DNA of 64,000 bases, from NCBI RefSeq assembly GCF_030418305.1, contig NZ_JAUHPX010000002.1, positions 248,001 through 312,000 of the forward strand, in the 5' to 3' direction. The position numbers and the translations under genes are program-made. Source of the DNA: Demequina lignilytica (GTDB lineage Bacteria > Actinomycetota > Actinomycetes > Actinomycetales > Demequinaceae). The notes under the pieces are model-generated. The model did no database searches. It saw nothing but the letters and a program-made list of their open reading frames with translations, and was not told the DNA's origin. Below are positions 1 to 64,000 of this stretch, piece by piece (position 1 is the first letter of the stretch; each line of letters begins with the position of its first letter).

Positions 1-1
1 C

Positions 2-214
2 CACGCGGCGTCGAACTACACCACGCTGATCCTCGCGGTCGCCGACGTGAGGGCGACCGTCCGCGACCTTGCGTCGAAGGGCGTCCAGATGGCACCCCTG
101 CCCGGCACCGACGACGAGGGGGTCGCCCAGGACGAGGACATGCCGCCCACGGCCTGGTTCACGGACCCGGCGGGCAACTGGGTCGCGATCGGCGAGATGC
201 CTGGCGTGGCCTGA
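2..214 (+). CDS. VOC-family (glyoxalase/bleomycin-resistance fold) protein, C-terminal fragment
   Basis: Only the last 70 codons are inside the window; the gene begins upstream. The visible protein has the typical second half of a vicinal-oxygen-chelate module: a beta strand (NYTTLILAVADV), a helix with RATVRDLASKGV, and the ending WFTDPAGNWVAIGE, where the DPxGN turn and a final Glu position are hallmarks of the family. VOC proteins bind a metal in a beta-alpha-beta-beta-beta fold and include glyoxalases, dioxygenases and resistance proteins. The substrate cannot be told from this fragment. It ends 18 bases before the DUF885 gene on the same strand. Confidence 0.8.
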   Translation, partial: HAASNYTTLILAVADVRATVRDLASKGVQMAPLPGTDDEGVAQDEDMPPTAWFTDPAGNWVAIGEMPGVA

Positions 215-219
215 CCGGC

Positions 220-225
220 TAGCGT
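220..225 (+). promoter_or_regulatory. TAGCGT -10 box placing the DUF885 mRNA start at its ATG
   Basis: TAGCGT fits the actinobacterial TAnnnT -10 pattern and ends 7 nt before the ATG at 233. Transcription from it would begin at or next to the start codon, giving a leaderless mRNA. No good -35 box is visible. Confidence 0.45.
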
Positions 226-232
226 CGGGGGG

Positions 233-1870
233 ATGGACGCACTGACGCAGCTCGCCGACGAGTACTACGACTACGCGATGGGCCTCAGCCCCCTCGACCT
301 CATGTGGGACGGGAGGCTGGAGCACCTCGCGGAGTGGAACGACGTGACGGTCGAGGGCCGCGCGCTCCAGCACGCACGGCTCATGGAGTTCGCGCGCGCC
401 GCCGAGGCCATCGACGTGGGCGACGACCTGCAGGCGCTCGCGCTCAGGGACGTGGTCGCGTCCTCGGCGCGCGCGACCGCGCTCCACCTCGCGTGGGAGC
501 CCGAGCTGCTGCACCTCAACCCGACCATGGGGGCCTGGGAGATGATCCTGGGCTTCATCGGGTCGTTCCCGCTCTCGACCGCGGAGCACGGCGAGGCCTA
601 TCTCGCGAAGCTCAGCGGCATGCCGGCGTTCCTCGACTCGCTCATGGACGTCGCCGAGGACGCCGCGGGCGTCGGCCGGGTCGCGCTTCGACGGCACCTG
701 GAGACGACGGCGTCGGCGGTCGAGTCGTACCTCGCCGAGGCGCGCGAGGGCGAGGACGGGCTGCGGGCGCAGGCCGCGCCGACCTCGCTCGGGGACGATG
801 CGCGGGCCGCCTGGGCGGGGGTGCGCGACGGGATCGTCGAGGAGCAGCTGCACCCCGCGTGCGCGCGTTTCGCCGAGCGGCTGCGGACCCTCGCGGAGCG
901 GGGGCTGCCCGACGAGACCCCGGGCCTGGTCCACCTCGAGGGCGGACCCGCGGTCTACCGCGACAAGATGTACTCCCATCTGCTGATCGACATCACCCCC
1001 GAGGAGGTCCACCGGATCGGTCTCGCGCAGGTCGAGCGCCTCGAGGACGAGTACCGCGCGATCGCGGGACCGCTGCTCGGCACGGACAGCATCGAGGAGA
1101 TCTACGCGCGGCTCCGGGACGACGACTCCCTGCGGTACACGGACGCCGACACGCTCGTCGCGGACGCCGAGCGGGCGCTCGCGAAGGCCAACGCCGCCGC
1201 GCCCGACTGGTTCGCGCACCTGCCGACGGCCGGCTGCACCGCGCACTCGACGCGGTTCGGCGCGATGGCCTACTACTCGCCGCCGGACCCCCGCACCGGC
1301 AAGGAGGGCCAGTTCTACTTCAAGACCTCCAACCCCCACGACTGGGCGACCTACGAGCTCGAGGCCATCACGTATCACGAGGCGGTCCCCGGGCATCACC
1401 TCCAGCTGGCGCTGCATGTCGAGAACGAGGCGCTGCACAAGGTCCAGCGCGAGATGTTCAACACGGCGTACGCGGAGGGGTGGGGCCTCTACACGGAGCG
1501 TCTGTCGGACGAGATGGGCCTGTACTCATCCGAGCTGTCGAGGATCGGGATGCTGTCCGCCGACTCGCTGCGGGCGTGCCGGCTCGTGGTGGACACGGGC
1601 ATCCACGCCCTGGGCTGGAGCCGCGAGCAGGCGATCCAGTACGTCCTCGACCACTCGCCGATGGACCGCGCCCACATCGAGCAGGAGATCGACCGGTACA
1701 TCGGTCTGCCCGGGCAGGCGCTCGCCTACATGATCGGCCGGCTCGAGATCCTGGCGATCCGCGCGGAGGCGCAGCAGCGCGAGGGCTACGACATCAGGGA
1801 CTTCCACGATGCGGTGCTCGGGTACGGCGCCGTGCCGCTGCCCACGCTCCGCCGCATCGTGCTGGGCTGA
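233..1870 (+). CDS. DUF885 domain protein, putative zinc metallopeptidase
   Basis: A 545-residue protein with no signal peptide, so probably cytoplasmic. The diagnostic sequence is YHEAVPGHHLQ near residue 380, an HExxxGHH-type metal-binding signature typical of DUF885 (PF05960), followed by FNTAYAEGWGLYTE, which supplies a further conserved Glu. DUF885 proteins are predicted metallo-carboxypeptidase-like enzymes. Length is normal for the family. The start at 233 is chosen because of the -10-like box just upstream and because MDALTQLADEYYDYAMG matches the expected N-terminal helix. The physiological substrate is unknown. The gene seems to stand alone; the next gene downstream has its own promoter. 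Confidence 0.85.
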   Translation: MDALTQLADEYYDYAMGLSPLDLMWDGRLEHLAEWNDVTVEGRALQHARLMEFARAAEAIDVGDDLQALALRDVVASSARATALHLAWEPELLHLNPTMGAWEMILGFIGSFPLSTAEHGEAYLAKLSGMPAFLDSLMDVAEDAAGVGRVALRRHLETTASAVESYLAEAREGEDGLRAQAAPTSLGDDARAAWAGVRDGIVEEQLHPACARFAERLRTLAERGLPDETPGLVHLEGGPAVYRDKMYSHLLIDITPEEVHRIGLAQVERLEDEYRAIAGPLLGTDSIEEIYARLRDDDSLRYTDADTLVADAERALAKANAAAPDWFAHLPTAGCTAHSTRFGAMAYYSPPDPRTGKEGQFYFKTSNPHDWATYELEAITYHEAVPGHHLQLALHVENEALHKVQREMFNTAYAEGWGLYTERLSDEMGLYSSELSRIGMLSADSLRACRLVVDTGIHALGWSREQAIQYVLDHSPMDRAHIEQEIDRYIGLPGQALAYMIGRLEILAIRAEAQQREGYDIRDFHDAVLGYGAVPLPTLRRIVLG

Positions 1871-1944
1871 CATACCCCCGCCCGCATCGTCGCCGGTAGT
1901 CGGGCGCGCCGTTCTCGGCGCATATTCTTCGCGAAGTGTCAATT

Positions 1945-1973
1945 TTTACAAGGCCGTTCGGGACGCCTACCCT
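1945..1973 (+). promoter_or_regulatory. SigA-type promoter (TTTACA-17-TACCCT) for the sugar dehydrogenase gene
   Basis: TTTACA at 1945-1950 and TACCCT at 1968-1973 are separated by exactly 17 nt, in an unusually AT-rich patch. The ATG at 1983 is 9 nt past the -10 box, so the 5' leader would be a few bases at most. Confidence 0.55.
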
Positions 1974-1982
1974 TGATGGGTC

Positions 1983-3191
1983 ATGTTCACTCCCCTCCGC
2001 ATCGTCGCGCTCTCGTGCGCCCTGCCCCTGACGCTCGCCGCATGCTCCGCCGGCAGCTCCAGCGATGCTTCCGCGAGCGCCGAGAGGATCGTCACCGGGA
2101 CCAAGCCCGCGGCGGCTGAGAGCACCACGCCCGCGCCGACGATGATCGGCGGCCCGGCGGTGCTCGAGGTGGCGGAGCAGGTGACCGTCACGAACCAGCT
2201 CACCGCGCCGTGGGACATCGAGGTCACCGCGGACGGCTCGCTGCTGGTGAGCGAGCGGGACTCCGCGACCATCTCCCGGGTGCGCGCGGGAGTGCGGACC
2301 GCGCTCAACGGCCCCGGCGTCGAGGCGCTGCGCGGGATGGTGAACGCGGAGGGCGAGGGTGGCCTGCTCGGCCTGGCGATCTCGGCGGAGCACCCCGAGC
2401 ATGTCTACGCGTACATCACGCGGGAGGACGACAACGCGATCGTCCGCCTCGACCTTCACGACGACCTGCTGGGGCTGCCCACGGTGGTCCTCGAGGGGAT
2501 CCCCGCAGCGGCGAACCACGACGGCGGGCGCATCAAGTTCGGTCCCGACGGCTTCCTCTACGTGTCCACGGGCGACGCCGGCGAGCCCGAGCTCGCCGCC
2601 GCGAGCGACAACCTCTACGGCAAGATCCTGCGCGTGGTCGCGGACGGATCCGAGGCCGACGGCACCGCGGCCCCCGACAACCCGTTCGGGACGCGGGTGT
2701 GGTCGTACGGCCACCGGAACGTGGAGGGCTTCGGGTGGGTCGCCGACGGCCGGATGTACGCGTCCGAGCTCGGCGCCAATGCGGAGGACGAGCTCAACCT
2801 GATCGTCGCGGGCGGCAACTACGGCTGGCCCGAGCACGAGGGGATGTCGGGGGCCCCGGAGGGCACGTCCCCCGGTGACACCGTGGACGGCGTGACGTAC
2901 CCCGTGGTGACGTGGACCACCTCGGAGGCGTCGCCGTCGGGCGTCGCTGTCACGTACGAGGGCATCTACGTCGCGGCGCTGCGCGGCGAGCAGATCTGGC
3001 GCATCCCGCTCACCGAGGACGGGATCGGCACGCCCCACACGCTGCTGAGCGATCTGGGGCGGATGCGCGACGTCGCGGTCGCGCCGAACGGCACGCTCTA
3101 CGCGCTCACGAGCAACACCGACGGCCGCGGCGACGCCGCCGAGGGCGACGATCTGCTGGTGCGCCTCACGCTCGCCGAGCCCGAGGCCTGA
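1983..3191 (+). CDS. PQQ-dependent sugar (glucose/sorbosone) dehydrogenase-type lipoprotein
   Basis: A 402-residue secreted lipoprotein: the N-terminus is a signal peptide ending in the lipobox LTLAAC (Cys 20). The rest is a six-bladed beta-propeller of the GSDH/sorbosone dehydrogenase family (PF07995). Family motifs are visible: NHDGGRIKFGPDGFLYVSTGD, NPFGTRVWSYGHRNVEGFGW and ELGANAEDELNLIVAGGNYGWPEHEG. In homologues these blades bind PQQ and calcium and oxidise aldoses outside the membrane. Whether this one uses PQQ is inferred from the family only. It is monocistronic, reading toward a convergent gene 23 bases away. Confidence 0.85.
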   Translation: MFTPLRIVALSCALPLTLAACSAGSSSDASASAERIVTGTKPAAAESTTPAPTMIGGPAVLEVAEQVTVTNQLTAPWDIEVTADGSLLVSERDSATISRVRAGVRTALNGPGVEALRGMVNAEGEGGLLGLAISAEHPEHVYAYITREDDNAIVRLDLHDDLLGLPTVVLEGIPAAANHDGGRIKFGPDGFLYVSTGDAGEPELAAASDNLYGKILRVVADGSEADGTAAPDNPFGTRVWSYGHRNVEGFGWVADGRMYASELGANAEDELNLIVAGGNYGWPEHEGMSGAPEGTSPGDTVDGVTYPVVTWTTSEASPSGVAVTYEGIYVAALRGEQIWRIPLTEDGIGTPHTLLSDLGRMRDVAVAPNGTLYALTSNTDGRGDAAEGDDLLVRLTLAEPEA

Positions 3192-3214
3192 GCCCAGCGC
3201 CACCGAGCGACGCG

Positions 3215-4063
3215 TCAGCTCGCGGCGCCCACCAGGTGGATGCGGGGGTGCAGGACGTCGAGGGTCGGCCCGGCGCTCGTGCTGGTGATCGTGGTGTCGA
3301 AGGGCTCCCACGTGCCGTCGCCGATCCGGTAGTGACCGGACCAGGTGGTGTCGAGCGCGATGGTCGCGACGGTGATGGTCGGTCCGTAGGCGTGACTGAC
3401 GGTCGCGTCCGGGTACGGTCGGCCCGGGTCCTCCGTCGTGAGGGTCTCGCCGTCTCCCCAGCGCCAGGTGTACCGGGTCGGGGTGGCACGGATGGTGACG
3501 TCGGCGCCGAGCAGGACGGCGCCGTGGAGACGCGGCGCGTCCTCCGCGTAGGCGATCGTCGGGACGGCGGCGTACACCCAGCCGCCGTCGGGCTGGACGG
3601 CGACCTCGGACGGCTCGGGCCGCAGCTGCGTCCACTCGCGCTCGATGAGCGCGAGAAGGTCGCCCTCGCTCGGGCAGGTGTACCAGGAGACGAGGGTCCA
3701 GTCGCTCCAGGTGCCGTCGGCGAGCTGCTCGCGCATCCATAGAGGGAACGAGGGCGTCATACCGTCGGGACAGGCGACGTCAGGAGACAGGCCGGTCGCG
3801 CAGGTGTCACCGGCGCCGACGAGCCCGCCGCCGACGCACGGCGCGGACCGCAGGAACTCGCGTTCGGCCGCTTGCGAGTTCGCGCTCGTTTGGCCGCTAC
3901 CAGTTGCAGCATCACGCACCCGTTCGAGTGTGTAGCCGCCATCCACGACATCCGGGAGGTCATGGGTGCCGTCCGGCGTGTCGGCCGCCATCGACGAGGT
4001 CGCCCCGAATACGAGGGCTGCCAAGACCGAAGCCACTACACAGCCCATCTTGAGCCAAGTCAC
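3215..4063 (-). CDS. Secreted protein with a PKD-like domain
   Basis: A 282-residue protein with an N-terminal signal peptide (hydrophobic stretch around residues 8-25 ending SSMAADTP). The C-terminal third contains TRYTWRWGDG and VSHAYG, the WxxGDG...HxY pattern of PKD domains, which are immunoglobulin-like folds in surface proteins. Cysteines in the middle (SAPCVGGG, DTCATG, VACPDG, WYTCPS) could form disulfides. The start overlaps the stop of the upstream DUF6318-type lipoprotein gene by 4 nt (ATGA), so both are translated from one mRNA. Function is unknown; the pair looks like a cell-surface module. Confidence 0.7.
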   Translation of the reverse strand: MTWLKMGCVVASVLAALVFGATSSMAADTPDGTHDLPDVVDGGYTLERVRDAATGSGQTSANSQAAEREFLRSAPCVGGGLVGAGDTCATGLSPDVACPDGMTPSFPLWMREQLADGTWSDWTLVSWYTCPSEGDLLALIEREWTQLRPEPSEVAVQPDGGWVYAAVPTIAYAEDAPRLHGAVLLGADVTIRATPTRYTWRWGDGETLTTEDPGRPYPDATVSHAYGPTITVATIALDTTWSGHYRIGDGTWEPFDTTITSTSAGPTLDVLHPRIHLVGAAS

Positions 4064-4677
4064 AGCGCGAGTTCCTCTCCGACCACCGCTGCAACGATCC
4101 AGCCTCCAGCACCCCGCTGCATGACGAGCCCGAACTCGTAGCCCGAAACCGCACCCTGTAGATCAATCGCCTCCGCTTCATCCCAAACGACATATTCGGA
4201 CACGCTCGCCGTCACCAAGACTGATGCAGTGTCAGCTTCGTCGAGCGCCGCACGCGTCTGCGACTCATCAACCGTGATGTCACCACCCTCGGCGACCCAG
4301 CCCTCGTCGCGGACCCGCTCGGCGTTGGCAAGAGCGTCGGCGCAGTAACCGCACCCCGGATCCGACAACGCCTCCCACACGCGCGTGTCACCCGTCTGGA
4401 ACATCACCGAGTACTGCTCCAGGAAGAACTGCGCCGTGACCATCGCGCCGTAGAGGTCGTCGCGGTCGGCGCCCTCGGGCATCATCGCGAAGAGCTCGTC
4501 GTTGCTGAGCGCGGTCGGCGTGGGCGACGGCGTGGCGTCGGGAGACTCGACCACGACAGGCCCTCCCGACGGCGTGCGCGTCACGATCGGCGCCGGGTCC
4601 CCGACGCACCCCGCCAGCGTGAGCGCCAGCCCGATCACGATCGCGCCTGCGCCCGCTCCCCCCGAGACGAACCGCAT
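4060..4677 (-). CDS. DUF6318-type lipoprotein
   Basis: A 205-residue lipoprotein: the lipobox is LTLAGC (around residue 24), followed by a Pro/Thr/Ser-rich linker (TPSPTPTALS) and a compact domain. That domain has DPGCGYCADALANAERVRDEG and a final beta-strand region GYEFGLVMQRGAGGWIVAAV. The CxxC pair and overall layout match actinobacterial DUF6318 lipoproteins as I remember them; no function is known. It is the first gene of a two-gene unit with the PKD-like protein. The 3' part of the gene is noticeably less GC-rich than its surroundings. Confidence 0.65.
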   Translation of the reverse strand: MRFVSGGAGAGAIVIGLALTLAGCVGDPAPIVTRTPSGGPVVVESPDATPSPTPTALSNDELFAMMPEGADRDDLYGAMVTAQFFLEQYSVMFQTGDTRVWEALSDPGCGYCADALANAERVRDEGWVAEGGDITVDESQTRAALDEADTASVLVTASVSEYVVWDEAEAIDLQGAVSGYEFGLVMQRGAGGWIVAAVVGEELAL

Positions 4678-4684
4678 GAATCAC

Positions 4685-4690
4685 AACGTA
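4685..4690 (-). promoter_or_regulatory. TACGTT -10 box for the lipoprotein pair
   Basis: On the minus strand TACGTT is followed by 7 nt and then the ATG of the DUF6318-type gene, the same leaderless arrangement seen at other genes in this window. Confidence 0.4.
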
Positions 4691-4800
4691 TCGGGCGAAA
4701 CGCCCACGCGACACCCCCACTTCTCGGGTGTGGAGAACCACATCGGCGAGCAGCCGGACGAACCGCCCGGCGCAGCCCGGCGGGATGGCGATGCGCGAAC

Positions 4801-4886
4801 GCTCCCGATTTCATGCGGGAGCACACGGCCGGGCGGGCGGGGCGCACCGGTGCCGGCCGGGCGTTCGTTCCCGCATGAATACGGGA
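4801..4886. repeat. Pair of inverted, REP-like palindromes
   Basis: Two 22-base stem-loops lie in the 278-base gap between the lipoprotein and ICMT-like genes. The first (4801-4822) has 7-base arms GCTCCCG/CGGGAGC around a loop containing TTCATG. The second (about 4867-4888) has TCCCG/CGGGA arms around CATGAATA. Each is close to the reverse complement of the other (19 of 22 positions), and the outer arms TTCATGCGGGA (4810-4820) and TCCCGCATGAA (4869-4879) are perfect inverted repeats 48 nt apart. This layout resembles REP doublets. Nothing else is recognised in this gap. Confidence 0.5.
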
Positions 4887-4955
4887 GCGAGTCGCACCAA
4901 GGCACCCAGCGGCGCACTCGAACGGAGCGGCGCACCCGCACAGACAGGCGCTCGC

Positions 4956-5429
4956 TCAGGCCAGGCGACGCCGCCCCAGACCCGGCAGGAACTTGCCGGT
5001 CCGCGCCGCGTACTGGTCGTACCCCGGGTAGGCGCGCATCAGGAACGCCTCCTCGACCCGCGTCTTCGCCTCGAAGAACACCGCCAGCAGCGCCGTGAAC
5101 GCCCAGGTCCAGGCATGCCCCGACCCCACGGCCAGCCCGATCGCGATGATGATGATCGCGCTGTACATCGGGTGCCTCACGAAGCTGTAGATCCCGCCCG
5201 CTGCGAGGCCCGCGCCGTTCGGCGTCGGCATCGGGGTCAGCGCACGCCCCAGGTCCTTGCCCGACCAGAACATCCCCAGCCCACCCAGCAGCACAAGGGT
5301 CGACCCGGCCCACCACGACCCGCCGAAGCCGGGCCCGTCGAGCAGCGCGGTGAGCCCGACGGCGAGGAAGATCACACCCTGCAACGCCACGAGCACCAGC
5401 GAGAGCAACCGTCCGGACCGTGCGTTCAT
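4956..5429 (-). CDS. Isoprenylcysteine carboxyl methyltransferase (ICMT)-like membrane protein
   Basis: A 157-residue integral membrane protein with about four membrane segments. The signature is YSFVRHPMYSAIIIIAIGLAVG followed by FFEAKTRVEEAFLMRAYPGYDQYAARTGKFLPGLGR. The RHPxY motif and the EExxL...YxxY...R ending are typical of the ICMT/PEMT group (PF04140/PF04191), which methylate membrane-embedded substrates with S-adenosylmethionine. The substrate here is unknown; the downstream acyltransferase and patatin suggest lipid metabolism. Start chosen at 5429 because a TAGCCT box ends 6 nt upstream. Confidence 0.75.
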   Translation of the reverse strand: MNARSGRLLSLVLVALQGVIFLAVGLTALLDGPGFGGSWWAGSTLVLLGGLGMFWSGKDLGRALTPMPTPNGAGLAAGGIYSFVRHPMYSAIIIIAIGLAVGSGHAWTWAFTALLAVFFEAKTRVEEAFLMRAYPGYDQYAARTGKFLPGLGRRRLA

Positions 5430-5435
5430 CCCGAC

Positions 5436-5441
5436 AGGCTA
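5436..5441 (-). promoter_or_regulatory. TAGCCT -10 box for the ICMT-like gene
   Basis: On the minus strand TAGCCT lies 6 nt before the ATG at 5429, implying a leaderless transcript. The box overlaps the last codon and stop of the acyltransferase gene (5439). Confidence 0.4.
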
Positions 5442-6515
5442 ACCGGCCCGCTCGCCCGCCGCTTGCGCCCGCACCGAGACCTCGGGCTTCTGTCCAGCGA
5501 TCCACCGGTCGACCGTCTCCCACCACGAGTAGAGCCACGCCTCACGCTCCTCGCGCCCGGCGGGGATCTCCGCCGGGTCCGTGGTCCACCCCTTGAGGAC
5601 GATGCGCTTGTCCACCGGCAGCTCCCGCCACACGTCGGCGACGGTCGACAGCCGCTCCAGCCCAGTGTGCGCGACCACGACGACGGCGGCATCGGGCCGC
5701 GCCTCCATCGCGGCGAGCACCCCGCCGGGATGCGGCGGCATCACATGGGGCATCGCCTCGGCGCGGTCCGCGAGTCCGTCGCGCCCGGCCTCGCGCAGCG
5801 CCGCGATCCGGCGCGCACGCCGCTTCGGCGTCGCGTTCGCCCCCTCGGGGAAGATCAGCAGCGCCCCCTCCGGCCCGAGGTCGCCCGCGAGCGCGGCGAT
5901 GGTCTCGGCACCCCCGGGATCGCCCGGCCTGCGGTGGCGACGCGGCGTGATGAAGCGCGTCGGGATGCGGTTGAGGAGCAGGTCGATCGCGGGGTCCCAC
6001 TGCAGCGTGTCCTTGAGCACGATCGCCGGGTTGCGCTTGAAGCGGTTGAGCAGCGCGTCCACCATCACGAACGAGTCGCCCGGACCCGCGTGGCGGCAGA
6101 CCACGATCAGCGGCCGACCGGGCGCGATCTGGTCGAGGTCGGCGTCCTCGAGGTCGACATCGAGCCGCAGCGTCCACCTCACCTGGGCGAAGAGCAGCCT
6201 CAGCATGGACGATGCGAGGGCGTAGTGATCGCGCTGCGAGGCCTCGCTCCGCATCCGTCGCCCGAACCCGTACTGCACCCACATGACCCCGAGCACCGCG
6301 ACCGCGAACGCGTCCCACAGCAGGTAGAAGCCCGCGAGCCACAGCACGCGGGTGAGGCGCAGCCGTCCCGGCAGCGCCCAGGCGACGATCGCGAGGACCA
6401 CGACCCCCAGCCACACCGCGACCGGCATCCAGACGAACGCCCCGATCACAAGCAGCGGCGCGATCAGCAGCCGCCGCACCCACACGGGCGGAAGCCGCCA
6501 CCACGCCGACGCCAT
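5439..6515 (-). CDS. Lysophospholipid acyltransferase (PlsC-like) family protein
   Basis: A 358-residue protein with three or four N-terminal membrane segments (residues about 15-90), then an acyltransferase domain. The catalytic block is reduced to CRHAGPGDSFVMVD (HxxxxD), followed by the glycerol-phosphate-binding-type block LLIFPEGANATPKRR (FPEG). These are motifs I and III of 1-acyl-glycerol-3-phosphate acyltransferases (PF01553), so it probably transfers acyl chains to a lysolipid at the inner membrane. The start at 6515 shares one base with the patatin stop, indicating translational coupling: a lipase and an acyltransferase made together suggest lipid remodelling. Confidence 0.8.
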   Translation of the reverse strand: MASAWWRLPPVWVRRLLIAPLLVIGAFVWMPVAVWLGVVVLAIVAWALPGRLRLTRVLWLAGFYLLWDAFAVAVLGVMWVQYGFGRRMRSEASQRDHYALASSMLRLLFAQVRWTLRLDVDLEDADLDQIAPGRPLIVVCRHAGPGDSFVMVDALLNRFKRNPAIVLKDTLQWDPAIDLLLNRIPTRFITPRRHRRPGDPGGAETIAALAGDLGPEGALLIFPEGANATPKRRARRIAALREAGRDGLADRAEAMPHVMPPHPGGVLAAMEARPDAAVVVVAHTGLERLSTVADVWRELPVDKRIVLKGWTTDPAEIPAGREEREAWLYSWWETVDRWIAGQKPEVSVRAQAAGERAG

Positions 6516-7342
6516 CAGACCAGCCCCGCCAGCACCAGGTACGCGCTGCTCGCCTCGCGCGCGGCCTCGATGCGCGCGTGGGTCCGCTCGAGGCTCCGGA
6601 ACGCCCCGATCCGCTGATCGCCCTCCTGCGGCCCGCCGTACGGGAGCACGTGCAGGTCCACGTGAGCGGGCACGGCTGCGCGATCGCGCTGGAACCGGTG
6701 GCGCCGCGCCACCTCGAACGCGACCTTCGCCACGTCCGTCGGCTTCTCGGGCGCGGTGAGGGGCTCCTCGATCCGCCCCACCTGCAACACGAAGATCGTG
6801 GTCGCCCCACGCGCGACCGCCTCGCCCAGCGGGATGGAGTTCACGATCCCTCCGTCGATGAAGTGCTCGTCGCCGATCCTCATGGGCGGGAGCGCCGCCG
6901 GGACGGCCGACGAGGCGAGGACGGCGTCGACCACCGGGCCCGAGTCGAACCAGTGCTCGGCCGCCCTCTCGATGGAGGCGGCGCACACGGCGAGCGGCAC
7001 GGCGAGGTCCTCGAAGCGCGTGCCGGCGCCGACCACCCCCTCGACGAGCGCGCGCAGCGGCGCCGGGTCGTTGAGGTGGGTCCGGTGCTTCGCGAGCCTC
7101 CGCGCCTGCCGGTACCAGGAGGTGCCGTAGATGGTCCCGGCGGTGGGCGACGCCCACGCCTTCTCGAGCCGCTCGACCACCGCGGGCGTCGGATCCTGCG
7201 CGACGGCCGCCCCGTTGATCGCGCCGATCGACGTGCCGACCACCAGGTCGGGGACGATGCCGGCGTCGAGCAGGGCGCGGAGCATCCCCACCTCGGTGGC
7301 GCCCCTCACACCACCGCCTCCCAGCACGAAAGCGACGGTCAT
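6515..7342 (-). CDS. Patatin-like phospholipase
   Basis: A 275-residue cytoplasmic protein with the full patatin signature: glycine-rich oxyanion loop LGGGGVRGATEVGML near the N-terminus, nucleophile elbow GTSIG, and catalytic Asp in FIDGGIVNSIPLGEA. The Ser-Asp dyad predicts lipid acyl hydrolase activity. Length suits bacterial RssA-like patatins. The start at 7342 rather than a longer frame is chosen because MTVAFVLGGGG is the classical N-terminus and a TACGCT box lies 6 nt upstream. It is followed by an overlapping acyltransferase gene. Confidence 0.9.
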   Translation of the reverse strand: MTVAFVLGGGGVRGATEVGMLRALLDAGIVPDLVVGTSIGAINGAAVAQDPTPAVVERLEKAWASPTAGTIYGTSWYRQARRLAKHRTHLNDPAPLRALVEGVVGAGTRFEDLAVPLAVCAASIERAAEHWFDSGPVVDAVLASSAVPAALPPMRIGDEHFIDGGIVNSIPLGEAVARGATTIFVLQVGRIEEPLTAPEKPTDVAKVAFEVARRHRFQRDRAAVPAHVDLHVLPYGGPQEGDQRIGAFRSLERTHARIEAAREASSAYLVLAGLV

Positions 7343-7348
7343 AGCGCC

Positions 7349-7354
7349 AGCGTA
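7349..7354 (-). promoter_or_regulatory. TACGCT -10 box for the patatin-acyltransferase operon
   Basis: On the minus strand TACGCT is separated from the ATG at 7342 by 6 nt, which supports this start and a leaderless mRNA. Confidence 0.4.
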
Positions 7355-7388
7355 GGGCCCTGATACGGTCGGCGACAGGGCGGCGCCC

Positions 7389-7415
7389 CCATCCCCCCGC
7401 ATCGTCGCTCCGAAT
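7389..7415 (+). promoter_or_regulatory. SigK-type promoter of dipZ (CCATCC-15-CCGAAT)
   Basis: CCATCC at 7389-7394 and CCGAAT at 7410-7415 match the -35/-10 elements described for mycobacterial SigK promoters. The -10 element ends 7 nt before the in-frame ATG at 7423. The same pair with the same 15-nt spacing precedes the lipoprotein-sigK-rskA unit. Confidence 0.6.
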
Positions 7416-7422
7416 GGCAGGC

Positions 7423-9120
7423 ATGTTCACGCTCGTGCTCGTCGGACTGATCTCCGGTGTCATCACCGCCATCAGCCCCTGCGTCCTGCCCGTCCTTCCC
7501 GCGATCCTCACCAGCTCGATCCAGGACGGGGCGGCGAGCCGCCGGCGCCCGCTCGTCGTGGTCGCGGGCCTGGTGCTCAGCTTCGCGGTCTTCACCCTGC
7601 TCGGCGGGATCCTGCTGTCGAGCCTGGGCCTGCCGGACGACCTGCTGCGGTGGACCGGGATCGTCGTGCTCGCCGTGGTGGGCCTGGGCCTGATGATCCC
7701 CCGCCTCGGGGAGCTCATCCAGCGGCCCTTCGAGCGCATCCGCCCGCTGCAGGCCGACCGCAACGGCAACGGCTTCGTGATGGGCCTCGGGCTCGGGCTG
7801 GTGTTCGTCCCCTGCGCCGGACCGATCCTCGCGTCGATCACGGTGCTCGCCGCCACCAACGGCGTCAGCTGGGGCCTCGTCGCGCTCACGCTCGCGTTCA
7901 GCGCGGGCATCGCGATCCCGCTGCTGGTCTTCGGGCTCGCGGGCCAGTCGATCTTCGGGCGCATCAAGGCGGTCCGGGAGCGCCTCCAGCTGATCCGCTC
8001 GATCTCCGGAGCGGTCCTGATCGCGACCGCGCTGGTGATCGCCACCAACGTCGCCGAGCCGCTCCAGCGGATCGTGCCCGGCTGGCTCGCCGGCATCCAG
8101 ACCACCATCGAGGACAACGACGCCGTGCGCTCCGAGCTCGACACCCTCGCCGGACGTGAGGCCGTCGACACCTCCGTCACCGGCGACGCGCTCGGCTTCG
8201 ACGCGTGCGAGGACGACCCGTCGGTGCTGCAGAACTGCGGCCCCGCCCGCGACCTGGTGGGCATCCAGGACTGGCTCAACACCGACGGCGAGGCCCTCGA
8301 CCTCGACGAGCTGGCGCAGGAGGGCGAGGTGGTGCTCATCGACTTCTGGACCTACAGCTGCATCAACTGCCAGCGCACCTTCCCGTACCTGACCGCCTGG
8401 GACGAGAAGTACCGCGACGCGGGCCTCACGATCATCGGCGTCCACTCGCCCGAGTTCGCCTTCGAGAAGGTGGTGGACAACGTCGCCGACGCGACCGACC
8501 GCTACGGGATCGAGTACCCGGTCGCGATCGACAACGACTTCGAGACGTGGCGCGAGTGGGACCAGCGCTTCTGGCCCGCGCACTACCTGATCGACTCCAC
8601 CGGCACGGTCCGCCAGGTGCACTACGGGGAGGGCGCGTACGAGCAGACCGAGCTGCTCATCCAGCAGCTGCTCGAGACCACACCCCAGATGGTCGAGGCC
8701 AACCCCGACGCGCACACCTCGGACCGGACCGCCGAGACGTACGTCGGCTACGCGCGCGGCCTGGGCGCCAACGCCAACGGCGACTTCCCGCGCGACGAGC
8801 CGCACGACTTCGGCGCGTCCTTCACCCCGGGCCCCGGCCAGGTGGCGCTCGGCGGGACGTGGACGGTCACGTCCGAGTACGCGGAGGCGGGGGACGATGC
8901 GACGCTCGACATGCAGTTCTACGCCGGGAGCGCGAACCTCGTGCTCGGCGGCGAGGGCACCGTGACGGTGACGCTCAAGGGCGATCCCGGCTACCGCAAG
9001 GTGATCGACGTGTCCGGCGCGCCGGACCTGCAGGTCCTGTGGGAGGGCGAGCCGGGGATCGACGTCCTCCACCTGGAGGTCTCGCCCGGCGTGGAGGCCT
9101 ACGCCTTCACCTTCGGGTGA
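7423..9120 (+). CDS. dipZ: DipZ-like CcdA-thioredoxin fusion
   Basis: A membrane protein of 565 residues (568 if translation begins at the ATG at 7414). Domains in order: a six-helix CcdA/DsbD transmembrane part (about residues 1-205) with membrane Cys pairs in SPCVLPVLPAIL and FVPCAGPILAS; an extracytoplasmic thioredoxin-like domain with FWTYSCINCQRTFPYL (CxxC near residue 313); and a C-terminal beta-sandwich. This is the layout of mycobacterial DipZ, which passes reducing power from cytoplasm to exported proteins. I prefer 7423 because the likely -10 element overlaps the 7414 ATG and would make the mRNA start near 7423. The neighbouring sigK/rskA genes fit the known link between SigK and dipZ. 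Confidence 0.85.
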   Translation: MFTLVLVGLISGVITAISPCVLPVLPAILTSSIQDGAASRRRPLVVVAGLVLSFAVFTLLGGILLSSLGLPDDLLRWTGIVVLAVVGLGLMIPRLGELIQRPFERIRPLQADRNGNGFVMGLGLGLVFVPCAGPILASITVLAATNGVSWGLVALTLAFSAGIAIPLLVFGLAGQSIFGRIKAVRERLQLIRSISGAVLIATALVIATNVAEPLQRIVPGWLAGIQTTIEDNDAVRSELDTLAGREAVDTSVTGDALGFDACEDDPSVLQNCGPARDLVGIQDWLNTDGEALDLDELAQEGEVVLIDFWTYSCINCQRTFPYLTAWDEKYRDAGLTIIGVHSPEFAFEKVVDNVADATDRYGIEYPVAIDNDFETWREWDQRFWPAHYLIDSTGTVRQVHYGEGAYEQTELLIQQLLETTPQMVEANPDAHTSDRTAETYVGYARGLGANANGDFPRDEPHDFGASFTPGPGQVALGGTWTVTSEYAEAGDDATLDMQFYAGSANLVLGGEGTVTVTLKGDPGYRKVIDVSGAPDLQVLWEGEPGIDVLHLEVSPGVEAYAFTFG

Positions 9121-9156
9121 TCCGCGGACCGGGCGGGTCGGGTCGGGCGCCTCGCC

Positions 9157-9843
9157 TCAGGCGGGGCGCACGGAGGTCAGCAGGACCTGCCACGACCCGG
9201 CCTCGAGGCCGCCCGGCGGCCGATGGTCGACCGCGGCCCACATCGACCCGTCGGCGCCGATCATGGTGGCGACCCGCCCCGTCTCGCCCCGCACCGCGAT
9301 CGCGCTGTCCGCGTACGGGGAGTCGTAGGTGGCCCCGGTGAGCTCGTCGACGAACCCGATCCGGTCCAGGTACAGGCGGTACGCGGCGTCGAAGGCGTGC
9401 TCCAGCGGATCCGAGCCGCCGCTCCAGCGGCCGGCCTCGAGGATCTCGATGAGCCCGCCGTCGGCGGTCAGCACGCGCACCACGCCGTCCGCGTCGGCGG
9501 CGTCCACCGTCCAGCCCTCGGGGGTGTCGAAGGCGAACCCGCCGACGGTCCAGGACACCAGCGGGACGCCGTCCGCGTCCGCCTGGGTGGCGGGGCCGCC
9601 GGAGATCGCCACCGTCGCGCCGTCCGACCCCTGCAGCTCGAACGTCCCTCCGAGCGCCGAAGCGAACAGCACCATCGCCGCGAACACCACCATCATCGAC
9701 ACCACCGTGGCGCCGAACCGCCGAGAGGTCCGCGGCGCGGGCTCCGGCGCCGTCAGCGTGACGGCCGGAGCGGCGCCGGACTCGGCCCGCGTACGCCCGC
9801 GCTCGTTGTCCGCCATCATCTGGTCGTTGAACGTCCCGCCCAC
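9157..9843 (-). CDS. Hypothetical single-pass membrane protein with extracytoplasmic domain
   Basis: A 228-residue protein: an Ala/Arg-rich cytoplasmic N-terminus, one membrane helix (VVSMMVVFAAMVLFASAL, around residues 50-67), then an outside domain without cysteines. I recognise no family. I chose the GTG at 9843 because GGAGGGGG lies 6 nt upstream; ATGs at 9819 and 9816 have no ribosome-binding site. It is convergent with dipZ and divergent from the Met-rich lipoprotein gene, sharing a 131-base intergenic region with the SigK-type promoter of that gene. The location suggests, without proving, a role in the same envelope response. Confidence 0.6.
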   Translation of the reverse strand: MGGTFNDQMMADNERGRTRAESGAAPAVTLTAPEPAPRTSRRFGATVVSMMVVFAAMVLFASALGGTFELQGSDGATVAISGGPATQADADGVPLVSWTVGGFAFDTPEGWTVDAADADGVVRVLTADGGLIEILEAGRWSGGSDPLEHAFDAAYRLYLDRIGFVDELTGATYDSPYADSAIAVRGETGRVATMIGADGSMWAAVDHRPPGGLEAGSWQVLLTSVRPA

Positions 9844-9896
9844 GCGATGCCCCCTCCGCGCCCCCACCAGGGATGTCGATGTCCGCAGTATGGCAC

Positions 9897-9923
9897 CCAT
9901 CCGCGGGCGGCGGGACGCCGAAC
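9897..9923 (+). promoter_or_regulatory. SigK-type promoter of the Met-rich lipoprotein-sigK-rskA unit
   Basis: CCATCC at 9897-9902 and CCGAAC at 9918-9923 are 15 nt apart, the same as upstream of dipZ. The predicted mRNA would start near 9930, leaving a leader of about 45 nt with GGGAGGA before the ATG at 9975. It would make the sigma factor autoregulated. Confidence 0.6.
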
Positions 9924-9974
9924 CACCTGCGTCGGGCATCGTCCCCAACCCCGCCCGGCACCCAGGGAGGAACC

Positions 9975-10268
9975 ATGAAGATCCGTGCACTGGCGGTCCC
10001 GATGCTCGTGCTGCTCGCCGGCTCGACCCTCGCCGCCTGCGGCGACACCGAGCCCGCGGCCGAGTCCTCGGACGACACGATGATGGAGGAGACCATGTCG
10101 CCCGACACCATGGAGTCCGAGGACGCCATGATGGACGACGAGGACGCGATGGAGGACGACTCCATGGAGGACGACTCGATGGAGGAGGACGACTCGATGA
10201 TGGAGGAGTCCCACTCCGAGGACGCGATGATGGAGGACGAGGACGCGATGATGGAGGACGAGGGCTGA
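9975..10268 (+). CDS. Small methionine-rich acidic lipoprotein
   Basis: A 97-residue lipoprotein: signal peptide, lipobox STLAAC (Cys at residue 22), then about 70 residues made almost only of Asp, Glu, Met and Ser in imperfect repeats such as SEDAMM, EDDSM and EDEDAMMEDEG. There is no folded domain; the tail should be extended and strongly negative. Met/Asp-rich exported tails can bind soft metals or be targets of methionine oxidation; which applies here is unknown. The start at 9975 has GGGAGGA upstream. The sigma factor gene follows at once. In mycobacteria SigK controls the exported fasciclin proteins MPT70/MPT83; this protein takes that place here but shows no homology to them. Confidence 0.8.
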   Translation: MKIRALAVPMLVLLAGSTLAACGDTEPAAESSDDTMMEETMSPDTMESEDAMMDDEDAMEDDSMEDDSMEEDDSMMEESHSEDAMMEDEDAMMEDEG

Positions 10269-10299
10269 CGTGCCCGAGCGGACGATGCGGAGGGTCGGG

Positions 10300-10893
10300 A
10301 TGGGCGACGAGGACGCGGCGGGCGCCGCGGCGGCTCGTCCCGCCCCCGACCGCCTCGCGGGGCTCCTCGTGGCCGCGGGGCGGGGTGACGCGGACGCCTT
10401 CGAGGCCGTCTACGACGCCACCGCCGCCTCCGTGCACGGCCTGGCGCTGCGCATCGTCCGCGACCCGGAGATGGCCCAGGACGTCACCCAGGAGGTGATG
10501 GTGGAAGTGTGGCGCCAGGCGGCGCGCTACCGCCCGGACCTCGGTTCGCCGCGGACCTGGATCCTCACGATCGCCCACCGGCGCGCCGTCGACCGGGTCC
10601 GGGCCGAGCAGGCCCACTCCGACCGGCTGCAGCGCCACGCGCGCCCCGAGATCGACGTCCACGACCAGGACGCGCTGGTCGACACGATGTTCCGCCAGTG
10701 GCAGGCGACGCGGGTCCGGGCCGGGCTCGCCGGGCTGACCCCGCTGCAACGCGAGGCGCTCGAGCTGACGTACTACAAGGGCTACACCAACGCGCAGCTG
10801 GCGCAGGCGCTCGACATCCCGCTCGGGACGGCGAAGGCCCGCATCAGGGACGCGATCATCAGGCTGAGAGACATGTGGGAGGTGACGACATGA
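10300..10893 (+). CDS. sigK: SigK-type ECF RNA polymerase sigma factor
   Basis: A 197-residue ECF sigma factor. Region 2 is seen in VYDATAASVHGLALRIVRDPEMAQDVTQEVMVEVWRQAARY and region 4 in LTPLQREALELTYYKGYTNAQLAQALDIPLGTAKARIRDAIIRLRDMW. Both resemble the SigK group, consistent with the downstream RskA-like anti-sigma factor and nearby dipZ. I start at the ATG at 10300 because GGAGGG is 5 nt upstream; a GTG at 10270 would add ten residues but has no well-placed ribosome-binding site. The stop overlaps the anti-sigma start (ATGA). A GGACGATGCG motif lies at 10280-10289 just before this start. Confidence 0.85.
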   Translation: MGDEDAAGAAAARPAPDRLAGLLVAAGRGDADAFEAVYDATAASVHGLALRIVRDPEMAQDVTQEVMVEVWRQAARYRPDLGSPRTWILTIAHRRAVDRVRAEQAHSDRLQRHARPEIDVHDQDALVDTMFRQWQATRVRAGLAGLTPLQREALELTYYKGYTNAQLAQALDIPLGTAKARIRDAIIRLRDMWEVTT

Positions 10894-11639
10894 ACGACAA
10901 CGTGCACGGCCTGCTCGGCGCGTACGCCGTCGACGCCGTCACCGACGCCGAGCGCGCCGCGTTCGACGCCCACCTGCCCGGCTGCGAGGACTGCGCGGCC
11001 GAGCTCGCGGGGCTGCGCGACGTCGCCGCCGCCCTCGCGGACGCCGAGGCGGTCGCACCGCCGGCCGCGCTGCGGGCGCGGGTGCTCGAGGAGGTCTCCC
11101 GCACGGCCCAGCTTCCGCCGGACGATGCGGAGGTCGCCCCCGCCGACGACCTCGCCGCGGCGCGCGAGGCCAGGCACGCGCGGTCGGGTCACCGCTGGCC
11201 GCGGTTCGTGCTCGCGGCGGCCTCGGTCGCGGTGCTCGCCGGCGTCGGCGCATTCGCCGGGGTGGTGCTGACGGAGCGCAACGCCGAGCTCGCCATGGAG
11301 CAGGACGTGATGATGGTCGCGAGCGCGCCCGACGCGCATTCGATGGACCTGGACCTGGGCACCTCGCACCTGGTGGTGAGCGACCGCATGGCGTCCGTGG
11401 TGGCGATGGGAGAGGACTGCCCGAAGCCGCACGACGGCATGGAGTACCAGCTCTGGGTGGTGATGGAGGACGGCTCCAAGCACGCGGGACCGACGTTCAT
11501 GCCGGAGTCGGACGGCAGCTTCATGACCATGCTGGACGACCAGTCGATGGACGGCGTCACGGGCTTCGTCGTCACCGAGGAGCCCATGGGGGGCTCGGAC
11601 GAGCCCACCGGCGACATGGTCGCGGTGGTCGAGCTCTGA
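10890..11639 (+). CDS. rskA: RskA-type membrane anti-sigma factor
   Basis: A 249-residue protein. The N-terminal ZAS-type zinc finger is visible in FDAHLPGCEDCAAEL (H-x3-C-x2-C, residues about 29-36). One membrane helix follows near residues 110-130 (FVLAAASVAVLAGVGAFAGVVL), then an extracytoplasmic RskA C-terminal domain (PF10099) with LVVSDRMASVVAM, YQLWVVMEDG and FVVTEEPMGG. It should hold SigK inactive at the membrane until cut by proteolysis. The outer domain is rich in methionine, like the lipoprotein two genes upstream. The gene overlaps sigK by 4 nt and ends one base from the convergent antiporter gene. Confidence 0.88.
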   Translation: MNDNVHGLLGAYAVDAVTDAERAAFDAHLPGCEDCAAELAGLRDVAAALADAEAVAPPAALRARVLEEVSRTAQLPPDDAEVAPADDLAAAREARHARSGHRWPRFVLAAASVAVLAGVGAFAGVVLTERNAELAMEQDVMMVASAPDAHSMDLDLGTSHLVVSDRMASVVAMGEDCPKPHDGMEYQLWVVMEDGSKHAGPTFMPESDGSFMTMLDDQSMDGVTGFVVTEEPMGGSDEPTGDMVAVVEL

Positions 11640-11640
11640 G

Positions 11641-13335
11641 TCAGTCGCCCTCGTCGGGCTCGTCGCGCCGGAGCTGCGTCGAGATCTGGTCGGCGTCGAG
11701 CACGCGCAGCGCGGCCCCGAGGGCGTGCGAGCCGTAGGTGCCGACCGCGCGGGTCGCGAGCAGGCGGCTGCGCTGCGCGGCGATGACCGCGAGCCGGAGC
11801 TCGAGGAACTGGTCGCCCAGGTCCTCGCCCTCGGACTCCTCGTCGGAGGCGTGGACCACGGCGCGGCGCACCGCGGCGATCACCTCCGGGTCGTAGGCGC
11901 CGCCCTTCGGCCGCGCCAGGTCCGGGGCGTCGAGCACGGTGGTGGCCTCCGCGAGCAGGAGGTCGCGCAGCGCCTGGCGCTCGCGCTCGTCGTGCTCGCT
12001 CTCCCCCGCCACCCCGACGGCCTTTGCGACCCACGGCAGGGATACGCCCTGGCCCAGCAGGGAGCCGGCGGCCACCACGAACGCGATCAGCACCAGCGTC
12101 GAGCGCAGCGGCGTGTCCGCGGGCAGCGTCTGGGCCGCGGCCAGGGTGATGGCGCCCCGCATGCCGGCCCACACCAGGACCGTGCCCTCCCGCCAGCGCA
12201 GGGGCCGGTTCTCCAGGTACCGGACGTCCGCGGAGTGCACCTCGAGGCGCCGGTTGACCTTCGCGAGCGCGCGCGTGTCGAGCCGGTCCCCGGCGCCCTC
12301 GGCCCGCTCCTTCGCCTGGTCGTGCCGGGCCTGCGCGCGCTCGACGCGGCGACGGGCGACCATCACCAGGGGCGCGATGTAGCCCGCGCGGATCGCGAGC
12401 GCGAGGGCGAGGGCGGCGAGGCCGAGCCCGGCGGCGAACCACAGCGAGCCGTGCGTCTCGATGACGTCCTCGACCAGCCCGATCAGCTCGAGCCCGAGGA
12501 CCAGGAACACCGCGCCCTCGAGGATCAGCTCGGCGGTCTTCCAGTTCGCGCGTTCGGAGATCCGGTCCTCGGGACGCAGGAACCGCGGTGCGCGCACCCC
12601 GGTGACCAGTCCCGCGACCACCGCGGCGACCAGGCCCGAGGCGCCCAGGGCCTCCGCCGGGACCGCCGCGGCCCACGGGGCGACGAACGACAGGGCCGTG
12701 CTGGAGGCGGCTCCGGGCACCGCGCGCCGGAGGCGGATGTTCGCCTCGCCCGCGACCAGTCCGATCACGACGGCGAGCACCACCGCGGAGGAGAAGTCCC
12801 ACAGCGCCTCGCCGAAGGTCATCCCCGCGCCGGCGGCCGCCACCGCGGTGCGCACCAGCACCAGCGCGGTGGCGTCGTTGAGCATCGACTCGCCCTCGAG
12901 CACGGTGACCACCCGCGGCGACACCCCGAGCTTCTTGATGATCTGCACGGCGACCGCGTCGGTGGGGCTCACCACGGCGCCGAGCGCGATCGCGAGCGGC
13001 AGCCCGATCTCCGGCAGGACCACCCAGAAGAACAGGCCCATCAGCACGGAGCTGAGGAGCACGAGCACGACCGACAGCCCCGAGATCGAGGCGAAGTCGC
13101 GACGGAACTCCATCGCGGGCAGCGACACGGCCGCCGAGTAGAGCAGGGGCGGGATGACGCCGAGCAGGATGATCTCGGGCTCCACCTCGAGGTGCGGGAC
13201 GCCGGGGAGCAGGCTCACGCCGACGCCGAGAACCACCAGCAGCAGGGGTGCCGCGACCCTCACCCGGGGCGCGATCGCGTTGACCGCGACGATCGCGGCG
13301 ACCGCCGCGACCACGATCGCCAGCGCCATCTCCAT
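11641..13335 (-). CDS. Na+/H+ antiporter, CPA1 (NhaP/YjcE) family
   Basis: A 564-residue membrane transporter. About 12 helices fill residues 1-400; the ion-binding region is recognisable in VVSPTDAVAVQIIKKLGVSPRVVTVLEGESMLNDATALVL, with the conserved Asp of SPTDAVA and the ESMLND motif of CPA1 exchangers. A charged cytoplasmic segment (RRRVERAQARHDQAKERAEG) interrupts the late helices, and a soluble tail of about 120 residues follows. It should exchange sodium (or potassium) for protons to control pH and ion balance. Stop codons of this gene and rskA are one base apart and convergent. Confidence 0.9.
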   Translation of the reverse strand: MEMALAIVVAAVAAIVAVNAIAPRVRVAAPLLLVVLGVGVSLLPGVPHLEVEPEIILLGVIPPLLYSAAVSLPAMEFRRDFASISGLSVVLVLLSSVLMGLFFWVVLPEIGLPLAIALGAVVSPTDAVAVQIIKKLGVSPRVVTVLEGESMLNDATALVLVRTAVAAAGAGMTFGEALWDFSSAVVLAVVIGLVAGEANIRLRRAVPGAASSTALSFVAPWAAAVPAEALGASGLVAAVVAGLVTGVRAPRFLRPEDRISERANWKTAELILEGAVFLVLGLELIGLVEDVIETHGSLWFAAGLGLAALALALAIRAGYIAPLVMVARRRVERAQARHDQAKERAEGAGDRLDTRALAKVNRRLEVHSADVRYLENRPLRWREGTVLVWAGMRGAITLAAAQTLPADTPLRSTLVLIAFVVAAGSLLGQGVSLPWVAKAVGVAGESEHDERERQALRDLLLAEATTVLDAPDLARPKGGAYDPEVIAAVRRAVVHASDEESEGEDLGDQFLELRLAVIAAQRSRLLATRAVGTYGSHALGAALRVLDADQISTQLRRDEPDEGD

Positions 13336-13460
13336 GTCCCGACCCCCGCCCGCGCGACCCTCGTCGCGTCCGGCCCCCAGCCAACCACCGGACCCTGGGA
13401 GTTCGCCAGGACCACGCCGTACGGGTCGCGCCGCGACCTCGACAGGGTAAGACTGAGGCT

Positions 13461-14054
13461 ATGGCCGAGATCCTCATGTTCCACCACGCGATGGGGCTCA
13501 CCGACGGCCTGGTCGCCTTCGCGGAGCGGTTGAGGGCGGCCGGGCACGTGGTCCACACCCCCGACCTGTATGCCGGCGCGACGTTCACCGATGCGGACGA
13601 GGGGGTGGCGTACGCGCAGTCGATCGGTCATGACGCGCTCGAGGAGGCCGCCCACCTGCTCGCGCGGCGCCACCGCGGCGCCGACGTGCTGATGGGGTTC
13701 TCGCTCGGGGCGATGCCGGCGCAGCTGCTCGCCCAGGACCGTCGGCGCATGCGGGCCTGCATGCTGGTGAGCGGGGCGCTCCCGCCGTCGGCCCTCGGCG
13801 GGGTGTGGCGGCACGAGGTCGCGCTGCAGATCCACGTCGCCGACCCCGACGAGTACGTCGAGCCCGACGAGATCGACGCGTTGCTCTACCACGCGCCTCA
13901 CGCGCGGGTGTACCGGTACCCGAGCAAGGGTCACCTGTTCATGGACCCCTCGCTGCCCGAGTACGACGCCGACGCCGCCGACCGCTTCGAGGAGCGCGCG
14001 ACCGGCTGGCTCGCGGACATCGACGAGCACCTGCTCTCGCGCCGCCCCGCCTGA
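13461..14054 (+). CDS. Dienelactone hydrolase family protein
   Basis: A 197-residue alpha/beta-hydrolase-fold protein. It resembles small actinobacterial DLH proteins: MAEILMFHHAMGLTDGLVAFAERLRAAGHVVHTPDLYAGATF, a G-F-S-L-G nucleophile region (LMGFSLGAMPAQ) where the usual Cys/Ser is a Ser, and GHLFMDPSLPEYDADAADRFEERATGWL carrying the catalytic His. Soluble, no signal peptide. The substrate is not predictable; these proteins hydrolyse lactones or esters. The start lies shortly after TAAGAC, a plausible -10. The gene ends at paired terminator hairpins. Confidence 0.85.
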   Translation: MAEILMFHHAMGLTDGLVAFAERLRAAGHVVHTPDLYAGATFTDADEGVAYAQSIGHDALEEAAHLLARRHRGADVLMGFSLGAMPAQLLAQDRRRMRACMLVSGALPPSALGGVWRHEVALQIHVADPDEYVEPDEIDALLYHAPHARVYRYPSKGHLFMDPSLPEYDADAADRFEERATGWLADIDEHLLSRRPA

Positions 14055-14125
14055 CGGCTGCGGTCGCGGCGGGCGCGGGCCCGGCGCATACTGGCGGGGT
14101 GCGCTCGCGCGCATGCGGCTGAGGT

Positions 14126-14191
14126 TCCGCCCGCTGTGGGGCGGAGATCCTGAGGGGCCGGGGTCGGGCGTGAGGAGGGGCACCCGACCCC
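14126..14191. terminator. Two hairpins between convergent genes, bidirectional terminator
   Basis: Arms TCCGCCC (14126-14132) and GGGCGGA (14139-14145) form one stem with a 6-nt loop. Arms GGGGTCGGG (14160-14168) and CCCGACCCC (14183-14191) form another with a 14-nt loop. They sit between the ends of the DLH and DUF6226-type genes. No T-run follows, as is usual in high-GC actinobacteria. Confidence 0.5.
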
Positions 14192-14233
14192 GTCAGCCCC
14201 CTCCGGGGCGCGGGCGCGTCGCGATCGGCGCGA

Positions 14234-15019
14234 TCAGGACGCCCGCAGGCGCCGCCTGATCCGCTCGATCGCCTGCTCGACGGCGGCCTCGTGGCCGGAC
14301 CTCGCAGCCAGGCGCGACCGTCGCCGGGACTCGTCCACCGCGTCGTCCCACGTGCCCGCCGCATCGTCCCGTCGCGCCGGCCACGGCATCCAGCGCTCGC
14401 CGTGGCGCAGGCGCTGGCTCTGCTTGAGGGCGTCGACGCGCTCCTTGTCGGCCGCCTGGCGCGGGGTGCGCGACCAGCGGGCGCCCTGGTCGGCGCCGAC
14501 GACGATCTCGATGCCCTCGGTCCAGCTGTACCGCTCCTGGTAGCGGCCCTTCGCCACCGCGAAGATCAGGTTCTCGAGCTCTTCGGCGGACGCCTCGAGG
14601 GACTCGTCGCAGGCGTCGCAGCCGCAGGCCGGCGCGCGCTCCAGACCCGCGGCGCCCATCGCGACCAGGACCGACGGGAAGCTCGTCTCGGCGATCACCA
14701 GCGGCGCGCAGAGCCCATGGCGCGGCACCACGGTCGTGGTGCGCACCACCCGCACCTGGCCGTGCTCGAAGTCGCGGATCGTGTCGGGGGCGTCGTCGGG
14801 CAGGCCCTCGGTCACCTCGACGTCGACGTCGTAGGTCGCCTCGAGGTGGTCGACCAGCGCGCGCGACACCGCGATGAGCGGCTCGAACCGCTCGGGGTGG
14901 CGGGTGCGGGAGTAGGTGCGCTCGGGCGGGCCGTCGATCCCCCATCGGTCGCCGTACGGGATCGGCTCGCCGGCGGCGTCGACGAAGACGGTCGCGGGCA
15001 GCTCCGGACGCACGTACAC
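14234..15019 (-). CDS. DUF6226-type protein of unknown function
   Basis: A 261-residue soluble protein. The N-terminal part (YGDRWGIDGPPERTYSRTRHPERFEPLIAVSRALVDHLEATYDV) and the later CGCDACDESLEASAEELENLIFAVAKGRYQE fit my memory of the actinobacterial DUF6226 family; no function is known. The CxCxxC group could bind metal. The C-terminal 60 residues are highly charged. Translation starts at GTG 15019, supported by a TACCCT box 7 nt upstream. It is downstream of a YbaK-like gene on the same strand but appears to have its own promoter. Confidence 0.6.
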   Translation of the reverse strand: MYVRPELPATVFVDAAGEPIPYGDRWGIDGPPERTYSRTRHPERFEPLIAVSRALVDHLEATYDVDVEVTEGLPDDAPDTIRDFEHGQVRVVRTTTVVPRHGLCAPLVIAETSFPSVLVAMGAAGLERAPACGCDACDESLEASAEELENLIFAVAKGRYQERYSWTEGIEIVVGADQGARWSRTPRQAADKERVDALKQSQRLRHGERWMPWPARRDDAAGTWDDAVDESRRRSRLAARSGHEAAVEQAIERIRRRLRAS

Positions 15020-15026
15020 GGAGGTC

Positions 15027-15032
15027 AGGGTA
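15027..15032 (-). promoter_or_regulatory. TACCCT -10 box for the DUF6226-type gene
   Basis: On the minus strand TACCCT is followed by 7 nt and the GTG start at 15019, another probable leaderless transcript. Confidence 0.4.
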
Positions 15033-15038
15033 GCCGCA

Positions 15039-15551
15039 TCACGTGGTTCGCGGGGTGATCGGCTCGGTGACGTCGGCGACCGTCGCCTCGAGCGTGGCGA
15101 CCAGGGCCGCCGGCTCCACGGTGGCGGCGACGCCGTGGGCGCCGCCCCCGATGGACACGGGTCCGGGCCGGTCGACCACGAGCGCGTCGGCGATGACCGG
15201 CCACGGCCGCCCCGTCGCCGGGTCGGGCTCCGCGCCGAACGGCGTGATGGTGCCGCGCTCGTAGCCGGTGACGTCGCGCGCCACGTCCTTGTCGGGCATG
15301 GACAGGCGGCTCACGCCGAGCAGCTCCCGCAGCTTGGGCCAGCTGATCTCCCGGTCGCCGGGCACCAGCACCATGAGGAAGTCGCCGTCGCCGCGCCGCA
15401 CCACGAGCGTCTTGAGGATCTGCCACGGCTCGAGCCCGCGGGCGGCGGCGGCCTCCTCGAGGGAGCGCACGGGCCCGTGGACGGTGACGTCGTGGTCGAT
15501 GCCGGACGCGGCGAGCGCGCGCGTGGCGGGGGTGTCGGGAGCGTCGGTCAT
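15039..15551 (-). CDS. YbaK/EbsC-type aminoacyl-tRNA deacylase
   Basis: A 170-residue single-domain protein of the YbaK/ProX editing family (PF04073). Typical features are LEEAAAARGLEPWQILKTLVVRRGDGDFLMVLVPGDREISWPKLRELLG, with the conserved Lys of ILKTLV, and DVTGYERGTITPFG, matching the TGY..GxxxPxG motif. Members remove wrongly attached amino acids such as Cys or Ala from tRNAPro in trans. Length and motif order are normal. It lies just downstream of an HbpS-like gene (27-base gap) and may be co-transcribed with it. Confidence 0.85.
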   Translation of the reverse strand: MTDAPDTPATRALAASGIDHDVTVHGPVRSLEEAAAARGLEPWQILKTLVVRRGDGDFLMVLVPGDREISWPKLRELLGVSRLSMPDKDVARDVTGYERGTITPFGAEPDPATGRPWPVIADALVVDRPGPVSIGGGAHGVAATVEPAALVATLEATVADVTEPITPRTT

Positions 15552-15578
15552 GCGCGGTGAACGCCCGGCGGGACGCGG

Positions 15579-16043
15579 TTACTCCCCGATGTGGCGGATG
15601 CCGCGGGCATCCGGCCCGTGCGGACCCGCGAAGGCGAGCCGGGCGACGCCGCGCACGGCCGAGACGAACCACTCGGCGATCATCTCGTCGGCCTCGCCCT
15701 CGACCCCGGAGAAGGCGACCACGAGCCCGTGCCGGACGATCCCTCCCGGGTAGACGATGTCGCCAGCCGTGTACAGGTGCGGCTGGTCGGTCCGGAGCCG
15801 CGACGTGTCGACGCCGGTGCGCTCGGCCACCTTCGCCTTCGCGACCGCGTAGCCGTAGGTCTTGGTCTCCGTGTCGCCGATGCTGCCGGTCCACAGCACC
15901 GTGCCGTCGCGACGCGCGGGGTCCAGCACCACGAGGTCGCCCACGGCGCCGCGGATCACGCGGGTGTCCGCCGCGCGGAAGATCGCCGGCCGCACCAGGT
16001 CCCAGGCCTGGGCGCACAGCTCGGGGGTGAGTCCGGTGAACAT
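15579..16043 (-). CDS. Small protein distantly like the GlcG/HbpS haem-binding family
   Basis: A 154-residue soluble protein. The middle has ETKTYGYAVAKAKVAERTGVDTSRL, and near the end YPGGIVRHGLVVAFSGVEGEADEMIAEWFVSAV. The order A-K-A...-GG-...-VAFSG-x-x-x-x-DE resembles the PF03928 pattern (IAraKA...PGGvPi...GaiGvSGa...DE), but identity is weak. Proteins of that family bind haem or small cofactors. I treat this as an inference. GAGGAGGAACG provides a strong ribosome-binding site before ATG 16043. The gene diverges from the MFS transporter across a region with an inverted pair of the recurrent 10-mer. Confidence 0.5.
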   Translation of the reverse strand: MFTGLTPELCAQAWDLVRPAIFRAADTRVIRGAVGDLVVLDPARRDGTVLWTGSIGDTETKTYGYAVAKAKVAERTGVDTSRLRTDQPHLYTAGDIVYPGGIVRHGLVVAFSGVEGEADEMIAEWFVSAVRGVARLAFAGPHGPDARGIRHIGE

Positions 16044-16088
16044 CGACGTTCCTCCTCGGGGTCGGCTCCTCTCCCCCAACGTACTCCG

Positions 16089-16120
16089 CGCATCGTCCCT
16101 GCCGGGGACGGGACGATGCG
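16089..16120. repeat. Inverted pair of the recurrent motif forming an 11-bp-arm hairpin
   Basis: CGCATCGTCCC (16089-16099) and GGGACGATGCG (16110-16120) are perfect inverted copies around a 10-nt loop in the divergent promoter region. Bases 16089-16109 are identical, in reverse complement, to 44100-44120 upstream of the hydrogenase beta gene. Confidence 0.75.
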
Positions 16121-16205
16121 GCGGCCGGGACCTCCGGCGTCCCCACCCTCGGGCGGCGCGTGGGAGCATGGGCGCAACGCCAGTCATCCTCGTGATCGGA
16201 CCGCC

Positions 16206-17582
16206 GTGACCCCCACCGAACCGCGTGAGCCCGCGCGCGCCTCCGTCGACCCCGACGAGGCCCCGGAGCTGTTCACCGGAGCCGTCTCCTACCCCGTCGC
16301 GGGCGAGGTCGCCGTGGTGCCCGCGGAGGTCCCGGCGCGCGGCGAGGGGACCGCTCCCCCGGTGCCGCGCGGGCGCGCGCTCGCGGCCCTCCTGGTGCTC
16401 GCGCTGTCCGCGTTCGCCTTCGTCACGGCGGAGGTGCTGCCGCTCGGGCTCATGACGCCGATGGCCGAGGGGCTCGGGGTCGCGGAGTCCACCGTGGGAC
16501 TCCTCATCACCGTGCAGGCGCTGGTGGTCGTGGTCGGGTCGGTGCCGCTCGCGTTCGCCGTGAAGCGGCTGCGTCCGCGGACGGCGCTGCTGATGGCGCT
16601 CACGGTCTTCGCCGGCGGCCTCGCCGTGTCCGCGACGGCGGACTCGTTCGGCCAGCTGGTCGCCGGGCGCGGCGTGTCCGCGCTGGCGCACGCGCTGTTC
16701 TGGGCGGTGGTCACGCCGGCCGCCGCCGGGATGTTCCCCCAGGCGGTGCGGGGGCGGATGGTGTCGCGGCTGCTGCTGGGAGGTTCGGGCGCCGGCGTGA
16801 TCGGCCTGCCGGCCTCGACCTGGCTGGCGCAGCAGGTCGGCTGGCACGCTCCGTACTGGGTGCTGGTGGCGGCCGCGGTCGCCCTCCTCGCGGCGCTGGC
16901 GATCCTCATGCCCGGCTTCCGCGCCGAGGAGGGCACGGCGGCGCGCGGCGAGCTGCCGTCGCGCGCGATGTACGTCCGCGTGCTGGTGTCGATCGCGCTC
17001 GCGGTGGGCTCGATGGCGGTGACGTGGACCTTCATCTCGCCGTTCCTGGTCCGCGTGACGGGCTTCGGGCAGGCGACGGTGCCCGCGCTCCTCGCCCTCG
17101 GCGGCGTGGTGGGCACCATCACCACGGCGTTCGTGGGCCGATACCTGGACCGCTGGCCGGTGCGGTCCGCGGTCGTGGGACTCGCACTGCTGGTGAGCAT
17201 GTTCGCCGGCCTCGCGGTGGCCGGATCGAACGTGCCGGCGACGCTCGCGCTGCTGGTGCTCCAGGGCTTCGCCTGGGCGGTGGCGGTGCCCGCGCACGTC
17301 AACTGGGCGATGCGTCACGCTCCCGGCCGCACCGACGTGCTGATGGCGGGCTACCAGTCCCTGTACAACGTGGGCAACATGCTGGGGCCGATCGCGGGCG
17401 GGGCGATCCTCGCGGCCTACGGGCCGGGCTGGCTGCCCGCCGCGAGCGTGGCGCTGTCGGGCGCCGCATTCCTGGTGGTGCTCACCGTGCGCCCCTGGGG
17501 GCTGCTCGAGCGGCTGCGCCGCGAGCGCCACCGGTCCGCCCGGGCGTCGGTCAGGACGCCGCGGCGATCACGGACGAGCTGA
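16206..17582 (+). CDS. MFS transporter, AraJ/DHA1-like exporter
   Basis: A 458-residue major facilitator protein with 12 predicted helices after a 50-residue cytoplasmic N-terminus. The first helix region AFAFVTAEVLPLGLMTPMAEGLGVAESTVGLLITVQALVVVVGS is typical of sugar-efflux/AraJ-type DHA1 exporters, and the late NVGNMLGPIAGGAIL also fits. Substrate is unknown; relatives export drugs, sugars or amino acids. GTG 16206 is the first start after the in-frame non-coding upstream; its ribosome-binding site is weak. Its last 32 bases overlap the 3' end of the convergent small membrane gene. Confidence 0.8.
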   Translation: MTPTEPREPARASVDPDEAPELFTGAVSYPVAGEVAVVPAEVPARGEGTAPPVPRGRALAALLVLALSAFAFVTAEVLPLGLMTPMAEGLGVAESTVGLLITVQALVVVVGSVPLAFAVKRLRPRTALLMALTVFAGGLAVSATADSFGQLVAGRGVSALAHALFWAVVTPAAAGMFPQAVRGRMVSRLLLGGSGAGVIGLPASTWLAQQVGWHAPYWVLVAAAVALLAALAILMPGFRAEEGTAARGELPSRAMYVRVLVSIALAVGSMAVTWTFISPFLVRVTGFGQATVPALLALGGVVGTITTAFVGRYLDRWPVRSAVVGLALLVSMFAGLAVAGSNVPATLALLVLQGFAWAVAVPAHVNWAMRHAPGRTDVLMAGYQSLYNVGNMLGPIAGGAILAAYGPGWLPAASVALSGAAFLVVLTVRPWGLLERLRRERHRSARASVRTPRRSRTS

Positions 17583-17928
17583 GCGTGGCGGGGGCCGTCG
17601 GGTCGATGCCGAACACGCCCTCGCTGAAGTCGGTGCCGGTCAGCACCGCGGTCGAGCCGACCGCGAAGATCGGGGTGACGTCCGACGCGTACCACTCGCT
17701 GAAGGAGACCACGCCGCGCTGGAACAGCCCGCTCACGGCGAAGGCCCACAGCAGCGCGATCATCGCGCCGCCCACCACCAGCTGGATCGCGACGTCGATC
17801 CACGCGATCCGGCGGAACCGCTCCGCGACGGCGCCGGTCAAGGAACGGGAAACTCCGGCATTCTGAGGCGCGAGCACACGACCGTGGCGCAGGGTCCAGG
17901 TCGGTGCCGAAATGTGCGGAACTGTCAT
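17551..17928 (-). CDS. Small single-pass membrane protein, unknown
   Basis: A 125-residue protein with a cytoplasmic N-terminus, one strong membrane helix (WIDVAIQLVVGGAMIALLWAFAVSGLF, residues about 43-69), and an external region with repeated SDVTPIFAVGSTAVLTGTDFSEGVFGIDPTA. No family recognised. GGGGGGTAA lies close before ATG 17928. The 3' end overlaps the MFS gene on the other strand by 32 bases, so one of the two ends may be differently used, but both frames read as proteins through the overlap. Confidence 0.5.
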   Translation of the reverse strand: MTVPHISAPTWTLRHGRVLAPQNAGVSRSLTGAVAERFRRIAWIDVAIQLVVGGAMIALLWAFAVSGLFQRGVVSFSEWYASDVTPIFAVGSTAVLTGTDFSEGVFGIDPTAPATLSSSVIAAAS

Positions 17929-18054
17929 GATTTACCCCCCTCTCATGGGACTCCCTTTTGCTGGCTGGTGCAACCGGAGCAGGGGGTCATCTATTCCAAC
18001 TGTCAACAAAGACGTCGCAAACGAGGGAAACGTTGGGTCAAGCCCGGCGGGGTC

Positions 18055-19569
18055 TCACCGCACGTCGTCGTCGACCCAGTCCAGCGTGCGGGCGACCGCC
18101 TTGAGCCAGTTGCGGTGCAGCCGCGCCGCCTCCGCCGGGTCCATCGCCGGGCTCCACCGGCGGCCCTCGCGCCAGTTGTCCCGCAGGTCGTCGAGCGAGT
18201 CCCAGTACCCCACCGCGAGGCCGGCCGCGTAGGCCGCGCCGAGCGCGGTGGTCTCGGCGACCACGGGCCGGACCACGTCGACCTGGAGCACGTCGGCGAG
18301 GAGCTGCATGAGCAGCGCGTTCGAGGTCATGCCCCCATCGACGTTGAGGGCGCGCATGGGCACCCCAGCGTCGGCCTCGCCCGCGACCACCACATCCTTG
18401 GTCTGGAACGCGGTCGCCTCGAGCACGGCGCGTGCGAGGTGGGCCTTGGTGACGTACTGCGTGAGCCCGACCACGGCACCCCGGGCGTCGGGACGCCAGT
18501 ACGGGGCGAACAGCCCGGAGAACGCGGGCACGAAGTACGCGCCGCCGTTGTCGGGCACGCTCGCCGCCAGCTCCTCGATCTCCTCGGCGGAGCGGATGGA
18601 CCCGAGGTTGTCGCGCAGCCACTGCACCAGGGCACCGGTCACGGCGATCGACCCCTCGAGCGCGTACTGGGCCGGCGCGTCGCCGATCCGGTAGGCGAGC
18701 GTGGTGATGAGCCCGTGCTCGCTGCGCACGCGGGTCTCGCCCGTGTGGACCAGCAGGAAGGTGCCGGTGCCGTACGTGCCCTTCGACTCACCAGGCTCGA
18801 AGGCGACCTGCCCGAACATCGCGGCGTGCTGGTCGCCCAGGATCCCCGCGATGGGCACGTCGCGCAGCAGCGACTGGCCGCCGACCACGCCGTAGACCTC
18901 GGAGCTCGAGCGGATCTCCGGCAGCATCGCCCGCGGGATCCCGAACACCTCGAGCATCTCCTCCGACCAGTCGAGCGTGTCGAGGTCCATCAGCATGGTG
19001 CGGGACGCGTTGGTCACGTCCGTGACGTGGAGGCCGCCGTCGGGCCCACCCGTCAGGCGCCACACCACCCAGGTGTCCGGGGTGCCGAACGCGAGCTCGC
19101 CCGCCTCCGCCCGCTCCCGCACGCCCGGCACGTTGTCGAGGATCCACGCGATCTTGGTCGCCGAGAAGTAGGTCGCGAGCGGCAGTCCGGTGATCTCACG
19201 GAAGCGGTCGACCCCGCCGTCGGCGGCGAGCGCGTCGACCATGGGCTGGGTGCGGGTGTCCTGCCACACGATCGCGTTCGCGACCGGCTCGCCGGTGGCG
19301 CGGTCCCAGACCATGGTGGTCTCGCGCTGGTTGGTGATGCCGACCGCCGCGAGATCGAGGCGCGTGATGTCCGCCTGCGCGAGCGCCTCCGCGATGCAGC
19401 GGCGGGTGTTGCGCCAGATCTCCTCGGGGTCGTGCTCGATCCATCCGGCCTGCGGCAGGATCTGCCGATGCTCGAGCTGGCCGCGGGACACGATCTCGCC
19501 GGCGTGGTCGAACACGATCGCACGCGTCGACGTGGTGCCCTGGTCGATCGCGATGACGTAGCGGGTCAC
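18055..19569 (-). CDS. glpK: Glycerol kinase
   Basis: A 504-residue FGGY-family kinase, the expected size. The start [24 protein letters not shown] contains the ATP-phosphate-binding DQGTTSTR motif. The signature [18 protein letters not shown] and the C-terminal [21 protein letters not shown] complete the family pattern. It phosphorylates glycerol to sn-glycerol-3-phosphate using ATP. It follows glpD (73-base gap), so the two steps of aerobic glycerol use are adjacent. AGGAGGT stands before the start. No glycerol facilitator gene is in the window. Confidence 0.96.
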
Positions 19570-19642
19570 GGGACCTCCTTGCCTGGTAGAACCACGCTAC
19601 CCGGGCGGGAGGGACGATGCGCGGCGCGCCGTCGCGCGGGCG

Positions 19643-21439
19643 TCACCGCGAGCGGCGCGGTCCCGCCCCGGCGCGCCCGCGCGCGACCTCCACGCCGTGC
19701 GTCTCGCGCAGGATCGCGCGCACGGCGTCGACCTCCGCGCGACGGCGGCGCCGGGTCCAGCCGAGCTCCTCGCCCACCACGTCCGCGAGGTCGTCGAGGA
19801 GCGCCTCCGTGACGCGCCCCTCGAACGCGAGGGTGGTGCGGCGCAGGACCACGTCGGTGAGCCGTGCGACCCGCTCGTGACGGGCGATCCAGGCGATCTC
19901 GCCGCGCGTGACGTCGGGGGCGTCCGCGAGCCGCGCGCCCGGGTCGGCTCCCCACAGGCGTGCCCACATTCCGCCGGGCACCGACTCGGCCGCCGCGACC
20001 TCGACGGCGCGCGTGCCGTAGCGGTCGAGCAGGGTGCGGGCGCGGTCGAGCGGGACGCCCGGCAGGTGCTCGTCGATCCACCCGTCCCGCGCATCGTCCA
20101 CGGGGAAGCCGGCGCCGCCGCCGATCGGCAGCCCGCGCGTGGAGACGCGTCGCGTCTCGCCGAGCAGGCCGAGCACCCGGTCCGCCGCCCGCTCCCCCAG
20201 GGCCCGCATGGTGGTCCACTTGCCGCCGACGATCGTCACCAGCGGCACCTCGGTGCCGGGCAGCGTCCCGTCCTCGAGCCGGTAGTCGCGCGGGATCTCG
20301 CCCGGGGTGGCCGCATCCGCGCGCGGAAGCGGCCGGATCCCGGCGTAGCGGAAGACGATGTCCGCGCTTCCCACGGGGATGTCGGGGAACACGTGGGCGA
20401 CCAGGTCGAGGAAGTAGTCGACCTCCTCCTCGGTGCAGCGGGCGGGCTCTCGCGGGTCGGCGGGCAGGTCGCTGGTGCCGACGATCACGCGGCCGTGCTG
20501 CGGGTAGACCAGGACGATCCGGCCGTCCTCGTTCTCGAAGAAGATCTCCCGGCCCGCGCAGGCCGCGAGCAGCGCGGGGTTGTCCAGCACCAGGTGCGAG
20601 CCCTTGGTGCCGCCGAGCCACGCGGTGTGCTCGCCGAGGGCCTCCTGGGTGAGGTCCACCCAGGGACCGGTCGCGTTCACCACGACGCGCGCCGCGACCG
20701 GCACGCGCATGCCGGTGAGGAGGTCCTCGACGGCCACGTCGCCGCCGTCCATCCCGACCGCGCCGGCGTAGGTCGCCACCCGGGCGCGCGGGTTCGCGGC
20801 GAGAGCGTCGAGGGCCATCTCGAGGACCAGCCGTTCGGGCGCCCGTACGCAGGCGTCGTAGTAGGTGGCGGTCCAGCGGGTCGCGGGGTGGAGGTCGGGC
20901 AGCTCGCGGCGAGTCTGCTCGCGGCCGGCGAGGCGATGCCGCGGGACGCCCGTGCCGTCGGCCGCCCGCCCGGCGTGGGAGTAGGAGTCGTACAGACGCA
21001 GGCCCAGCTCGATGAGGGCGACGCCGCGCGGGGCGCGGCGCGCGGGGCCGTGGCCGGTGAGGAAGCGGCGAGGGGCGCCGGCGAGGCCCGCCCACGTGGT
21101 GCGGATCGGGACCGTCGTCGGCAGGGGCCGGACGTGGTGGGGGGCGGTGGCGAGCAGGTCGTTGCGCTCGGCGACGGCCTCGCGGACCAGCCGGAACTCG
21201 CCGTTCTCCAGGTAGCGGAGTCCGCCGTGGATCATCCGGGAGCTCGCCGCGGAGGTCGCGGCGGCGAGGTCGCCGCGGTCGATCAGGGTGACGTCGACGC
21301 CCTGCAGGGCGAGGTCGCGGAAGGTCGCGACGCCGTTGACGCCGCCGCCGATGATCAGGACGTCGCAGGAGGGACGGTCGCGCAGGGACGCGACGGCCGG
21401 GCGGGGCCCGGTCGCTGCCCGCGTTCGGCGTGCGCTCAC
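19643..21439 (-). CDS. glpD: Aerobic glycerol-3-phosphate dehydrogenase
   Basis: A 598-residue FAD enzyme. The N-terminal dinucleotide fold is DVLIIGGGVNGVATFRDLALQGVDVTLIDRGDLAAATSAASSRMIHGGLRYLE, diagnostic for GlpD. The substrate domain contains VVGTSDLPADPREP and RYAGIRPL, and the C-terminal alpha-helical GlpD domain ends in a basic tail. It oxidises glycerol-3-phosphate to dihydroxyacetone phosphate and feeds electrons to menaquinone at the membrane. The start is GTG 21439. It is upstream of glpK and 27 bases downstream of a small membrane-protein gene that may be in the same mRNA. A copy of the recurrent 10-mer lies in the gap to glpK (19612-19621). Confidence 0.94.
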   Translation of the reverse strand: MSARRTRAATGPRPAVASLRDRPSCDVLIIGGGVNGVATFRDLALQGVDVTLIDRGDLAAATSAASSRMIHGGLRYLENGEFRLVREAVAERNDLLATAPHHVRPLPTTVPIRTTWAGLAGAPRRFLTGHGPARRAPRGVALIELGLRLYDSYSHAGRAADGTGVPRHRLAGREQTRRELPDLHPATRWTATYYDACVRAPERLVLEMALDALAANPRARVATYAGAVGMDGGDVAVEDLLTGMRVPVAARVVVNATGPWVDLTQEALGEHTAWLGGTKGSHLVLDNPALLAACAGREIFFENEDGRIVLVYPQHGRVIVGTSDLPADPREPARCTEEEVDYFLDLVAHVFPDIPVGSADIVFRYAGIRPLPRADAATPGEIPRDYRLEDGTLPGTEVPLVTIVGGKWTTMRALGERAADRVLGLLGETRRVSTRGLPIGGGAGFPVDDARDGWIDEHLPGVPLDRARTLLDRYGTRAVEVAAAESVPGGMWARLWGADPGARLADAPDVTRGEIAWIARHERVARLTDVVLRRTTLAFEGRVTEALLDDLADVVGEELGWTRRRRRAEVDAVRAILRETHGVEVARGRAGAGPRRSR

Positions 21440-21466
21440 GCGACCATCGTCACCCGGCTCGCGCGC

Positions 21467-21694
21467 CTAGCGCAACGACGGCTCGCGGTCACGGTCGCGC
21501 ACCGCGGCGAGGATCACGGACCGTACGGCGTAGGCCCACAGCGGCACCACGGCCGCGATCGCGAGCTGGGTCGCGATCTCGCTGGGGCCGTGGAAGGGCG
21601 CGATGCGGATGAACAGGTCGAGCACGACGCCGAACACGACGGCGACGACGGTGATCGCGGCCACCGCGATCGTGGTGCGGAGGGCGACGGACAT
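21467..21694 (-). CDS. Small two-helix membrane protein
   Basis: A 75-residue protein with two membrane segments (TIAVAAITVVAVVFGVVLDLFIRI and QLAIAAVVPLWAYAVRSVILAAV) and a short charged end. It resembles many short actinobacterial membrane proteins with no known function. ATG 21694 is preceded by CCAGGAGCC. It is the first gene of a possible glpD-glpK transcript. Confidence 0.55.
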   Translation of the reverse strand: MSVALRTTIAVAAITVVAVVFGVVLDLFIRIAPFHGPSEIATQLAIAAVVPLWAYAVRSVILAAVRDRDREPSLR

Positions 21695-21796
21695 GAAGGC
21701 TCCTGGAGCGGCGGGCGGGACTGCGGCCAGCCTTCCATGACGCCGTCATCGCCGGTATCCCCATTTGTGGGGAATGCGGGAGAGTGCGGGCGGCGC

Positions 21797-21802
21797 TACC
21801 GT
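21797..21802 (+). promoter_or_regulatory. TACCGT -10 box for the 21,809 gene
   Basis: TACCGT ends 6 nt before ATG 21809, again placing the transcript start at the start codon. Confidence 0.4.
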
Positions 21803-21808
21803 CAGCCC

Positions 21809-22117
21809 ATGGCGAACCCGTCGGCGGACTCCGCGCGCGACTTCTCGGACTACCGGATCTGGATGTGGGTGTGGTGTGCGGCGGCGACCGTCGCCACCGC
21901 CGTCGCTTTCGGCGTCCTGTTCCCCTATCAGACCGTCGACAGGACCACCGGGGAGCCCCTCGAGCCCGGCTACGGCTGGCCGGCGTTCATGGGCGGCCTC
22001 GTCATCGGGGCCATCGCGTGCATCCCGGTGATGATCGGCGTCCACACGCTGTTCCGCATCCAGCACAACACGGCTCTGGCCGCCGACCGGCTGCGTGTGC
22101 GAGAGCCGCGCGACTGA
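21809..22117 (+). CDS. Small two-helix membrane protein
   Basis: A 102-residue protein: an N-terminal amphipathic region (DFSDYRIWMWVW), a first helix (CAAATVATAVAFGVLFPY), an outside loop with DRTTGEPLEPGYGW, a second helix (AFMGGLVIGAIACIPVMIGVHTLF), and a basic end. No family known to me. Its start is supported by the leaderless -10 arrangement. It is divergent from the 21,467-21,694 gene, so the 114-base gap carries two promoters. Confidence 0.6.
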   Translation: MANPSADSARDFSDYRIWMWVWCAAATVATAVAFGVLFPYQTVDRTTGEPLEPGYGWPAFMGGLVIGAIACIPVMIGVHTLFRIQHNTALAADRLRVREPRD

Positions 22118-22192
22118 CCACCGGTTGCCGCCGGCAGCCCGTCGCGCGACCATGGAAGACGGGTCCCCGCTCGACAATCCAAGGAGCGCGCC

Positions 22193-22669
22193 ATGACCAG
22201 CATCAAGGACGCCGCGGACCACTTCCTCGCCCACCACCGCATCGCCGTCACGGGTGTCTCCTCGCATCCCGAGGGACACGGCTCGAACGCGGTGTACCAG
22301 CGCCTCAAGGAGAAGGGCTACGAGGCCTTCGCGATCAACCCGAACTCCCCCACGGTCGAGGGCGACACCGCCTACCCGACGCTGTCCGCGGTCCCGGGCG
22401 GGGTCGAGGCCGTCGTGATCGGCACCCGTCCCGCGCATGCGCTGGGCACGGTCAAGGAGGCCGCCGAGCTCGGGATCTCCGAGGTGTGGATGCACCGGGC
22501 CTTCGGCTCGGGATCCGTGGACAAGGACGCCGTGACGTGGGGGCGCGAGCACGGGATGACGGTGATCGACGGGGGGTGCCCGCTCATGTTCGGCGACACG
22601 GCGGACGGCGCGCACCAGACGATGTGCCGCATGCTCACCTGGACCCGCAAGGTGCCCAAGGAGGTCTAA
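22193..22669 (+). CDS. CoA-binding domain protein (YccU type)
   Basis: A 158-residue single-domain Rossmann-fold protein of the CoA_binding_2 family (PF13380). Visible features are the first strand IAVTGVSSHPEGHGSNAVYQRLKEKGYEAFAINPN, the strand VEAVVIGTRPAHALGTVKEAAELGISEVWMHRAFGSG, and VIDGGCPLMFG. It resembles the CoA-binding part of succinyl-CoA synthetase alpha without the catalytic half. The cellular role of stand-alone members is unclear. AAGGAGCG precedes ATG 22193. It appears to be a single gene. Confidence 0.85.
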   Translation: MTSIKDAADHFLAHHRIAVTGVSSHPEGHGSNAVYQRLKEKGYEAFAINPNSPTVEGDTAYPTLSAVPGGVEAVVIGTRPAHALGTVKEAAELGISEVWMHRAFGSGSVDKDAVTWGREHGMTVIDGGCPLMFGDTADGAHQTMCRMLTWTRKVPKEV

Positions 22670-22696
22670 CCCCTACTGCCTGTCCCCCGGTGCCGC

Positions 22697-22702
22697 TAGG
22701 TT
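22697..22702 (+). promoter_or_regulatory. TAGGTT -10 box for sbcD-sbcC
   Basis: TAGGTT ends 6 nt before ATG 22709 and there is no Shine-Dalgarno sequence, so sbcD is probably translated from a leaderless mRNA. Confidence 0.4.
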
Positions 22703-22708
22703 CGAGGC

Positions 22709-23911
22709 ATGAGGGCACTGCACACGTCCGATTGGCACATCGGACGCACGTTTCACGGTCATTCGACGGACGATCACCTCGCGCAGGTGCTCGCCGCGAT
22801 CGCCCAGGCGGTGAGGGACCACCACGTCGACGTGGTGATCGTCGCTGGCGACGTCTTCGACTCCTCGACCCCGAAGGCCGAGGCGTTCACCATGCTCAAC
22901 AGCGCGGTGCGCGCGATCCGGTCGGCGGGCGCGCAGGTGGTGCTCACGTCGGGCAACCACGACGGCCCGGCGCGGCTGGGACACCTCGCGGAGTTCGCGG
23001 CCTTCGGCGGCGTCCACGTCCTGGCGGACCTGAGGCGTCTCGCGGTCCCGGTCGCCGTGCCCGACGCGCACGGCGAGGTGCTCGTCTACGGCATCCCGTA
23101 CGTGCACCCGGAGTTCCTCCGCGGCGCCTTCGAGGACTTCGACGGCCGCACCCACGAGGCGGCGCTGAGCTTCGCGATGGACCTCATCCGGGACGATGCG
23201 CGGGCACGGGTCGGCGAGGGCGCCCGGTACGTCGTGGCATCGCACTGCTTCGCCTCGGGCGAGGCGGGCGGCGGCGGCCGGGAGGTGCACGAGACCACCG
23301 AGTCCACGGGACGCTCCGAGGAGCGCGACATCACGCGGGGCGGCCTCGACATCGTGCCGCCGGGCGTGTTCCAGGGCCCGGCGTACACGGCGCTGGGCCA
23401 CATCCACTCGCGCGCGACGCTCCGCGAGGACCTGCGGTACTCGGGCGCGCCGCTCAGGTTCAGCTTCGGCGAGCTGAGCTCAGCCAAGGGGGCGTGGCTG
23501 GTCGACATCGGGGCGGCGGGGCTCGAGGGCGTCGAGTGGCTCGAGCTGCCGACCCCGCGGCGCGCGGTCCGGCTCACCGGCACTCTCGATCACCTGCTGT
23601 CCCCCGGCGTCCATGAGGAGGACCGGGACGCCTGGGTCGACATCGTGCTCACCGACGACCTGCGCCCCCGCGACGCCATGCGCCGCGCCCAGGAGAAGTT
23701 CCCGCACGCGGTGACACTCGCGCATCGTCCCTCCACGGTCGCCGCCCACGCCCGGGAGACCTACGCGGACCGCACCCGCGGCAAGTCGGACGCGGAGCTC
23801 ATCGAGGCGTTCCTCGGCTTCACGCGCAACGGTCACGGGGCGTCTCCCGAGGAGCAGGAGCTGCTCGCGGACAGCCTGCAGGCCCTCGATGCGAAGGAGG
23901 CGACGCGATGA
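22709..23911 (+). CDS. sbcD: Exonuclease SbcCD subunit D (Mre11-like nuclease)
   Basis: A 400-residue calcineurin-like phosphoesterase. The metal ligands are in MRALHTSDWHIGRTFHG, VVIVAGDVFDSSTP, LTSGNHDGPARLG, YVVASHCFASGEA and ALGHIHSRA. With SbcC it forms the nuclease that opens DNA ends, hairpins and blocked ends. Size is normal. The stop overlaps the sbcC start by 4 nt (ATGA), so the two subunits are made together. A cap domain follows the nuclease part and a C-terminal helical region with EAFLGFTRNGHGASPEEQELL binds SbcC in homologues. Confidence 0.94.
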   Translation: MRALHTSDWHIGRTFHGHSTDDHLAQVLAAIAQAVRDHHVDVVIVAGDVFDSSTPKAEAFTMLNSAVRAIRSAGAQVVLTSGNHDGPARLGHLAEFAAFGGVHVLADLRRLAVPVAVPDAHGEVLVYGIPYVHPEFLRGAFEDFDGRTHEAALSFAMDLIRDDARARVGEGARYVVASHCFASGEAGGGGREVHETTESTGRSEERDITRGGLDIVPPGVFQGPAYTALGHIHSRATLREDLRYSGAPLRFSFGELSSAKGAWLVDIGAAGLEGVEWLELPTPRRAVRLTGTLDHLLSPGVHEEDRDAWVDIVLTDDLRPRDAMRRAQEKFPHAVTLAHRPSTVAAHARETYADRTRGKSDAELIEAFLGFTRNGHGASPEEQELLADSLQALDAKEATR

Positions 23912-26900
23912 AGGCGCTGCGCCTCGAGATCGAGGGATTCGGACCGTACCTCGCACGCCAGACGGTCGATTTCCGCGCGTTCGACGCGGAGGGGCTGTTC
24001 GTCATCTCCGGCAAGACCGGCGCCGGCAAGTCGACCATCCTCGACGCGATCACCTTCGCCCTCTACGGCGACGTGCCGCGCTACACCGGCACGGAGAAGT
24101 CCATCCGCAGCCACTTCTGCGGCGAGGAGGACCCGACCGAGGTGGTGCTCGATTTCGAGGTCGGCACCGAGACGTATCGGATCCGCCGCAGCCCCGACTA
24201 CGAGCGGGTCAAGCAGCGCGGCGAGGGCACCACGGTGCAGCCTGCGGAGGCGCAGCTGTGGGTCCGTCGCGGCGACGACTGGGAGGCGCTCGCGATGAAG
24301 CCGCGCGAGGCCGGCCAGGAGATCGCGCGCATCATGCAGCTCACGCCGGAGCAGTTCCTCCAGGTGATCCTGCTCGCGCAGGGACGGTTCGCGGAGTTCC
24401 TGCAGGCCGGCACGGACAGCCGGCTGCGGCTGCTGCGGTCGCTGTTCGGCACGCAGCGGTTCGAGGAGCTGACCGCGCACCTGCGGGACATCGCGCGGCA
24501 GCGGGCGCGGGCGCTCGAGGCGGCCGACGCGGAGCTCGAGGTGCTGGTCTCGGGCGCGGTGGCGGTGGCGGCCGCGGCGTCGCCTGAGGAGATCGCCGCG
24601 CCGGCACCGGCGGAGCGCGAGGCGTGGTTCGCCGCGACCGTCGAGTCGCTCACGGGCCTGGCCGCGCGGCTCGCGGGGGCGGCGACGTCCGCCGCGGAGG
24701 GGGCAGACGCGGCCAAGTCGACGCTGACGGAGGCGCGCGGGGTCGAGGCGCAGCGACGCCGCCTCACGGACGCACGGGACAAGGTCGGGGCGCTCGAGGC
24801 GCGGTCCGAGGTGCACGCGGAGGACCGGTCCCGGCTGGATCGCGCACGCCGGGCGGCGCCGGTGTCCTCCGCGATGGAGGCGTCGCAGGGCGCCGAGGCA
24901 CGGCTCGCGTCGGCGACGGAGCGTCGGGACGCGGCGCTGGTGTCGCTGCGGTCGGCGGAGGTGGCGGGCCTGGCGTGGCCCGCGGCGTCGGGCGATCTTT
25001 CGCAGGCGTCAGTCGAGGCCCTGCGGGCGCGGACGTCCGAGCTCGCGTCGGAGCGCGGCTCGCTCGCGGAGGCGCTGGAGGCCGAGGGCAGGCTCGCGTC
25101 GCTGGAGCAGGCGCGCGAGCAGGCCGAAGGCGGCCTGGAGGCGGCGCAGGAGGCACGGTCGCATGCCCAGGAGCAGCTGGCGGCGCTGCCGGCGCGGGAG
25201 CAGGCGCTGCGCACCGAGCTCGACGGGGCCACCGCGGCGGCAGCCAGGCTCGCGGACCTCGAGGATGCGGTCGCGCGCGAGGAGAAGGCGGCGACGGCGC
25301 ACGAGCGCATCGACGCCGCCCAGGCGACGCTGCAGGCGGCGCGGGAGCAGGAGGCGACGGCCTCGGCGCGGCGGCTCGGGGCGGTCGACCGGCACGACGC
25401 GCTCCTGCGGCTGCGGCTCAAGTCGCAGGCCGCCGTGCTGGCGGGGGCGCTCGAGGAGGGCAAGCCGTGCGCGGTGTGCGGCTCGACGTCGCACCCCTAC
25501 CCGGCGCAGCCCACGGACGCGCACGTCACGGACGAGGCGGTCGAGGAGGCACGGGCCTTCGCGGACCGGATCGTCAAGGAGTTCGAGGAGTTCCAGGACA
25601 GGGCCGCGGCGGCGGCCACGGCGCTCGAGGTCGCGCAGGCGGAGGCCGGCGGACGGTCGCGCGAGGAGGTCACGGCGGCGCTCACGGCCGCGGTCGAGGC
25701 GCGCGACGGGGCCAAGGCCGCGGCGGGTCGCAAGTCGGCGCTGGAGTCCGAGCTCGAGGCGCTCGGCGCGGAGCGGGAGCGGCTGGGCCGGTTGATCGAG
25801 GAGCGCGGCGCGGCGGTCGAGGCCGCCCAGGCGCGGGCCACCCAGGCGGCCGCGGCGGTGGCGGCGGCGGGCGAGACGATCGCGCGCGGGCGGGGCGAGC
25901 ACGCGTCGGTCGCGGCGCGGGCGGCCGCGCTGGAGTCGGCGCGCGGCCTGGTCGACGCCGTGGCCGGGGCGTCGGAGGCGCTCGGTTCGTCGCGCGCGTC
26001 CGCCGAGGAGGCGCGCGGGGCGGTGGAACGGGCGGCCGCGGCGACGGGGCTGGGCGACCTCGAGGCGGTGCGGGCGGCGCTGCTCCCCCGACCCGAGATG
26101 GACGCGCTCGCGGCGCGCATCGAGCAGCACGAGGCGGACCTCAGCGGGGCGCGTGCCGTGGTCGCGGAGCTCGAGTCGGTGCCGTTGCCGGAGGAGGTCG
26201 CGGACCTGGTCGCGCTCGAGGCGGCCGCCGCGGAGGCGGACGCGGGCGCGAAGGAGGCGGCCCGCGCATCGTCCGACGCCGCGTCGGCGGTGGGCCAGTT
26301 CACCCGGCTCGCGGAGAACCACGCGGTGAAGGCGGCGTCCACGGCGGAGGCGCGCGAGCGGCACCAGGCGGTCGACACCCTCGCCAACACCCTCGAGGGC
26401 AAGGAGCCCAACGAGCGGCGGATGCGGCTCGAGAGCTTCGTGCTCGCGGCGCGGCTGGAGGAGATCGTGGCGGCGGCGAACGCTCGGCTCACCACCATGT
26501 CGAGCGGCCAGTACCTGCTCGAGTACGACGACAGCGCGCAGTTCCGGAACAAGCAGACCGGCCTCGAGCTCACCATCGCGGACGCGCACACGGGCCGGTC
26601 GCGGTCGACGCGGTCGTTGTCGGGCGGCGAGACGTTCCTCGCCTCGCTCGCGCTGGCGCTCGGGCTCGCGGAGACGGTGACGTCGGCGGCGGGCGGCATC
26701 CAGCTCGACACGATCTTCATCGACGAGGGCTTCGGCTCGCTCGACGAGGACACCCTCGAGGTCGCCATGTCGACGCTCGACGACCTGCGTGACGCGGGCC
26801 GCACGGTCGGCCTCATCTCCCACGTGGAGACCATGAAGGAGGCCATCCCGGCAAAGCTCGAGGTGGTCAAGTCGGGCGACGGATCCAGCTCGGTGGCGGT

Positions 26901-26919
26901 GGTGCTCGGCGACGGGTGA
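23908..26919 (+). CDS. sbcC: Exonuclease SbcCD subunit C (Rad50-like ATPase)
   Basis: A 1003-residue SMC-like ATPase. The N-terminal half-site has the Walker A GKTGAGKSTILDAITFALYG (around residues 34-53) and Q-loop LLAQGRFAEFLQAG. Long Ala/Glu/Arg coiled coils follow on both sides of the zinc hook PCAVCG (Cys 521 and 524). The C-terminal half carries the signature RSLSGGETFLASLALALGLAE and Walker B DTIFIDEGFGSLDEDTLEVAMSTLDDL. It drives the SbcD nuclease and tethers DNA ends. All key motifs are present. The coiled-coil region explains the very high GC and the long false frames on other strands. Confidence 0.95.
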   Translation: MKALRLEIEGFGPYLARQTVDFRAFDAEGLFVISGKTGAGKSTILDAITFALYGDVPRYTGTEKSIRSHFCGEEDPTEVVLDFEVGTETYRIRRSPDYERVKQRGEGTTVQPAEAQLWVRRGDDWEALAMKPREAGQEIARIMQLTPEQFLQVILLAQGRFAEFLQAGTDSRLRLLRSLFGTQRFEELTAHLRDIARQRARALEAADAELEVLVSGAVAVAAAASPEEIAAPAPAEREAWFAATVESLTGLAARLAGAATSAAEGADAAKSTLTEARGVEAQRRRLTDARDKVGALEARSEVHAEDRSRLDRARRAAPVSSAMEASQGAEARLASATERRDAALVSLRSAEVAGLAWPAASGDLSQASVEALRARTSELASERGSLAEALEAEGRLASLEQAREQAEGGLEAAQEARSHAQEQLAALPAREQALRTELDGATAAAARLADLEDAVAREEKAATAHERIDAAQATLQAAREQEATASARRLGAVDRHDALLRLRLKSQAAVLAGALEEGKPCAVCGSTSHPYPAQPTDAHVTDEAVEEARAFADRIVKEFEEFQDRAAAAATALEVAQAEAGGRSREEVTAALTAAVEARDGAKAAAGRKSALESELEALGAERERLGRLIEERGAAVEAAQARATQAAAAVAAAGETIARGRGEHASVAARAAALESARGLVDAVAGASEALGSSRASAEEARGAVERAAAATGLGDLEAVRAALLPRPEMDALAARIEQHEADLSGARAVVAELESVPLPEEVADLVALEAAAAEADAGAKEAARASSDAASAVGQFTRLAENHAVKAASTAEARERHQAVDTLANTLEGKEPNERRMRLESFVLAARLEEIVAAANARLTTMSSGQYLLEYDDSAQFRNKQTGLELTIADAHTGRSRSTRSLSGGETFLASLALALGLAETVTSAAGGIQLDTIFIDEGFGSLDEDTLEVAMSTLDDLRDAGRTVGLISHVETMKEAIPAKLEVVKSGDGSSSVAVVLGDG

Positions 26920-27093
26920 GGATGCCCGCGCCCGGCCCGGTTGGCCCTGCCCACCGCAGCCCCGGCGCGCCTCGCCCCGCCCTGCCGCCGGAGAGGCCTC
27001 GGCGTAGCCTGGAGATGAACACAGGACGCTGAACGATGCCCGTTCGCCCGTGCACCCGGACACCTCCGGAGGGGCAGTGGACGGAGGTGCGTC

Positions 27094-27714
27094 ATGTCTG
27101 CGCGCACGGTGGCGGCGTGGGCCGCCATGGCCGTGATCGGGGCGGCAGGAGCGGCGGGATGCAGCACGGTCGCCGACGAGCTCGAGAGCGATCTCGCCGC
27201 GATGACGAGCGAACGGGATGCGCTGGCGAGCCAGGTCGAGCAGCTGCAGGCCGAGCATGCGGCGGCCGCGGCGCGATACGACGCCGCTGACGCGACTCGG
27301 GCCGGCTTCGAGTCGACGCTTGACGACGACTCCCGGTACGCGGACCCGGAGGCCATGATCGAGGACCTGTCGACGTACTGGACCGCGACGGCGATCCTCG
27401 ACGACATCTACATCGGCCCCCAGCCGATCGCCGACGGACTCATGTACGACCTCTTCGAGACGGGCGGATCCCAGCTCGACCTCCGGCAGAGCTGGATCGA
27501 TCCCGATGGCTCCACGAGCGGGGCGGTCTGGCTGTGGCACGGCCGCAACATCTTCGACAACCCGTTCGAGCTGGTGATGGTGACGGTCACGACGTACGAC
27601 GACGAGGGCCTGATCACGGACTTCTACCGGTCGTACCCCTACGACCAGGACTTCTTCCACGAGGCCCTGCGCGGCGAGGGTACGCCGACCGACGCCACCG
27701 GCACGGCCTGGTAG
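27094..27714 (+). CDS. Lipoprotein with coiled-coil stalk and NTF2/SnoaL-like domain
   Basis: A 206-residue lipoprotein: lipobox GAAGC (about residue 23), a coiled-coil stalk ADELESDLAAMTSERDALASQVEQLQAEHAAAAARYDAAD (residues 26-68), and a C-terminal alpha/beta domain. The latter has WTATAILDDIYIGPQPIADGL, FELVMVTVTTYDDEGLITDFYRSY, the pattern of NTF2-like/SnoaL-like domains with a curved sheet and a final variable helix. The fold assignment is inference from pattern. GGAGGTGC stands before ATG 27094. It is followed by a strong terminator hairpin, so it is transcribed alone. Confidence 0.65.
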   Translation: MSARTVAAWAAMAVIGAAGAAGCSTVADELESDLAAMTSERDALASQVEQLQAEHAAAAARYDAADATRAGFESTLDDDSRYADPEAMIEDLSTYWTATAILDDIYIGPQPIADGLMYDLFETGGSQLDLRQSWIDPDGSTSGAVWLWHGRNIFDNPFELVMVTVTTYDDEGLITDFYRSYPYDQDFFHEALRGEGTPTDATGTAW

Positions 27715-27730
27715 CCGAGACCCGAGGGCG

Positions 27731-27775
27731 GTCCGCGGGCCGCGGCCCGTGGCCCGTGGCCCGCGGCCCGCGGAC
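27731..27775 (+). terminator. Strong GC-rich terminator hairpin with internal 7-nt repeats
   Basis: Perfect 15-base arms (27731-27745 and 27761-27775) surround a 15-nt loop built of GGCCCGT units, 17 bases after the lipoprotein stop. There is no T-run, as is common in actinobacterial terminators. Confidence 0.6.
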
Positions 27776-27873
27776 GAGCCGCGGCGCCGCCCTCGCTCAC
27801 CCTGCACGACCGCGCCCGTGATGCGACCCTGGAGAGACGCGGGCAGCCGCGCCCGCGGCAAGGAGTCCCCACC

Positions 27874-28980
27874 ATGTCGCTCGACGTTCCCTCACCGCAC
27901 GCCTCCGCTCCCGCCGATGCCTGGGCCGAGCATGTGTTCTCGGCAGCGCTCGGCGCGATCGACATCCTCGCGATCCACCTGGGCGACCGACTGGGCTGGT
28001 ACCGCGCCCTCGCCTCGGACGGGCCGCTCACCGCGGACGACCTCGCCCGGCTCACCGGCACCCATCCGCGCTACGCCCGCGAGTGGCTGGAGCAGCAGGC
28101 GACCTCGGGACTGATCGTCGCGATCGACGACGGGCCGATGCGCTTCGCCCTTCCCGCCGGTGCCGCCGAGGCGCTCACCGACACCCGCTCGCTCGCGTAC
28201 ATCGCGCCGCTCGCACGGATGCTCGCGGGGGCGGCCGCGCAGATGCCGGCGTTGCTCGACGCCTACCGGACGGGCCGCGGGGTGAGCTGGGAGCAGCTGG
28301 GCGACGATGCACGCTGGTCCCAGGCCGACATGAACCGCCCCTGGTTCGAGCAGATGCTCGGCGAGGCGATCGAGGGGGTGCCCGAGATCCACGACGTGCT
28401 CGAGCGGGAGGACGCGCGGATCGTCGACGTGGCGTGTGGGGCGGGGTGGTCGACGATCGCCCTCGCGCACGCCTACCCGGGGGCGACGATCGTCGGGGTC
28501 GACATCGACGCCCCGTCGATCGAGATGGCCCGGGTCAACGCGGCCGAGGCGGGGGTGGCGGGCCGGGTGGAGTTCGTCGCGATGGATTCGGCGGAGCTCA
28601 CCGAGAACTACCGTGCCTCTTTCGACGGCGCCTTCATCTTCGAGGCGCTGCACGACATGCCCCGGCCCGTGGAGGTGCTCGACGCGATCCGCGCGTGCGT
28701 GAAGTCGGACGGCGTGGTCGTGGTCATGGACGAAGGGGTCGGCGACGCCCCTGTGTCCGTCGGCGACGAGGTCGAGAGGCTCATGTACGGCTTCAGCCTC
28801 TTCGTGTGCCTGCCGGACGGGATGTCGTCGCAGCCGTCGGCGGGGACGGGGACGGTGATGCGACCCTCCGTGCTCGCGAGCTACGCGCGGGAGGCGGGAT
28901 TCTCGAGCGTCTCGGTGCTGCCGATCGACGGCTTTTCGTTCTTCCGTTTCTACCGGCTGCACCTGCGCGACGCCGCGTAG
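27874..28980 (+). CDS. SAM-dependent methyltransferase with winged-helix N-terminus
   Basis: A 368-residue protein. Residues about 15-95 form a winged-helix/dimerisation region (IDILAIHLGDRLGWYRALASDGPLTADDLARLTGTHPRYAREWLEQQATSGLI), as in O-methyltransferase-like and Rv2258c-like proteins. The class I methyltransferase fold follows: motif I IVDVACGAGWSTIALAHAYPGATIVGVDIDAPSIEMAR, motif II-like FDGAFIFEALHDMPRPVEVLDAIR. It should transfer a methyl group from SAM to a small molecule; substrate unknown. AAGGAGTCC precedes ATG 27874. It stands alone and ends at a hairpin shared with the convergent HNH gene. Confidence 0.82.
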   Translation: MSLDVPSPHASAPADAWAEHVFSAALGAIDILAIHLGDRLGWYRALASDGPLTADDLARLTGTHPRYAREWLEQQATSGLIVAIDDGPMRFALPAGAAEALTDTRSLAYIAPLARMLAGAAAQMPALLDAYRTGRGVSWEQLGDDARWSQADMNRPWFEQMLGEAIEGVPEIHDVLEREDARIVDVACGAGWSTIALAHAYPGATIVGVDIDAPSIEMARVNAAEAGVAGRVEFVAMDSAELTENYRASFDGAFIFEALHDMPRPVEVLDAIRACVKSDGVVVVMDEGVGDAPVSVGDEVERLMYGFSLFVCLPDGMSSQPSAGTGTVMRPSVLASYAREAGFSSVSVLPIDGFSFFRFYRLHLRDAA

Positions 28981-29025
28981 CCCCCCGCACCCTCGCCTTC
29001 GTCCCGCGCTGGCCTATCCGTGCTG

Positions 29026-29047
29026 GCCGCACGCATGCCTGTGCGGC
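29026..29047. terminator. Bidirectional terminator hairpin
   Basis: GCCGCAC (29026-29032) and GTGCGGC (29041-29047) pair around an 8-nt loop, midway between the convergent methyltransferase and HNH genes. Confidence 0.4.
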
Positions 29048-29080
29048 GCTCACCCGGGGGGCGGCGCCGTCGGGGCGGGG

Positions 29081-30772
29081 TCATTGGTCGGGGGGTCGGG
29101 GCGGCTTGGTGGGCTCGGCGGGCTCGGTGGGCTCGGCGGGCTCGGTGGGGTGGGTGGGCTGGGTGGGGTGGGTGGGGTGGGTGGGCTGTGGCGTGTGGCT
29201 GCGGGGCGCGTGGAAGCGTGCGCGGCCGCCGAGCCTGGGGGTGCGGGTGGGGTCGATGGTGGCGGGCGGGGTGAAGTGGACGGAGGTGGGGGTGGCGTGG
29301 ATGTCCCAGTGTTGGGTGTGGATGGTGTGGTGGCAGTGGCGGCAGAGCAGGATGCCGTTGGCGAGGTCGGTCGGGCCGGTGTCGCGTCCCCACCAGCGGA
29401 TGTGGTGGACCTCGGTCCAGGCCGGCGGTGCTCCGCAGAACGCGCAGCCGCCGTCGCGTTCGGTCAGGGCGAGGCGTTGGGCTTTGGTGAACAGGCGCCG
29501 GGCCCTGCCCCAGTCGAGGACCTCGCCGTGGGTGCCGAGGACGGCGGGGATGATGTCCGCGTCGGCGGCCATGCGGCGCAGCGTCGCGGGATCCAGCGGT
29601 ATGGGGGATCCGTCGAGGTCGGCGTGTCCGACCCGGTCGCGTAGGGAGGCTTCGTCGATGCGGACGACCATGGTCACCGACGCGAGCGGCAGGTCCGTCG
29701 CGGTGCAGGCCAGGCCGTGGCGGGCCAGACGGGCGAGGGCGTCGGCGCGCATCTGGTCGGTGGTGCGGGTGTCGGCTCCGATGGCGTCTTGGCTGCGGCG
29801 CATGTCGTCGCCGACGAGGGCGTCGAGTGCGGTGCGGATCGGTGCGGCGGTCTCGGGGTCGAGCTGTCCGGTGATGACGGTCATGCCGGCACGGTTGTCG
29901 TAGATCCGCAGCATGCGGGAGGTGCGCATGCGGGTCAGCTCGCGTTCGTGGCCGTCGGGGTCGAGGCGTGCACGCCACTGGCGGATGATCCGGGCCAGGC
30001 GGTCTGCGGCCAACCCGTGGGCCTTGCCCACCAGGACCTCCTCGGCATCGGACAGGACCTGCGGGTCCACGACCCCGTCGAGCGCGTCGAGCATCACGGT
30101 GATCTGCGAGGCCGCCTCAACCGACAGGTCCCCTGCCGCCAGTGCCGCCGCCACATACGGATGCCGCGGCGGCGGCGGCGTGGGGTTCGGTGTCGGGTTG
30201 GGGGTCGACTCGTCAGGGTCAGGCTCACCGTCGCCATCAGGGTCACCACCACCATCAGGGTCGGGGTCGCCATCAGGGTCGGGGTTGGGGGCGCCGTCGG
30301 GGTCGGGGTTGGGGGCGCCGTCGGGGTCGGGGTTGGGGGCGCCGTCGGGGTGGGGGTTGGGGGTGTCGGTGTCACCGTTGTCGAGCTCGTCGATTGCGGC
30401 GGCGTTCTCGGCGTCCTCGAGGAGGCGACCGACGCCAAGGAGCCGGAACGCCTCAGCGCGGGTCGACCCGCGTCGGGCGGCCATCAGGTCTGCCGTGGAG
30501 CGGTGTCCGCACCTGCGTGCGAGCCCTCCTGCGGGGGCGTCCTCGGAGCGGCGCTCGATGCCGCGGCCCAGGCGTGCCACGACCAGGTCGACCTCCCGAC
30601 CTACCGTGCTCGCCTCGTCGAACTGAGCCAGGAGCGCGTCCGCCTGGCAGTCATCAGCCAGCGCGGCGAGCTCCCGCATCTGCGTCAGCGCCGCCGACGC
30701 CCGCGCGCAGGCCGCCGCGAACTCCCCCGAGGTGTCCCCCGGGAGCTCGTCGAACAGTCCGGCCGTGTCCAT
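29081..30772 (-). CDS. DUF222 / HNH endonuclease-signature protein with two repeat tracts
   Basis: A 563-residue protein of the actinobacterial DUF222-HNH family. The N-terminal helical DUF222 part (residues 1-110) is followed by an acidic tract around residues 137-205 made of DPDGAPNP units, then the rest of DUF222, then an HNH module: CAFCGAPPAWTEVHHIRWWGRDTGPTDLANGILLCRHCHHTIH. The C-terminus is a Pro/Thr/His/Glu tail of THPTEPAEP-type units (about residues 525-560). Such genes occur in many near-identical copies in actinobacterial genomes; their role is not settled, possibly a nuclease of a mobile or defence nature. Both repeat tracts are visible as DNA repeats and probably vary in length between strains. 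Confidence 0.85.
   Translation of the reverse strand: MDTAGLFDELPGDTSGEFAAACARASAALTQMRELAALADDCQADALLAQFDEASTVGREVDLVVARLGRGIERRSEDAPAGGLARRCGHRSTADLMAARRGSTRAEAFRLLGVGRLLEDAENAAAIDELDNGDTDTPNPHPDGAPNPDPDGAPNPDPDGAPNPDPDGDPDPDGGGDPDGDGEPDPDESTPNPTPNPTPPPPRHPYVAAALAAGDLSVEAASQITVMLDALDGVVDPQVLSDAEEVLVGKAHGLAADRLARIIRQWRARLDPDGHERELTRMRTSRMLRIYDNRAGMTVITGQLDPETAAPIRTALDALVGDDMRRSQDAIGADTRTTDQMRADALARLARHGLACTATDLPLASVTMVVRIDEASLRDRVGHADLDGSPIPLDPATLRRMAADADIIPAVLGTHGEVLDWGRARRLFTKAQRLALTERDGGCAFCGAPPAWTEVHHIRWWGRDTGPTDLANGILLCRHCHHTIHTQHWDIHATPTSVHFTPPATIDPTRTPRLGGRARFHAPRSHTPQPTHPTHPTQPTHPTEPAEPTEPAEPTKPPRPPDQ
29099..29192. repeat. Tandem GGGCTCGGT/GGGTGGGT repeats inside the HNH gene 3' end
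   Basis: Short 6-9-base units (GGGCTCGGC, GGGCTCGGT, GGGTGGGT) are repeated more than ten times. On the coding strand they encode the Pro/Thr/Glu/His tail. Confidence 0.7.
30270..30367. repeat. 24-bp tandem repeat inside the HNH gene
   Basis: About four nearly identical 24-base units, each containing GGCGCCGTCGGGGTCGGG, encode the DPDGAPNP acidic repeat. Slippage here would change length in whole units of eight residues without shifting the frame. Confidence 0.75.
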
Positions 30773-30999
30773 GACCCCATCACACCAGAGCCCTCTGACA
30801 TCGGGATCCGATCATCCACCCTGGTAGACATGTGAATTCGGGCCCGCCCACCTCAGCCTGTGGACGTCAGTCGGAACGGGGAGCGCCTTCGACTCGCGGC
30901 GTGGCCGCGCGGCCGGAAGGCGCGGAATCCAAGCACTCCTCGCCGTGTGCCCACCTCCAGCCCTACCGGCCCGATAGCGTGGACCCGAGGAGGCCGACG

Positions 31000-31464
31000 A
31001 TGTCCCACCCCGAGGTGCCGGAGGCGCCGCACACGGGCGCACCACCCACGGGCGCACCACATGAAGGCGCACCACATGAAGGCGCACCGCCCACGGGCGC
31101 CCCGCGCCCGGCGACCGCGCCCGCTCCGCGCCTCGCCGGCTCCCACGCCCGCCGTCAGCTGAGCCTCGCCTACTCGATCAACATGGCCTACTTCCTGTGG
31201 TTCTGGGTCGCGCTCGCGCTGGGCTACTGGGTGTTCTCGTGGTTCGGCAGGGTCCCGGGCGAGGACACCCTGCGCGAGGCCGGCCCGCTCGGCTGGGTGG
31301 CGATCCTGGCGGGCGGGATGGTGCTGGGCGCGCCGAGCTGGATCGGCATGCGCTACGCCCGCCGCGCAAGGCGCGCCGGCGTCGGCGTCCGTGCCACGCG
31401 CGCGCTCGCCTTCAACATCGCCCTCGCCGGCGCGGCGATCCTCATCATCGGCCTCGGTTCGTAG
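31000..31464 (+). CDS. Small membrane protein with Pro/His/Gly-Ala repeat N-terminus
   Basis: A 154-residue protein. Residues about 8-40 are short repeats (HTGAP, PTGAP, HEGAP, HEGAP, PTGAP) encoded by tandem 15-base units. Then come three membrane segments (MAYFLWFWVALALGYWVFSWF, LGWVAILAGGMVLGAPSWIGM, ALAFNIALAGAAILIIGLGS). GAGGAGG lies 7 nt before ATG 31000, which makes this start clear although the frame is open further upstream. Function is unknown. The 227-base gap before it holds divergent promoters for this gene and the HNH gene; nothing else is seen there. Confidence 0.65.
   Translation: MSHPEVPEAPHTGAPPTGAPHEGAPHEGAPPTGAPRPATAPAPRLAGSHARRQLSLAYSINMAYFLWFWVALALGYWVFSWFGRVPGEDTLREAGPLGWVAILAGGMVLGAPSWIGMRYARRARRAGVGVRATRALAFNIALAGAAILIIGLGS
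31030..31096. repeat. 15-bp tandem repeats in the small membrane protein gene
   Basis: Units of the form GGCGCACCACATGAA and GGCGCACCACCCACG alternate about four times and encode TGAP/EGAP repeats. Confidence 0.7.
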
Positions 31465-31494
31465 GCCGGCGCTGGGTCGCCGCGGAGCGGCCGC

Positions 31495-32208
31495 TCACCC
31501 CAGCGTGTCGAGGTCCCCGTCCAGCACGTGCACCTGCCGCGCCACGGCGGCCCGCGCGAGCGCCCGCGCCCGCGAGCGACGCCACGCCAGCCCGACCGCC
31601 ACCACCGCGCCCGTCAGCGCTCCCTCGAGCAGCGCCCACAGCAGGTGATGCGGGATCAGCACCTCGAGCGCCGCGCCGGACACCGCCACCGCGGCACCGC
31701 CCATGGCGAGGACCCCGACCAGCACCACCGACGAGGCGAGAACGCTCGCCCCTGCCGCCAGCGCCGCGGCACCGACGCGCCAGGCATCGGAGATCGACCC
31801 CACAGACCCGGTCCCGGCCACCAGCCGCAGCACGCCGCGATAGACGGCCCACCCGACCAGCACACCGACCACGCCCATCACGACCACGTTCGCGCCCAGC
31901 GCCAGGACTCCCCCGTCAGCGAGCACCAGCGCCTCCAGCGCCAGCACCGCCGCCATCACCACCAGCCCCAGCCACGGCCCCAGCGCGATCGCGAGCAGCG
32001 CCCCGCCCACCAGGTGGGCGGTGTGCGCACCGTACACCGGCACGTCCACCAGATGCGCGGCCAGGACGGCGCCAGCCCCGACCAGCGCCGACGCGACCCG
32101 CGGGCTCCCACGCCGCAGGCTCCAGCCGGCGGCGCCGACCGCCCCCACCGCCGCGACCCCCGTCACCGTCAAAGCCACGGGATCGAGCACTCCATCAGGG
32201 ATATGCAT
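31495..32208 (-). CDS. CbiM-like energy-coupling (nickel/cobalt) permease
   Basis: A 237-residue membrane protein starting MHIPDGVLDP, the classic CbiM/NikM N-terminus (PF01891). In CbiM/NikM the N-terminal residues, including His2, help bind Ni2+ or Co2+. Further support is HLVDVPVYGAHTAHLVGGALLAIALGPWLG. Later helices are Gly/Ala-rich and a basic tail follows. It is the last gene of the hydrogenase operon, 41 bases after DUF6390, with GAGAGGGGGC before its start. The context points to nickel supply for the [NiFe] site. No CbiN/Q/O partners follow, so it would need ATPase and coupling subunits from elsewhere. Confidence 0.8.
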   Translation of the reverse strand: MHIPDGVLDPVALTVTGVAAVGAVGAAGWSLRRGSPRVASALVGAGAVLAAHLVDVPVYGAHTAHLVGGALLAIALGPWLGLVVMAAVLALEALVLADGGVLALGANVVVMGVVGVLVGWAVYRGVLRLVAGTGSVGSISDAWRVGAAALAAGASVLASSVVLVGVLAMGGAAVAVSGAALEVLIPHHLLWALLEGALTGAVVAVGLAWRRSRARALARAAVARQVHVLDGDLDTLG

Positions 32209-32249
32209 GATCGCCCCCTCTCACCGAACCACCGAAACACCGAACAACC

Positions 32250-33098
32250 TCAGGACAGCACCGCGGCGGGCGCCGAGTACGCACAGCTGTTGACCGCCGC
32301 GATCTCCCGCGCGGTCGTGTTCCGCAGCCGGGTCAGCCGCATGGGGCCGATCCAGTCGCAGATCCAGTCCCAGTGCAGCGTCACGTAGCCGCCGGGCCTG
32401 ATCTCGGGTGCGAGCGTCTGCCCGTCCCGCCGGAACCTCGCGAGCTCCGCCGTCGGCGGCGCGAGGCTGAGGATCCCGTTCTCCCAGATGAGGTGCCTGC
32501 TCTCGACCAGCGCGGTGTCGCCCTCGATCGACAGCACCTGCCCGCAGCGGATCCGGCACTTGTCGAGCACCTCGAGCGGCCCGTCGACGTGCCCGTTCCG
32601 CAGCAGCCCCACCCACGGGTACACGGCGAACACGTGGAAGTTGTGGTGCGGGGTCCCGCCGGCGGTGACCGCCGCGACCAGCCGCTCGAACTCCAGCCGG
32701 GTGAGACGCGGCCGGAACCTCTCCTCGAGGGACGAGGCGAAGGACGCTCCCCCGCAGCGGTCCAGCTCCGGCCCGCCGAGCCAGTAGGTCTCCACCACCA
32801 CCGGGTCGAGCGGCGCCCGTCCCAGGCACTCGCCGATGTGCTCCAGGTACGGCCACGCCCCCTCGAAAGCCCGCACCACCTCCTCGAGACCGGGCCCGGA
32901 CGCGCCGGCGCTCACCCTCTCGAGGAGCTCGTCGGCGCGGTCCGGACCGCAGTAGCCCAGGTCGTTCGGCGGGAAGGCGTAGCGGCCGAACAGGAGCGCG
33001 CCCTTGTCGGTGGGCGCGAGGTCGCCGGCGGGCGGCGCGGGACGATGCGGGGCGTGGGGGCGGTGCAGCTGGTCGGGACGATGCGCGGTGTCGGTCAT
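32250..33098 (-). CDS. DUF6390-type hydrogenase-associated protein
   Basis: A 282-residue soluble protein. After a His/Arg/Pro-rich N-terminus (HRPDQLHRPHAPHRP) comes GALLFGRYAFPPNDLGYCGPDRADELL and, later, GGTPHHNFHVFAVYPWVGLLRNG, PLEVLDKCRIRCGQVLSIEGD and WDWICDWIGPMRLTRLRNTTAREIAAVN. This fits my memory of DUF6390, found next to actinobacterial hydrogenases; its job is unknown, perhaps in maturation. Conserved Cys and His (GYCGP, KCRIRCG, THHNFH) could bind metal. It overlaps the DMT gene by 4 nt and precedes the CbiM-like gene, so it belongs to the hydrogenase operon. Confidence 0.65.
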   Translation of the reverse strand: MTDTAHRPDQLHRPHAPHRPAPPAGDLAPTDKGALLFGRYAFPPNDLGYCGPDRADELLERVSAGASGPGLEEVVRAFEGAWPYLEHIGECLGRAPLDPVVVETYWLGGPELDRCGGASFASSLEERFRPRLTRLEFERLVAAVTAGGTPHHNFHVFAVYPWVGLLRNGHVDGPLEVLDKCRIRCGQVLSIEGDTALVESRHLIWENGILSLAPPTAELARFRRDGQTLAPEIRPGGYVTLHWDWICDWIGPMRLTRLRNTTAREIAAVNSCAYSAPAAVLS

Positions 33099-34024
33099 GA
33101 GGCGGCCCTCCTGGGAGCGGGGTTGCGATGGCGAGCAGGAGCGAGCCACACGAGCAGCCCGCCGGTGAGCATGAGCGCGAGCCACGGCGCCTGCGCGCCC
33201 AGAGCGGCCCCGTCGAGCACACCCGCGAGCGCCGCCGTCACCAGCGCGCCCAGCACGAGCACCGCGGTCACGTCGACCGCCTGAGCCCGCGCGAGCGCCT
33301 GGTGCCACGTCAGCACGTAGCCCGCGAGCAGCACGCCCGTGACGATCACCCACGACCACTGCGCAGCGGTCGCGGGCATCACGGCCCCCAGCCTGCCGGT
33401 GGCGCCGCACCACGCGAGCAGCGCGAGCGATCCTCCGGCCATGCGGGCGATCGACACCGTCCACGGCGTCATCCCCGCCAGCAGCCGCTTCGCGACCACC
33501 ACCTCGACGGCCCACAGCGCCGTCGCCCCGGCGACCAGCACGGTCCCCGGGTCCCCCATCAGACTGATGTCCCCCGCCAGTCCGACCTGCGCGAGGACCA
33601 GCAGCGCCACCGCCGCCAGGTGCCACCAGGTCAGACGTTCGCGCAGCACCACCACGGCGAGCAGCGCGACCCCCACCACCAGCAGCTTGTGCAGGAACGC
33701 CGCCTGCGTCGACGCGGTCGACGCGAGCCCTTCGAAGAACATCACGAACGGCACCGCCCCGCCCAGCACCGCGACATAGGCGAGCCCGGCCCACTGCCCC
33801 GGCCGTGCCGACCGGGTGAACGATGCGGCGCTCCCCCCACGCGAGCGCCGCACCGTCGCGAACACCAGCCCGATCACCAGCGCCGCCATGAGGTTCTTCG
33901 CGGTCGTGTACGCGGTCGCGTCGCCGTACGCGGCGACCCCGTTGCCGTTGACGTACACCGCCACGCCGGAGATCAGCGCGGTCACCCCGGCGAGCGCGAG
34001 CCCCGTCCGCCTCGCAGCGTTCAT
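33095..34024 (-). CDS. DMT/EamA-family membrane transporter
   Basis: A 309-residue protein with ten predicted helices forming two EamA repeats (PF00892). Features: GGAVPFVMFFEGLASTASTQAAFLHKLLVVGVALLAVVVLRERL in the first half and GVLLAGYVLTWHQALARAQAVDVTAVLVLGALVTAALAGVLDG in the second. These transporters move metabolites, amino acids or drugs; the substrate here is not evident. It lies inside the hydrogenase operon, overlapping hypC and the DUF6390 gene by 4 nt each, which suggests a link to hydrogenase maturation or to the redox state it creates. Confidence 0.8.
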   Translation of the reverse strand: MNAARRTGLALAGVTALISGVAVYVNGNGVAAYGDATAYTTAKNLMAALVIGLVFATVRRSRGGSAASFTRSARPGQWAGLAYVAVLGGAVPFVMFFEGLASTASTQAAFLHKLLVVGVALLAVVVLRERLTWWHLAAVALLVLAQVGLAGDISLMGDPGTVLVAGATALWAVEVVVAKRLLAGMTPWTVSIARMAGGSLALLAWCGATGRLGAVMPATAAQWSWVIVTGVLLAGYVLTWHQALARAQAVDVTAVLVLGALVTAALAGVLDGAALGAQAPWLALMLTGGLLVWLAPARHRNPAPRRAAS

Positions 34025-34263
34025 GACGCCACCTCCATCGGCTCCTGCAGGTGCCAGGCGTGGCGGATCTCCAGCGCATCGCGCGCCCGCTCCGGCTCGA
34101 GCTCCTCGAGCACGATCCCGGAGTTGATCAGCACCCACGTGCCCGGCGTCGGCACCACTCCCGGGATGAGCGCGGCCGCGTCCCGCAGCCTCGCTCCGAC
34201 GCGCACGCTCAAGCGCCCGTCGGCGTCGACGGACTCGACGCGGCCGATCTCACCCAGGCACAT
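34021..34263 (-). CDS. hypC: HypC/HupF-family hydrogenase assembly chaperone (with N-terminal Cys)
   Basis: An 80-residue OB-fold protein starting MCLGEIGRVESVDADGRLSVRVG. Cys2, the residue that carries the Fe(CN)2CO group from HypD to the large subunit in HypC, is present, but the usual Pro of MC(x)3P is replaced (MCLGEI). The end LINSGIVLEELEPERARDALEI is typical of the family. It follows a second HypC-like gene by two bases and overlaps the DMT gene by 4 nt. HypA, B, D, E and F are not in the window. Confidence 0.85.
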   Translation of the reverse strand: MCLGEIGRVESVDADGRLSVRVGARLRDAAALIPGVVPTPGTWVLINSGIVLEELEPERARDALEIRHAWHLQEPMEVAS

Positions 34264-34265
34264 GG

Positions 34266-34493
34266 CTACTCCTTCGCCTGACCCACGAGGTGCTCGTGCA
34301 GCAGCTTGCGGGCGTCGCGGTCGGTCAGCCGCTCGATGGCGAACCCGGCCTTGACCAGCACCCAGTCGCCCACCTCGATGTCCTCGTCGACGAACGACAG
34401 CTCGAGCACCTCCTCGCGCATGCCGTCGTGCTCGACCACCGCGCGCCCGTCCTGATGCACCTCGACCACCTTGGCGAGCTCCGTGTCCTGCAT
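34266..34493 (-). CDS. HypC-like protein lacking the N-terminal cysteine
   Basis: A 75-residue protein with the HypC fold pattern (VVEVHQDGRAVVEHDGMREEVLELSFVDEDIEVGDWVLVKAGFAIERLTDRDARKLLHEHL), matching the HypC ending VGDYVLVHAGFAIxxLDxxEA. It starts MQDTELAK; Cys2 is absent, and no alternative start a few codons upstream restores a cysteine. The protein cannot carry the iron ligand group in the usual way. It may stabilise the large subunit or modulate the other HypC. Its start shares one base with the protease stop. Confidence 0.8.
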   Translation of the reverse strand: MQDTELAKVVEVHQDGRAVVEHDGMREEVLELSFVDEDIEVGDWVLVKAGFAIERLTDRDARKLLHEHLVGQAKE

Positions 34494-34978
34494 CACCGCA
34501 CCTCTTCCGTGTCCATCTCCTTGAGCGCGACGAGCACGGCATGCACCGCATCGTCGACCCGCTCCGTGACCTCCGGGGACATCCGACCGTGCTGGAACGT
34601 GGCCGCCTCGACGCCCACCACGGTGACCCGCCGCGGCAACGTGCCGAGCGTGCGCGACAGCTCGACTGCGCCCGCCAGCCCGAAGGCATGGCTGCCGCCG
34701 CGACCCGCGGCCGTGAAGGCGTGCGTGGGGAGCGGCTCCGCGCCGGCTCCCACCTCGCGCACGTGCACCGCGCCCGGCGGCCCGCCCGAGGCGACCGCGT
34801 CGATCACCACGGCGCCCGCGGCGCCGTCCCACGCCTGCGACAGCGACAGCGGGTCCTCCAGGGGGATCACCCGCACGTCGCACAGGCCGATCTCCCCGAT
34901 GCGCTCCGCGACCACGCCGCCCACGGCATCGTCCCCTCGATCGGGGCTGCCGAGGCCGATGACCAGCTTCTCGCTCAT
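34493..34978 (-). CDS. Hydrogenase maturation protease (HyaD/HycI type)
   Basis: A 161-residue endopeptidase. [27 protein letters not shown] contains the nickel-sensing GxGxxxxxDD motif (Asp in DRGDD), and VVIDAVASGGPPGAVHV contains the conserved Asp of D(A)V.GG.PG. These residues bind nickel in the precursor large subunit and trigger removal of its C-terminal tail. The substrate is almost surely the large subunit encoded just upstream, whose start-to-end overlap with this gene is 4 nt. Here TH..H residues occur in PLPTHAFTAAGRGGSHAFG. Confidence 0.88.
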   Translation of the reverse strand: MSEKLVIGLGSPDRGDDAVGGVVAERIGEIGLCDVRVIPLEDPLSLSQAWDGAAGAVVIDAVASGGPPGAVHVREVGAGAEPLPTHAFTAAGRGGSHAFGLAGAVELSRTLGTLPRRVTVVGVEAATFQHGRMSPEVTERVDDAVHAVLVALKEMDTEEVR

Positions 34979-36282
34979 GATCGCTTCACCCGCAGGTCCA
35001 GGAAGTGGGTGGCGCAGGAGATGCACGGGTCGTAGTTGCGGATGGCCTCCTCGCAGCGGTGGGTGAGCATGTGGTCGTCGAGGTCGGCCCACTGCTCGGC
35101 CGCGGTGCGGAGGTCCATCTCGATCGACGCCTGGTTCTGGGACGTCGGCGGCACGATCTGCGCGTCGGTGATGATCCCCTCCTCATCGATGACGTACCGG
35201 TGCCAGATCAGCCCGCGCGGGGCCTCGGAGGCGCCTATGCCCTCCCCCGCCCGGGGCGCGACCGGTACGGACGGCGGATAGCCGTCGCGCCAGTGGTCGA
35301 TGATGCTGAGCGCCTCCTCGAGCGCGTACACGAGCTCGACGGCCCGCACGATGATCGACTTGAACGGGTTCCGGCACGTCTCCCCGAGCCCGGCCTTGAG
35401 CGCCGCGTCCTGCGCGAGCGGGCTGAGCTGGTCGAAGTTCAGCGAGTAGCGCGCGAGCGGGCCCACGAAGTAGGTGCCGCCGTCGAAGCGCGCATGCAGC
35501 GCGTTCGAGTGCTCGACGTGGAACTCCTCGATGTGCTGGGCGAGCTCGGCGACCGGGAAGCGCACACCGGAGGTCGCGACCACCTCCGTGCCGCGCTCGA
35601 GCGGGTAGCCCTCGGGGTGGCGCAGCGCGACGTACGTGTACTCCTGCTCCATGGCGGGGAAGTCGAAGGTCGACACCAGCTCGACGGCCGCGAGCGCGTC
35701 CTCGAGGCTCTGCGCCAGGTCGGCGCGCAGCGTCAGCAGCTCGGCCACGGTGGGCATCCGGTAGAAGCCGCCGACCTTCACGTTGACCGGGTGGATCGCG
35801 CGGCCGCCGACCACCGTCATGAGGTCGTTGCCCGCCTTCTTGATGCGCAGGGCCATCGTGACCACGTCCGGCATGACCTTCGCCATGTCGAGCGCGCTCT
35901 CGTAGCCCAGGAAGTCGGGCGCATGCAGCATGAAGATGTGGAGGGCGTGGGACTCGATCCACTCGCCGCAGTACAGCAGGCGCCGCATCAGCTGGATCTC
36001 GGGCGTGGTGGTCACCCCGCAGATGGTCTCCATCGCCTCGGTGCTCGCCGACTGGTACGCCACCGGGCAGATCCCGCAGATGCGCGCCGTGATGTCCGGC
36101 GGCTCCGTGAACTTGCGGCCCCGCAGGAAACCCTCGTAGAACCGCGGCGGCTCGAAGATGTTGAGCTTGACGTCCACCACCTTCCCGTCGCGGTACTCGA
36201 TGTGCATGCCGCCCTCGCCCTCGACGCGAGCGAGCATGCCGACGTGCATCACCTGCCCGCCGTCCTTCAGCTGATGGGTCAT
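34975..36282 (-). CDS. hyhL: [NiFe]-hydrogenase large (alpha) subunit, group 3b type
   Basis: A 435-residue catalytic subunit. The N-terminal L1 motif [14 protein letters not shown] and C-terminal L2 motif DPCISCATH supply the four Cys ligands of the Ni-Fe centre. The protein ends FLDLRVKRS after the His of L2, a nine-residue tail of the kind removed by the maturation protease. Length and motifs fit the soluble bidirectional NAD(P)-linked group 3b (sulfhydrogenase-like) enzymes. The start at 36282 overlaps the small-subunit stop by 4 nt. It reduces or evolves H2 with electrons passed through the small, gamma and beta subunits. Confidence 0.93.
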
Positions 36283-37175
36283 CGCGCACCCGCCTCCACG
36301 GCCTCGGACGCCGCCCGGAACTCCGGCGCCCCCGCGTTGAAGGTGCGGTACACCCGGACGATGTCCCGGTCGTCCATCCCCAGCTCCGCCAGCTGCCGGG
36401 TGAGCGCCGCGGTGTTGGGCGAGTCCGACGGCCCGAAGCAGCCGTAGCAGCCGCGGCCGTAGCTGGGGCACAGCGCCCCGCAGCCGGCCTGCGTGACCGG
36501 GCCCAGGCAGGGCGTGCCGGTGGCGACGGGGACGCAGAGGTTGCCCTTGAGCTTGCACTCGACGCACACCGAGTAGGTCGGGATCCGCGGCTTGCGACCG
36601 TTGAGGTACGCGGCGAGCACCTCGACCAGCTGGCCCTTGTCCACCGGGCAGCCGCGCAGCTCGTAGTCGACGTCGACGTGGCTGGCGATCGGGGTCGAGG
36701 TGTCGAGCGTGGAGAGGTACTCCGGGTGGGCGTAGACGATGCTGCGGAACGCGTCCACGTCCGCGAAGTTGCGCAGCGCCTGGATGCCGCCGGCGGTCGC
36801 ACAGGCGCCGATGGTCACCAGCGTGGCGGACTGCTCGCGGATCTCGTGGATGCGGCGCACGTCCTCGGGCGTGGTGATGGACCCCTCGACCAGGCTCAGG
36901 TCGTAGGGCCCGGCGACGATCGCGCGGGTGGCCTCCGGGAAGTAGGCGATGGTGACGGAGTCGGCGATCTGGAGGAGCTCGTCCTCGCAGTTGAGCAGGC
37001 TCAGCTGGCAGCCGTCGCAGGAGGCGAACTTCCACACCGCGAGCTTGGGCTTGGGTTCCGCGGGCGTCGCCTCCGCGGGGGTCTCGGCGTGGGGATGCGT
37101 GTGCGGGTGGCCGTGCTCCGCCGTGTCCTCACCCGCGCTCGCGGGGGACGATGCAGCGATCGGGATGTCGCCCAT
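36279..37175 (-). CDS. hyhS: [NiFe]-hydrogenase small (delta) subunit with His-rich N-terminus
   Basis: A 298-residue Fe-S protein. [16 protein letters not shown] gives the proximal cluster motif CxxC, completed by [10 protein letters not shown] and [20 protein letters not shown] and [21 protein letters not shown] supply further cluster ligands. Before the fold lies an unusual 40-residue extension, [27 protein letters not shown], with five His residues. That extension could bind nickel or act as a store. Translation starts at ATG 37175 in the conserved cassette GGAGGCGTGTC-ATG-GGCGACATC. First gene of the eight-gene hydrogenase operon. Confidence 0.92.
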
Positions 37176-37221
37176 GACACGCCTCCTCTTGCGACGGTAT
37201 GCCGCGAGAGGTCAGACGAAA

Positions 37222-37234
37222 GGGACCTAGGTCC
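37222..37234 (-). promoter_or_regulatory. DosR/DevR-like operator upstream of the small-subunit operon
   Basis: GGGACCTAGGTCC contains a perfect 12-base palindrome. It begins 47 nt upstream of the ATG at 37175. A TACCGT box (TAnnnT) and the ribosome-binding GGAGGC follow. The sequence resembles the DosR consensus TTSGGGACTWWAGTCCCSAA. Confidence 0.65.
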
Positions 37235-37252
37235 GGGGACGAGCGGGAAAGA

Positions 37253-38197
37253 CTACTCCGCGGAAGCCTCGCGGGACTCGTTCGCCACGCCGTAGGGCAC
37301 GTGGACGCCCATGATGAAGCTGGTGGCGTCCTCGAGGTGGGTGGCCTGGTCGTCGAAGAAGATGTGCGGGCGCATCACCTCGAGCACCCGCGCCTTGGAC
37401 ACGCCGCCCAGGAAGAACGCGTCGTTGACCTCGACGCCCCAGTCGCGCAGGGAGCGCACGGCGCGCTCGTGGGACGGGGCCGCGCGGGCCGTGACCAGGG
37501 AGATGCGCAGGCGCTCCTCGTAGGCCGGGTCGGACTCCTTGCGGGCCCGCTCGAGCGCCTGGATGCGGTTGAGGTCCTTGAGCAGCGGCTGCAGCAGTCC
37601 CGGCTGGAGGGCGTGCTCGCGGCGGGTGACCTCGTGGTCGCGGAACGCCTCCATGCCGGCGGACTTGAAGATCCGCTCGGAGCCGTCGTCGGCGAGCACG
37701 CCGTCGAAGTCGAAGGCGATCCTGAGGCCGGGGTCGGCCGGGTCGTAGGCGGCGGCCGAGGGCAGGACGTGCCCCGCGGGGAAGCCGGCGGCGATCGCAT
37801 CGTCCACGTCCGCGCGGTTGCCCGAGAGGAACAGGGACATCTGCAGCGCGCCGATGTACTGGTAGGGCGCGACGCCCTGCGTGAAGACCGCGCGGGTCAT
37901 CGTCAGCCCGTGGGCCTCGATGGAGCGCATGACGCGCAGGCCGGTGCTCGGGTCGTTCTGCGACAGCACGATGATCTCGACCACCGGGTCGCCGTCGCGC
38001 AGATCGTTGAGCGCGAGCAGGCGCTGGACGAACGGGAAGGCGGCGCCGGGCTCGAGCACCTCGTCGATCCGCTCGTCCTGGTACCGGCGGTAGGCGTACT
38101 CGCCGTGCTCCCGGAAGTAGGCGTCGGACTCGGCCAGGTCGAATAGCGCGCTGGAGGCGACGCCCACCACGAGACGTTCGTCGAGTTCGTAACGCAT
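37253..38197 (-). CDS. Cytosolic 5'-nucleotidase (PF06189 family)
   Basis: A 314-residue protein resembling the NT5C1-like bacterial 5'-nucleotidases. Features are VGVASSALFDLAESDAYFREHGEYAYRRYQDERIDEVLEPG at the N-terminus, the HAD-type DFDGVLADDGSERIFKS, SLVTARAAPSHERAVRSL, and DAFFLGGVSKARVLEVMRPHIFFDDQATHLE with the DD acid pair. It should release nucleosides from IMP/AMP. Its own -10-like TAAGGT lies upstream. It sits between the gamma and small-subunit genes on the same strand but outside the boxed units; a role in the hydrogenase system is not evident. Confidence 0.83.
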   Translation of the reverse strand: MRYELDERLVVGVASSALFDLAESDAYFREHGEYAYRRYQDERIDEVLEPGAAFPFVQRLLALNDLRDGDPVVEIIVLSQNDPSTGLRVMRSIEAHGLTMTRAVFTQGVAPYQYIGALQMSLFLSGNRADVDDAIAAGFPAGHVLPSAAAYDPADPGLRIAFDFDGVLADDGSERIFKSAGMEAFRDHEVTRREHALQPGLLQPLLKDLNRIQALERARKESDPAYEERLRISLVTARAAPSHERAVRSLRDWGVEVNDAFFLGGVSKARVLEVMRPHIFFDDQATHLEDATSFIMGVHVPYGVANESREASAE

Positions 38198-38304
38198 GCG
38201 CGGGAGGGCTCCTCAGGGTCCGGGGTCGGACTATCGACCTTACCCGCCCCCACCGACGCCGGGCACCGGGTGCACCAACTGTTCACACGGCCGCAACGCG
38301 ACGG

Positions 38305-39162
38305 CTACAGCTGACGCACCGCCATGAGGGGCTCGAGCCGGTCGTAGCCCAGCACGGGCCCGTCGACGCAGATGAACAGCTCCCGCAGCTGGCAGTGACC
38401 GCACAGCCCCACGCCGCACTTCATCGACCGCTCCATGCTGAGCCGGATCCGGTCCTTCGGGATGCCGCGGGAGACCAGCGAGGTCGCGGCGGACCGCATC
38501 ATCACCTCGGGCCCGCACACGAAGGCGAAGGCGTTCCGCGGGTCGAAGCCCGCGCGCGTCACCAGCTCGGTGACGAACCCCACCTTGCCCTTGTACCCGT
38601 ACGGCGCGTTGTCGACCGTCATCTGGAGGTTGACATCGTTCAGGTCCGCCCAGCGGTGCATCTCGTGGCCGTAGAGGATGTCGTCGGGGGTGCGGGAGCC
38701 GTAGAGCAGCAGCACCTTGCCGTACCGCTCGCGGTGCGAGAGCACGTCGAGGATCGCGGGCCGCAGCGGCGCCAGGCCGATGCCGCCGGTGACGAACACG
38801 ACGTCCCGGCCCTCCGCATCGTCCACGTCCCAGGAGGTCCCGAAGGGGCCGCGGACGCCGACCTCGGTGCCGGGCGCGGCCTCGACCAGCGCGCGGGTGA
38901 CGGCGCCGACGTTCCTGATCGTGTGCTCGAGCGGGGCCGGGCTGCGGGGGTCGCCCGAGATCGAGATCGGCACCTCCCCCACCCCGAACGCGTGGAGCAT
39001 GGTGAACTGCCCCGCCCGGAACTCGAGCGGCGGGCCGTCGACCGGGTCGAGCAGCAGCGTGAAGGTGTCGCGCGTGTCCTGGCGGACGTGGGTGATGACG
39101 TAGCGCCGCGGGACCATCGGGTCCGTGGTGTGCGCGGGGGACGATGCGACGGAGGCGGTCAT
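38305..39162 (-). CDS. hyhG: Hydrogenase gamma subunit, FAD/NAD(P)-binding reductase
   Basis: A 285-residue ferredoxin-reductase-like protein (PF00970/PF00175 plus DHODB-type Fe-S end). FRAGQFTMLHAFGVGEVPISISG is the FAD-binding region, VVFVTGGIGLAPLRPAI the NAD(P)-binding loop, FAFVCGPEVMMRSA a CGP motif, and MKCGVGLCGHCQL with later FICVDGPVL supplies the [2Fe-2S] cysteines. It exchanges electrons between NAD(P)H and the hydrogenase. The start ATG overlaps the stop of a 21-residue leader ORF (ATGA). It lies apart from the small/large genes but under an identical regulatory cassette. Confidence 0.9.
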   Translation of the reverse strand: MTASVASSPAHTTDPMVPRRYVITHVRQDTRDTFTLLLDPVDGPPLEFRAGQFTMLHAFGVGEVPISISGDPRSPAPLEHTIRNVGAVTRALVEAAPGTEVGVRGPFGTSWDVDDAEGRDVVFVTGGIGLAPLRPAILDVLSHRERYGKVLLLYGSRTPDDILYGHEMHRWADLNDVNLQMTVDNAPYGYKGKVGFVTELVTRAGFDPRNAFAFVCGPEVMMRSAATSLVSRGIPKDRIRLSMERSMKCGVGLCGHCQLRELFICVDGPVLGYDRLEPLMAVRQL

Positions 39163-39224
39163 GGCGCACCTGCCGCGTGGGTGGGATCGCCACCGACACT
39201 GTTGACGCTGCGGATGTCGTCCAT
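39159..39224 (-). CDS. Leader peptide ORF translationally coupled to the gamma-subunit gene
   Basis: A 21-residue ORF (starting MDDIRSVNSV, ending AAGAP) with the same GGAGGCGTGTC-ATG-GACGACATCC start cassette as the small-subunit and beta genes, which encode MGDIP and MGDIR. Its stop TGA overlaps the gamma ATG in ATGA, so ribosomes reach gamma by reinitiation. It may be a relic of an ancestral N-terminus kept as the translation entry site; no function of the peptide itself is implied. Confidence 0.6.
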   Translation of the reverse strand: MDDIRSVNSVGGDPTHAAGAP

Positions 39225-39270
39225 GACACGCCTCCACCGTCGACCGTATGCCTCCCACGGGCGTGCGGGA

Positions 39271-39283
39271 GGGACCTTGGTCC
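39271..39283 (-). promoter_or_regulatory. DosR/DevR-like operator upstream of the gamma-subunit unit
   Basis: GGGACCTTGGTCC starts exactly 47 nt upstream of the leader ATG at 39224, followed by a TACGGT box on the minus strand. It differs from the other two boxes at only one or two central bases. It also lies between this unit and the divergent kinase genes and could act on both. Confidence 0.65.
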
Positions 39284-39404
39284 GGGGCTGGCGATGTGGG
39301 CGCTCACCTGGGTGGAGTCCCGGCGGGTAGAGCGACAACACGAGGGATAACACCTAGATTGACACCAGGCCAACGGGGAGGCGTCGGATGAGTCGAGGTG
39401 CGCG

Positions 39405-40601
39405 ATGACCACCGGCTCGACCCCTGTCCACCGCAGCGCCCTCGAGCGCCTGCAGCGGACCGTCTACTTCGCGACGGGGCTCGCGACCGCGCTGTTCGCG
39501 GCGCTGCTGTCGAGCGGGCCCAACGGGTTCGTCGCGCAGCTGGACCAGCTGGTGGTCCCGTTCGGCGCGTTCACCGTGCTGGTGGGCAATGCCGTGCCGG
39601 CGAGCCTCGCGATCCTGGCGTGGGTGCTGCCGATCCGCGCGCTGCGGATCCTGGTGACGGGGTCCGCGGCGGGGTTCGTCGCCTCGCAGCTCCTGTGGGT
39701 GCCGATGATGACGGCGGACACGCTGGCGGACGGCGCGGCGCCGTGGCTGCAGGGCTTCGGGGCGATCTACGCGACGCTGCTCGCGGTCGCGTGGGGGAAG
39801 CCGATCGTATGGGTGTTCCCGATCGTCCAGGGTCCGATGGTCGCGACCGTCGAGTATCTCTCCGCCGGAGGGAACCTCGAGCAGTCGCTGCTGGACGGCA
39901 TGGGCGCGCTGGTGACCAACCTGATCCTGATGGGCGCCGGCGCGGGAGCCGTCAACGCGGCCGCCCGGCAGGACCAGGAGGCGGAGCATGCACGCGCGGT
40001 GGCGGCCCACGAGGCGGCGCTGCGCACCGCGGAGCGCGAGCAGGCACGCATCAACGCGCTGGTGCACGACGACATCATGTCGGTGCTCCTCGCCGCCGTC
40101 CGCACCCCCGACTCCCCCGCCGTGGCGGAGCAGGCGCAGCAGGCGCTCGCCTCCGTCGCGACCATCCGGGAGAGGCGCACCCGCGCCTCGGCCTACGCGC
40201 CCGGCGAGGTGGTCGCGGTGCTGCGGACCACGGCGAACGAGGTCGGCGAGGACATCGTGGTGACGTCGGACGTGACCACGCTGGAGCATGTCCCGGCGCA
40301 GGTGGTCGCCGCCCTCGCGGAGGCGACGCGGGAGGCGCTGCGCAACAGCATGATCCACGCGGGCGGCCCCGACGTCCGACGCGAGCTCGCCGTGACGATC
40401 ACGGAGGGCGAGGTGCACGTCACCGTGCGCGACGACGGGCGCGGCTTCAACCCCCGCACCGTGCCGCCGCGCCGGCTCGGGCTCGCGGTCAGCATCCACG
40501 GGCGCATGAACGCGCTGTCGGGCGGCGGGGCCCGCGTGGTCTCCTCCCCCGGCGCCGGCGCGAACGTCGAGCTGTGGTGGCGCGCGGAGGACGTCCAGTG
40601 A
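39405..40601 (+). CDS. Sensor histidine-kinase-like membrane protein
   Basis: A 398-residue protein: six predicted membrane helices (residues about 20-190), a linker coiled coil (RQDQEAEHARAVAAHEAALRTAEREQ), then a phosphoacceptor-like helix LVHDDIMSVLLAAV with His near residue 221, and a HATPase with N-box EATREALRNSMIHAG and G1 box DDGRGFNP. It is similar to NarL-type (HisKA_3) kinases but without their usual HD(L/V) flanks. The six-base ORF MSRGAR (39388-39408), preceded by GGGGAGG, ends overlapping this ATG, again suggesting coupled translation. It diverges from the gamma subunit and shares its boxed promoter region. No response regulator follows. Confidence 0.75.
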   Translation: MTTGSTPVHRSALERLQRTVYFATGLATALFAALLSSGPNGFVAQLDQLVVPFGAFTVLVGNAVPASLAILAWVLPIRALRILVTGSAAGFVASQLLWVPMMTADTLADGAAPWLQGFGAIYATLLAVAWGKPIVWVFPIVQGPMVATVEYLSAGGNLEQSLLDGMGALVTNLILMGAGAGAVNAAARQDQEAEHARAVAAHEAALRTAEREQARINALVHDDIMSVLLAAVRTPDSPAVAEQAQQALASVATIRERRTRASAYAPGEVVAVLRTTANEVGEDIVVTSDVTTLEHVPAQVVAALAEATREALRNSMIHAGGPDVRRELAVTITEGEVHVTVRDDGRGFNPRTVPPRRLGLAVSIHGRMNALSGGGARVVSSPGAGANVELWWRAEDVQ

Positions 40602-41671
40602 GCGCGCCGGTCGACGTACAGGCGCCCGCCGCGGCGGGCGCCGTCTCCCCGGAGTCCGCACCCCGCGCGCGCGGGACGGACATCAGCCAGCTGGTCGGGC
40701 TGCACACCAATGGCGCGCTGATGATCCTCGGGGTCTACCTGATCTCGAACGTGGCGTTCGTGGCGACAACCGCGGACATCCTGGTCCACCCGTGGGCGTC
40801 GTGGCTGGCGGTGGCGCTGGTCTCCGTGGGAGGCGTGGTCGTGTCGCGGCCGCACCCGGACCCGTTCTCGAGCCGGCTGACGTACCTGGTCATGGCGATC
40901 GTCGTGGTGTCCACGGTGCTGGTCGCGTACGCGCTGCCGGACTCAGGCTCACTGGGGCGCGCGACCTGGCACCTCGGGGCGAACACGTGGCTGCTGTGGT
41001 TCCTGATCCTGCGGCGCCGCATCATCCGCGCGTGGATCACAGGCGTGCTGATGCTGCTGATCACCATGGCGTGGGCGGAGCTGTCGGGGCGCGGCCTGGT
41101 CTCAGGGCTCATGCTGGCGAGCCCGCAGGTGATGCTGCTGCTGATCGCGACGCTGTTCGGCGCGGGGCTGCGCCGGTCGACGACGCGCATCAACGCGCTG
41201 GCGCAGCGTTCGCTCGACGCGGCGGCGGCCGCCGGCGCCGTCGAGGCGGCGCGACGCATCCAGGACCAGCGTGCCGACGAGCTCGCCGAGGTCGCCGTGC
41301 CCGTCCTGACGGCGATCGCGACCGGAGCGGCGCTGACGGACGATGCGCGGGCCGAGATCATCCGCGTCGAGGCCCAGCTGCGGGACTCGGTGCGCGGCCG
41401 CGGGCTGGCGATGCCCGCGGTGGTCGCGGCGGCGACCCGCGCCCGCGAGCGCGGGGTCGAGGTGACGCTGCTGGACGACCGGAACGTGCCGCTGACCGGG
41501 GAGGAGTCGATGGCGGTGGTCTCCGCTGTCGTGTCCGCGCTGGACTCGGTGGTGAGCGGGAGCGTGACGGCGCGGCTGCTGCCCGTGGGGCGCGAGGAGC
41601 TCGCGACCATCGTGTCGCAATGCTCCGACGGGGAGTCGGAGCGCGCGGTTGTAGCGTCGGAAGGGGGCTGA
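40598..41671 (+). CDS. Histidine-kinase-like membrane protein without visible catalytic motifs
   Basis: A 357-residue protein beginning at GTG 40598, overlapping the preceding gene (GTGA). After a Pro/Ala-rich start come five or six membrane helices (residues about 40-185), then RRIQDQRADELAEVAVPVLTAIATG, which has the position of a dimerisation helix but no H-box. The ATPase part is short and lacks N, G1 and G2 boxes (LLDDRNVPLTGEESMAVVSAVVSALDSVVSGS). It resembles the preceding kinase in plan and is best read as a pseudokinase partner. Function is inferred only from position. Confidence 0.6.
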   Translation: MSAPVDVQAPAAAGAVSPESAPRARGTDISQLVGLHTNGALMILGVYLISNVAFVATTADILVHPWASWLAVALVSVGGVVVSRPHPDPFSSRLTYLVMAIVVVSTVLVAYALPDSGSLGRATWHLGANTWLLWFLILRRRIIRAWITGVLMLLITMAWAELSGRGLVSGLMLASPQVMLLLIATLFGAGLRRSTTRINALAQRSLDAAAAAGAVEAARRIQDQRADELAEVAVPVLTAIATGAALTDDARAEIIRVEAQLRDSVRGRGLAMPAVVAAATRARERGVEVTLLDDRNVPLTGEESMAVVSAVVSALDSVVSGSVTARLLPVGREELATIVSQCSDGESERAVVASEGG

Positions 41672-41677
41672 AGGGTC

Positions 41678-42298
41678 ATGGGACGCCTCAGCATCGACCT
41701 GTTCTGCTCGCTCGACGGGGTCGCGCAGGCGCCCGGCGCGCCCGACGAGGACCCGTCGGGCGGGTTCCCGTTCGGCGGCTGGCAGGCGCCGCTGGGCGAC
41801 GCGATGGTCGGCGAGAGTGTGATGGCGGGCATCGAGTCGCTGGACGCCCTGCTGCTCGGGCGGGTCACCTATGACATCTGGCGGGCGTACTGGCCGTTCC
41901 ACGAGTCGGGACCGGCGGGGGCGATCGGGCGGAAGTTCGGCGACGTGCCCAAGTACGTGGCGAGCCGGGGCGATGTGGATCTGTCGTGGCGGGGGTCGTC
42001 GCGGGTCGGGGCGGATATGGTCGCCGAGGTGCGTGAACTGCGCGAGCGGCACGCGGACCTGCACGTGATCGGCAGCATCGACCTGGTGCAGACGCTGCTG
42101 GCGCACGACCTGTTCGATGTCCTGACCCTGTGGGTCTACCCGGTGGTGCTCGGGCAGGGCAAGAAGGTGTTCCCCGACGGCGCGACACCCGCGACGCTCG
42201 CACTGCTGGAGCCGCCCGTCATGGGGCCTAGCGGAGCGGTGCAGCTGCGCTATGGGCCCACCGGGCGTGGTGTCGCAACCGGGACGATGGAGGGGTAG
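41678..42298 (+). CDS. Dihydrofolate reductase family protein (RibD C-terminal fold)
   Basis: A 206-residue protein of the RibD-C/DHFR-like group (PF01872). Visible: GRLSIDLFCSLDGVAQAPG at the N-terminus, LDALLLGRVTYDIWRAYWPFH, KYVASRG...LSWRGSSRV, LHVIGSIDLVQTLLAHDLFDVLTLWVYPVVLGQGKKVFPDG. Such stand-alone proteins reduce unknown substrates with NADPH; they are not true folate enzymes. GAAGGGGG lies before ATG 41678, 6 bases after the pseudokinase stop, so it may share that mRNA. No direct link to the hydrogenase is visible. Confidence 0.82.
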   Translation: MGRLSIDLFCSLDGVAQAPGAPDEDPSGGFPFGGWQAPLGDAMVGESVMAGIESLDALLLGRVTYDIWRAYWPFHESGPAGAIGRKFGDVPKYVASRGDVDLSWRGSSRVGADMVAEVRELRERHADLHVIGSIDLVQTLLAHDLFDVLTLWVYPVVLGQGKKVFPDGATPATLALLEPPVMGPSGAVQLRYGPTGRGVATGTMEG

Positions 42299-42325
42299 CG
42301 GACGATGCGCCGGGCGCCGCCGCGC

Positions 42326-42799
42326 TCAGCCCACCTCACCGAAGGGGTACCGCACCACGGTGAACGGCCAGGCACGGGCCAGCCACTCGGGCACGAACGC
42401 GTCGACCGCCGCACCGAGGCCCGCGGGCGCGTCGGCGACCACCCACCAGCTGACGTCGGCCACGGGGCCCGCCGCCGCATTGTCCCCCTCCTCGGCGGGA
42501 TCGATGTAGACGCACCCGAGGAGGCGGTCCTCGGCGGTGGGGAGGATCGCGTAGTTGAAGGACTCGTGGGCGACCATCTCGCGCGCGTGGCGGGCGAGGT
42601 CGTCGCGGTCGGCCTCGGCGCTCATGTCGGCGGGAGGCCAGCCCCACGCGTCGCCGTACTTGGCCCAAAGCATCGGCTGGTTGCCCATGACGGCGGGCAT
42701 GTCGATCGCGAGGTCGTCGGGGCTGATGGGGCGCAGGTGGATGCCGTCCGTGAGGTCGACGCGGAGTGGGTGAACGAACTCAGCGGGCAGCCAGATCAT
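42326..42799 (-). CDS. GNAT-family N-acetyltransferase
   Basis: A 157-residue protein with a GNAT-like sheet: [71 protein letters not shown], and [14 protein letters not shown]. The acetyl-CoA-binding Q/RxxGxG loop is degenerate. It is close to small actinobacterial GNAT proteins. It begins at ATG 42799, 93 bases downstream of the hydrogenase beta stop on the same strand, and could be read through from that unit. Substrate unknown. Confidence 0.7.
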
Positions 42800-42892
42800 G
42801 GCTCATTGTCGGCTCCCGCTATGGTGCGCGGCCCGGTACTTGAGGCGTGTCGCGCGGCGCGGGCGCTGTCCTCGCTCCACCACCGCCCGCGC

Positions 42893-44044
42893 CTATGCGG
42901 ACGATCCGGCGCTCGCCATGCGACCGAGCGCGGCGGCCTCCTCGGTGATGTCGATGCCGACGGGGCACCAGGCGATGCATCGTCCACAGCCCACGCAGCC
43001 GAGCATGCCGAACTGGTCCTCCCAGCTGGAGAGCTTGTGGGTGATCCACTGGCGGTAGCGGGCCTTCACGTCGGCGCGGAGGGGGCCGCCGTGGATGTAG
43101 CTGAAGTTCTCGGAGAAGCAGGAGTCCCAGACGCGGTGGCGTTCGGCGTTGTCGCCGGCGAGGTCGCTGCTGTCCTCGATGGTGGTGCAGAAGCACGTGG
43201 GGCACACGAGCGTGCAGTTGGTGCAGGCGAGGCACCTGCTCGCCACGTCATCCCAGCGGGGTGACTCGGCGGAGGCACGGAGGACGTCGTGGATGGTCGA
43301 GGTGTCGATGCTGCGGGTCTGCCGCGCGGCGGCGGCGTCGGTGATGGCGACGGCCTCGTCGTGGTCGTGCTCGGTGCCGGGGGTGGCGCCGGCGGCGTCG
43401 GCAACCTCGCGGCCGGCGTCGGTGCCGATCTCGACGATGAAGTGGTGCTCGCCGTCGTGCAGCGACTCGGTCAGGAGCAGGTCGTAGGCGGGCTGCTGGG
43501 TGTCGGGGTCGGTGGCGGCGGGGCGCGGGCCGGTGCCCATGGAGGCGCAGAAGCAGGTGGCGGCGGGGTCGGCGCAGGCGACCGCGACCACGAACGTGCC
43601 GGCGCGGCGGGCCGCGTAGTGGGCGTCGACGTACTGGCGGCTGGCGAGGACGCGGTCCTGGATCTCGGTGGCGCGGAGGTCGCAGCTCCGGACGCCGACG
43701 AGGGCGACGGGCGCGGCGGCGTCGGCGCCGTGCTCGACGGAGAAGTGGTCGTGCTCGCGGCGGCCGTGCCAGATCACCTCGTCCGCGGGGAAGAACACGG
43801 GCTTGGTGGACTGGGCGGGGGCGGCGAAGCCGAAGTAGGCGTCGTCGTCGCGCTTCCGCAGCCGGTACTCCCCCGGTTCCTGGCTGTCGCCGACGCCGCG
43901 TGGCAGGTCGTCGGCCGTGAAGAGGTCACCGGTGACGATCGCGTCGCCCCGGACGGTGGGCCCCATCACGCGATACCCGCGGCGCCGCAGCTCCGCGATG
44001 AGCGCGTCGAGGCCTTGGATGTCGAGAATTCGGATGTCGCCCAT
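42893..44044 (-). CDS. hyhB: Hydrogenase beta subunit, 4Fe-4S dicluster protein
   Basis: A 383-residue iron-sulfur protein of the group 3b beta (HydB-like) type. Clusters are bound by [16 protein letters not shown] and by [18 protein letters not shown] near the C-terminus; earlier [14 protein letters not shown] gives additional Cys. The start [37 protein letters not shown] is typical. It carries electrons between the gamma flavin subunit and the small subunit. Unlike the usual beta-gamma-small-large operon it is separated from gamma by about 3.7 kb containing four unrelated genes on the other strand and a GNAT gene. Its promoter cassette is the third copy. Confidence 0.9.
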
Positions 44045-44283
44045 GACATGCCTCCAGGTTCGAGGCTAGGCGTGTCAGCGGGGGGCGCGAGGGACTTTGG
44101 TCCCCGGCAGGGACGATGCGGGTCGCAGCGCGGGCCCTTGGCATGCCTAGCGCGAGTAGGCACGTCGGCGTCCAGCAGCCGCCAATCTCGTTGTGCACGG
44201 ACTGGCACCAGCGGCGACCAGACGGCGGGTCCCCGGCGCGGGGCGCTCCGTGTATGTCCTCCACAACCAATCCACCAGCACAA
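44045..44283. other. Intergenic region at the backbone/defence-island junction
   Basis: From the beta start to the ATPase stop: the hydrogenase box (44091-44105), the 21-base intergenic repeat with the 10-mer (44100-44120), then about 160 bases of lower GC with no tRNA, integrase remnant or direct repeat that I can see. It marks a clear composition change from about 74% to about 57% GC. Confidence 0.5.
44091..44105 (-). promoter_or_regulatory. DosR/DevR-like operator upstream of the beta subunit
   Basis: GGGACTTTGGTCCCC begins exactly 47 nt upstream of the beta ATG at 44044. It is the copy closest to the DosR consensus half-sites (GGGACT and GTCCC). A TAGCCT box follows on the minus strand before GGAGGCATGTC-ATG. 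Confidence 0.7.
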
Positions 44284-45696
44284 TCAGGCGTCGGTAAGGC
44301 TCAGCTCCTTCGTAAGTGCAGGGTGAACTTGGAGCGAGCCAGTTTCAGTCGCCTTGAGGAAGCGGTCCTGGTACCGGTAGATGGTCGTAGACCCACCCTT
44401 GCGACCACCGGCACGCAGCACTCCGACAACCGATGACTCGAAAAGGTGGTCCAAGACACGTGCTGCATCAGCTGGATCTACGCCACTCGAAATCGCGACT
44501 TCGTTCCACTTCGCGAGGGTGAACGTGCGTCGCTCCAGACCCTTGAGCGCATTTATGACGGCAACGATGTTGGGCACATGTTCCCCGATCTCGTCCTTGA
44601 GTTCGTTCAGGATGTGTCGGCTGTATGCAACTTCCGCGTCGTACACATCCTGACGCTCGACCACGGCATGACCATTCCCGAGCGCTGTTTCACGAGCGTA
44701 GATCGCGAAAGCGACGACGTCTCGCGGCCGCCCCAACGCCCGCTTGATCATGTACTTGAGCGGACTCGTTTTCTGGCGCATGCGCTCCGTAGTGAACACG
44801 GCCGCCCAACCCTCACCTTCGGGCACGCCAGCCGTCTTATGTATGCGGTAGTCAATCACGCGGGCAAGATCGTCGTCGGTCCAGTCTAGATTCACAGTGT
44901 CCTGACCGATCTTGTTCTTGTCGTTGAACGCAATTCGTTCCCACAGATCCGTCCTCAGGAACACAACGACAGGCGCCGTGCCATCGACCTCAAATAGTCG
45001 CGCATAGTGTCGTGCAGCTCGCACGGCACCTCCAATGAGTCGCAGCGACTCTTCCGAGCCATCCCACGCATCATCAAGGCGGTCGATGAGTGCGGTCACC
45101 GGCTTCCGCATCGCAGCTTGCGCAAGAAGGCTCTCCAGTTGCTCAAGCAACTGCGCCGTATCCCGGTCAAACACCTTCTCGTCAGGATCTCCAAGTTCGA
45201 TCCCTCCAAGGCTCGCTAGTCCCGTGATAGACGGCAATTCGACTTTGCGCACCCGGGCGAGCCAGTCCACGATCGCTGCCAGCGCTCCCCTATTAGCCCC
45301 AGCGCCCAGCTTCCGGAGAATCATTGCTCCTCGGAACCTCTCACGAAGGCGCATGTCCTTCCGGCATTCGAGGTACATCGATACCGCAATGGCCAGGCGC
45401 CAAGAGGCTGCATAGGCAAATGCATCACTGACACCCGTGTCGCGCAACACGCGATGGGCAGCGAACACATAGTTCTCAAGGTCGAGCTCCACTGCCCGAC
45501 CCTCGACGTTCGCCGCGACATGCTTGAATAGCGCGGTCTTTCCCGAGCCTTTGCGCCCGACCACAAGATACTTGCCGCGAAGCGCCGCGCCCGCAGTTCC
45601 GACCTCGATGAAGTAGTCGAGAACATTGGCGTCTTGCTCTGCATCAAGCCGGCCGAAATCGACAGTGTCAAGGAGCCCAGTAGTGGTTGCTGCCAT
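44284..45696 (-). CDS. P-loop ATPase of the Sll1717 type
   Basis: A 470-residue protein with an N-terminal P-loop KYLVVGRKGSGKTALFKHVA (residues about 42-60), a Walker-B-like VTALIDRLDDAWDG, and a sensor-like VVFLRTDLWERIAFNDKNK. The plan matches Sll1717-like KAP/STAND-related ATPases often found in defence islands. A C-terminal winged-helix-like region (FTLAKWNEVAISSGVDPADAARVLDHLFESSVVGVLR) follows. GC is about 57%, far below the backbone. Start chosen at 45696 because TATGGT ends 8 nt upstream; a start at 45759 is possible. It is divergent from the DISARM block. Confidence 0.7.
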   Translation of the reverse strand: MAATTTGLLDTVDFGRLDAEQDANVLDYFIEVGTAGAALRGKYLVVGRKGSGKTALFKHVAANVEGRAVELDLENYVFAAHRVLRDTGVSDAFAYAASWRLAIAVSMYLECRKDMRLRERFRGAMILRKLGAGANRGALAAIVDWLARVRKVELPSITGLASLGGIELGDPDEKVFDRDTAQLLEQLESLLAQAAMRKPVTALIDRLDDAWDGSEESLRLIGGAVRAARHYARLFEVDGTAPVVVFLRTDLWERIAFNDKNKIGQDTVNLDWTDDDLARVIDYRIHKTAGVPEGEGWAAVFTTERMRQKTSPLKYMIKRALGRPRDVVAFAIYARETALGNGHAVVERQDVYDAEVAYSRHILNELKDEIGEHVPNIVAVINALKGLERRTFTLAKWNEVAISSGVDPADAARVLDHLFESSVVGVLRAGGRKGGSTTIYRYQDRFLKATETGSLQVHPALTKELSLTDA

Positions 45697-46284
45697 GACG
45701 CGACACCATACCGGGTCTATTCCGACGCGCGTCGCCCGCTCGGGACCCGATGACTTCACCGTTCTTCGTCTCTATCAGCATCTATAGAAGCATCGAGACG
45801 TTCCAGTCGCATCGCTCCGATCGGCTCAGAGCGGCGGTGGGGGTCTTCCCTCGACCCGGTCGGATGCTCACCCGTCCATCAAACATGAGCCCGGGATCTC
45901 GCACCGGCGCGGAGGGCTCCACGCCAAGAGACGCGACCCTGCGCCGACGTGGCCAAGGCGTGCGACAACGCTGGCCCCGAGCCCGCCGGGCCACGCTCAC
46001 GCTCGGCGTGCGCAACTCACGCGCCGACACCGCGTCATCGCACTTGCGCCCGCACGCCTACTCGCGGACGTCCATAGCGGCCTGCGAACCGCTCAGGTCG
46101 CGTCGCGAACTTCCAGAGTTGCTCAACGAAGTAAAGTGTCCGCGACGAGCTGATGTGCCCGGTTGTCGACAGGTCGGAACGACCGGCGGCGGCCGTTACC
46201 TCACCTAGGGGGTGCGTTATCGCGCAGCCCAACGACGCGCCGCTCCGGCCTACGGCCTTGCTGGATCGCTACTCTGGGGGAGAA
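45697..46284. other. Divergent intergenic region between the ATPase and the DISARM block
   Basis: About 590 bases with promoters in both directions: TATGGT (45705-45710) for the ATPase and TAAAGT-containing AT-rich sequence near 46130 for the methyltransferase. Short open frames exist on both strands but show no start signals, no family features and no codon bias, so I call none. No tRNA, repeat array or insertion sequence is seen. Confidence 0.4.
45705..45710 (-). promoter_or_regulatory. TATGGT -10 box for the Sll1717-type ATPase
   Basis: On the minus strand TATGGT ends 8 nt before the ATG at 45696, the closest of the boxes here to TATAAT; a leaderless start is likely. Confidence 0.4.
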
Positions 46285-47460
46285 ATGCTCGACTCAGTTC
46301 TCGCCCACGTACTGCTCAGACGCACGAGAGCTCCCCGCCCTCAGGGTGGAAGACCTCTCCGAATCGTCGACCTTTTCGCGGGGTGCGGCGGCCTCACCCT
46401 CGGCATCGCCCAGGCAGCGGCCGAAAACGGCTTACGTCTTGAGATCCCCCTCGCAGTCGACTTTGAAGCGCTCGCCACCGCCGTGTACAAGAAGAACTTC
46501 CCGTTCTCGGAGCGCGTGGAGACAGCACCTGTCGAGGGCTACTTCGACGGCGAACTCGGCGCGCCACACACGCTCGCCGAGAAGCGCACGGCCGCCGAGG
46601 CCCGCGACGTTGATGTCCTACTCGGCGGCCCGCCCTGCCAAGGCCACAGCAACTTGAACAACCACACGCGGCGCGTCGACGGCAAGAATGCTCTGTACCT
46701 GCGCATGGTTCGCGCCGCGGAGGTGCTCACACCCCGCGCGGTCCTCATCGAGAACGTCCCGGCGGTCCTCAACGACCGGCACGACGGTGAAGGCGTGGTC
46801 GAGCGCGCCCGAAAGCACCTAACGGCGCTTGGCTACGCCGTGGACGACCAGGTGGTCGAGCTCGACAAGCTCGGCGTCGCGCAAACACGCCGCCGGCATA
46901 TCCTCCTTGCGATCCGCGACAACGACGCCACCTCCCCGGAAGCGGTGTTCAACGCAGTCCCCCTGCACCCGCGCCGCGATCTCCGTTGGGCCATAGGCGA
47001 CCTCGTCGACGTCGACGCAACCAACCCGATCGACCGCGCGCCGGAGGCGCAGGCCGCGAACAAGAAGCGCATGCAGTACCTGCTCGACAACGACCTTTAC
47101 GATCTGCCGAACGCGCTGCGCCCGCACTGCCAGCAAGGCGAGCACTCCTATAAGTCGATGTACGGCCGCCTGCGCTGGAACGAACCGGCACAGACGATCA
47201 CGAGCGGCTTCGGCAGTATCGGCCAGGGCCGATACATGCATCCGGAGCGCCCGCGCGCCCTCACCGCGCACGAGGCCGCGCGAATCCAGGGCTTCCCTGA
47301 CTACTTCGATTTCTCACCGTGCCCCACGCGAGGCGCGCTGGCCACCATGATCGGCAACGCGGTCCCGCCAGCGCTCACGGCCTCCATTTTCGGGACATAT
47401 CTGGCGCAAACTCGCAGCGCTGCAAACGAATTGGGCCAGGAGGCCGCCACGTCGGGTTGA
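46285..47460 (+). CDS. C5-cytosine DNA methyltransferase (DrmMII-like) of the DISARM locus
   Basis: A 391-residue m5C methyltransferase. All key motifs appear: I DLFAGCGGLTLG, IV GGPPCQGHSN with the catalytic Cys of PCQ, VI ENVPAV, VIII QTRRRHILLA, IX/X RIQGFPDYF and IGNAVPPALT. The target-recognition region between VIII and IX is short. GGGGGAGA precedes ATG 46285; a longer start at 46153 would add 44 residues without known features. Its stop overlaps a TTG candidate start of drmD. In DISARM class 2 a C5 enzyme marks self DNA; here it sits before a class-1-type core that also has an adenine-type enzyme. Confidence 0.85.
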   Translation: MLDSVLAHVLLRRTRAPRPQGGRPLRIVDLFAGCGGLTLGIAQAAAENGLRLEIPLAVDFEALATAVYKKNFPFSERVETAPVEGYFDGELGAPHTLAEKRTAAEARDVDVLLGGPPCQGHSNLNNHTRRVDGKNALYLRMVRAAEVLTPRAVLIENVPAVLNDRHDGEGVVERARKHLTALGYAVDDQVVELDKLGVAQTRRRHILLAIRDNDATSPEAVFNAVPLHPRRDLRWAIGDLVDVDATNPIDRAPEAQAANKKRMQYLLDNDLYDLPNALRPHCQQGEHSYKSMYGRLRWNEPAQTITSGFGSIGQGRYMHPERPRALTAHEAARIQGFPDYFDFSPCPTRGALATMIGNAVPPALTASIFGTYLAQTRSAANELGQEAATSG

Positions 47461-47513
47461 CTCACACCGACGAGCGGCCAGACTGGCGAAGTGAAGAACT
47501 GGGGGCAGGGAAC

Positions 47514-50500
47514 TTGACGACGAGTTCTGTGGCAGCAGAAAGAACGAACACGCGCACCAACGAGGTGCCAGAGATCGGCAGCCTGGTGAACGTCCGGGGC
47601 GCACGGTGGACCGTGACCGACGCCACGGCGCAGTCGCTGCCGCGCAGCAGCGCCGACGACGGCCGCGCCGAGCTTCAGCACGCGGTGACAATGCAGTCTG
47701 TCGAGGAGGACCACTACGGCCGCGAACTGTCCGTCATCTGGGAGCTCGAGCCAGGCCGAAGCGTCATCCACGAGCAGGGCCTCCCGACCGAGCTCCAGGC
47801 CGACCAGTTCGACGACCCCACCACCTTCGCCGCCTACGTCGATGCCCTCCGTTGGGGAGCACTTACCAGCGCCGACCCGAGGACGCTGCAGGCGCCGTTC
47901 CGCAGCAACGCATCGGTCGAGGCGTACCAGCTCGAGCCGCTCCGCCGAGCAATCGACTCCCCCCGCGCGAACATGCTTCTCGCCGACGACGTGGGTCTGG
48001 GCAAGACCATCGAGGCCGGCCTCGTCATCCAGGAGCTGCTCCTACGCCACCGTGCGCGCTCGGCGATCGTCGTCTGTCCCGCCGGCCTCGTGATCAAGTG
48101 GCAGGAGGAGCTGCGCGACAAGTTCGGCCTCCACTTCGAGATCGTCAACTCCGAGACGATGAAGACGTTCCGCCGCACGTTCGGCGTGCACGCCAACCCC
48201 TTCCGCGTCTACCCGCGCGTCATCGTATCGATGTCGTGGCTGCCCTCCCCTCGCGCCGAGCGCATGCTCGAGGAGGTCTACGCGAGCGTGAACGATGCAC
48301 GCACGGCCGACCGTCGAGCTTTCGACATCCTCGTGGTCGATGAGGCGCACCATGTCGCCCCCGCGACGCCGAGCCGTGCGAGCGCCGACAAGGCGCGATA
48401 CGCCGTCGACAGCAACCGCACGAAGGCAGTCCGCCGTTTGGCCGACCGCTGCGAGCACCGTCTGTTCCTCAGCGCGACCCCGCACAACGGCTACACAGAG
48501 TCCTTCACCGCACTGCTCGAGATGATCGACCCGCAGCGCTTCGCCCGCGGCGCCGACCTCGACGAGCAGGCCCTCAAGCAGGTGGCAGTGCGCCGCCTTA
48601 AGCGCGACCTTCCCGACGAGGGCTTCCGACTCCGCGAGGTCAAGCCCCTGTGGTTCGACCCTTCCGCCGACGAGTCGGACGCCTACGAGCGCTTGATCGC
48701 GTTCACGCGCCGCCGCAACGGCGCGGTCCAGCAGGAACGCGGCAAGCGGGCTCTCGACCTCGCCACGGTGATCCTCAAGAAGCGGTTCTTCTCCTCCCCT
48801 GTTGCGTTCGCCGCGACCGCAGCCGCATACCTTGACGCGCGCGGAGACGCGGACGTCCAGCTGCCCGACTACGACGATGTGCTGGGCGACGAGGCATCCG
48901 ACGAAGAGGAGGGCCGCGAGGAGCAGCCCGAATTCGAGGCGCTCCGCAACGCCAAGCGTGCGCAGGTCGCGCTGACCGACGACGACATCTCCGACCTCGA
49001 AGAGCTCATCGCGTGGGGTAACGGCTACGACGGCCAGCCCGACTCGAAGCTCGACTCTCTGCTCAAACTGATCGAGGGCGAGCTCCACGTTCCCGGCCTC
49101 GGCTGGGGTGACGAGCGGATCGTCATCTTCACCGAATACGTCACCACCCTGGAGTGGCTGCGCGACGTGCTCGAGTCGCGCGGGCTCGGCGGCGACCGCC
49201 TCGCGATCATCGACGGCTCGACCGACGCCGAGACCCGCGAGGAGATCCGTGCGCGCTTCACCGCTCCCCCGCGCGAGGAACCCGTCCGCATCCTCCTGGC
49301 GACCGACGCCGCAGGCGAAGGCATCGACCTCCAGACCTATTGCCACCGCCTGGTGAGCTTCGACATCCCGTTCAACCCGAACCGGCTTGAGCAGCGTATC
49401 GGTCGCATCGACCGATACGGGCAGAACAGGAATCCCCTGGTGTGGCACCCACGTGCCAGCAAGGACAACACCACCGACTATGCGAAGGACAACGGTCTGC
49501 TCGCGCGGCTCGCGAGCAAGATCGCGAACTCCGAGCACGACGGCGTCTCCGCCAACGAGATCATCGCGCCCGACCTCCAGCGCGAGCTCGGTTTCGGCGA
49601 AGGTCCCGCCCGCAAGTCGCAGACCGATGCGGGCGGGCAGGTCATCAATCGGGTCCTCCAGGCGGAGCATTCCCTGGGGCGCAACCTCACCCGCCTCGCA
49701 GAGCGTCTTGAGGACTCACGCGACAGGATGCACCTACACGAGGGCAATCTTCTCCGCGTCTTCGAGCAGGGGCTCCGCGTCTCGGGACAGCCCCAGCTCG
49801 TCGAGGTCTACGACCCACGCGAGGAGGCCCGCCTGTTCGAGGTGCCGTCCGGGCTGTCGAAGACCTGGGTCCCGGCTCTGGAAGGGCTGGCGACCCGTCT
49901 GTCCAATGGCGTCATGCGCCCCATCACGTTCGACGAGGAACGTGCCAAGAAGAAGACCGACGTGGTCTACGCGCACCTCGGCCACCCCCTGATCCAGCGG
50001 GCCGCACGTGAGCTTCGCGGGCAGGTGTGGACTCGCACCGACCAGATCCGTGGCGTCAGCGCCGTCGTCGTCGACGGCCTAGACCAGTCGTTCGCCGCGG
50101 GAGTCGCGCGCCTCGTTCTTGTCGGCGAGGGCGGAACGCGTCTGCATGAGGAGGTCTTCCTTGCAGGCACGCGACTATCGCGCCGTCAGGAGCTCGGCAT
50201 GGAGACGGCAGAGGCCCTGCTCACCTCAGCGCTCGACGGCGCACGCCTCACGCAGCCGGGGCCACGGGTGCTCGCGAGCCTCGCGGCGGATTGGACTACG
50301 CAGGCCGGCGACACCGACGGTATCCGCAGCCGCGTCATCAACGCTATCAACCGGCGCGCCGAGCGGCTCCAGGCAGACGTGGACGCCGACCTCACCGCAC
50401 GCCGCGGCGCGGACCTGTCCGCTGTCGACGAGATTTTTGCGCGCTTCCGCTCGACTCTTGAGGGCACGCTCGCGGCAGCCGAGCAAGCACGAGAGGCCGG

Positions 50501-50723
50501 CGAGGAACTGCTGTTCCAGCTTCCCGAGGAGAAGCAGCAGCGTGACCGAGATCTCGCACGGGTGCGGACCCGACTGTCACACCTCGCTGATGAACTTCAT
50601 GCCGAACGCGACGCGGTCGACCGCCGCTACCGCGACGTGAAGGCGCACACCTTCGTCGCCGCGCTCGTCTTCGCCCTGACCCCCGAAGACGCCGAGAAGT
50701 TGGAGGCAGCCAGTGGCCGTTGA
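47514..50723 (+). CDS. drmD: DISARM SNF2-like helicase DrmD
   Basis: A protein of 1069 residues. Helicase motif I is [45 protein letters not shown], motif II [10 protein letters not shown] (DEAH), motif III [9 protein letters not shown], and the C-terminal lobe has [55 protein letters not shown]. It resembles the SNF2/HepA ATPases that define class 1 DISARM. A C-terminal coiled coil ([23 protein letters not shown]) follows. Start is uncertain: TTG 47514 is used; TTG 47457 with AGGAGG upstream overlaps the methyltransferase stop and is equally possible. It overlaps drmMI by 11 nt. Confidence 0.85.
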   Translation: [1069 protein letters not shown]

Positions 50724-53700
50724 CCCATGGGAGTGGCTGTCCCTAATCGACAGCGACGGGCCCTTCCTGTCGAAGGCAGCCCTCAAGTCGTTCCACCCGT
50801 CAGGGCTCCCGAAACCTGACGCGGGCACCGACGGCGTCAACGCCACCTTCGTTGACGAGTTCACGCGGTGGACCGCCGCGTGGTCGTCAGGCTCGGACGA
50901 CTACGCTGCCGCGCGCGATCGGTGGGTCGAGGCGGTCTTCCGCACGCTGCTCGACTGGTCGGATGACCTGACCCTCGCGCCCGTCGGCCTATCCGCCGAG
51001 TCGCCCAACGGCGCGGCCACTGTTCGACCGTGGGCGGCCCTGGCTGGCGAGAATGGACCGGCGGCACTGGTCACCATCGTCGACCGCACCGAGAACCTGC
51101 GATCCACAGGTACCGACGGCTGGTCGGCGAACGCGATCGACCGAATGGCGGTGCTGCTGCGCGCGACTGGCGTAAGCATCGGCATCGTCACCGACGGACG
51201 ATGGTGGGCACTTGTGTCTGCGACGAAGGAAGCCACCGCCGCGAGCGGTGTGTGGGACGCGCTGCTGTGGCGCGAGGAGCGCCCGAGCCGCGACGCGTTC
51301 CTCGCCCTCGCGAGCTACGCCTCGATCGCCGGCGGTGCCCCGGAGAAGCGCCTTCCGCTCCTTTTCGAGAAGAGCGTCGCCAGCGCCGAAGAAATCACCG
51401 AGGCGCTCGGCGACCAGGTGCGCCGGGCCGTCGAGCTCGTGCTGCAGTCAATGTCCGACACGCACCTGCGCGCGCTCGCCCAGGGTGATCCGTCTCCGCT
51501 TCCCGAGGACCCGAAGGCCGCCTACGAGGGCGCGGTCACGGTCCTCATGCGCATCGTCTTCCTCCTCTTCGCCGAGGAGCGCGGCCTCCTGCCTGAACAC
51601 GAGCTCTACCGTTCGTCGTACTCGATCTCGACGGTTCGCGAGGCACTCCAGCGCGAGGCAACCTCGACCTCGGTCGAGGCTCTCGACCACTCCTGGGAGA
51701 CCTGGCATCGGCTGCTCGCGGCGAGCAACGCCGTCTTCGGCGGGGCATCGTTCCAGGACATGCGGATGCCCGCCTATGGCGGGTCCCTCTTCGACCCGGC
51801 CCGTTTCCCCTGGCTTCAGGCGACCGATGCGCGCGGACAGCTCCGCGTCCGCCTCACCGATCGCGCCATGCTCGCGGTCCTGCGCGCTGTGCAGACCATC
51901 GAGGACGGAGCGATGCAGCTGTCGTTCCGCGACCTCGACGTCGAGCAGATCGGCTACGTGTATGAGGGCCTGCTCGGCTACTCCGCCGCGTACGTGCCGG
52001 AGGTCACGGTCGGCCTGCAGGGCAAGGCCGGCTTCGAACCCGAGATCGCGCTTGCCGAGCTTGAGGAGATCGCGGCCGAGGCCGCGGCACCTGCAGACTT
52101 CGCGAAAAGCCTGGTCGCGCACCTGAAGAAGACCCAGGAGCAGTCAAAGCCCAAGACGGCGAACCAGATCGCGAAGGGTTTCGCAGCGGACGATGCGGAG
52201 GCGGCGGCCGATGCGCGCACGCGACTGAGGCACGCGCTCCTCGGCGACGACGAGCTCGCCGGTCGGCTGCAACCATTCCACGGCCTGATCCGCAGCGACC
52301 TGCGCGGTTTCCCCTACGTGGTCCCCGCCGGCGGCTTGGTGATGACCGAGTCGCCGCAGCGCGCGAACACTGGCACCCACTACACGCCCCGATCGCTCGC
52401 CGAGGAGGTCGTGCTGCACGCGCTGCAGCCGCTCGTCTACGCCCCCGGCCCGCTCGACACAGAGAACAGCAGCAAGTGGAAGCTCAAGTCCTCGGCTGAG
52501 ATCCTCGACCTCAAGATCGCCGATATCGCCGCCGGTTCGGGCGCGTTCCTCGTCGCGGCGGCCAGATACCTTGCAGATCGGCTCATCGAGGCGCGCGCGA
52601 ACGAGGGCCTCGACGTCACCGGCGAGTCCGACCTCAAGCGCTGGGCGGTCCGGGAGGTTGTCGCACGATGCCTGTACGGCGCCGACATCAACGGCATGGC
52701 CGTCGAAATGTGCAAGCTGTCACTGTGGCTCATCTCGATGGATCCGGGCAAACCCTTCTCCTTCGTCGACGACCGCGTGTTCCACGGGAACTCGCTCCTT
52801 GGCGTTACCACCGAAGCGCAGCTGCGCGCCCAGCACATCTACCCCGAGCGACGCCGTCAGGGATCGATCCTGCAGCTCGACGTCGACAAGGAGCTGGACA
52901 ATGCGGCGCGTATCCGTCGTGAGCTCGCGTCGGGCCAGGTGGACGATGCGGATCGCATGCGGTCGACCAAGGCGAAGCAGGCGCTCCTCGCGCAGGCGGA
53001 ACTGGTCACGGCGAAGCTCCGCGACGTTGCGGACGGGATCATCGCTGCGGGGCTGCTCGAGGGCGGCAAGCGGGGCACGAAGCTCGACGACAGGTACGTG
53101 GTGCTTGCCGATGCCCTTCGCGCCGCCTACCCCTCGGACGACGGTGCAGCTCCCGATCGCACCAAGCTCGACGCGATCATCGACCGCGGCCTCACCCCGA
53201 CAGTCGACACAGGCGAATCGCGTTGGAAGCCGCTCCACTGGATCCTTGAAGCTCCGGATGTGATTCACACGCACGGCGGCTTCGACGCGATCATCGGCAA
53301 TCCACCCTTCTTGGGAGGCACCAAAATCTCTGCGGCAACCGGCACTGCCGTTCGTGACTGGCTCGCCAACACGATCGCGCGTGACCGCTCAGGGGGACGC
53401 ACTGACCTGGTTGCCTACTTCTTCCTGCGCAGTTCGGACTTGCTGACGACTCGGGGGGCGCTAGGGCTCGTCGCGACCAACACGATTGCGCAGGGAGACA
53501 CCCGTGAGGTTGGCCTAGACCGCCTTGAGGCCGACGGCTTTGTAATCTACCGTGCGATTCGCAGCCGCCCGTGGCCCTCAGCTAACGCCACGCTCGATTA
53601 CTCGGCCGTATGGTCGACGCGCGCGCTGATCGGCTCGGACGCACGATTCAGTGTCGACGGAGAACCCGCACGGCGCATCAGCACTCTCCTTGAGGCCGCT

Positions 53701-54741
53701 GGCCGCAATGCAGGCATGCCGCTAACGCTCAGCGCCAACTCAAATGTGGCCTTCGAGGGGGGCAAGCCGCTCGGAAAGGGCTTCATCCTCGCCGAGCAAG
53801 ACGCCGTGGACATGATCCAAAGAGATAGCCGCAATCGCGCAGTGCTTCGGCCGTTCCTCACCGGTGACGACCTGACGTCGCGTCCGGACAGGCAACCGTC
53901 GCGTTGGATTGTCGACTTCAATGACCGGGACATCATCCAAGCCGCGGCTTTCCGCGAGCCTTTCGAACTGGTCACTCGGCTCGTGAAGCCCGAGCGACAG
54001 CGCACGGGCCCGGGCGGGTCTTACGTACTTCGCAGTCCACTGCCCGATCGCTGGTGGCAACACGCCGAGAAGAGGCCAGGGCTCCGCGCCGCGACCGCCG
54101 ACCTCGGCGAGGCGCTAGCGATCGCCAGGGTGAGCAAGGCGATTATGCCAGTCCGGATTTCGACCGAAGCCCTCGCGAGCGAAGCACTCGTGGTGTTCGC
54201 CTCGGCCTCATACGCGCTGCAAGCGATCCTGTCGTCGACGGCTCACATCAGCTGGTGCGTGCGCTACGCATCCACTATGGGCGCCAGCACTCGCTACACA
54301 CCCTCGGATGTCTTCGGCACCTTTCCGATCCCTGCTGAGACACCGACCCTATGCGAGGTTGGGAACGAACTTGACCAAGTGCGCAGTGCCGTCATGAACG
54401 AGCGCCGAATCGGCCTTACCGACCTATACAACCTCGTAAACTCACCCAACGTTGAAGGCGACCTAGATGTTGACCGGCTGCGTGATATCCACTCCCGGAT
54501 CGACCGAGCTGTCATGGATGCATACGGCTGGGCTGACCTACATCTTGAGCACGGGTTCAGCAACTATCGACAGTTCGAGGGGTGGAGCGTCAACAACTCC
54601 ACACGACTTGAAATTCTCGACCGCCTGCTGGAAGAAAACCACCGCCGCGCGAAGCTAGAGGCCGAGTCCGCGCCCTCGACCAAGGCGAAGCGCGGCAAGA
54701 GCCTCAGCGACACCGCGAAGCCCGAAGGAGCGATGTTCTAG
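50713..54741 (+). CDS. drmMI: DISARM adenine-type methyltransferase DrmMI
   Basis: A 1342-residue protein. A long N-terminal region precedes the gamma-type methyltransferase core: motif I KIADIAAGSGAFLVAAARYLADRL near residue 606 and catalytic IIGNPPFLGG near 862. NPPF is typical of N6-adenine enzymes. The large C-terminal part contains target-recognition-like sequence (FLTGDDLTSRPDRQPSRWIVDFND, FGTFPIPAETP, ISWCVRYASTMGASTRYTPSDV). In DISARM it marks self DNA. GTG 50713 with GGAGG upstream overlaps drmD. GC falls from above 70% to about 55-62% in the last 1.3 kb, as is common for a target-recognition region that has been exchanged. Confidence 0.88.
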   Translation: MAVDPWEWLSLIDSDGPFLSKAALKSFHPSGLPKPDAGTDGVNATFVDEFTRWTAAWSSGSDDYAAARDRWVEAVFRTLLDWSDDLTLAPVGLSAESPNGAATVRPWAALAGENGPAALVTIVDRTENLRSTGTDGWSANAIDRMAVLLRATGVSIGIVTDGRWWALVSATKEATAASGVWDALLWREERPSRDAFLALASYASIAGGAPEKRLPLLFEKSVASAEEITEALGDQVRRAVELVLQSMSDTHLRALAQGDPSPLPEDPKAAYEGAVTVLMRIVFLLFAEERGLLPEHELYRSSYSISTVREALQREATSTSVEALDHSWETWHRLLAASNAVFGGASFQDMRMPAYGGSLFDPARFPWLQATDARGQLRVRLTDRAMLAVLRAVQTIEDGAMQLSFRDLDVEQIGYVYEGLLGYSAAYVPEVTVGLQGKAGFEPEIALAELEEIAAEAAAPADFAKSLVAHLKKTQEQSKPKTANQIAKGFAADDAEAAADARTRLRHALLGDDELAGRLQPFHGLIRSDLRGFPYVVPAGGLVMTESPQRANTGTHYTPRSLAEEVVLHALQPLVYAPGPLDTENSSKWKLKSSAEILDLKIADIAAGSGAFLVAAARYLADRLIEARANEGLDVTGESDLKRWAVREVVARCLYGADINGMAVEMCKLSLWLISMDPGKPFSFVDDRVFHGNSLLGVTTEAQLRAQHIYPERRRQGSILQLDVDKELDNAARIRRELASGQVDDADRMRSTKAKQALLAQAELVTAKLRDVADGIIAAGLLEGGKRGTKLDDRYVVLADALRAAYPSDDGAAPDRTKLDAIIDRGLTPTVDTGESRWKPLHWILEAPDVIHTHGGFDAIIGNPPFLGGTKISAATGTAVRDWLANTIARDRSGGRTDLVAYFFLRSSDLLTTRGALGLVATNTIAQGDTREVGLDRLEADGFVIYRAIRSRPWPSANATLDYSAVWSTRALIGSDARFSVDGEPARRISTLLEAAGRNAGMPLTLSANSNVAFEGGKPLGKGFILAEQDAVDMIQRDSRNRAVLRPFLTGDDLTSRPDRQPSRWIVDFNDRDIIQAAAFREPFELVTRLVKPERQRTGPGGSYVLRSPLPDRWWQHAEKRPGLRAATADLGEALAIARVSKAIMPVRISTEALASEALVVFASASYALQAILSSTAHISWCVRYASTMGASTRYTPSDVFGTFPIPAETPTLCEVGNELDQVRSAVMNERRIGLTDLYNLVNSPNVEGDLDVDRLRDIHSRIDRAVMDAYGWADLHLEHGFSNYRQFEGWSVNNSTRLEILDRLLEENHRRAKLEAESAPSTKAKRGKSLSDTAKPEGAMF

Positions 54742-57700
54742 TGGCCACCTCCCCTGCCACCACATCCGCGCAGGTGCGCAACGAATTCGGTGACCTGATT
54801 GCCCGCGACCTTGTCGGTCCGTGGGACGGGCCTGATGAGACCATCGTCGGCACACCTCGCGCCCGCTACCTCGTGGGCGCCCTCGCGCCGATCGCGCTCT
54901 TCGATGGCGCGGCGACGCCCGCATCGTCCCCTTCCGAGAGTGCGTCGGCGGGGCTTGAGGACATCCGCGCGGACGAGTCGCTCGCCGTGACGGACCTCAC
55001 CGCCGCGCACGAGGTGCAAGGCGTCCCCTCCGACGAGGACGAGTCCATCAGCGAGGCGACGCCCCACGAGCCCGACGAGGATCGCGGGCCAGAGTCGAAG
55101 ATCATCGCGCCGTCGTCGATGGGGCTGCGATTCCAGGTGCCGGCCGACACGGGCACGCTGCGGTTCACCGCGCGGTGGGGCCGATACGCCTCGCGCCGGG
55201 AGGTGGACGACCAGGGCAAGATCCAGACCTTCTACGATCGCACGGCGTTCGAGAAGACCGCCGAGATCGATGTGTCGCTGATCTCCAGCGGTGAATCGGC
55301 GCGGCGTGAGGTCGACGACGACGTCGCGATCGACGTCGAGGTGTTCGACTACGAGGGGCGTCGGGTCATCGAGGCGGCGCTGCTCAACATCGCAGTCACC
55401 GGAATCGAGCTCCCTCCGAAGCTCTGGCTCTTCCAGGCCGCGCTCGAGGTCACGGCGCCGGACGGCATGGACGTCTTCCTACCGGCTCGCGACGCCATGG
55501 TCGCCGATCGCGCGTCGCGCGACCCCGAGGTGCGGCGCCTCGACCTGCTCTATCGCAACCACCTCGAGTTCGCAATCGGGCGCACGGCATCCGTCGAGTG
55601 GGACGTCTCCGCCGACGATCCCCGCCGCGCGACCGCGGTGCGGACCACATGGCTGCCCACCGCCGAGTTACCTCAGACCCAGGCACCCGCAGTGCCCGGC
55701 GCTGTGCTCAGCATGCGCGCACTCACGGACGCGACTCCCGCCGACCTTGAGGCGGGGCTCGCACCTCTGGTCGACGGCTACGCGACCTGGTTAGGCGACC
55801 GCGCTGTGGAGAACGCCGACCTCCCCGAATGGCTCCAGGAGCAGGGCCGCATCGGACTCGAGGATGGCGAGGCGGCGCTCACCCGGCTGCGGACGGGACT
55901 CGACCTGCTGGTCTCAAACCCCCAGGCCCAGCAGGCATTCCAGTTCATGAACAGGACGATGCGCGACCAGCGGCTCAGGTCGCAGGTCGCCGCCCTGCGC
56001 ATCGAGCAGAAGGACCTGTCGATCGCCGACGCGGTGGCCCAGGTCGATGCTCGCGGCGACAAGGCAGCCTCCTGGCGCGCCTTCCAGCTCGCATTCATCC
56101 TCATGCAGCTGCCCTCGGTAGTCGACCCCACGCACGTGCGCCGTTCGACCGACTTCGCGCGCGCCGAGCTGCTGTTCTTCCCCACCGGTGGTGGCAAGAC
56201 GGAGGCGTACCTGGGCCTTGCTGCATTCACCTTCGGCATCCGTCGCCTCCAGGGCAAGGTCGAGACCCCCGAGGGGCTCCTGGACGGTGGCGATGGCGTT
56301 GCCGTGCTCATGCGCTACACGCTGCGCCTGCTCACGTCCCAGCAGTTCCTCCGTGCCACCACGCTGATGTGCGCGGCGGAGCTCGTGCGCCGCGAGGATC
56401 CGGGCACGTGGGGCGAGGCGCCCTTCTCCATTGGCTTGTGGGTGGGTTCGAGCGTTAGCCCGAAGCGATACTCCGAGGCGGCCAAGCAGGTCAAGGACGT
56501 CCGCGAGAGCGACGGCAACTCCGCCTTCGGGCTCACCGTCCTGCAGTTCGACCACTGCCCGTGGTGCGGAACGGCGATCAACCCGAAGTCGAACGTCGAG
56601 GCCGACGGCGTCGAGAAGCGCATCCGCGTCTACTGCGGCGACCGGCGCGGCCGATGCCCGTTCTCCGCGGGCGGCTCGGCGCAGGTGGGTCTCCCGGTGC
56701 TCACCGTCGACGACGAGATCTACCGCCACCCGCCGACGTTCCTGCTCGCTACCGTCGACAAGTTCGCGCGCCTGGCCCGAGAGGGCGAGGCCGCCAGCCT
56801 GTTCGGCTACGTCGCCAAGAAGTGCCCGCGCCACGGCTACAAGCACCTCGACACCGACAGCACCGTGTGCGGCGCCGACTCGCACAACACCACGACGGCA
56901 AGCGGGCGCACGTATCCTCCGACGCAGGTCGCTCCCGTCGGACGGCTCCGCCCGCCTGACCTCATCATCCAGGACGAGCTCCACCTCATCACCGGCGCGC
57001 TCGGCACCGCGGTCGGCCTGTTCGAGGGCGCGATCGACGTGCTGTCGAGCTGGGAGCTCGGCGCCGGGGGCGACGCAAAGCCCGTCAAGCCGCTGGTGAT
57101 CGCGTCGACGGCAACGGTCCGCAAGGCCGCCGAGCAAGTACAGCGCCTGTACGCCCGTGAGGTCGAGGTGTTCCCGCCGCAGGTGCTCAGCGTGAGCGAC
57201 ACCTTTTTCTCCAAGGAGGTGTCGCTGGACGATGCGCCGGGCCGCCGCTACCTGGGCGTGTGCCTCCACGGGGCGCGACTTACCCTCGCCGAGATCCGTC
57301 TCAGTGAGATCCTGCTGCTGGCCGGGCAGAAGCTGTTCGACGAGCACGGCACCGCGGCCGAGCCGTATATGACCCTGGTCGACTACTTCTCGGCCACGCG
57401 CGAGCTCGCGGGCATGCGCCGATACCTCGAGGACGACGTCACCACGCGTGTCAGCAACCCCGACAGGGCGAGCGAGTACCCGAGGCGGCGGACGCCGCTC
57501 AAGCTGGGCGAACTCACTTCGCGCATCTCCTCGTCCGAGATCGGCAAGACCCTCACCCACCTCGCCTCCCCGTTCGAGGAAGAGTCCGACACCACCATCG
57601 GGCGCGCGAAGCTCCGCGTACGGCGCAACGCCGGCGAGGAACTGCCGTTTAGAGAACTTCCGTACGACGTCGTGCTCGCGACGTCGATGCTCCAGGTGGG

Positions 57701-58442
57701 TGTGGACGTGCCCAGGCTTGGCCTGATGATGATCGTCGGCCAGCCGAAGAACACCGCCGAGTACATCCAGGCCTCCTCCCGCGTCGGTCGTGACGGCGCA
57801 AAGCCTGGTCTGGTCGTGACGCTCGCCAACCGCGCGCGACCGCGTGACATGGCCCACTACGAGCAGTTCGAGCACTATCACGACACGTTCTACGCGAACG
57901 TGGAGGCGCTGTCGGTCACGCCGTTCTCCGAGGCCGCGCTCGAGCGCGGCCTCACCGGACTCATCGTGTCCGCGGCTCGCGTACTCGAGTCCACCCAGGC
58001 GAGTGCCGTGTCACTCTCCCCCGACGCCAATGCCGGCGCGGGGCGCATCGTCTCCCGGCGTGCGGCGATCGACGCGCTCGTCGACAAGCTCGTCGCGCGC
58101 GTCGCGGTCGCCGCCGGAGACGAGGACGAGGATGCGGCCACAACCATGAAGAGCAAGCTCGTGCTGCGGCTCGACAAGTGGACCGACCAGGCGACCGCGC
58201 TCCAGGGCGCGCTCACATACGTGAAGAAGTCGCTGCCCCAGCAACACGTCACGCCGCTGCTCGTGAGCCCCGAGGACACGCTCGGCGAGGAGGGTGACCG
58301 CCTGTTCCAGGTCGCCAACTCTATGCGGGAGGTGCAGCCGGAGATCGACCTGCTGGTCTCGCCGTTCCCGGGCAAGCTCGCCGAACCGCCGGCCGCCACG
58401 ACGCCGCAGTGGACGTTCACCGCGAAGAAGGATGCGAAGTGA
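54741..58442 (+). CDS. drmA: DISARM helicase DrmA
   Basis: A 1233-residue helicase-domain protein. The Walker A is FFPTGGGKTEAYLGLAAF near residue 480; motif II is PDLIIQDELHLITGALGTAVGLFE with DELH; and the C-terminal lobe shows LATSMLQVGVDVPRLGLMMIVGQPKNTAEYIQASSRVGRDG. A zinc-ribbon-like CPWCG...CGDRRGRCPFS is inserted between them. Together with DrmB it is the core DISARM module (DrmA-DrmB binds and loads on unmethylated foreign DNA in studied systems). GTG 54741 shares one base with the drmMI stop and drmB overlaps its end by 4 nt. Confidence 0.9.
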   Translation: MATSPATTSAQVRNEFGDLIARDLVGPWDGPDETIVGTPRARYLVGALAPIALFDGAATPASSPSESASAGLEDIRADESLAVTDLTAAHEVQGVPSDEDESISEATPHEPDEDRGPESKIIAPSSMGLRFQVPADTGTLRFTARWGRYASRREVDDQGKIQTFYDRTAFEKTAEIDVSLISSGESARREVDDDVAIDVEVFDYEGRRVIEAALLNIAVTGIELPPKLWLFQAALEVTAPDGMDVFLPARDAMVADRASRDPEVRRLDLLYRNHLEFAIGRTASVEWDVSADDPRRATAVRTTWLPTAELPQTQAPAVPGAVLSMRALTDATPADLEAGLAPLVDGYATWLGDRAVENADLPEWLQEQGRIGLEDGEAALTRLRTGLDLLVSNPQAQQAFQFMNRTMRDQRLRSQVAALRIEQKDLSIADAVAQVDARGDKAASWRAFQLAFILMQLPSVVDPTHVRRSTDFARAELLFFPTGGGKTEAYLGLAAFTFGIRRLQGKVETPEGLLDGGDGVAVLMRYTLRLLTSQQFLRATTLMCAAELVRREDPGTWGEAPFSIGLWVGSSVSPKRYSEAAKQVKDVRESDGNSAFGLTVLQFDHCPWCGTAINPKSNVEADGVEKRIRVYCGDRRGRCPFSAGGSAQVGLPVLTVDDEIYRHPPTFLLATVDKFARLAREGEAASLFGYVAKKCPRHGYKHLDTDSTVCGADSHNTTTASGRTYPPTQVAPVGRLRPPDLIIQDELHLITGALGTAVGLFEGAIDVLSSWELGAGGDAKPVKPLVIASTATVRKAAEQVQRLYAREVEVFPPQVLSVSDTFFSKEVSLDDAPGRRYLGVCLHGARLTLAEIRLSEILLLAGQKLFDEHGTAAEPYMTLVDYFSATRELAGMRRYLEDDVTTRVSNPDRASEYPRRRTPLKLGELTSRISSSEIGKTLTHLASPFEEESDTTIGRAKLRVRRNAGEELPFRELPYDVVLATSMLQVGVDVPRLGLMMIVGQPKNTAEYIQASSRVGRDGAKPGLVVTLANRARPRDMAHYEQFEHYHDTFYANVEALSVTPFSEAALERGLTGLIVSAARVLESTQASAVSLSPDANAGAGRIVSRRAAIDALVDKLVARVAVAAGDEDEDAATTMKSKLVLRLDKWTDQATALQGALTYVKKSLPQQHVTPLLVSPEDTLGEEGDRLFQVANSMREVQPEIDLLVSPFPGKLAEPPAATTPQWTFTAKKDAK

Positions 58443-60535
58443 CCGAGACGAACATTCCCGCGACGTCCGCGATCGATGCGGCCGCCGACCCCGGCGTGGG
58501 CATCGCCGGCGACGTCGCCGACCCTTATGCGGGCGCGGGTGAGCCGAAGAACCGTGCGCGGGTGGGCTCGATCCGACCGAACGCGATGCTGTTCACCTCG
58601 GGCATCGGCGCCACCGTCGACCTGCCCCAGATCGCTGTCATGCCGCAGGGCATCGACGCGTGGGACAAGGCGTACGCCCGGATGGGAGGCGAGACGCCGC
58701 TCGTGCTCGTCCCGCGCCTGGTCGAGGCCGTGCGCCGTCAGCTCGGCAACCAGGTCGGCGAACTGCGCCAGCCGCCGTGGCTCCCGGACGAGCTCGGTGG
58801 CGACACCACGCCGATCGGCATCCCCACCCGCGTCTTCCCGCAGTGGCTGCGCTGCACCGGATGCGACCTGCTCGCACCCGTCTCGGCGAACGCGTTCGAG
58901 TTCGAGAACACCCGCAAGCACCGCCCAGACCTCGCGCGCTTCATCCACCGCGGGTGCAAGGGGCGACCGAACAAGCAGGGGCAGTCCACGCAGAAGGCCC
59001 GTGCCCGCGGCGCGGTACCGGCGCGCTACCTCATCGCCTGCACCAACGGACATCTCGACGAGTTTCCGTACGTCGACTGGGTTCATGGTGCCGACAAGCA
59101 TCGTCAGGAGTGCGTCGCGCAGCCCAAGATGCGCATGCTCGAATGGCGCTCGAACCTCGGTCCGCAGGTGTCGATCGAGTGCGTCAACTGCAAGGCACGG
59201 CGCAACGTCGCCGAGCTGACTCGCGCCGGCGGAGAGGACTCGCTCCCGAACTGCAGGGGACGCCACCCGCACCTGCCCTCGTACGCATCGGCCGACAACC
59301 CGTGCAAGGGCGAGGTGCGGCTCATGCTGCTCGGCGCGGCCAACCAGTGGTTCCCCGCGACGGTGAGCGTGCTCGTGCTGCCGTCGCGGAAGGTGCCCCA
59401 GCCGGCGGACATCGTCACCGAGGTTCTCGGCCTGCCGCCGGCTCAGCTGGCCGATCTCCAGTCGCCCGATGACATGAAGGCCTGGCGCAAGTTCGGCCTC
59501 AAGGCCATGACCGGCAAGTTCGACGGAGTCTCCGATGACGACCTCTGGATGGCGATCCAGATCGCGCGCGGCGACATCCCACCGGTCGCGCCCGCGCTCG
59601 CCGGACCCGTCGGATACGACCCGAACTACCTCCTCGCCCCCGAATGGGAGAGCCTGACGCACCCCACGGAATTCCTCGCTGAAGACCCGCGCAACGGCTT
59701 CAAGGTCCACCCGGTGCCCGTCGCATCGTCCCTCGGTCCGGTCCTCGGCGAGGTCGTCGCCGTCGACCGGATCCGCAAAGCGAACGCGTTCATCGGCTTC
59801 ACGCGCATCGATGCGCTGGACCGGGTCGGCGACGATGCTGCGCGGATCGCGCCGATCGCGCTCTCCGGGAAGCCCACGTGGGTGCCGGCGACCGAGGACC
59901 GCGGTGAGGGCGTGTTCCTGCGGTTCGACGAGGAGCGCGTCGAGGCATGGGAGGCGGGCGTGCTAGCGAGCGATGTGTGGGCCGCGCATTGTGCCGCGCA
60001 CGAGAGGAACCTCGCGCGACGCCAGAGCCGTACAGCGGCCGTGCTCGATGCCGACGAGCGCATGCCGCCGCCCCGCTACTGGGCCCTACACACGCTGTCG
60101 CACCTACTAATCCGCGAGATGGCTATGTCCAGCGGCTACGGCTCCGCGTCGCTGTCGGAGCGCCTCTACGCATGGCGCGCGTCGGAGGGACGCGCCCCTG
60201 CGGCAGGCATTCTCATTACGACGACATCACCCGACAGCGAGGGCACGCTCGGAGGTCTCGTCGACCTCGCACGGACGGAGCGGCTCGAGGCCGTGATGCT
60301 GGACGGACTCCACCGGGCGCAGCGATGCTCGTCCGACCCGATCTGCGCCCACCGCGTGCCGAGGGGCCAGGAGGACTTCCTCCACGGTGCGGCATGCCAC
60401 TTCTGCGCCTTCCTGTCGGAGACGTCGTGCGAGCGAGCGAACCGCTTCCTCGACCGGCGTTTCGTGCTCGGGCTTCATGGTGGGTCGCTCGATGTGAAGC
60501 CGCTGCTCACGGGCGTGACGGTAAGCGCCGGCTGA
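58439..60535 (+). CDS. drmB: DISARM protein DrmB (DUF1998)
   Basis: A 698-residue protein with the DUF1998 domain near its C-terminus: ILITTTSPDSEGTLGGLVDLARTERLEAVMLDGLHRAQRCSSDPICAHRVPRGQEDFLHGAACHFCAFLSETSCERANRFLDR. The cysteines (CSSDPIC, CHFC, C) fit the metal site of DUF1998. Earlier RCTGCDLLAPVS and IECVNCKARRN look like further zinc sites. DrmB pairs with DrmA to form the sensing and loading core. GTG 58439 overlaps drmA (GTGA) and its TGA overlaps drmC's ATG. Confidence 0.9.
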   Translation: MTETNIPATSAIDAAADPGVGIAGDVADPYAGAGEPKNRARVGSIRPNAMLFTSGIGATVDLPQIAVMPQGIDAWDKAYARMGGETPLVLVPRLVEAVRRQLGNQVGELRQPPWLPDELGGDTTPIGIPTRVFPQWLRCTGCDLLAPVSANAFEFENTRKHRPDLARFIHRGCKGRPNKQGQSTQKARARGAVPARYLIACTNGHLDEFPYVDWVHGADKHRQECVAQPKMRMLEWRSNLGPQVSIECVNCKARRNVAELTRAGGEDSLPNCRGRHPHLPSYASADNPCKGEVRLMLLGAANQWFPATVSVLVLPSRKVPQPADIVTEVLGLPPAQLADLQSPDDMKAWRKFGLKAMTGKFDGVSDDDLWMAIQIARGDIPPVAPALAGPVGYDPNYLLAPEWESLTHPTEFLAEDPRNGFKVHPVPVASSLGPVLGEVVAVDRIRKANAFIGFTRIDALDRVGDDAARIAPIALSGKPTWVPATEDRGEGVFLRFDEERVEAWEAGVLASDVWAAHCAAHERNLARRQSRTAAVLDADERMPPPRYWALHTLSHLLIREMAMSSGYGSASLSERLYAWRASEGRAPAAGILITTTSPDSEGTLGGLVDLARTERLEAVMLDGLHRAQRCSSDPICAHRVPRGQEDFLHGAACHFCAFLSETSCERANRFLDRRFVLGLHGGSLDVKPLLTGVTVSAG

Positions 60536-61239
60536 TGGCGGACCCGTTCGTGGAGCTCGCGTCAGCGCTGTCGCCTGCCCTGGCGGTCAAGATCGCATCA
60601 GGGCTTGAGATCGACGGGCGGCTCTCGAAGGCGGCGGCGAAGCTGCCTTCGGATTCGCCGGCGGTGTCCGCGCTAGGGGCCGCCTTCGAAGCCGTGGGGC
60701 CAGTCGCGCTCGCCGGGATCCTGCGCGGCTTCGCCACCGCTGCCGACGCGAACGGCACCGACATCCGCGCGGTGTGGAGCGGTCCCACATTTGACGGAGA
60801 CGGCGACCACACCACCTCGGCGCTCGCCCATCTCATCGACAGCGCCGCCGACGATGTGTTCGCGTCGACCTTCTCCGCAACGCGTGACTCCGCCTTCGTG
60901 GATGCGCTGTGGCGTGCCGTTGCTCGAGGCATTCGCACCACGCTCTTGGTCGACTCCAAGGTCAAGAACGGCGAGGTGGCCGCGATGCTTCAGGAGAGGC
61001 TCGCGGGCGCTCGGTTCTGGACCTACGTGCATCCCGACGGAGGCTACGCGGCGCAACATTCCAAGGCGGTGCTCGTGGACTCGCGCTCTGCCTTCGTCAC
61101 CAGCGCGAACTTCTCTGACGCCGCTGCCCATCGCAACCTGGAGGCGGGCGTCATCATTCACGATGCCGCATTCGCGTCAGGCATGCGACAGCGCTTCAAC
61201 CGGTTGTGGGAAGCCGGGGCGGTCTCGGATCTCGAGTAG
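60535..61239 (+). CDS. drmC: DISARM phospholipase-D-fold nuclease DrmC
   Basis: A 234-residue single-HKD protein. The active-site-like motif is QHSKAVLVDSRSAFVTSANFSD (HxKxxxxD...TSAN), as in PLD-superfamily nucleases such as Nuc/BfiI. In studied DISARM systems DrmC is accessory and may degrade DNA. It begins at ATG 60535, one base shared with the drmB stop, closing the five-gene DISARM core. Family dimers form one active site from two copies of the motif, in line with the single HKD here. Confidence 0.88.
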   Translation: MADPFVELASALSPALAVKIASGLEIDGRLSKAAAKLPSDSPAVSALGAAFEAVGPVALAGILRGFATAADANGTDIRAVWSGPTFDGDGDHTTSALAHLIDSAADDVFASTFSATRDSAFVDALWRAVARGIRTTLLVDSKVKNGEVAAMLQERLAGARFWTYVHPDGGYAAQHSKAVLVDSRSAFVTSANFSDAAAHRNLEAGVIIHDAAFASGMRQRFNRLWEAGAVSDLE

Positions 61240-61302
61240 CGCGCTCCACTAGGGCGTCAGACGCGCCCAAACGATAGACCCGTCGCTGCCGTATCCCAGG
61301 AA

Positions 61303-61308
61303 TACGCT
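61303..61308 (+). promoter_or_regulatory. TACGCT -10 box for the DUF4145 gene
   Basis: TACGCT ends 6 nt before ATG 61315, so the gene has its own leaderless promoter rather than depending on drmC. Confidence 0.4.
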
Positions 61309-61314
61309 GCACCC

Positions 61315-62091
61315 ATGGCCGTCGACCCTGCACTTGCGGAACTCGCTCGCCCCATTGAAGAGGGACTGCCCTGGCCCCGCCCCGCTTGTCCCACCTGTCA
61401 GACCGGCTACATCGGCTTCGCGACCCCGTCTGAGAATGAGGACTCGTCCGCAGTTTCTGCACGCGACCACCCCAATTTCGAGCCTATCTGGATCTTCGGC
61501 ACCTTTGTGGTCCGTGGAGAGTGCGAGAACCCGAAGTGCAGGCAAGCGGTGCACGGTACCGGCGACTACCGAGTGGGCTATGCCAAGAAGAACATCGGGG
61601 AAGAATCCGAGTATCAGGGGTACAACTACTCCTCCTATTACACCGTCACGCACTTGCACCCACCGATGCTATTGATGCCGATCCCGGCGTCCGCACCAGC
61701 GCAGGTCAAGGACGGCGTTCTGCGCGCTTCTCGAGTGCTCTTCGCTGACCCAGGTCTAGCCGCTACCGCATTGCGTGCGACCGTCGAGCAGTTCCTCACT
61801 TCCCAGGGCATTGCAGGCAAACGCATAAGCGGGCAGTTTCGCAATGCTCACGAACGGATAGAAGAGTGGTCGGCGGCCGACGCGGGCCGGCCGCCCGTGG
61901 CCAATCTCTTCTTCGCCGTCAAGTGGCTCGGCAACGCGGGCACTCACGAGGATTCGGACGTCACCACCGTCGAAGTTGTTGCTGGAGCGCGTGTCCTGGA
62001 TGAGGCCTTTCACCGACTATTTACAGGGCCAGATATCGATGCCCACGCGCGGAGCATCAACGCAGCCAAGGGGCCCACGAGGCAGCCCTAG
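61315..62091 (+). CDS. DUF4145-domain protein
   Basis: A 258-residue protein. An N-terminal zinc-ribbon-like section (ACPTCQTGYIGF and GECENPKCRQAV) is followed by a DUF4145 region with LRATVEQFLTSQGI and AVKWLGNAGTHEDSDVTTVEVVAGARVLDEAFHRLF. The NAGTH(E) motif is the family hallmark. DUF4145 proteins appear often next to restriction and defence genes, sometimes as HEPN-like RNases, but their job is unknown. GC is only about 55-58%, so it was probably acquired separately from the DISARM core. Confidence 0.72.
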   Translation: MAVDPALAELARPIEEGLPWPRPACPTCQTGYIGFATPSENEDSSAVSARDHPNFEPIWIFGTFVVRGECENPKCRQAVHGTGDYRVGYAKKNIGEESEYQGYNYSSYYTVTHLHPPMLLMPIPASAPAQVKDGVLRASRVLFADPGLAATALRATVEQFLTSQGIAGKRISGQFRNAHERIEEWSAADAGRPPVANLFFAVKWLGNAGTHEDSDVTTVEVVAGARVLDEAFHRLFTGPDIDAHARSINAAKGPTRQP

Positions 62092-62164
62092 CTCCGGGGA
62101 CACCTTCCGCACCGCATTGGCCGCATCGTGCCGCGCTTGCCACATCGGATGCCACGAGGCGACG

Positions 62165-62201
62165 CTGCACCACCTTCGACAAGAATAACGAGGTGGTGCA
62201 G
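62165..62201. terminator. Bidirectional terminator hairpin
   Basis: Perfect arms CTGCACCACCT (62165-62175) and AGGTGGTGCAG (62191-62201) with a 15-nt loop lie between the convergent DUF4145 and helicase genes. Confidence 0.6.
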
Positions 62202-62225
62202 GTCGACAAGGACCTTTTCGAGTAG

Positions 62226-64000
62226 CTACGAACCGCCCCGGGCGGAGAGATCGATCTGCATCCAAGAAGCGGATTCACCCACGGCCCTAAGTAAGTCGTC
62301 TTGACGCGGCTGGCCTAGAAGCTGCCGATAAGTGACTACCGTCCGCAGGAGCCGTCGGTAGTGCTGAAGCTCGCGGCTCAACGGCTGCGCCGGGACGTAC
62401 CGTTCGATCGCGGCTCCCCCGTCGCGCGGATAGACCCAGAACGGCGTCACCTCCGAGTCCGCACCCGACCGCGATTCCACTGCTGCGGCGAAGACCGCGC
62501 TCCACGGGTCATCAGAAAGGTCGTCGAGCGCCGCACTTGCGTGAGCGGCCGCGACGTTCTTCCTCACCGCATGGCCCTTGTAACGGTGCACCCGCCCCTC
62601 GCGCTGTTCGAGGTCGACCGGGTTCCCAGGCAGGTTCCAGTGAACGATGGCGTGGCTGTAGGTGTGAAAGTCAAGCCCCTCCTGCCCGACTGACGTCGAG
62701 GCCAGCACGAACGGTCGGAAAGGCGAGTTGTACGCCACACGCACCGCGCCTTCGCGCACCACCGCCTTGTCATCGGACTGAACGCGGCCGTACCGCGCGG
62801 CGAAGTGGCTTCCGACGCGACGCGGGTGAAGCTGGGCTAGCCCGCCCTCGACCGTCACATGCTCGACTACGTTGGTCGCGGTTCGGATCGACAGAGCCTC
62901 CGCCATCACTGCTGCGATCGAGCGTGCCCTGTCATGCGACGAGGCGTCTTGGAGCCCCTCAGATTCCACAAGAACGTGCGCGTACTCGTCGAGCACCGCT
63001 TGCAGGCAGCCGTCGATGCCATGGTGGAGGACGTCGCGCCAGTAGGCCTCGCCATCCTGCGCTCTGAGCAGCACGATGATCTCCGGCTTGTTGAAGAGCG
63101 ACCTCAGGCCCTGGGCGATCTGCACCGCCGCCCCTCGAACCGACGGGTCGGCGAGCGATGCGGCACCTCCGCACACTCGCGACAGTGCCCGGAGCGCAAC
63201 GACGCCCGGTCCGGCGATGGCGAGATCGGTGAGTACGGCCGCAAGATCGGATGGCACGGCGCCGAGGCCGAGCTCACGAGCATCACCGCCGGGCTCGAGT
63301 CCATCGAGCTGACCCAGCAGGTCGAGATGCACGTCCATACGCGAGCCCGCGTCGTCGTCGGCCGTGTCTCGGCGCATCCACGAGAGGAGTTCACCACCGC
63401 GGACAGAGTCGTCGAACCGGTCGAGCAACGCTGGCGCCACCCAGTACCAGCGCGAGTCTGCGGCGCCACCGGGCTCAGAGCGCACGCCGAGCCGCGCGAC
63501 GAGGGCATCAACCCGCTCACGGACGATGCCGATCATCCAGTTGCGATCCATCGGCATGGGAGCACCGACGTCGCGCGCAATCTGCAGGGGATCTCCGGCT
63601 CGTGCGAGCGTAGTCGAGGGATAGAGGAGAGCGAAGGTAGTGCCCGCCGGCCGGAACTGCAGCGGCGCGGTGGTCGCACGCACCTCGTCGTACGTGCGCC
63701 CCTGCATATCGGCGTGTTCGACTGTGCGCCGCTCTGCCTCGTAGCTCATCATCACCGAGATCGCCTTGGGCACGACCGCCCAGGAGGAAAAGATCAGCCG
63801 CTTGGTGAACCGCCGAAGCTCCGGGTCTGCGTACGCCAGTCCGGGCTCGTAGTACGGCAGCGACGGGGGGAGCCAAGCAAGCTTCCACGCACCGCGGTCC
63901 AATACGTCCGCCATCAGCCCGCGAAGCTTGGCATTGCCGGGGTCTATGTGCCGATAGTTGTCGATGTCATCGCGCGATAGCAGGCCCGGCGCCGACTCGA
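62226..64000 (-). CDS. Superfamily 2 helicase, C-terminal part (runs off the window)
   Basis: About 590 C-terminal residues are visible; the frame stays open to the window end (it reads PGLLSRDDIDNYRHIDPGN upstream of the first internal Met at 63914), so the start is outside. Recognisable are RLIFSSWAVVPKAISVMMSYEAERR, motif V STSVGQEGLDFHTYSHAIVHWNLPGNPVDLEQREGRVHRYKGHAVRKN, where QREGRVHR is motif VI. It resembles large SF2 DEAD/SNF2 helicases in defence islands that carry an N-terminal nuclease such as PLD. Whether that is present here cannot be seen. It is convergent with the DUF4145 gene. Confidence 0.75.
   Translation of the reverse strand, partial: ESAPGLLSRDDIDNYRHIDPGNAKLRGLMADVLDRGAWKLAWLPPSLPYYEPGLAYADPELRRFTKRLIFSSWAVVPKAISVMMSYEAERRTVEHADMQGRTYDEVRATTAPLQFRPAGTTFALLYPSTTLARAGDPLQIARDVGAPMPMDRNWMIGIVRERVDALVARLGVRSEPGGAADSRWYWVAPALLDRFDDSVRGGELLSWMRRDTADDDAGSRMDVHLDLLGQLDGLEPGGDARELGLGAVPSDLAAVLTDLAIAGPGVVALRALSRVCGGAASLADPSVRGAAVQIAQGLRSLFNKPEIIVLLRAQDGEAYWRDVLHHGIDGCLQAVLDEYAHVLVESEGLQDASSHDRARSIAAVMAEALSIRTATNVVEHVTVEGGLAQLHPRRVGSHFAARYGRVQSDDKAVVREGAVRVAYNSPFRPFVLASTSVGQEGLDFHTYSHAIVHWNLPGNPVDLEQREGRVHRYKGHAVRKNVAAAHASAALDDLSDDPWSAVFAAAVESRSGADSEVTPFWVYPRDGGAAIERYVPAQPLSRELQHYRRLLRTVVTYRQLLGQPRQDDLLRAVGESASWMQIDLSARGGS

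Follow-up and report, generated by a model that had tools for sequence, protein, structure and literature searches.

Copies of a promoter–start cassette probably keep a broken hydrogenase operon of Demequina within one regulon, shared with cytochrome bd, under a DosR/DevR-type regulator encoded beside the cyd genes. As we interpret it, the cassette runs from a DosR/DevR-type operator through a −10 element and a ribosome-binding site into the first codons of the beta-subunit gene. The ancestral operon (beta, gamma, small, large) probably had one such promoter, before beta; where other genes parted gamma from beta, or small from gamma, the cut-off gene would have gained a copy of the 5′ end of beta in front of it, which became either a short leader ORF reaching to the following start codon or an in-frame N-terminal extension. 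How broken operons remain co-regulated tends to be discussed only in general terms. Within this single genus, the same operon occurs intact, split once, split twice, possibly re-joined and decayed, with a promoter copy at every cut-off gene and at no contiguous one.

In the window (the whole 64-kb stretch of DNA analysed), the order along the minus strand is beta, four other genes, a leader with gamma, a 5′-nucleotidase gene, small and large. Relevant features are as follows.

44091..44104, minus strand: DosR-like box of the beta promoter, core 44092-44103 (GGACCAAAGTCC on the coding strand); exact match, 47 nt to the ATG
44063..44068, minus strand: −10-like element TAGCCT of the beta promoter, 23 nt past GTCC; from sequence
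42893..44044, minus strand: hydrogenase/sulfhydrogenase beta subunit, 383 aa, starting MGDIRILD; ORF with Fer4_22, NCBIfam sulfhydrogenase beta below cut-offs
42326-42799, minus strand: acetyltransferase-like gene between beta and gamma; below the Pfam cut-off
41678-42298, plus strand: RibD_C-domain reductase between beta and gamma; domain match
40598-41671, plus strand: HK2, between beta and gamma; no Pfam or NCBIfam family match
39405-40601, plus strand: HK1, between beta and gamma; HATPase, MacS-like below cut-off
39271..39284, minus strand: DosR-like box of the gamma/leader promoter, core 39272-39283; exact match, 47 nt to the ATG
39243..39248, minus strand: −10-like element TACGGT of the gamma promoter; from sequence
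39159..39224, minus strand: 21-codon leader ORF MDDIRSVNSVGGDPTHAAGAP, its TGA overlapping the gamma ATG (ATGA); from sequence
38305..39162, minus strand: hydrogenase gamma subunit (FAD/NAD-binding); NAD_binding_1 and DHODB_Fe-S_bind, cytochrome-c3 hydrogenase gamma below cut-off
37253..38197, minus strand: 5′-nucleotidase gene between gamma and small; PF06189
37222..37235, minus strand: DosR-like box of the small-subunit promoter, core 37223-37234; exact match, 47 nt to the ATG
37194..37199, minus strand: −10-like element TACCGT of the small-subunit promoter; from sequence
36279..37175, minus strand: hydrogenase small (delta) subunit; Oxidored_q6, sulfhydrogenase delta below cut-off
34975..36282, minus strand: hydrogenase large (alpha) subunit; sulfhydrogenase alpha below cut-off

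The NCBIfam sulfhydrogenase models ranked first for beta, delta and alpha and fourth for gamma, in every case below curated cut-offs, so that the four subunits are putatively of the sulfhydrogenase type; the label ‘group 3b’ comes from the preliminary description of this DNA. We read the 21-codon gamma leader as a putative remnant of a copied beta 5′ end, and the small subunit has an N-terminal extension that starts MGDIP, in frame with the copied start. The 5′-nucleotidase insertion is common to four relatives.

The preliminary description had reported boxes exactly 47 nt before the ATG codons of beta, the gamma leader and small, each followed by TAnnnT and then GGAGGC(A/G)TGTC-ATG, and this proved correct at all three minus-strand starts. 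Exact matches to GGGACYTWGGTCC occur in the window only at 37222, 39271 and 44091, with the core form GGAC-N4-GTCC; the cores are palindromic (GGACCAAAGTCC, GGACCAAGGTCC and GGACCTAGGTCC, paired with TAGCCT, TACGGT and TACCGT, respectively), each lies exactly 47 nt from its ATG, and the TAnnnT element begins 23 nt past GTCC at each promoter. Downstream, the three starts have in common GGAGGC(A/G)TGTC-ATG-G(G/A)C-GAC-ATC-C, including a GGAGG ribosome site; the start motif ATG-(G/D)-D-I given earlier holds for the shared D-I and contains a slip of wording, as the small subunit reads M-G-D-I-P. If TAnnnT is taken as the −10, the 14-nt palindrome would lie at about −48 to −35, centred near −41.5, which is where a −35-overlapping activator site would be expected; relative to these presumed start points, all three exact cores present a palindromic GGGAC-N4-GTCCC operator over the −35. 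The mycobacterial DosR consensus used for comparison is the one given in the preliminary description.

With up to two mismatches allowed, GGGACYTWGGTCC had 10 matches in the window against 4.9 expected, a number reached by 4 of 100 shuffles, so the loose pattern alone is weak. For GGACYWWRGTCC, three exact and one one-mismatch sites were observed, where a first-order simulation of the window gave expectations per 64 kb of 0.000 exact and 0.88 exact-or-one-mismatch sites. Across Demequina genomes, the first two −10 bases, TA, were identical in all 37 units with 47-nt spacing. Window match counts, simulation and this conserved unit geometry rule out a chance origin for the three boxes.

Our comparative sample comprised 23 Demequina genomes with the hydrogenase: that of the window and 22 others matching its small subunit among 119 genomes searched. 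Wherever gamma (14 genomes) or small (five) was separated, its start had its own box at 47 nt (19 of 19), and none of the 27 contiguous starts had one (nine gamma, 18 small), with counts resting on gene distances and box lists per genome (Fisher p 2.4e-13, counting genomes as independent despite their kinship). Intact operons had a single box, before beta. A box with at most one mismatch preceded beta in 20 of 23 genomes, at 47 nt in 18 and at 46 nt in two (two beta promoters were read from named records); in the remaining three, all from one clade, the sites were degenerate, with GGACATTCGTCC and GGACGTACGTCC lying 47 nt and GGACCTTCGGCC 48 nt from the start. The genes inserted between beta and gamma varied among species. 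Between genomes, the block from the −10 to codon 5 was 80–94% identical and the stretch from box to −10 37–69% identical, with 30% expected from composition.

The regulator most likely to bind these boxes is a predicted one. A genome search for a DosR/DevR-like LuxR regulator, as the preliminary description had proposed, found a candidate (L013:7922-8560) with Response_reg and GerE domains, whose best PDB relative is DevR of Mycobacterium tuberculosis (3c3w, E 7.8e-41). An adjoining kinase gene, convergent with it, encodes two GAF stretches, HisKA_3 and HATPase_c_2; the first GAF has its best PDB matches in the GAF domains of DosT and DevS (DosT E 1.6e-26), with alignment of the HPPM histidine, presumably the heme ligand in those proteins. 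The kinase gene is preceded by cydA (matched below the models’ cut-offs), by a cydB-like gene and by genes of ABC type, which we took for cydDC on the basis of their sequence. The DevR-like protein encoded beside this putative cydABDC and the two-GAF kinase is the most likely one to bind the box over the −35, and such binding would jointly activate all pieces of the hydrogenase operon and cytochrome bd oxidase when oxygen or respiration falls, along with sulfide:quinone reductase (SQR) in some species.

We consider it unlikely that the box is bound instead by another NarL-family regulator, or that HK1 and HK2 act on it via an unknown partner, although there are nine GerE-domain matches in the window’s genome, the HK1/HK2 pair adjoins beta in nine genomes (eight besides that of the window) and no response regulator was seen beside the pair in the window. 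The two kinases could feed the same regulator or another. When eight of the nine LuxR-type proteins were read, the AEKTVKN recognition segment of DosR was kept in the DevR-like protein and absent from the seven others; it includes K179, K182 and N183, which we take to be DNA-contact residues of DosR. In addition, the DevR-like protein is encoded with cyd genes whose promoter bears the same kind of box, and its orthologs are near full length, at ≥74% identity, in 41 of 43 other Demequina genomes. The exceptions are G041 (50% complete), where the ortholog lies in two frames, and G030, a metagenome assembly in which no DevR ortholog was found and a 329-aa GAF protein alone occupies the place of the kinase; G030 has boxes before beta and gamma, which favours the involvement of another regulator. 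A search of L013 bases 1-9800 with up to two mismatches returned the cydA box and GGTCCTAGGACC at 8557, and no box of the usual form before devR; GGTCCTAGGACC lies 17 nt before the devR ATG, with two mismatches and half-sites swapped.

Boxes of the same kind precede other genes and point to a candidate regulon. The cydA promoter has a box, exact or with a single mismatch, in the window’s genome (one mismatch) and in all 20 relatives chosen out of 43 (11 exact), with TAnnnT 25–26 nt past the box in those counted by eye. A box with at most one mismatch lies 81–89 nt before the start of SQR in all 11 loci read, including that of the window’s genome, where SQR (NF049943, over cut-off) is followed by a TusE/DsrC gene; SQR was detected at ≥69% identity in 12 of 44 genomes, one of them partial. 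Two observations weigh against a common regulon: a box was present at only 13 of 30 sucC loci, and box-to-−10 spacing, by eye, differed among targets, being 21 nt for sucC, 23 for hydrogenase, 24 for SQR and 25–26 for cydA. In the genome-wide search for the box that had been suggested earlier, GGACYWWRGTCC had 10 sites in the whole 2.9-Mb genome against five for a reversed control, so the box alone is not specific and it is the combination of box and spacing that stands out. As a regulon marker, the count of boxes was weak, with 259 exact matches against 153 control matches over 44 genomes, and we set aside the other exact sites in the window’s genome (narK-like C1:589728, C1:618947, C2:52978, icd C14:102354 and C16:111939), which by eye lacked matching −10 geometry.

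In Demequina, this pattern points to a hydrogenase that shares DosR-type control with cytochrome bd and sulfide oxidation. A wider reading, possible but less likely than not, is that a Demequina DosR-type regulon was rewired to low oxygen and sulfide, taking in cytochrome bd, SQR with TusE/DsrC and the sulfhydrogenase-type hydrogenase, and that within it the cassette was copied at each cut, its first five codons being kept for translation start. If this is true, broken operons would have been mended repeatedly by promoter copying, in steps that a single genus still displays.

Evidence for copying extends past the promoter into coding sequence. We compared codons 6–17 of beta and gamma from the same genome against a null of 26,293 in-frame windows, and p fell below 0.005 in seven of 14 genomes with a cut-off gamma; the best match was 25 of 36 nt (p 0.00004). 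In three genomes these codons agree at 22–25 of 36 nt (p ≤0.0004), namely D. iriomotensis (G002), D. gelatinilytica (G020) and G011; there gamma opens with MDDIRIPEP-GLDARVA and beta with MDDIRIL-P-GLDALIA. Likeness to beta past codon 5 was not significant in the window’s own genome (p 0.07 for gamma, 0.90 for small); there the argument for copying rests on the block from box to codon 5 and on relatives. The four relatives with the nucleotidase insertion (G031, G006, G023 and G038) have a 16-codon leader, M(D/V)DIR(F/I)LA..., in front of small that ends at its start; these leaders showed no significant likeness to beta past codon 5 (p 0.28–0.62), and the case for copying at small rests on the shared box-to-codon-5 block. 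M-x-D-I-R is missing or changed in four of 19 copies.

That the three promoters gained box and spacing separately, with the geometry demanded by one regulator, seems to us very unlikely. Such convergence would agree with the stretch from box to −10, which is little alike between copies within one genome (19–71% identity), and with the boxes of cydA and SQR, which precede unrelated starts. Yet the likeness spans the ribosome-binding site and the first codons and reaches codon 17 of beta in seven of the 14 gamma copies, and shared coding sequence speaks against convergence because a DNA-binding regulator has no need of coding likeness. Copying of the cassette also alters the weight of the earlier argument that identical spacing and sequence indicate one regulator: because promoter and first beta codons appear to have been copied, copying explains the likeness, which is then no independent evidence. 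The proposal of one DosR-like regulator for three sites is supported in part on other grounds, namely the DevR-like regulator, the DosT/DevS-like kinase, the predicted position of the box at the −35, the cydA box and the published DosR control of Hyh in M. smegmatis. Highly improbable is selection at the level of translation for a weak RNA hairpin with the AUG in its loop, the upstream box being incidental: a stem of the GUGUC-AUGGAC-GACAU type is predicted in 29 of 39 units and codons 3–4 (DI) are kept in 16 of the 19 non-beta copies. Against it, plain shuffling of the consensus gave an equally good fold in 134 of 1000 trials, box and −10 are conserved as strongly as the start region, and cydA and SQR, whose starts differ, also carry a box of this kind.

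DosR control of the M. smegmatis hydrogenase, invoked in the preliminary description, is stated for Hyh (MSMEG_3931-3927) in excerpts of two papers (PMC8125079, PMC13098282), and tabulated data show that Hyh rises at 2.5% and 0.6% oxygen saturation (PMC2799521). As excerpted from these sources, the two systems are alike in that beta, gamma, delta and alpha hydrogenase genes belong to a dos regulon raised at low oxygen (PMC2799521, PMC8125079, PMC13098282). They differ in that M. smegmatis has one cluster, msmeg_3931-3927 (PMC2799521), whereas Demequina has a split operon with, in our reading, a copied promoter per piece, and in that cytochrome bd is named apart from the dos regulon in a passage on M. 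smegmatis (PMC8125079), whereas in Demequina cydA is boxed and the regulator gene lies near cyd.

DevR with DevS/DosT of M. tuberculosis are the nearest solved relatives, by sequence, of the Demequina regulator and GAF sensor; unlike there, the Demequina kinase and regulator genes are convergent and the usual box was not found before devR. An operator overlapping the −35 is likewise described for M. tuberculosis DevR promoters in an excerpt of PMC3029386. OsdR–OsdK of Streptomyces coelicolor offers another DevR ortholog, whose operator is a 16-nt palindrome, AGGGCCGATCGGCCCT, as given in part of PMC5069765; the operator letters differ from GGGACC-AA-GGTCCC (PMC5069765), and a text search of that paper for cydA and hydrogenase found neither (PMC5069765). 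Operon genes parted by other genes are known from split operons such as trp (PMC2395257, as listed). Among the matches listed in one open-access library, no title described promoter-plus-start copies at operon splits, and none of the matches described DosR-type control of hydrogenase with these partners in Demequina, in a search that covered Demequina itself with hydrogenase; the two were barely mentioned together among the open-access matches listed. To the extent of these titles and excerpts, M. smegmatis is known to place such a hydrogenase under DosR, and neither cassette copying nor these partners were seen in print.

Gene arrangements mapped onto a tree of gamma, small and large, with weak support at some nodes, suggest that splits arose in four places and that the operon was re-joined once, in D. 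mangrovi. In a tree of the short promoter units, most gamma units group together, closer to each other than to their own beta unit; this grouping would also fit one old copying with later losses or re-joining.

The small subunit is absent from the genome of D. sediminis, and gamma and large are absent at the locus, which keeps beta and both kinases. Its gamma box has one changed base and the −10 TA is altered at both promoters; ribosome site and start are kept. Although a single case, this is the pattern that would be expected if selection for hydrogenase had kept box and −10. The beta box of D. sediminis is intact, which weighs the other way. In this species the gamma start continues in frame into a stretch similar, by eye, to the window’s maturation protease.

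A DosR-like palindromic box of the kind present in the hydrogenase promoters also precedes the start of a sulfide:quinone reductase (SQR) gene in Demequina:

L020 (SQR locus) 4937-6817, and relatives: type III SQR, then a TusE/DsrC gene; box before the SQR start

At an identity of at least 69%, SQR was found in 12 of the 44 Demequina genomes, one of these matches being partial. Upstream of sucC (locus L011, 14931), the box lies 87-89 nt 5′ of the gene in 13 of 30 loci, and in those same loci is followed, after about 21 nt, by a conserved TAG-element.

A variant of the box with its half-sites swapped, GGTCCTAGGACC, occurs 17 nt upstream of the ATG of the DevR-like gene in the same genome as the window (locus L013, 8557-8568). 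The Demequina metagenome assembly G030 retains its hydrogenase boxes, although a search of it detected no ortholog of DevR; at the place expected for a DevS-like kinase (L224), it encodes a 329-aa GAF protein that lacks the kinase part.

Between hydrogenase beta and gamma, two genes adjoin beta as a pair (window 39405-41671), as they do in eight other Demequina genomes, and no response regulator was seen adjoining them within the window:

39405-40601, plus strand: HK1, MacS-like, HATPase
40598-41671, plus strand: HK2, no family match

The contents of the beta-gamma gap vary by species (loci L050-L070), and the gap resembles an insertion hot spot. The D. sediminis locus (L153) carries beta and its promoter but not the remaining hydrogenase genes; immediately 5′ of that promoter lies a transposase-like gene pair (3705-4888), which appears IS3-like by eye. 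Upstream of the beta promoter in the window lies a DISARM-type anti-phage island:

46153-61239, plus strand: consecutive matches to a cytosine methylase (DruM/DrmMII-like), DrmD, DrmMI, DrmA, DrmB and DrmC
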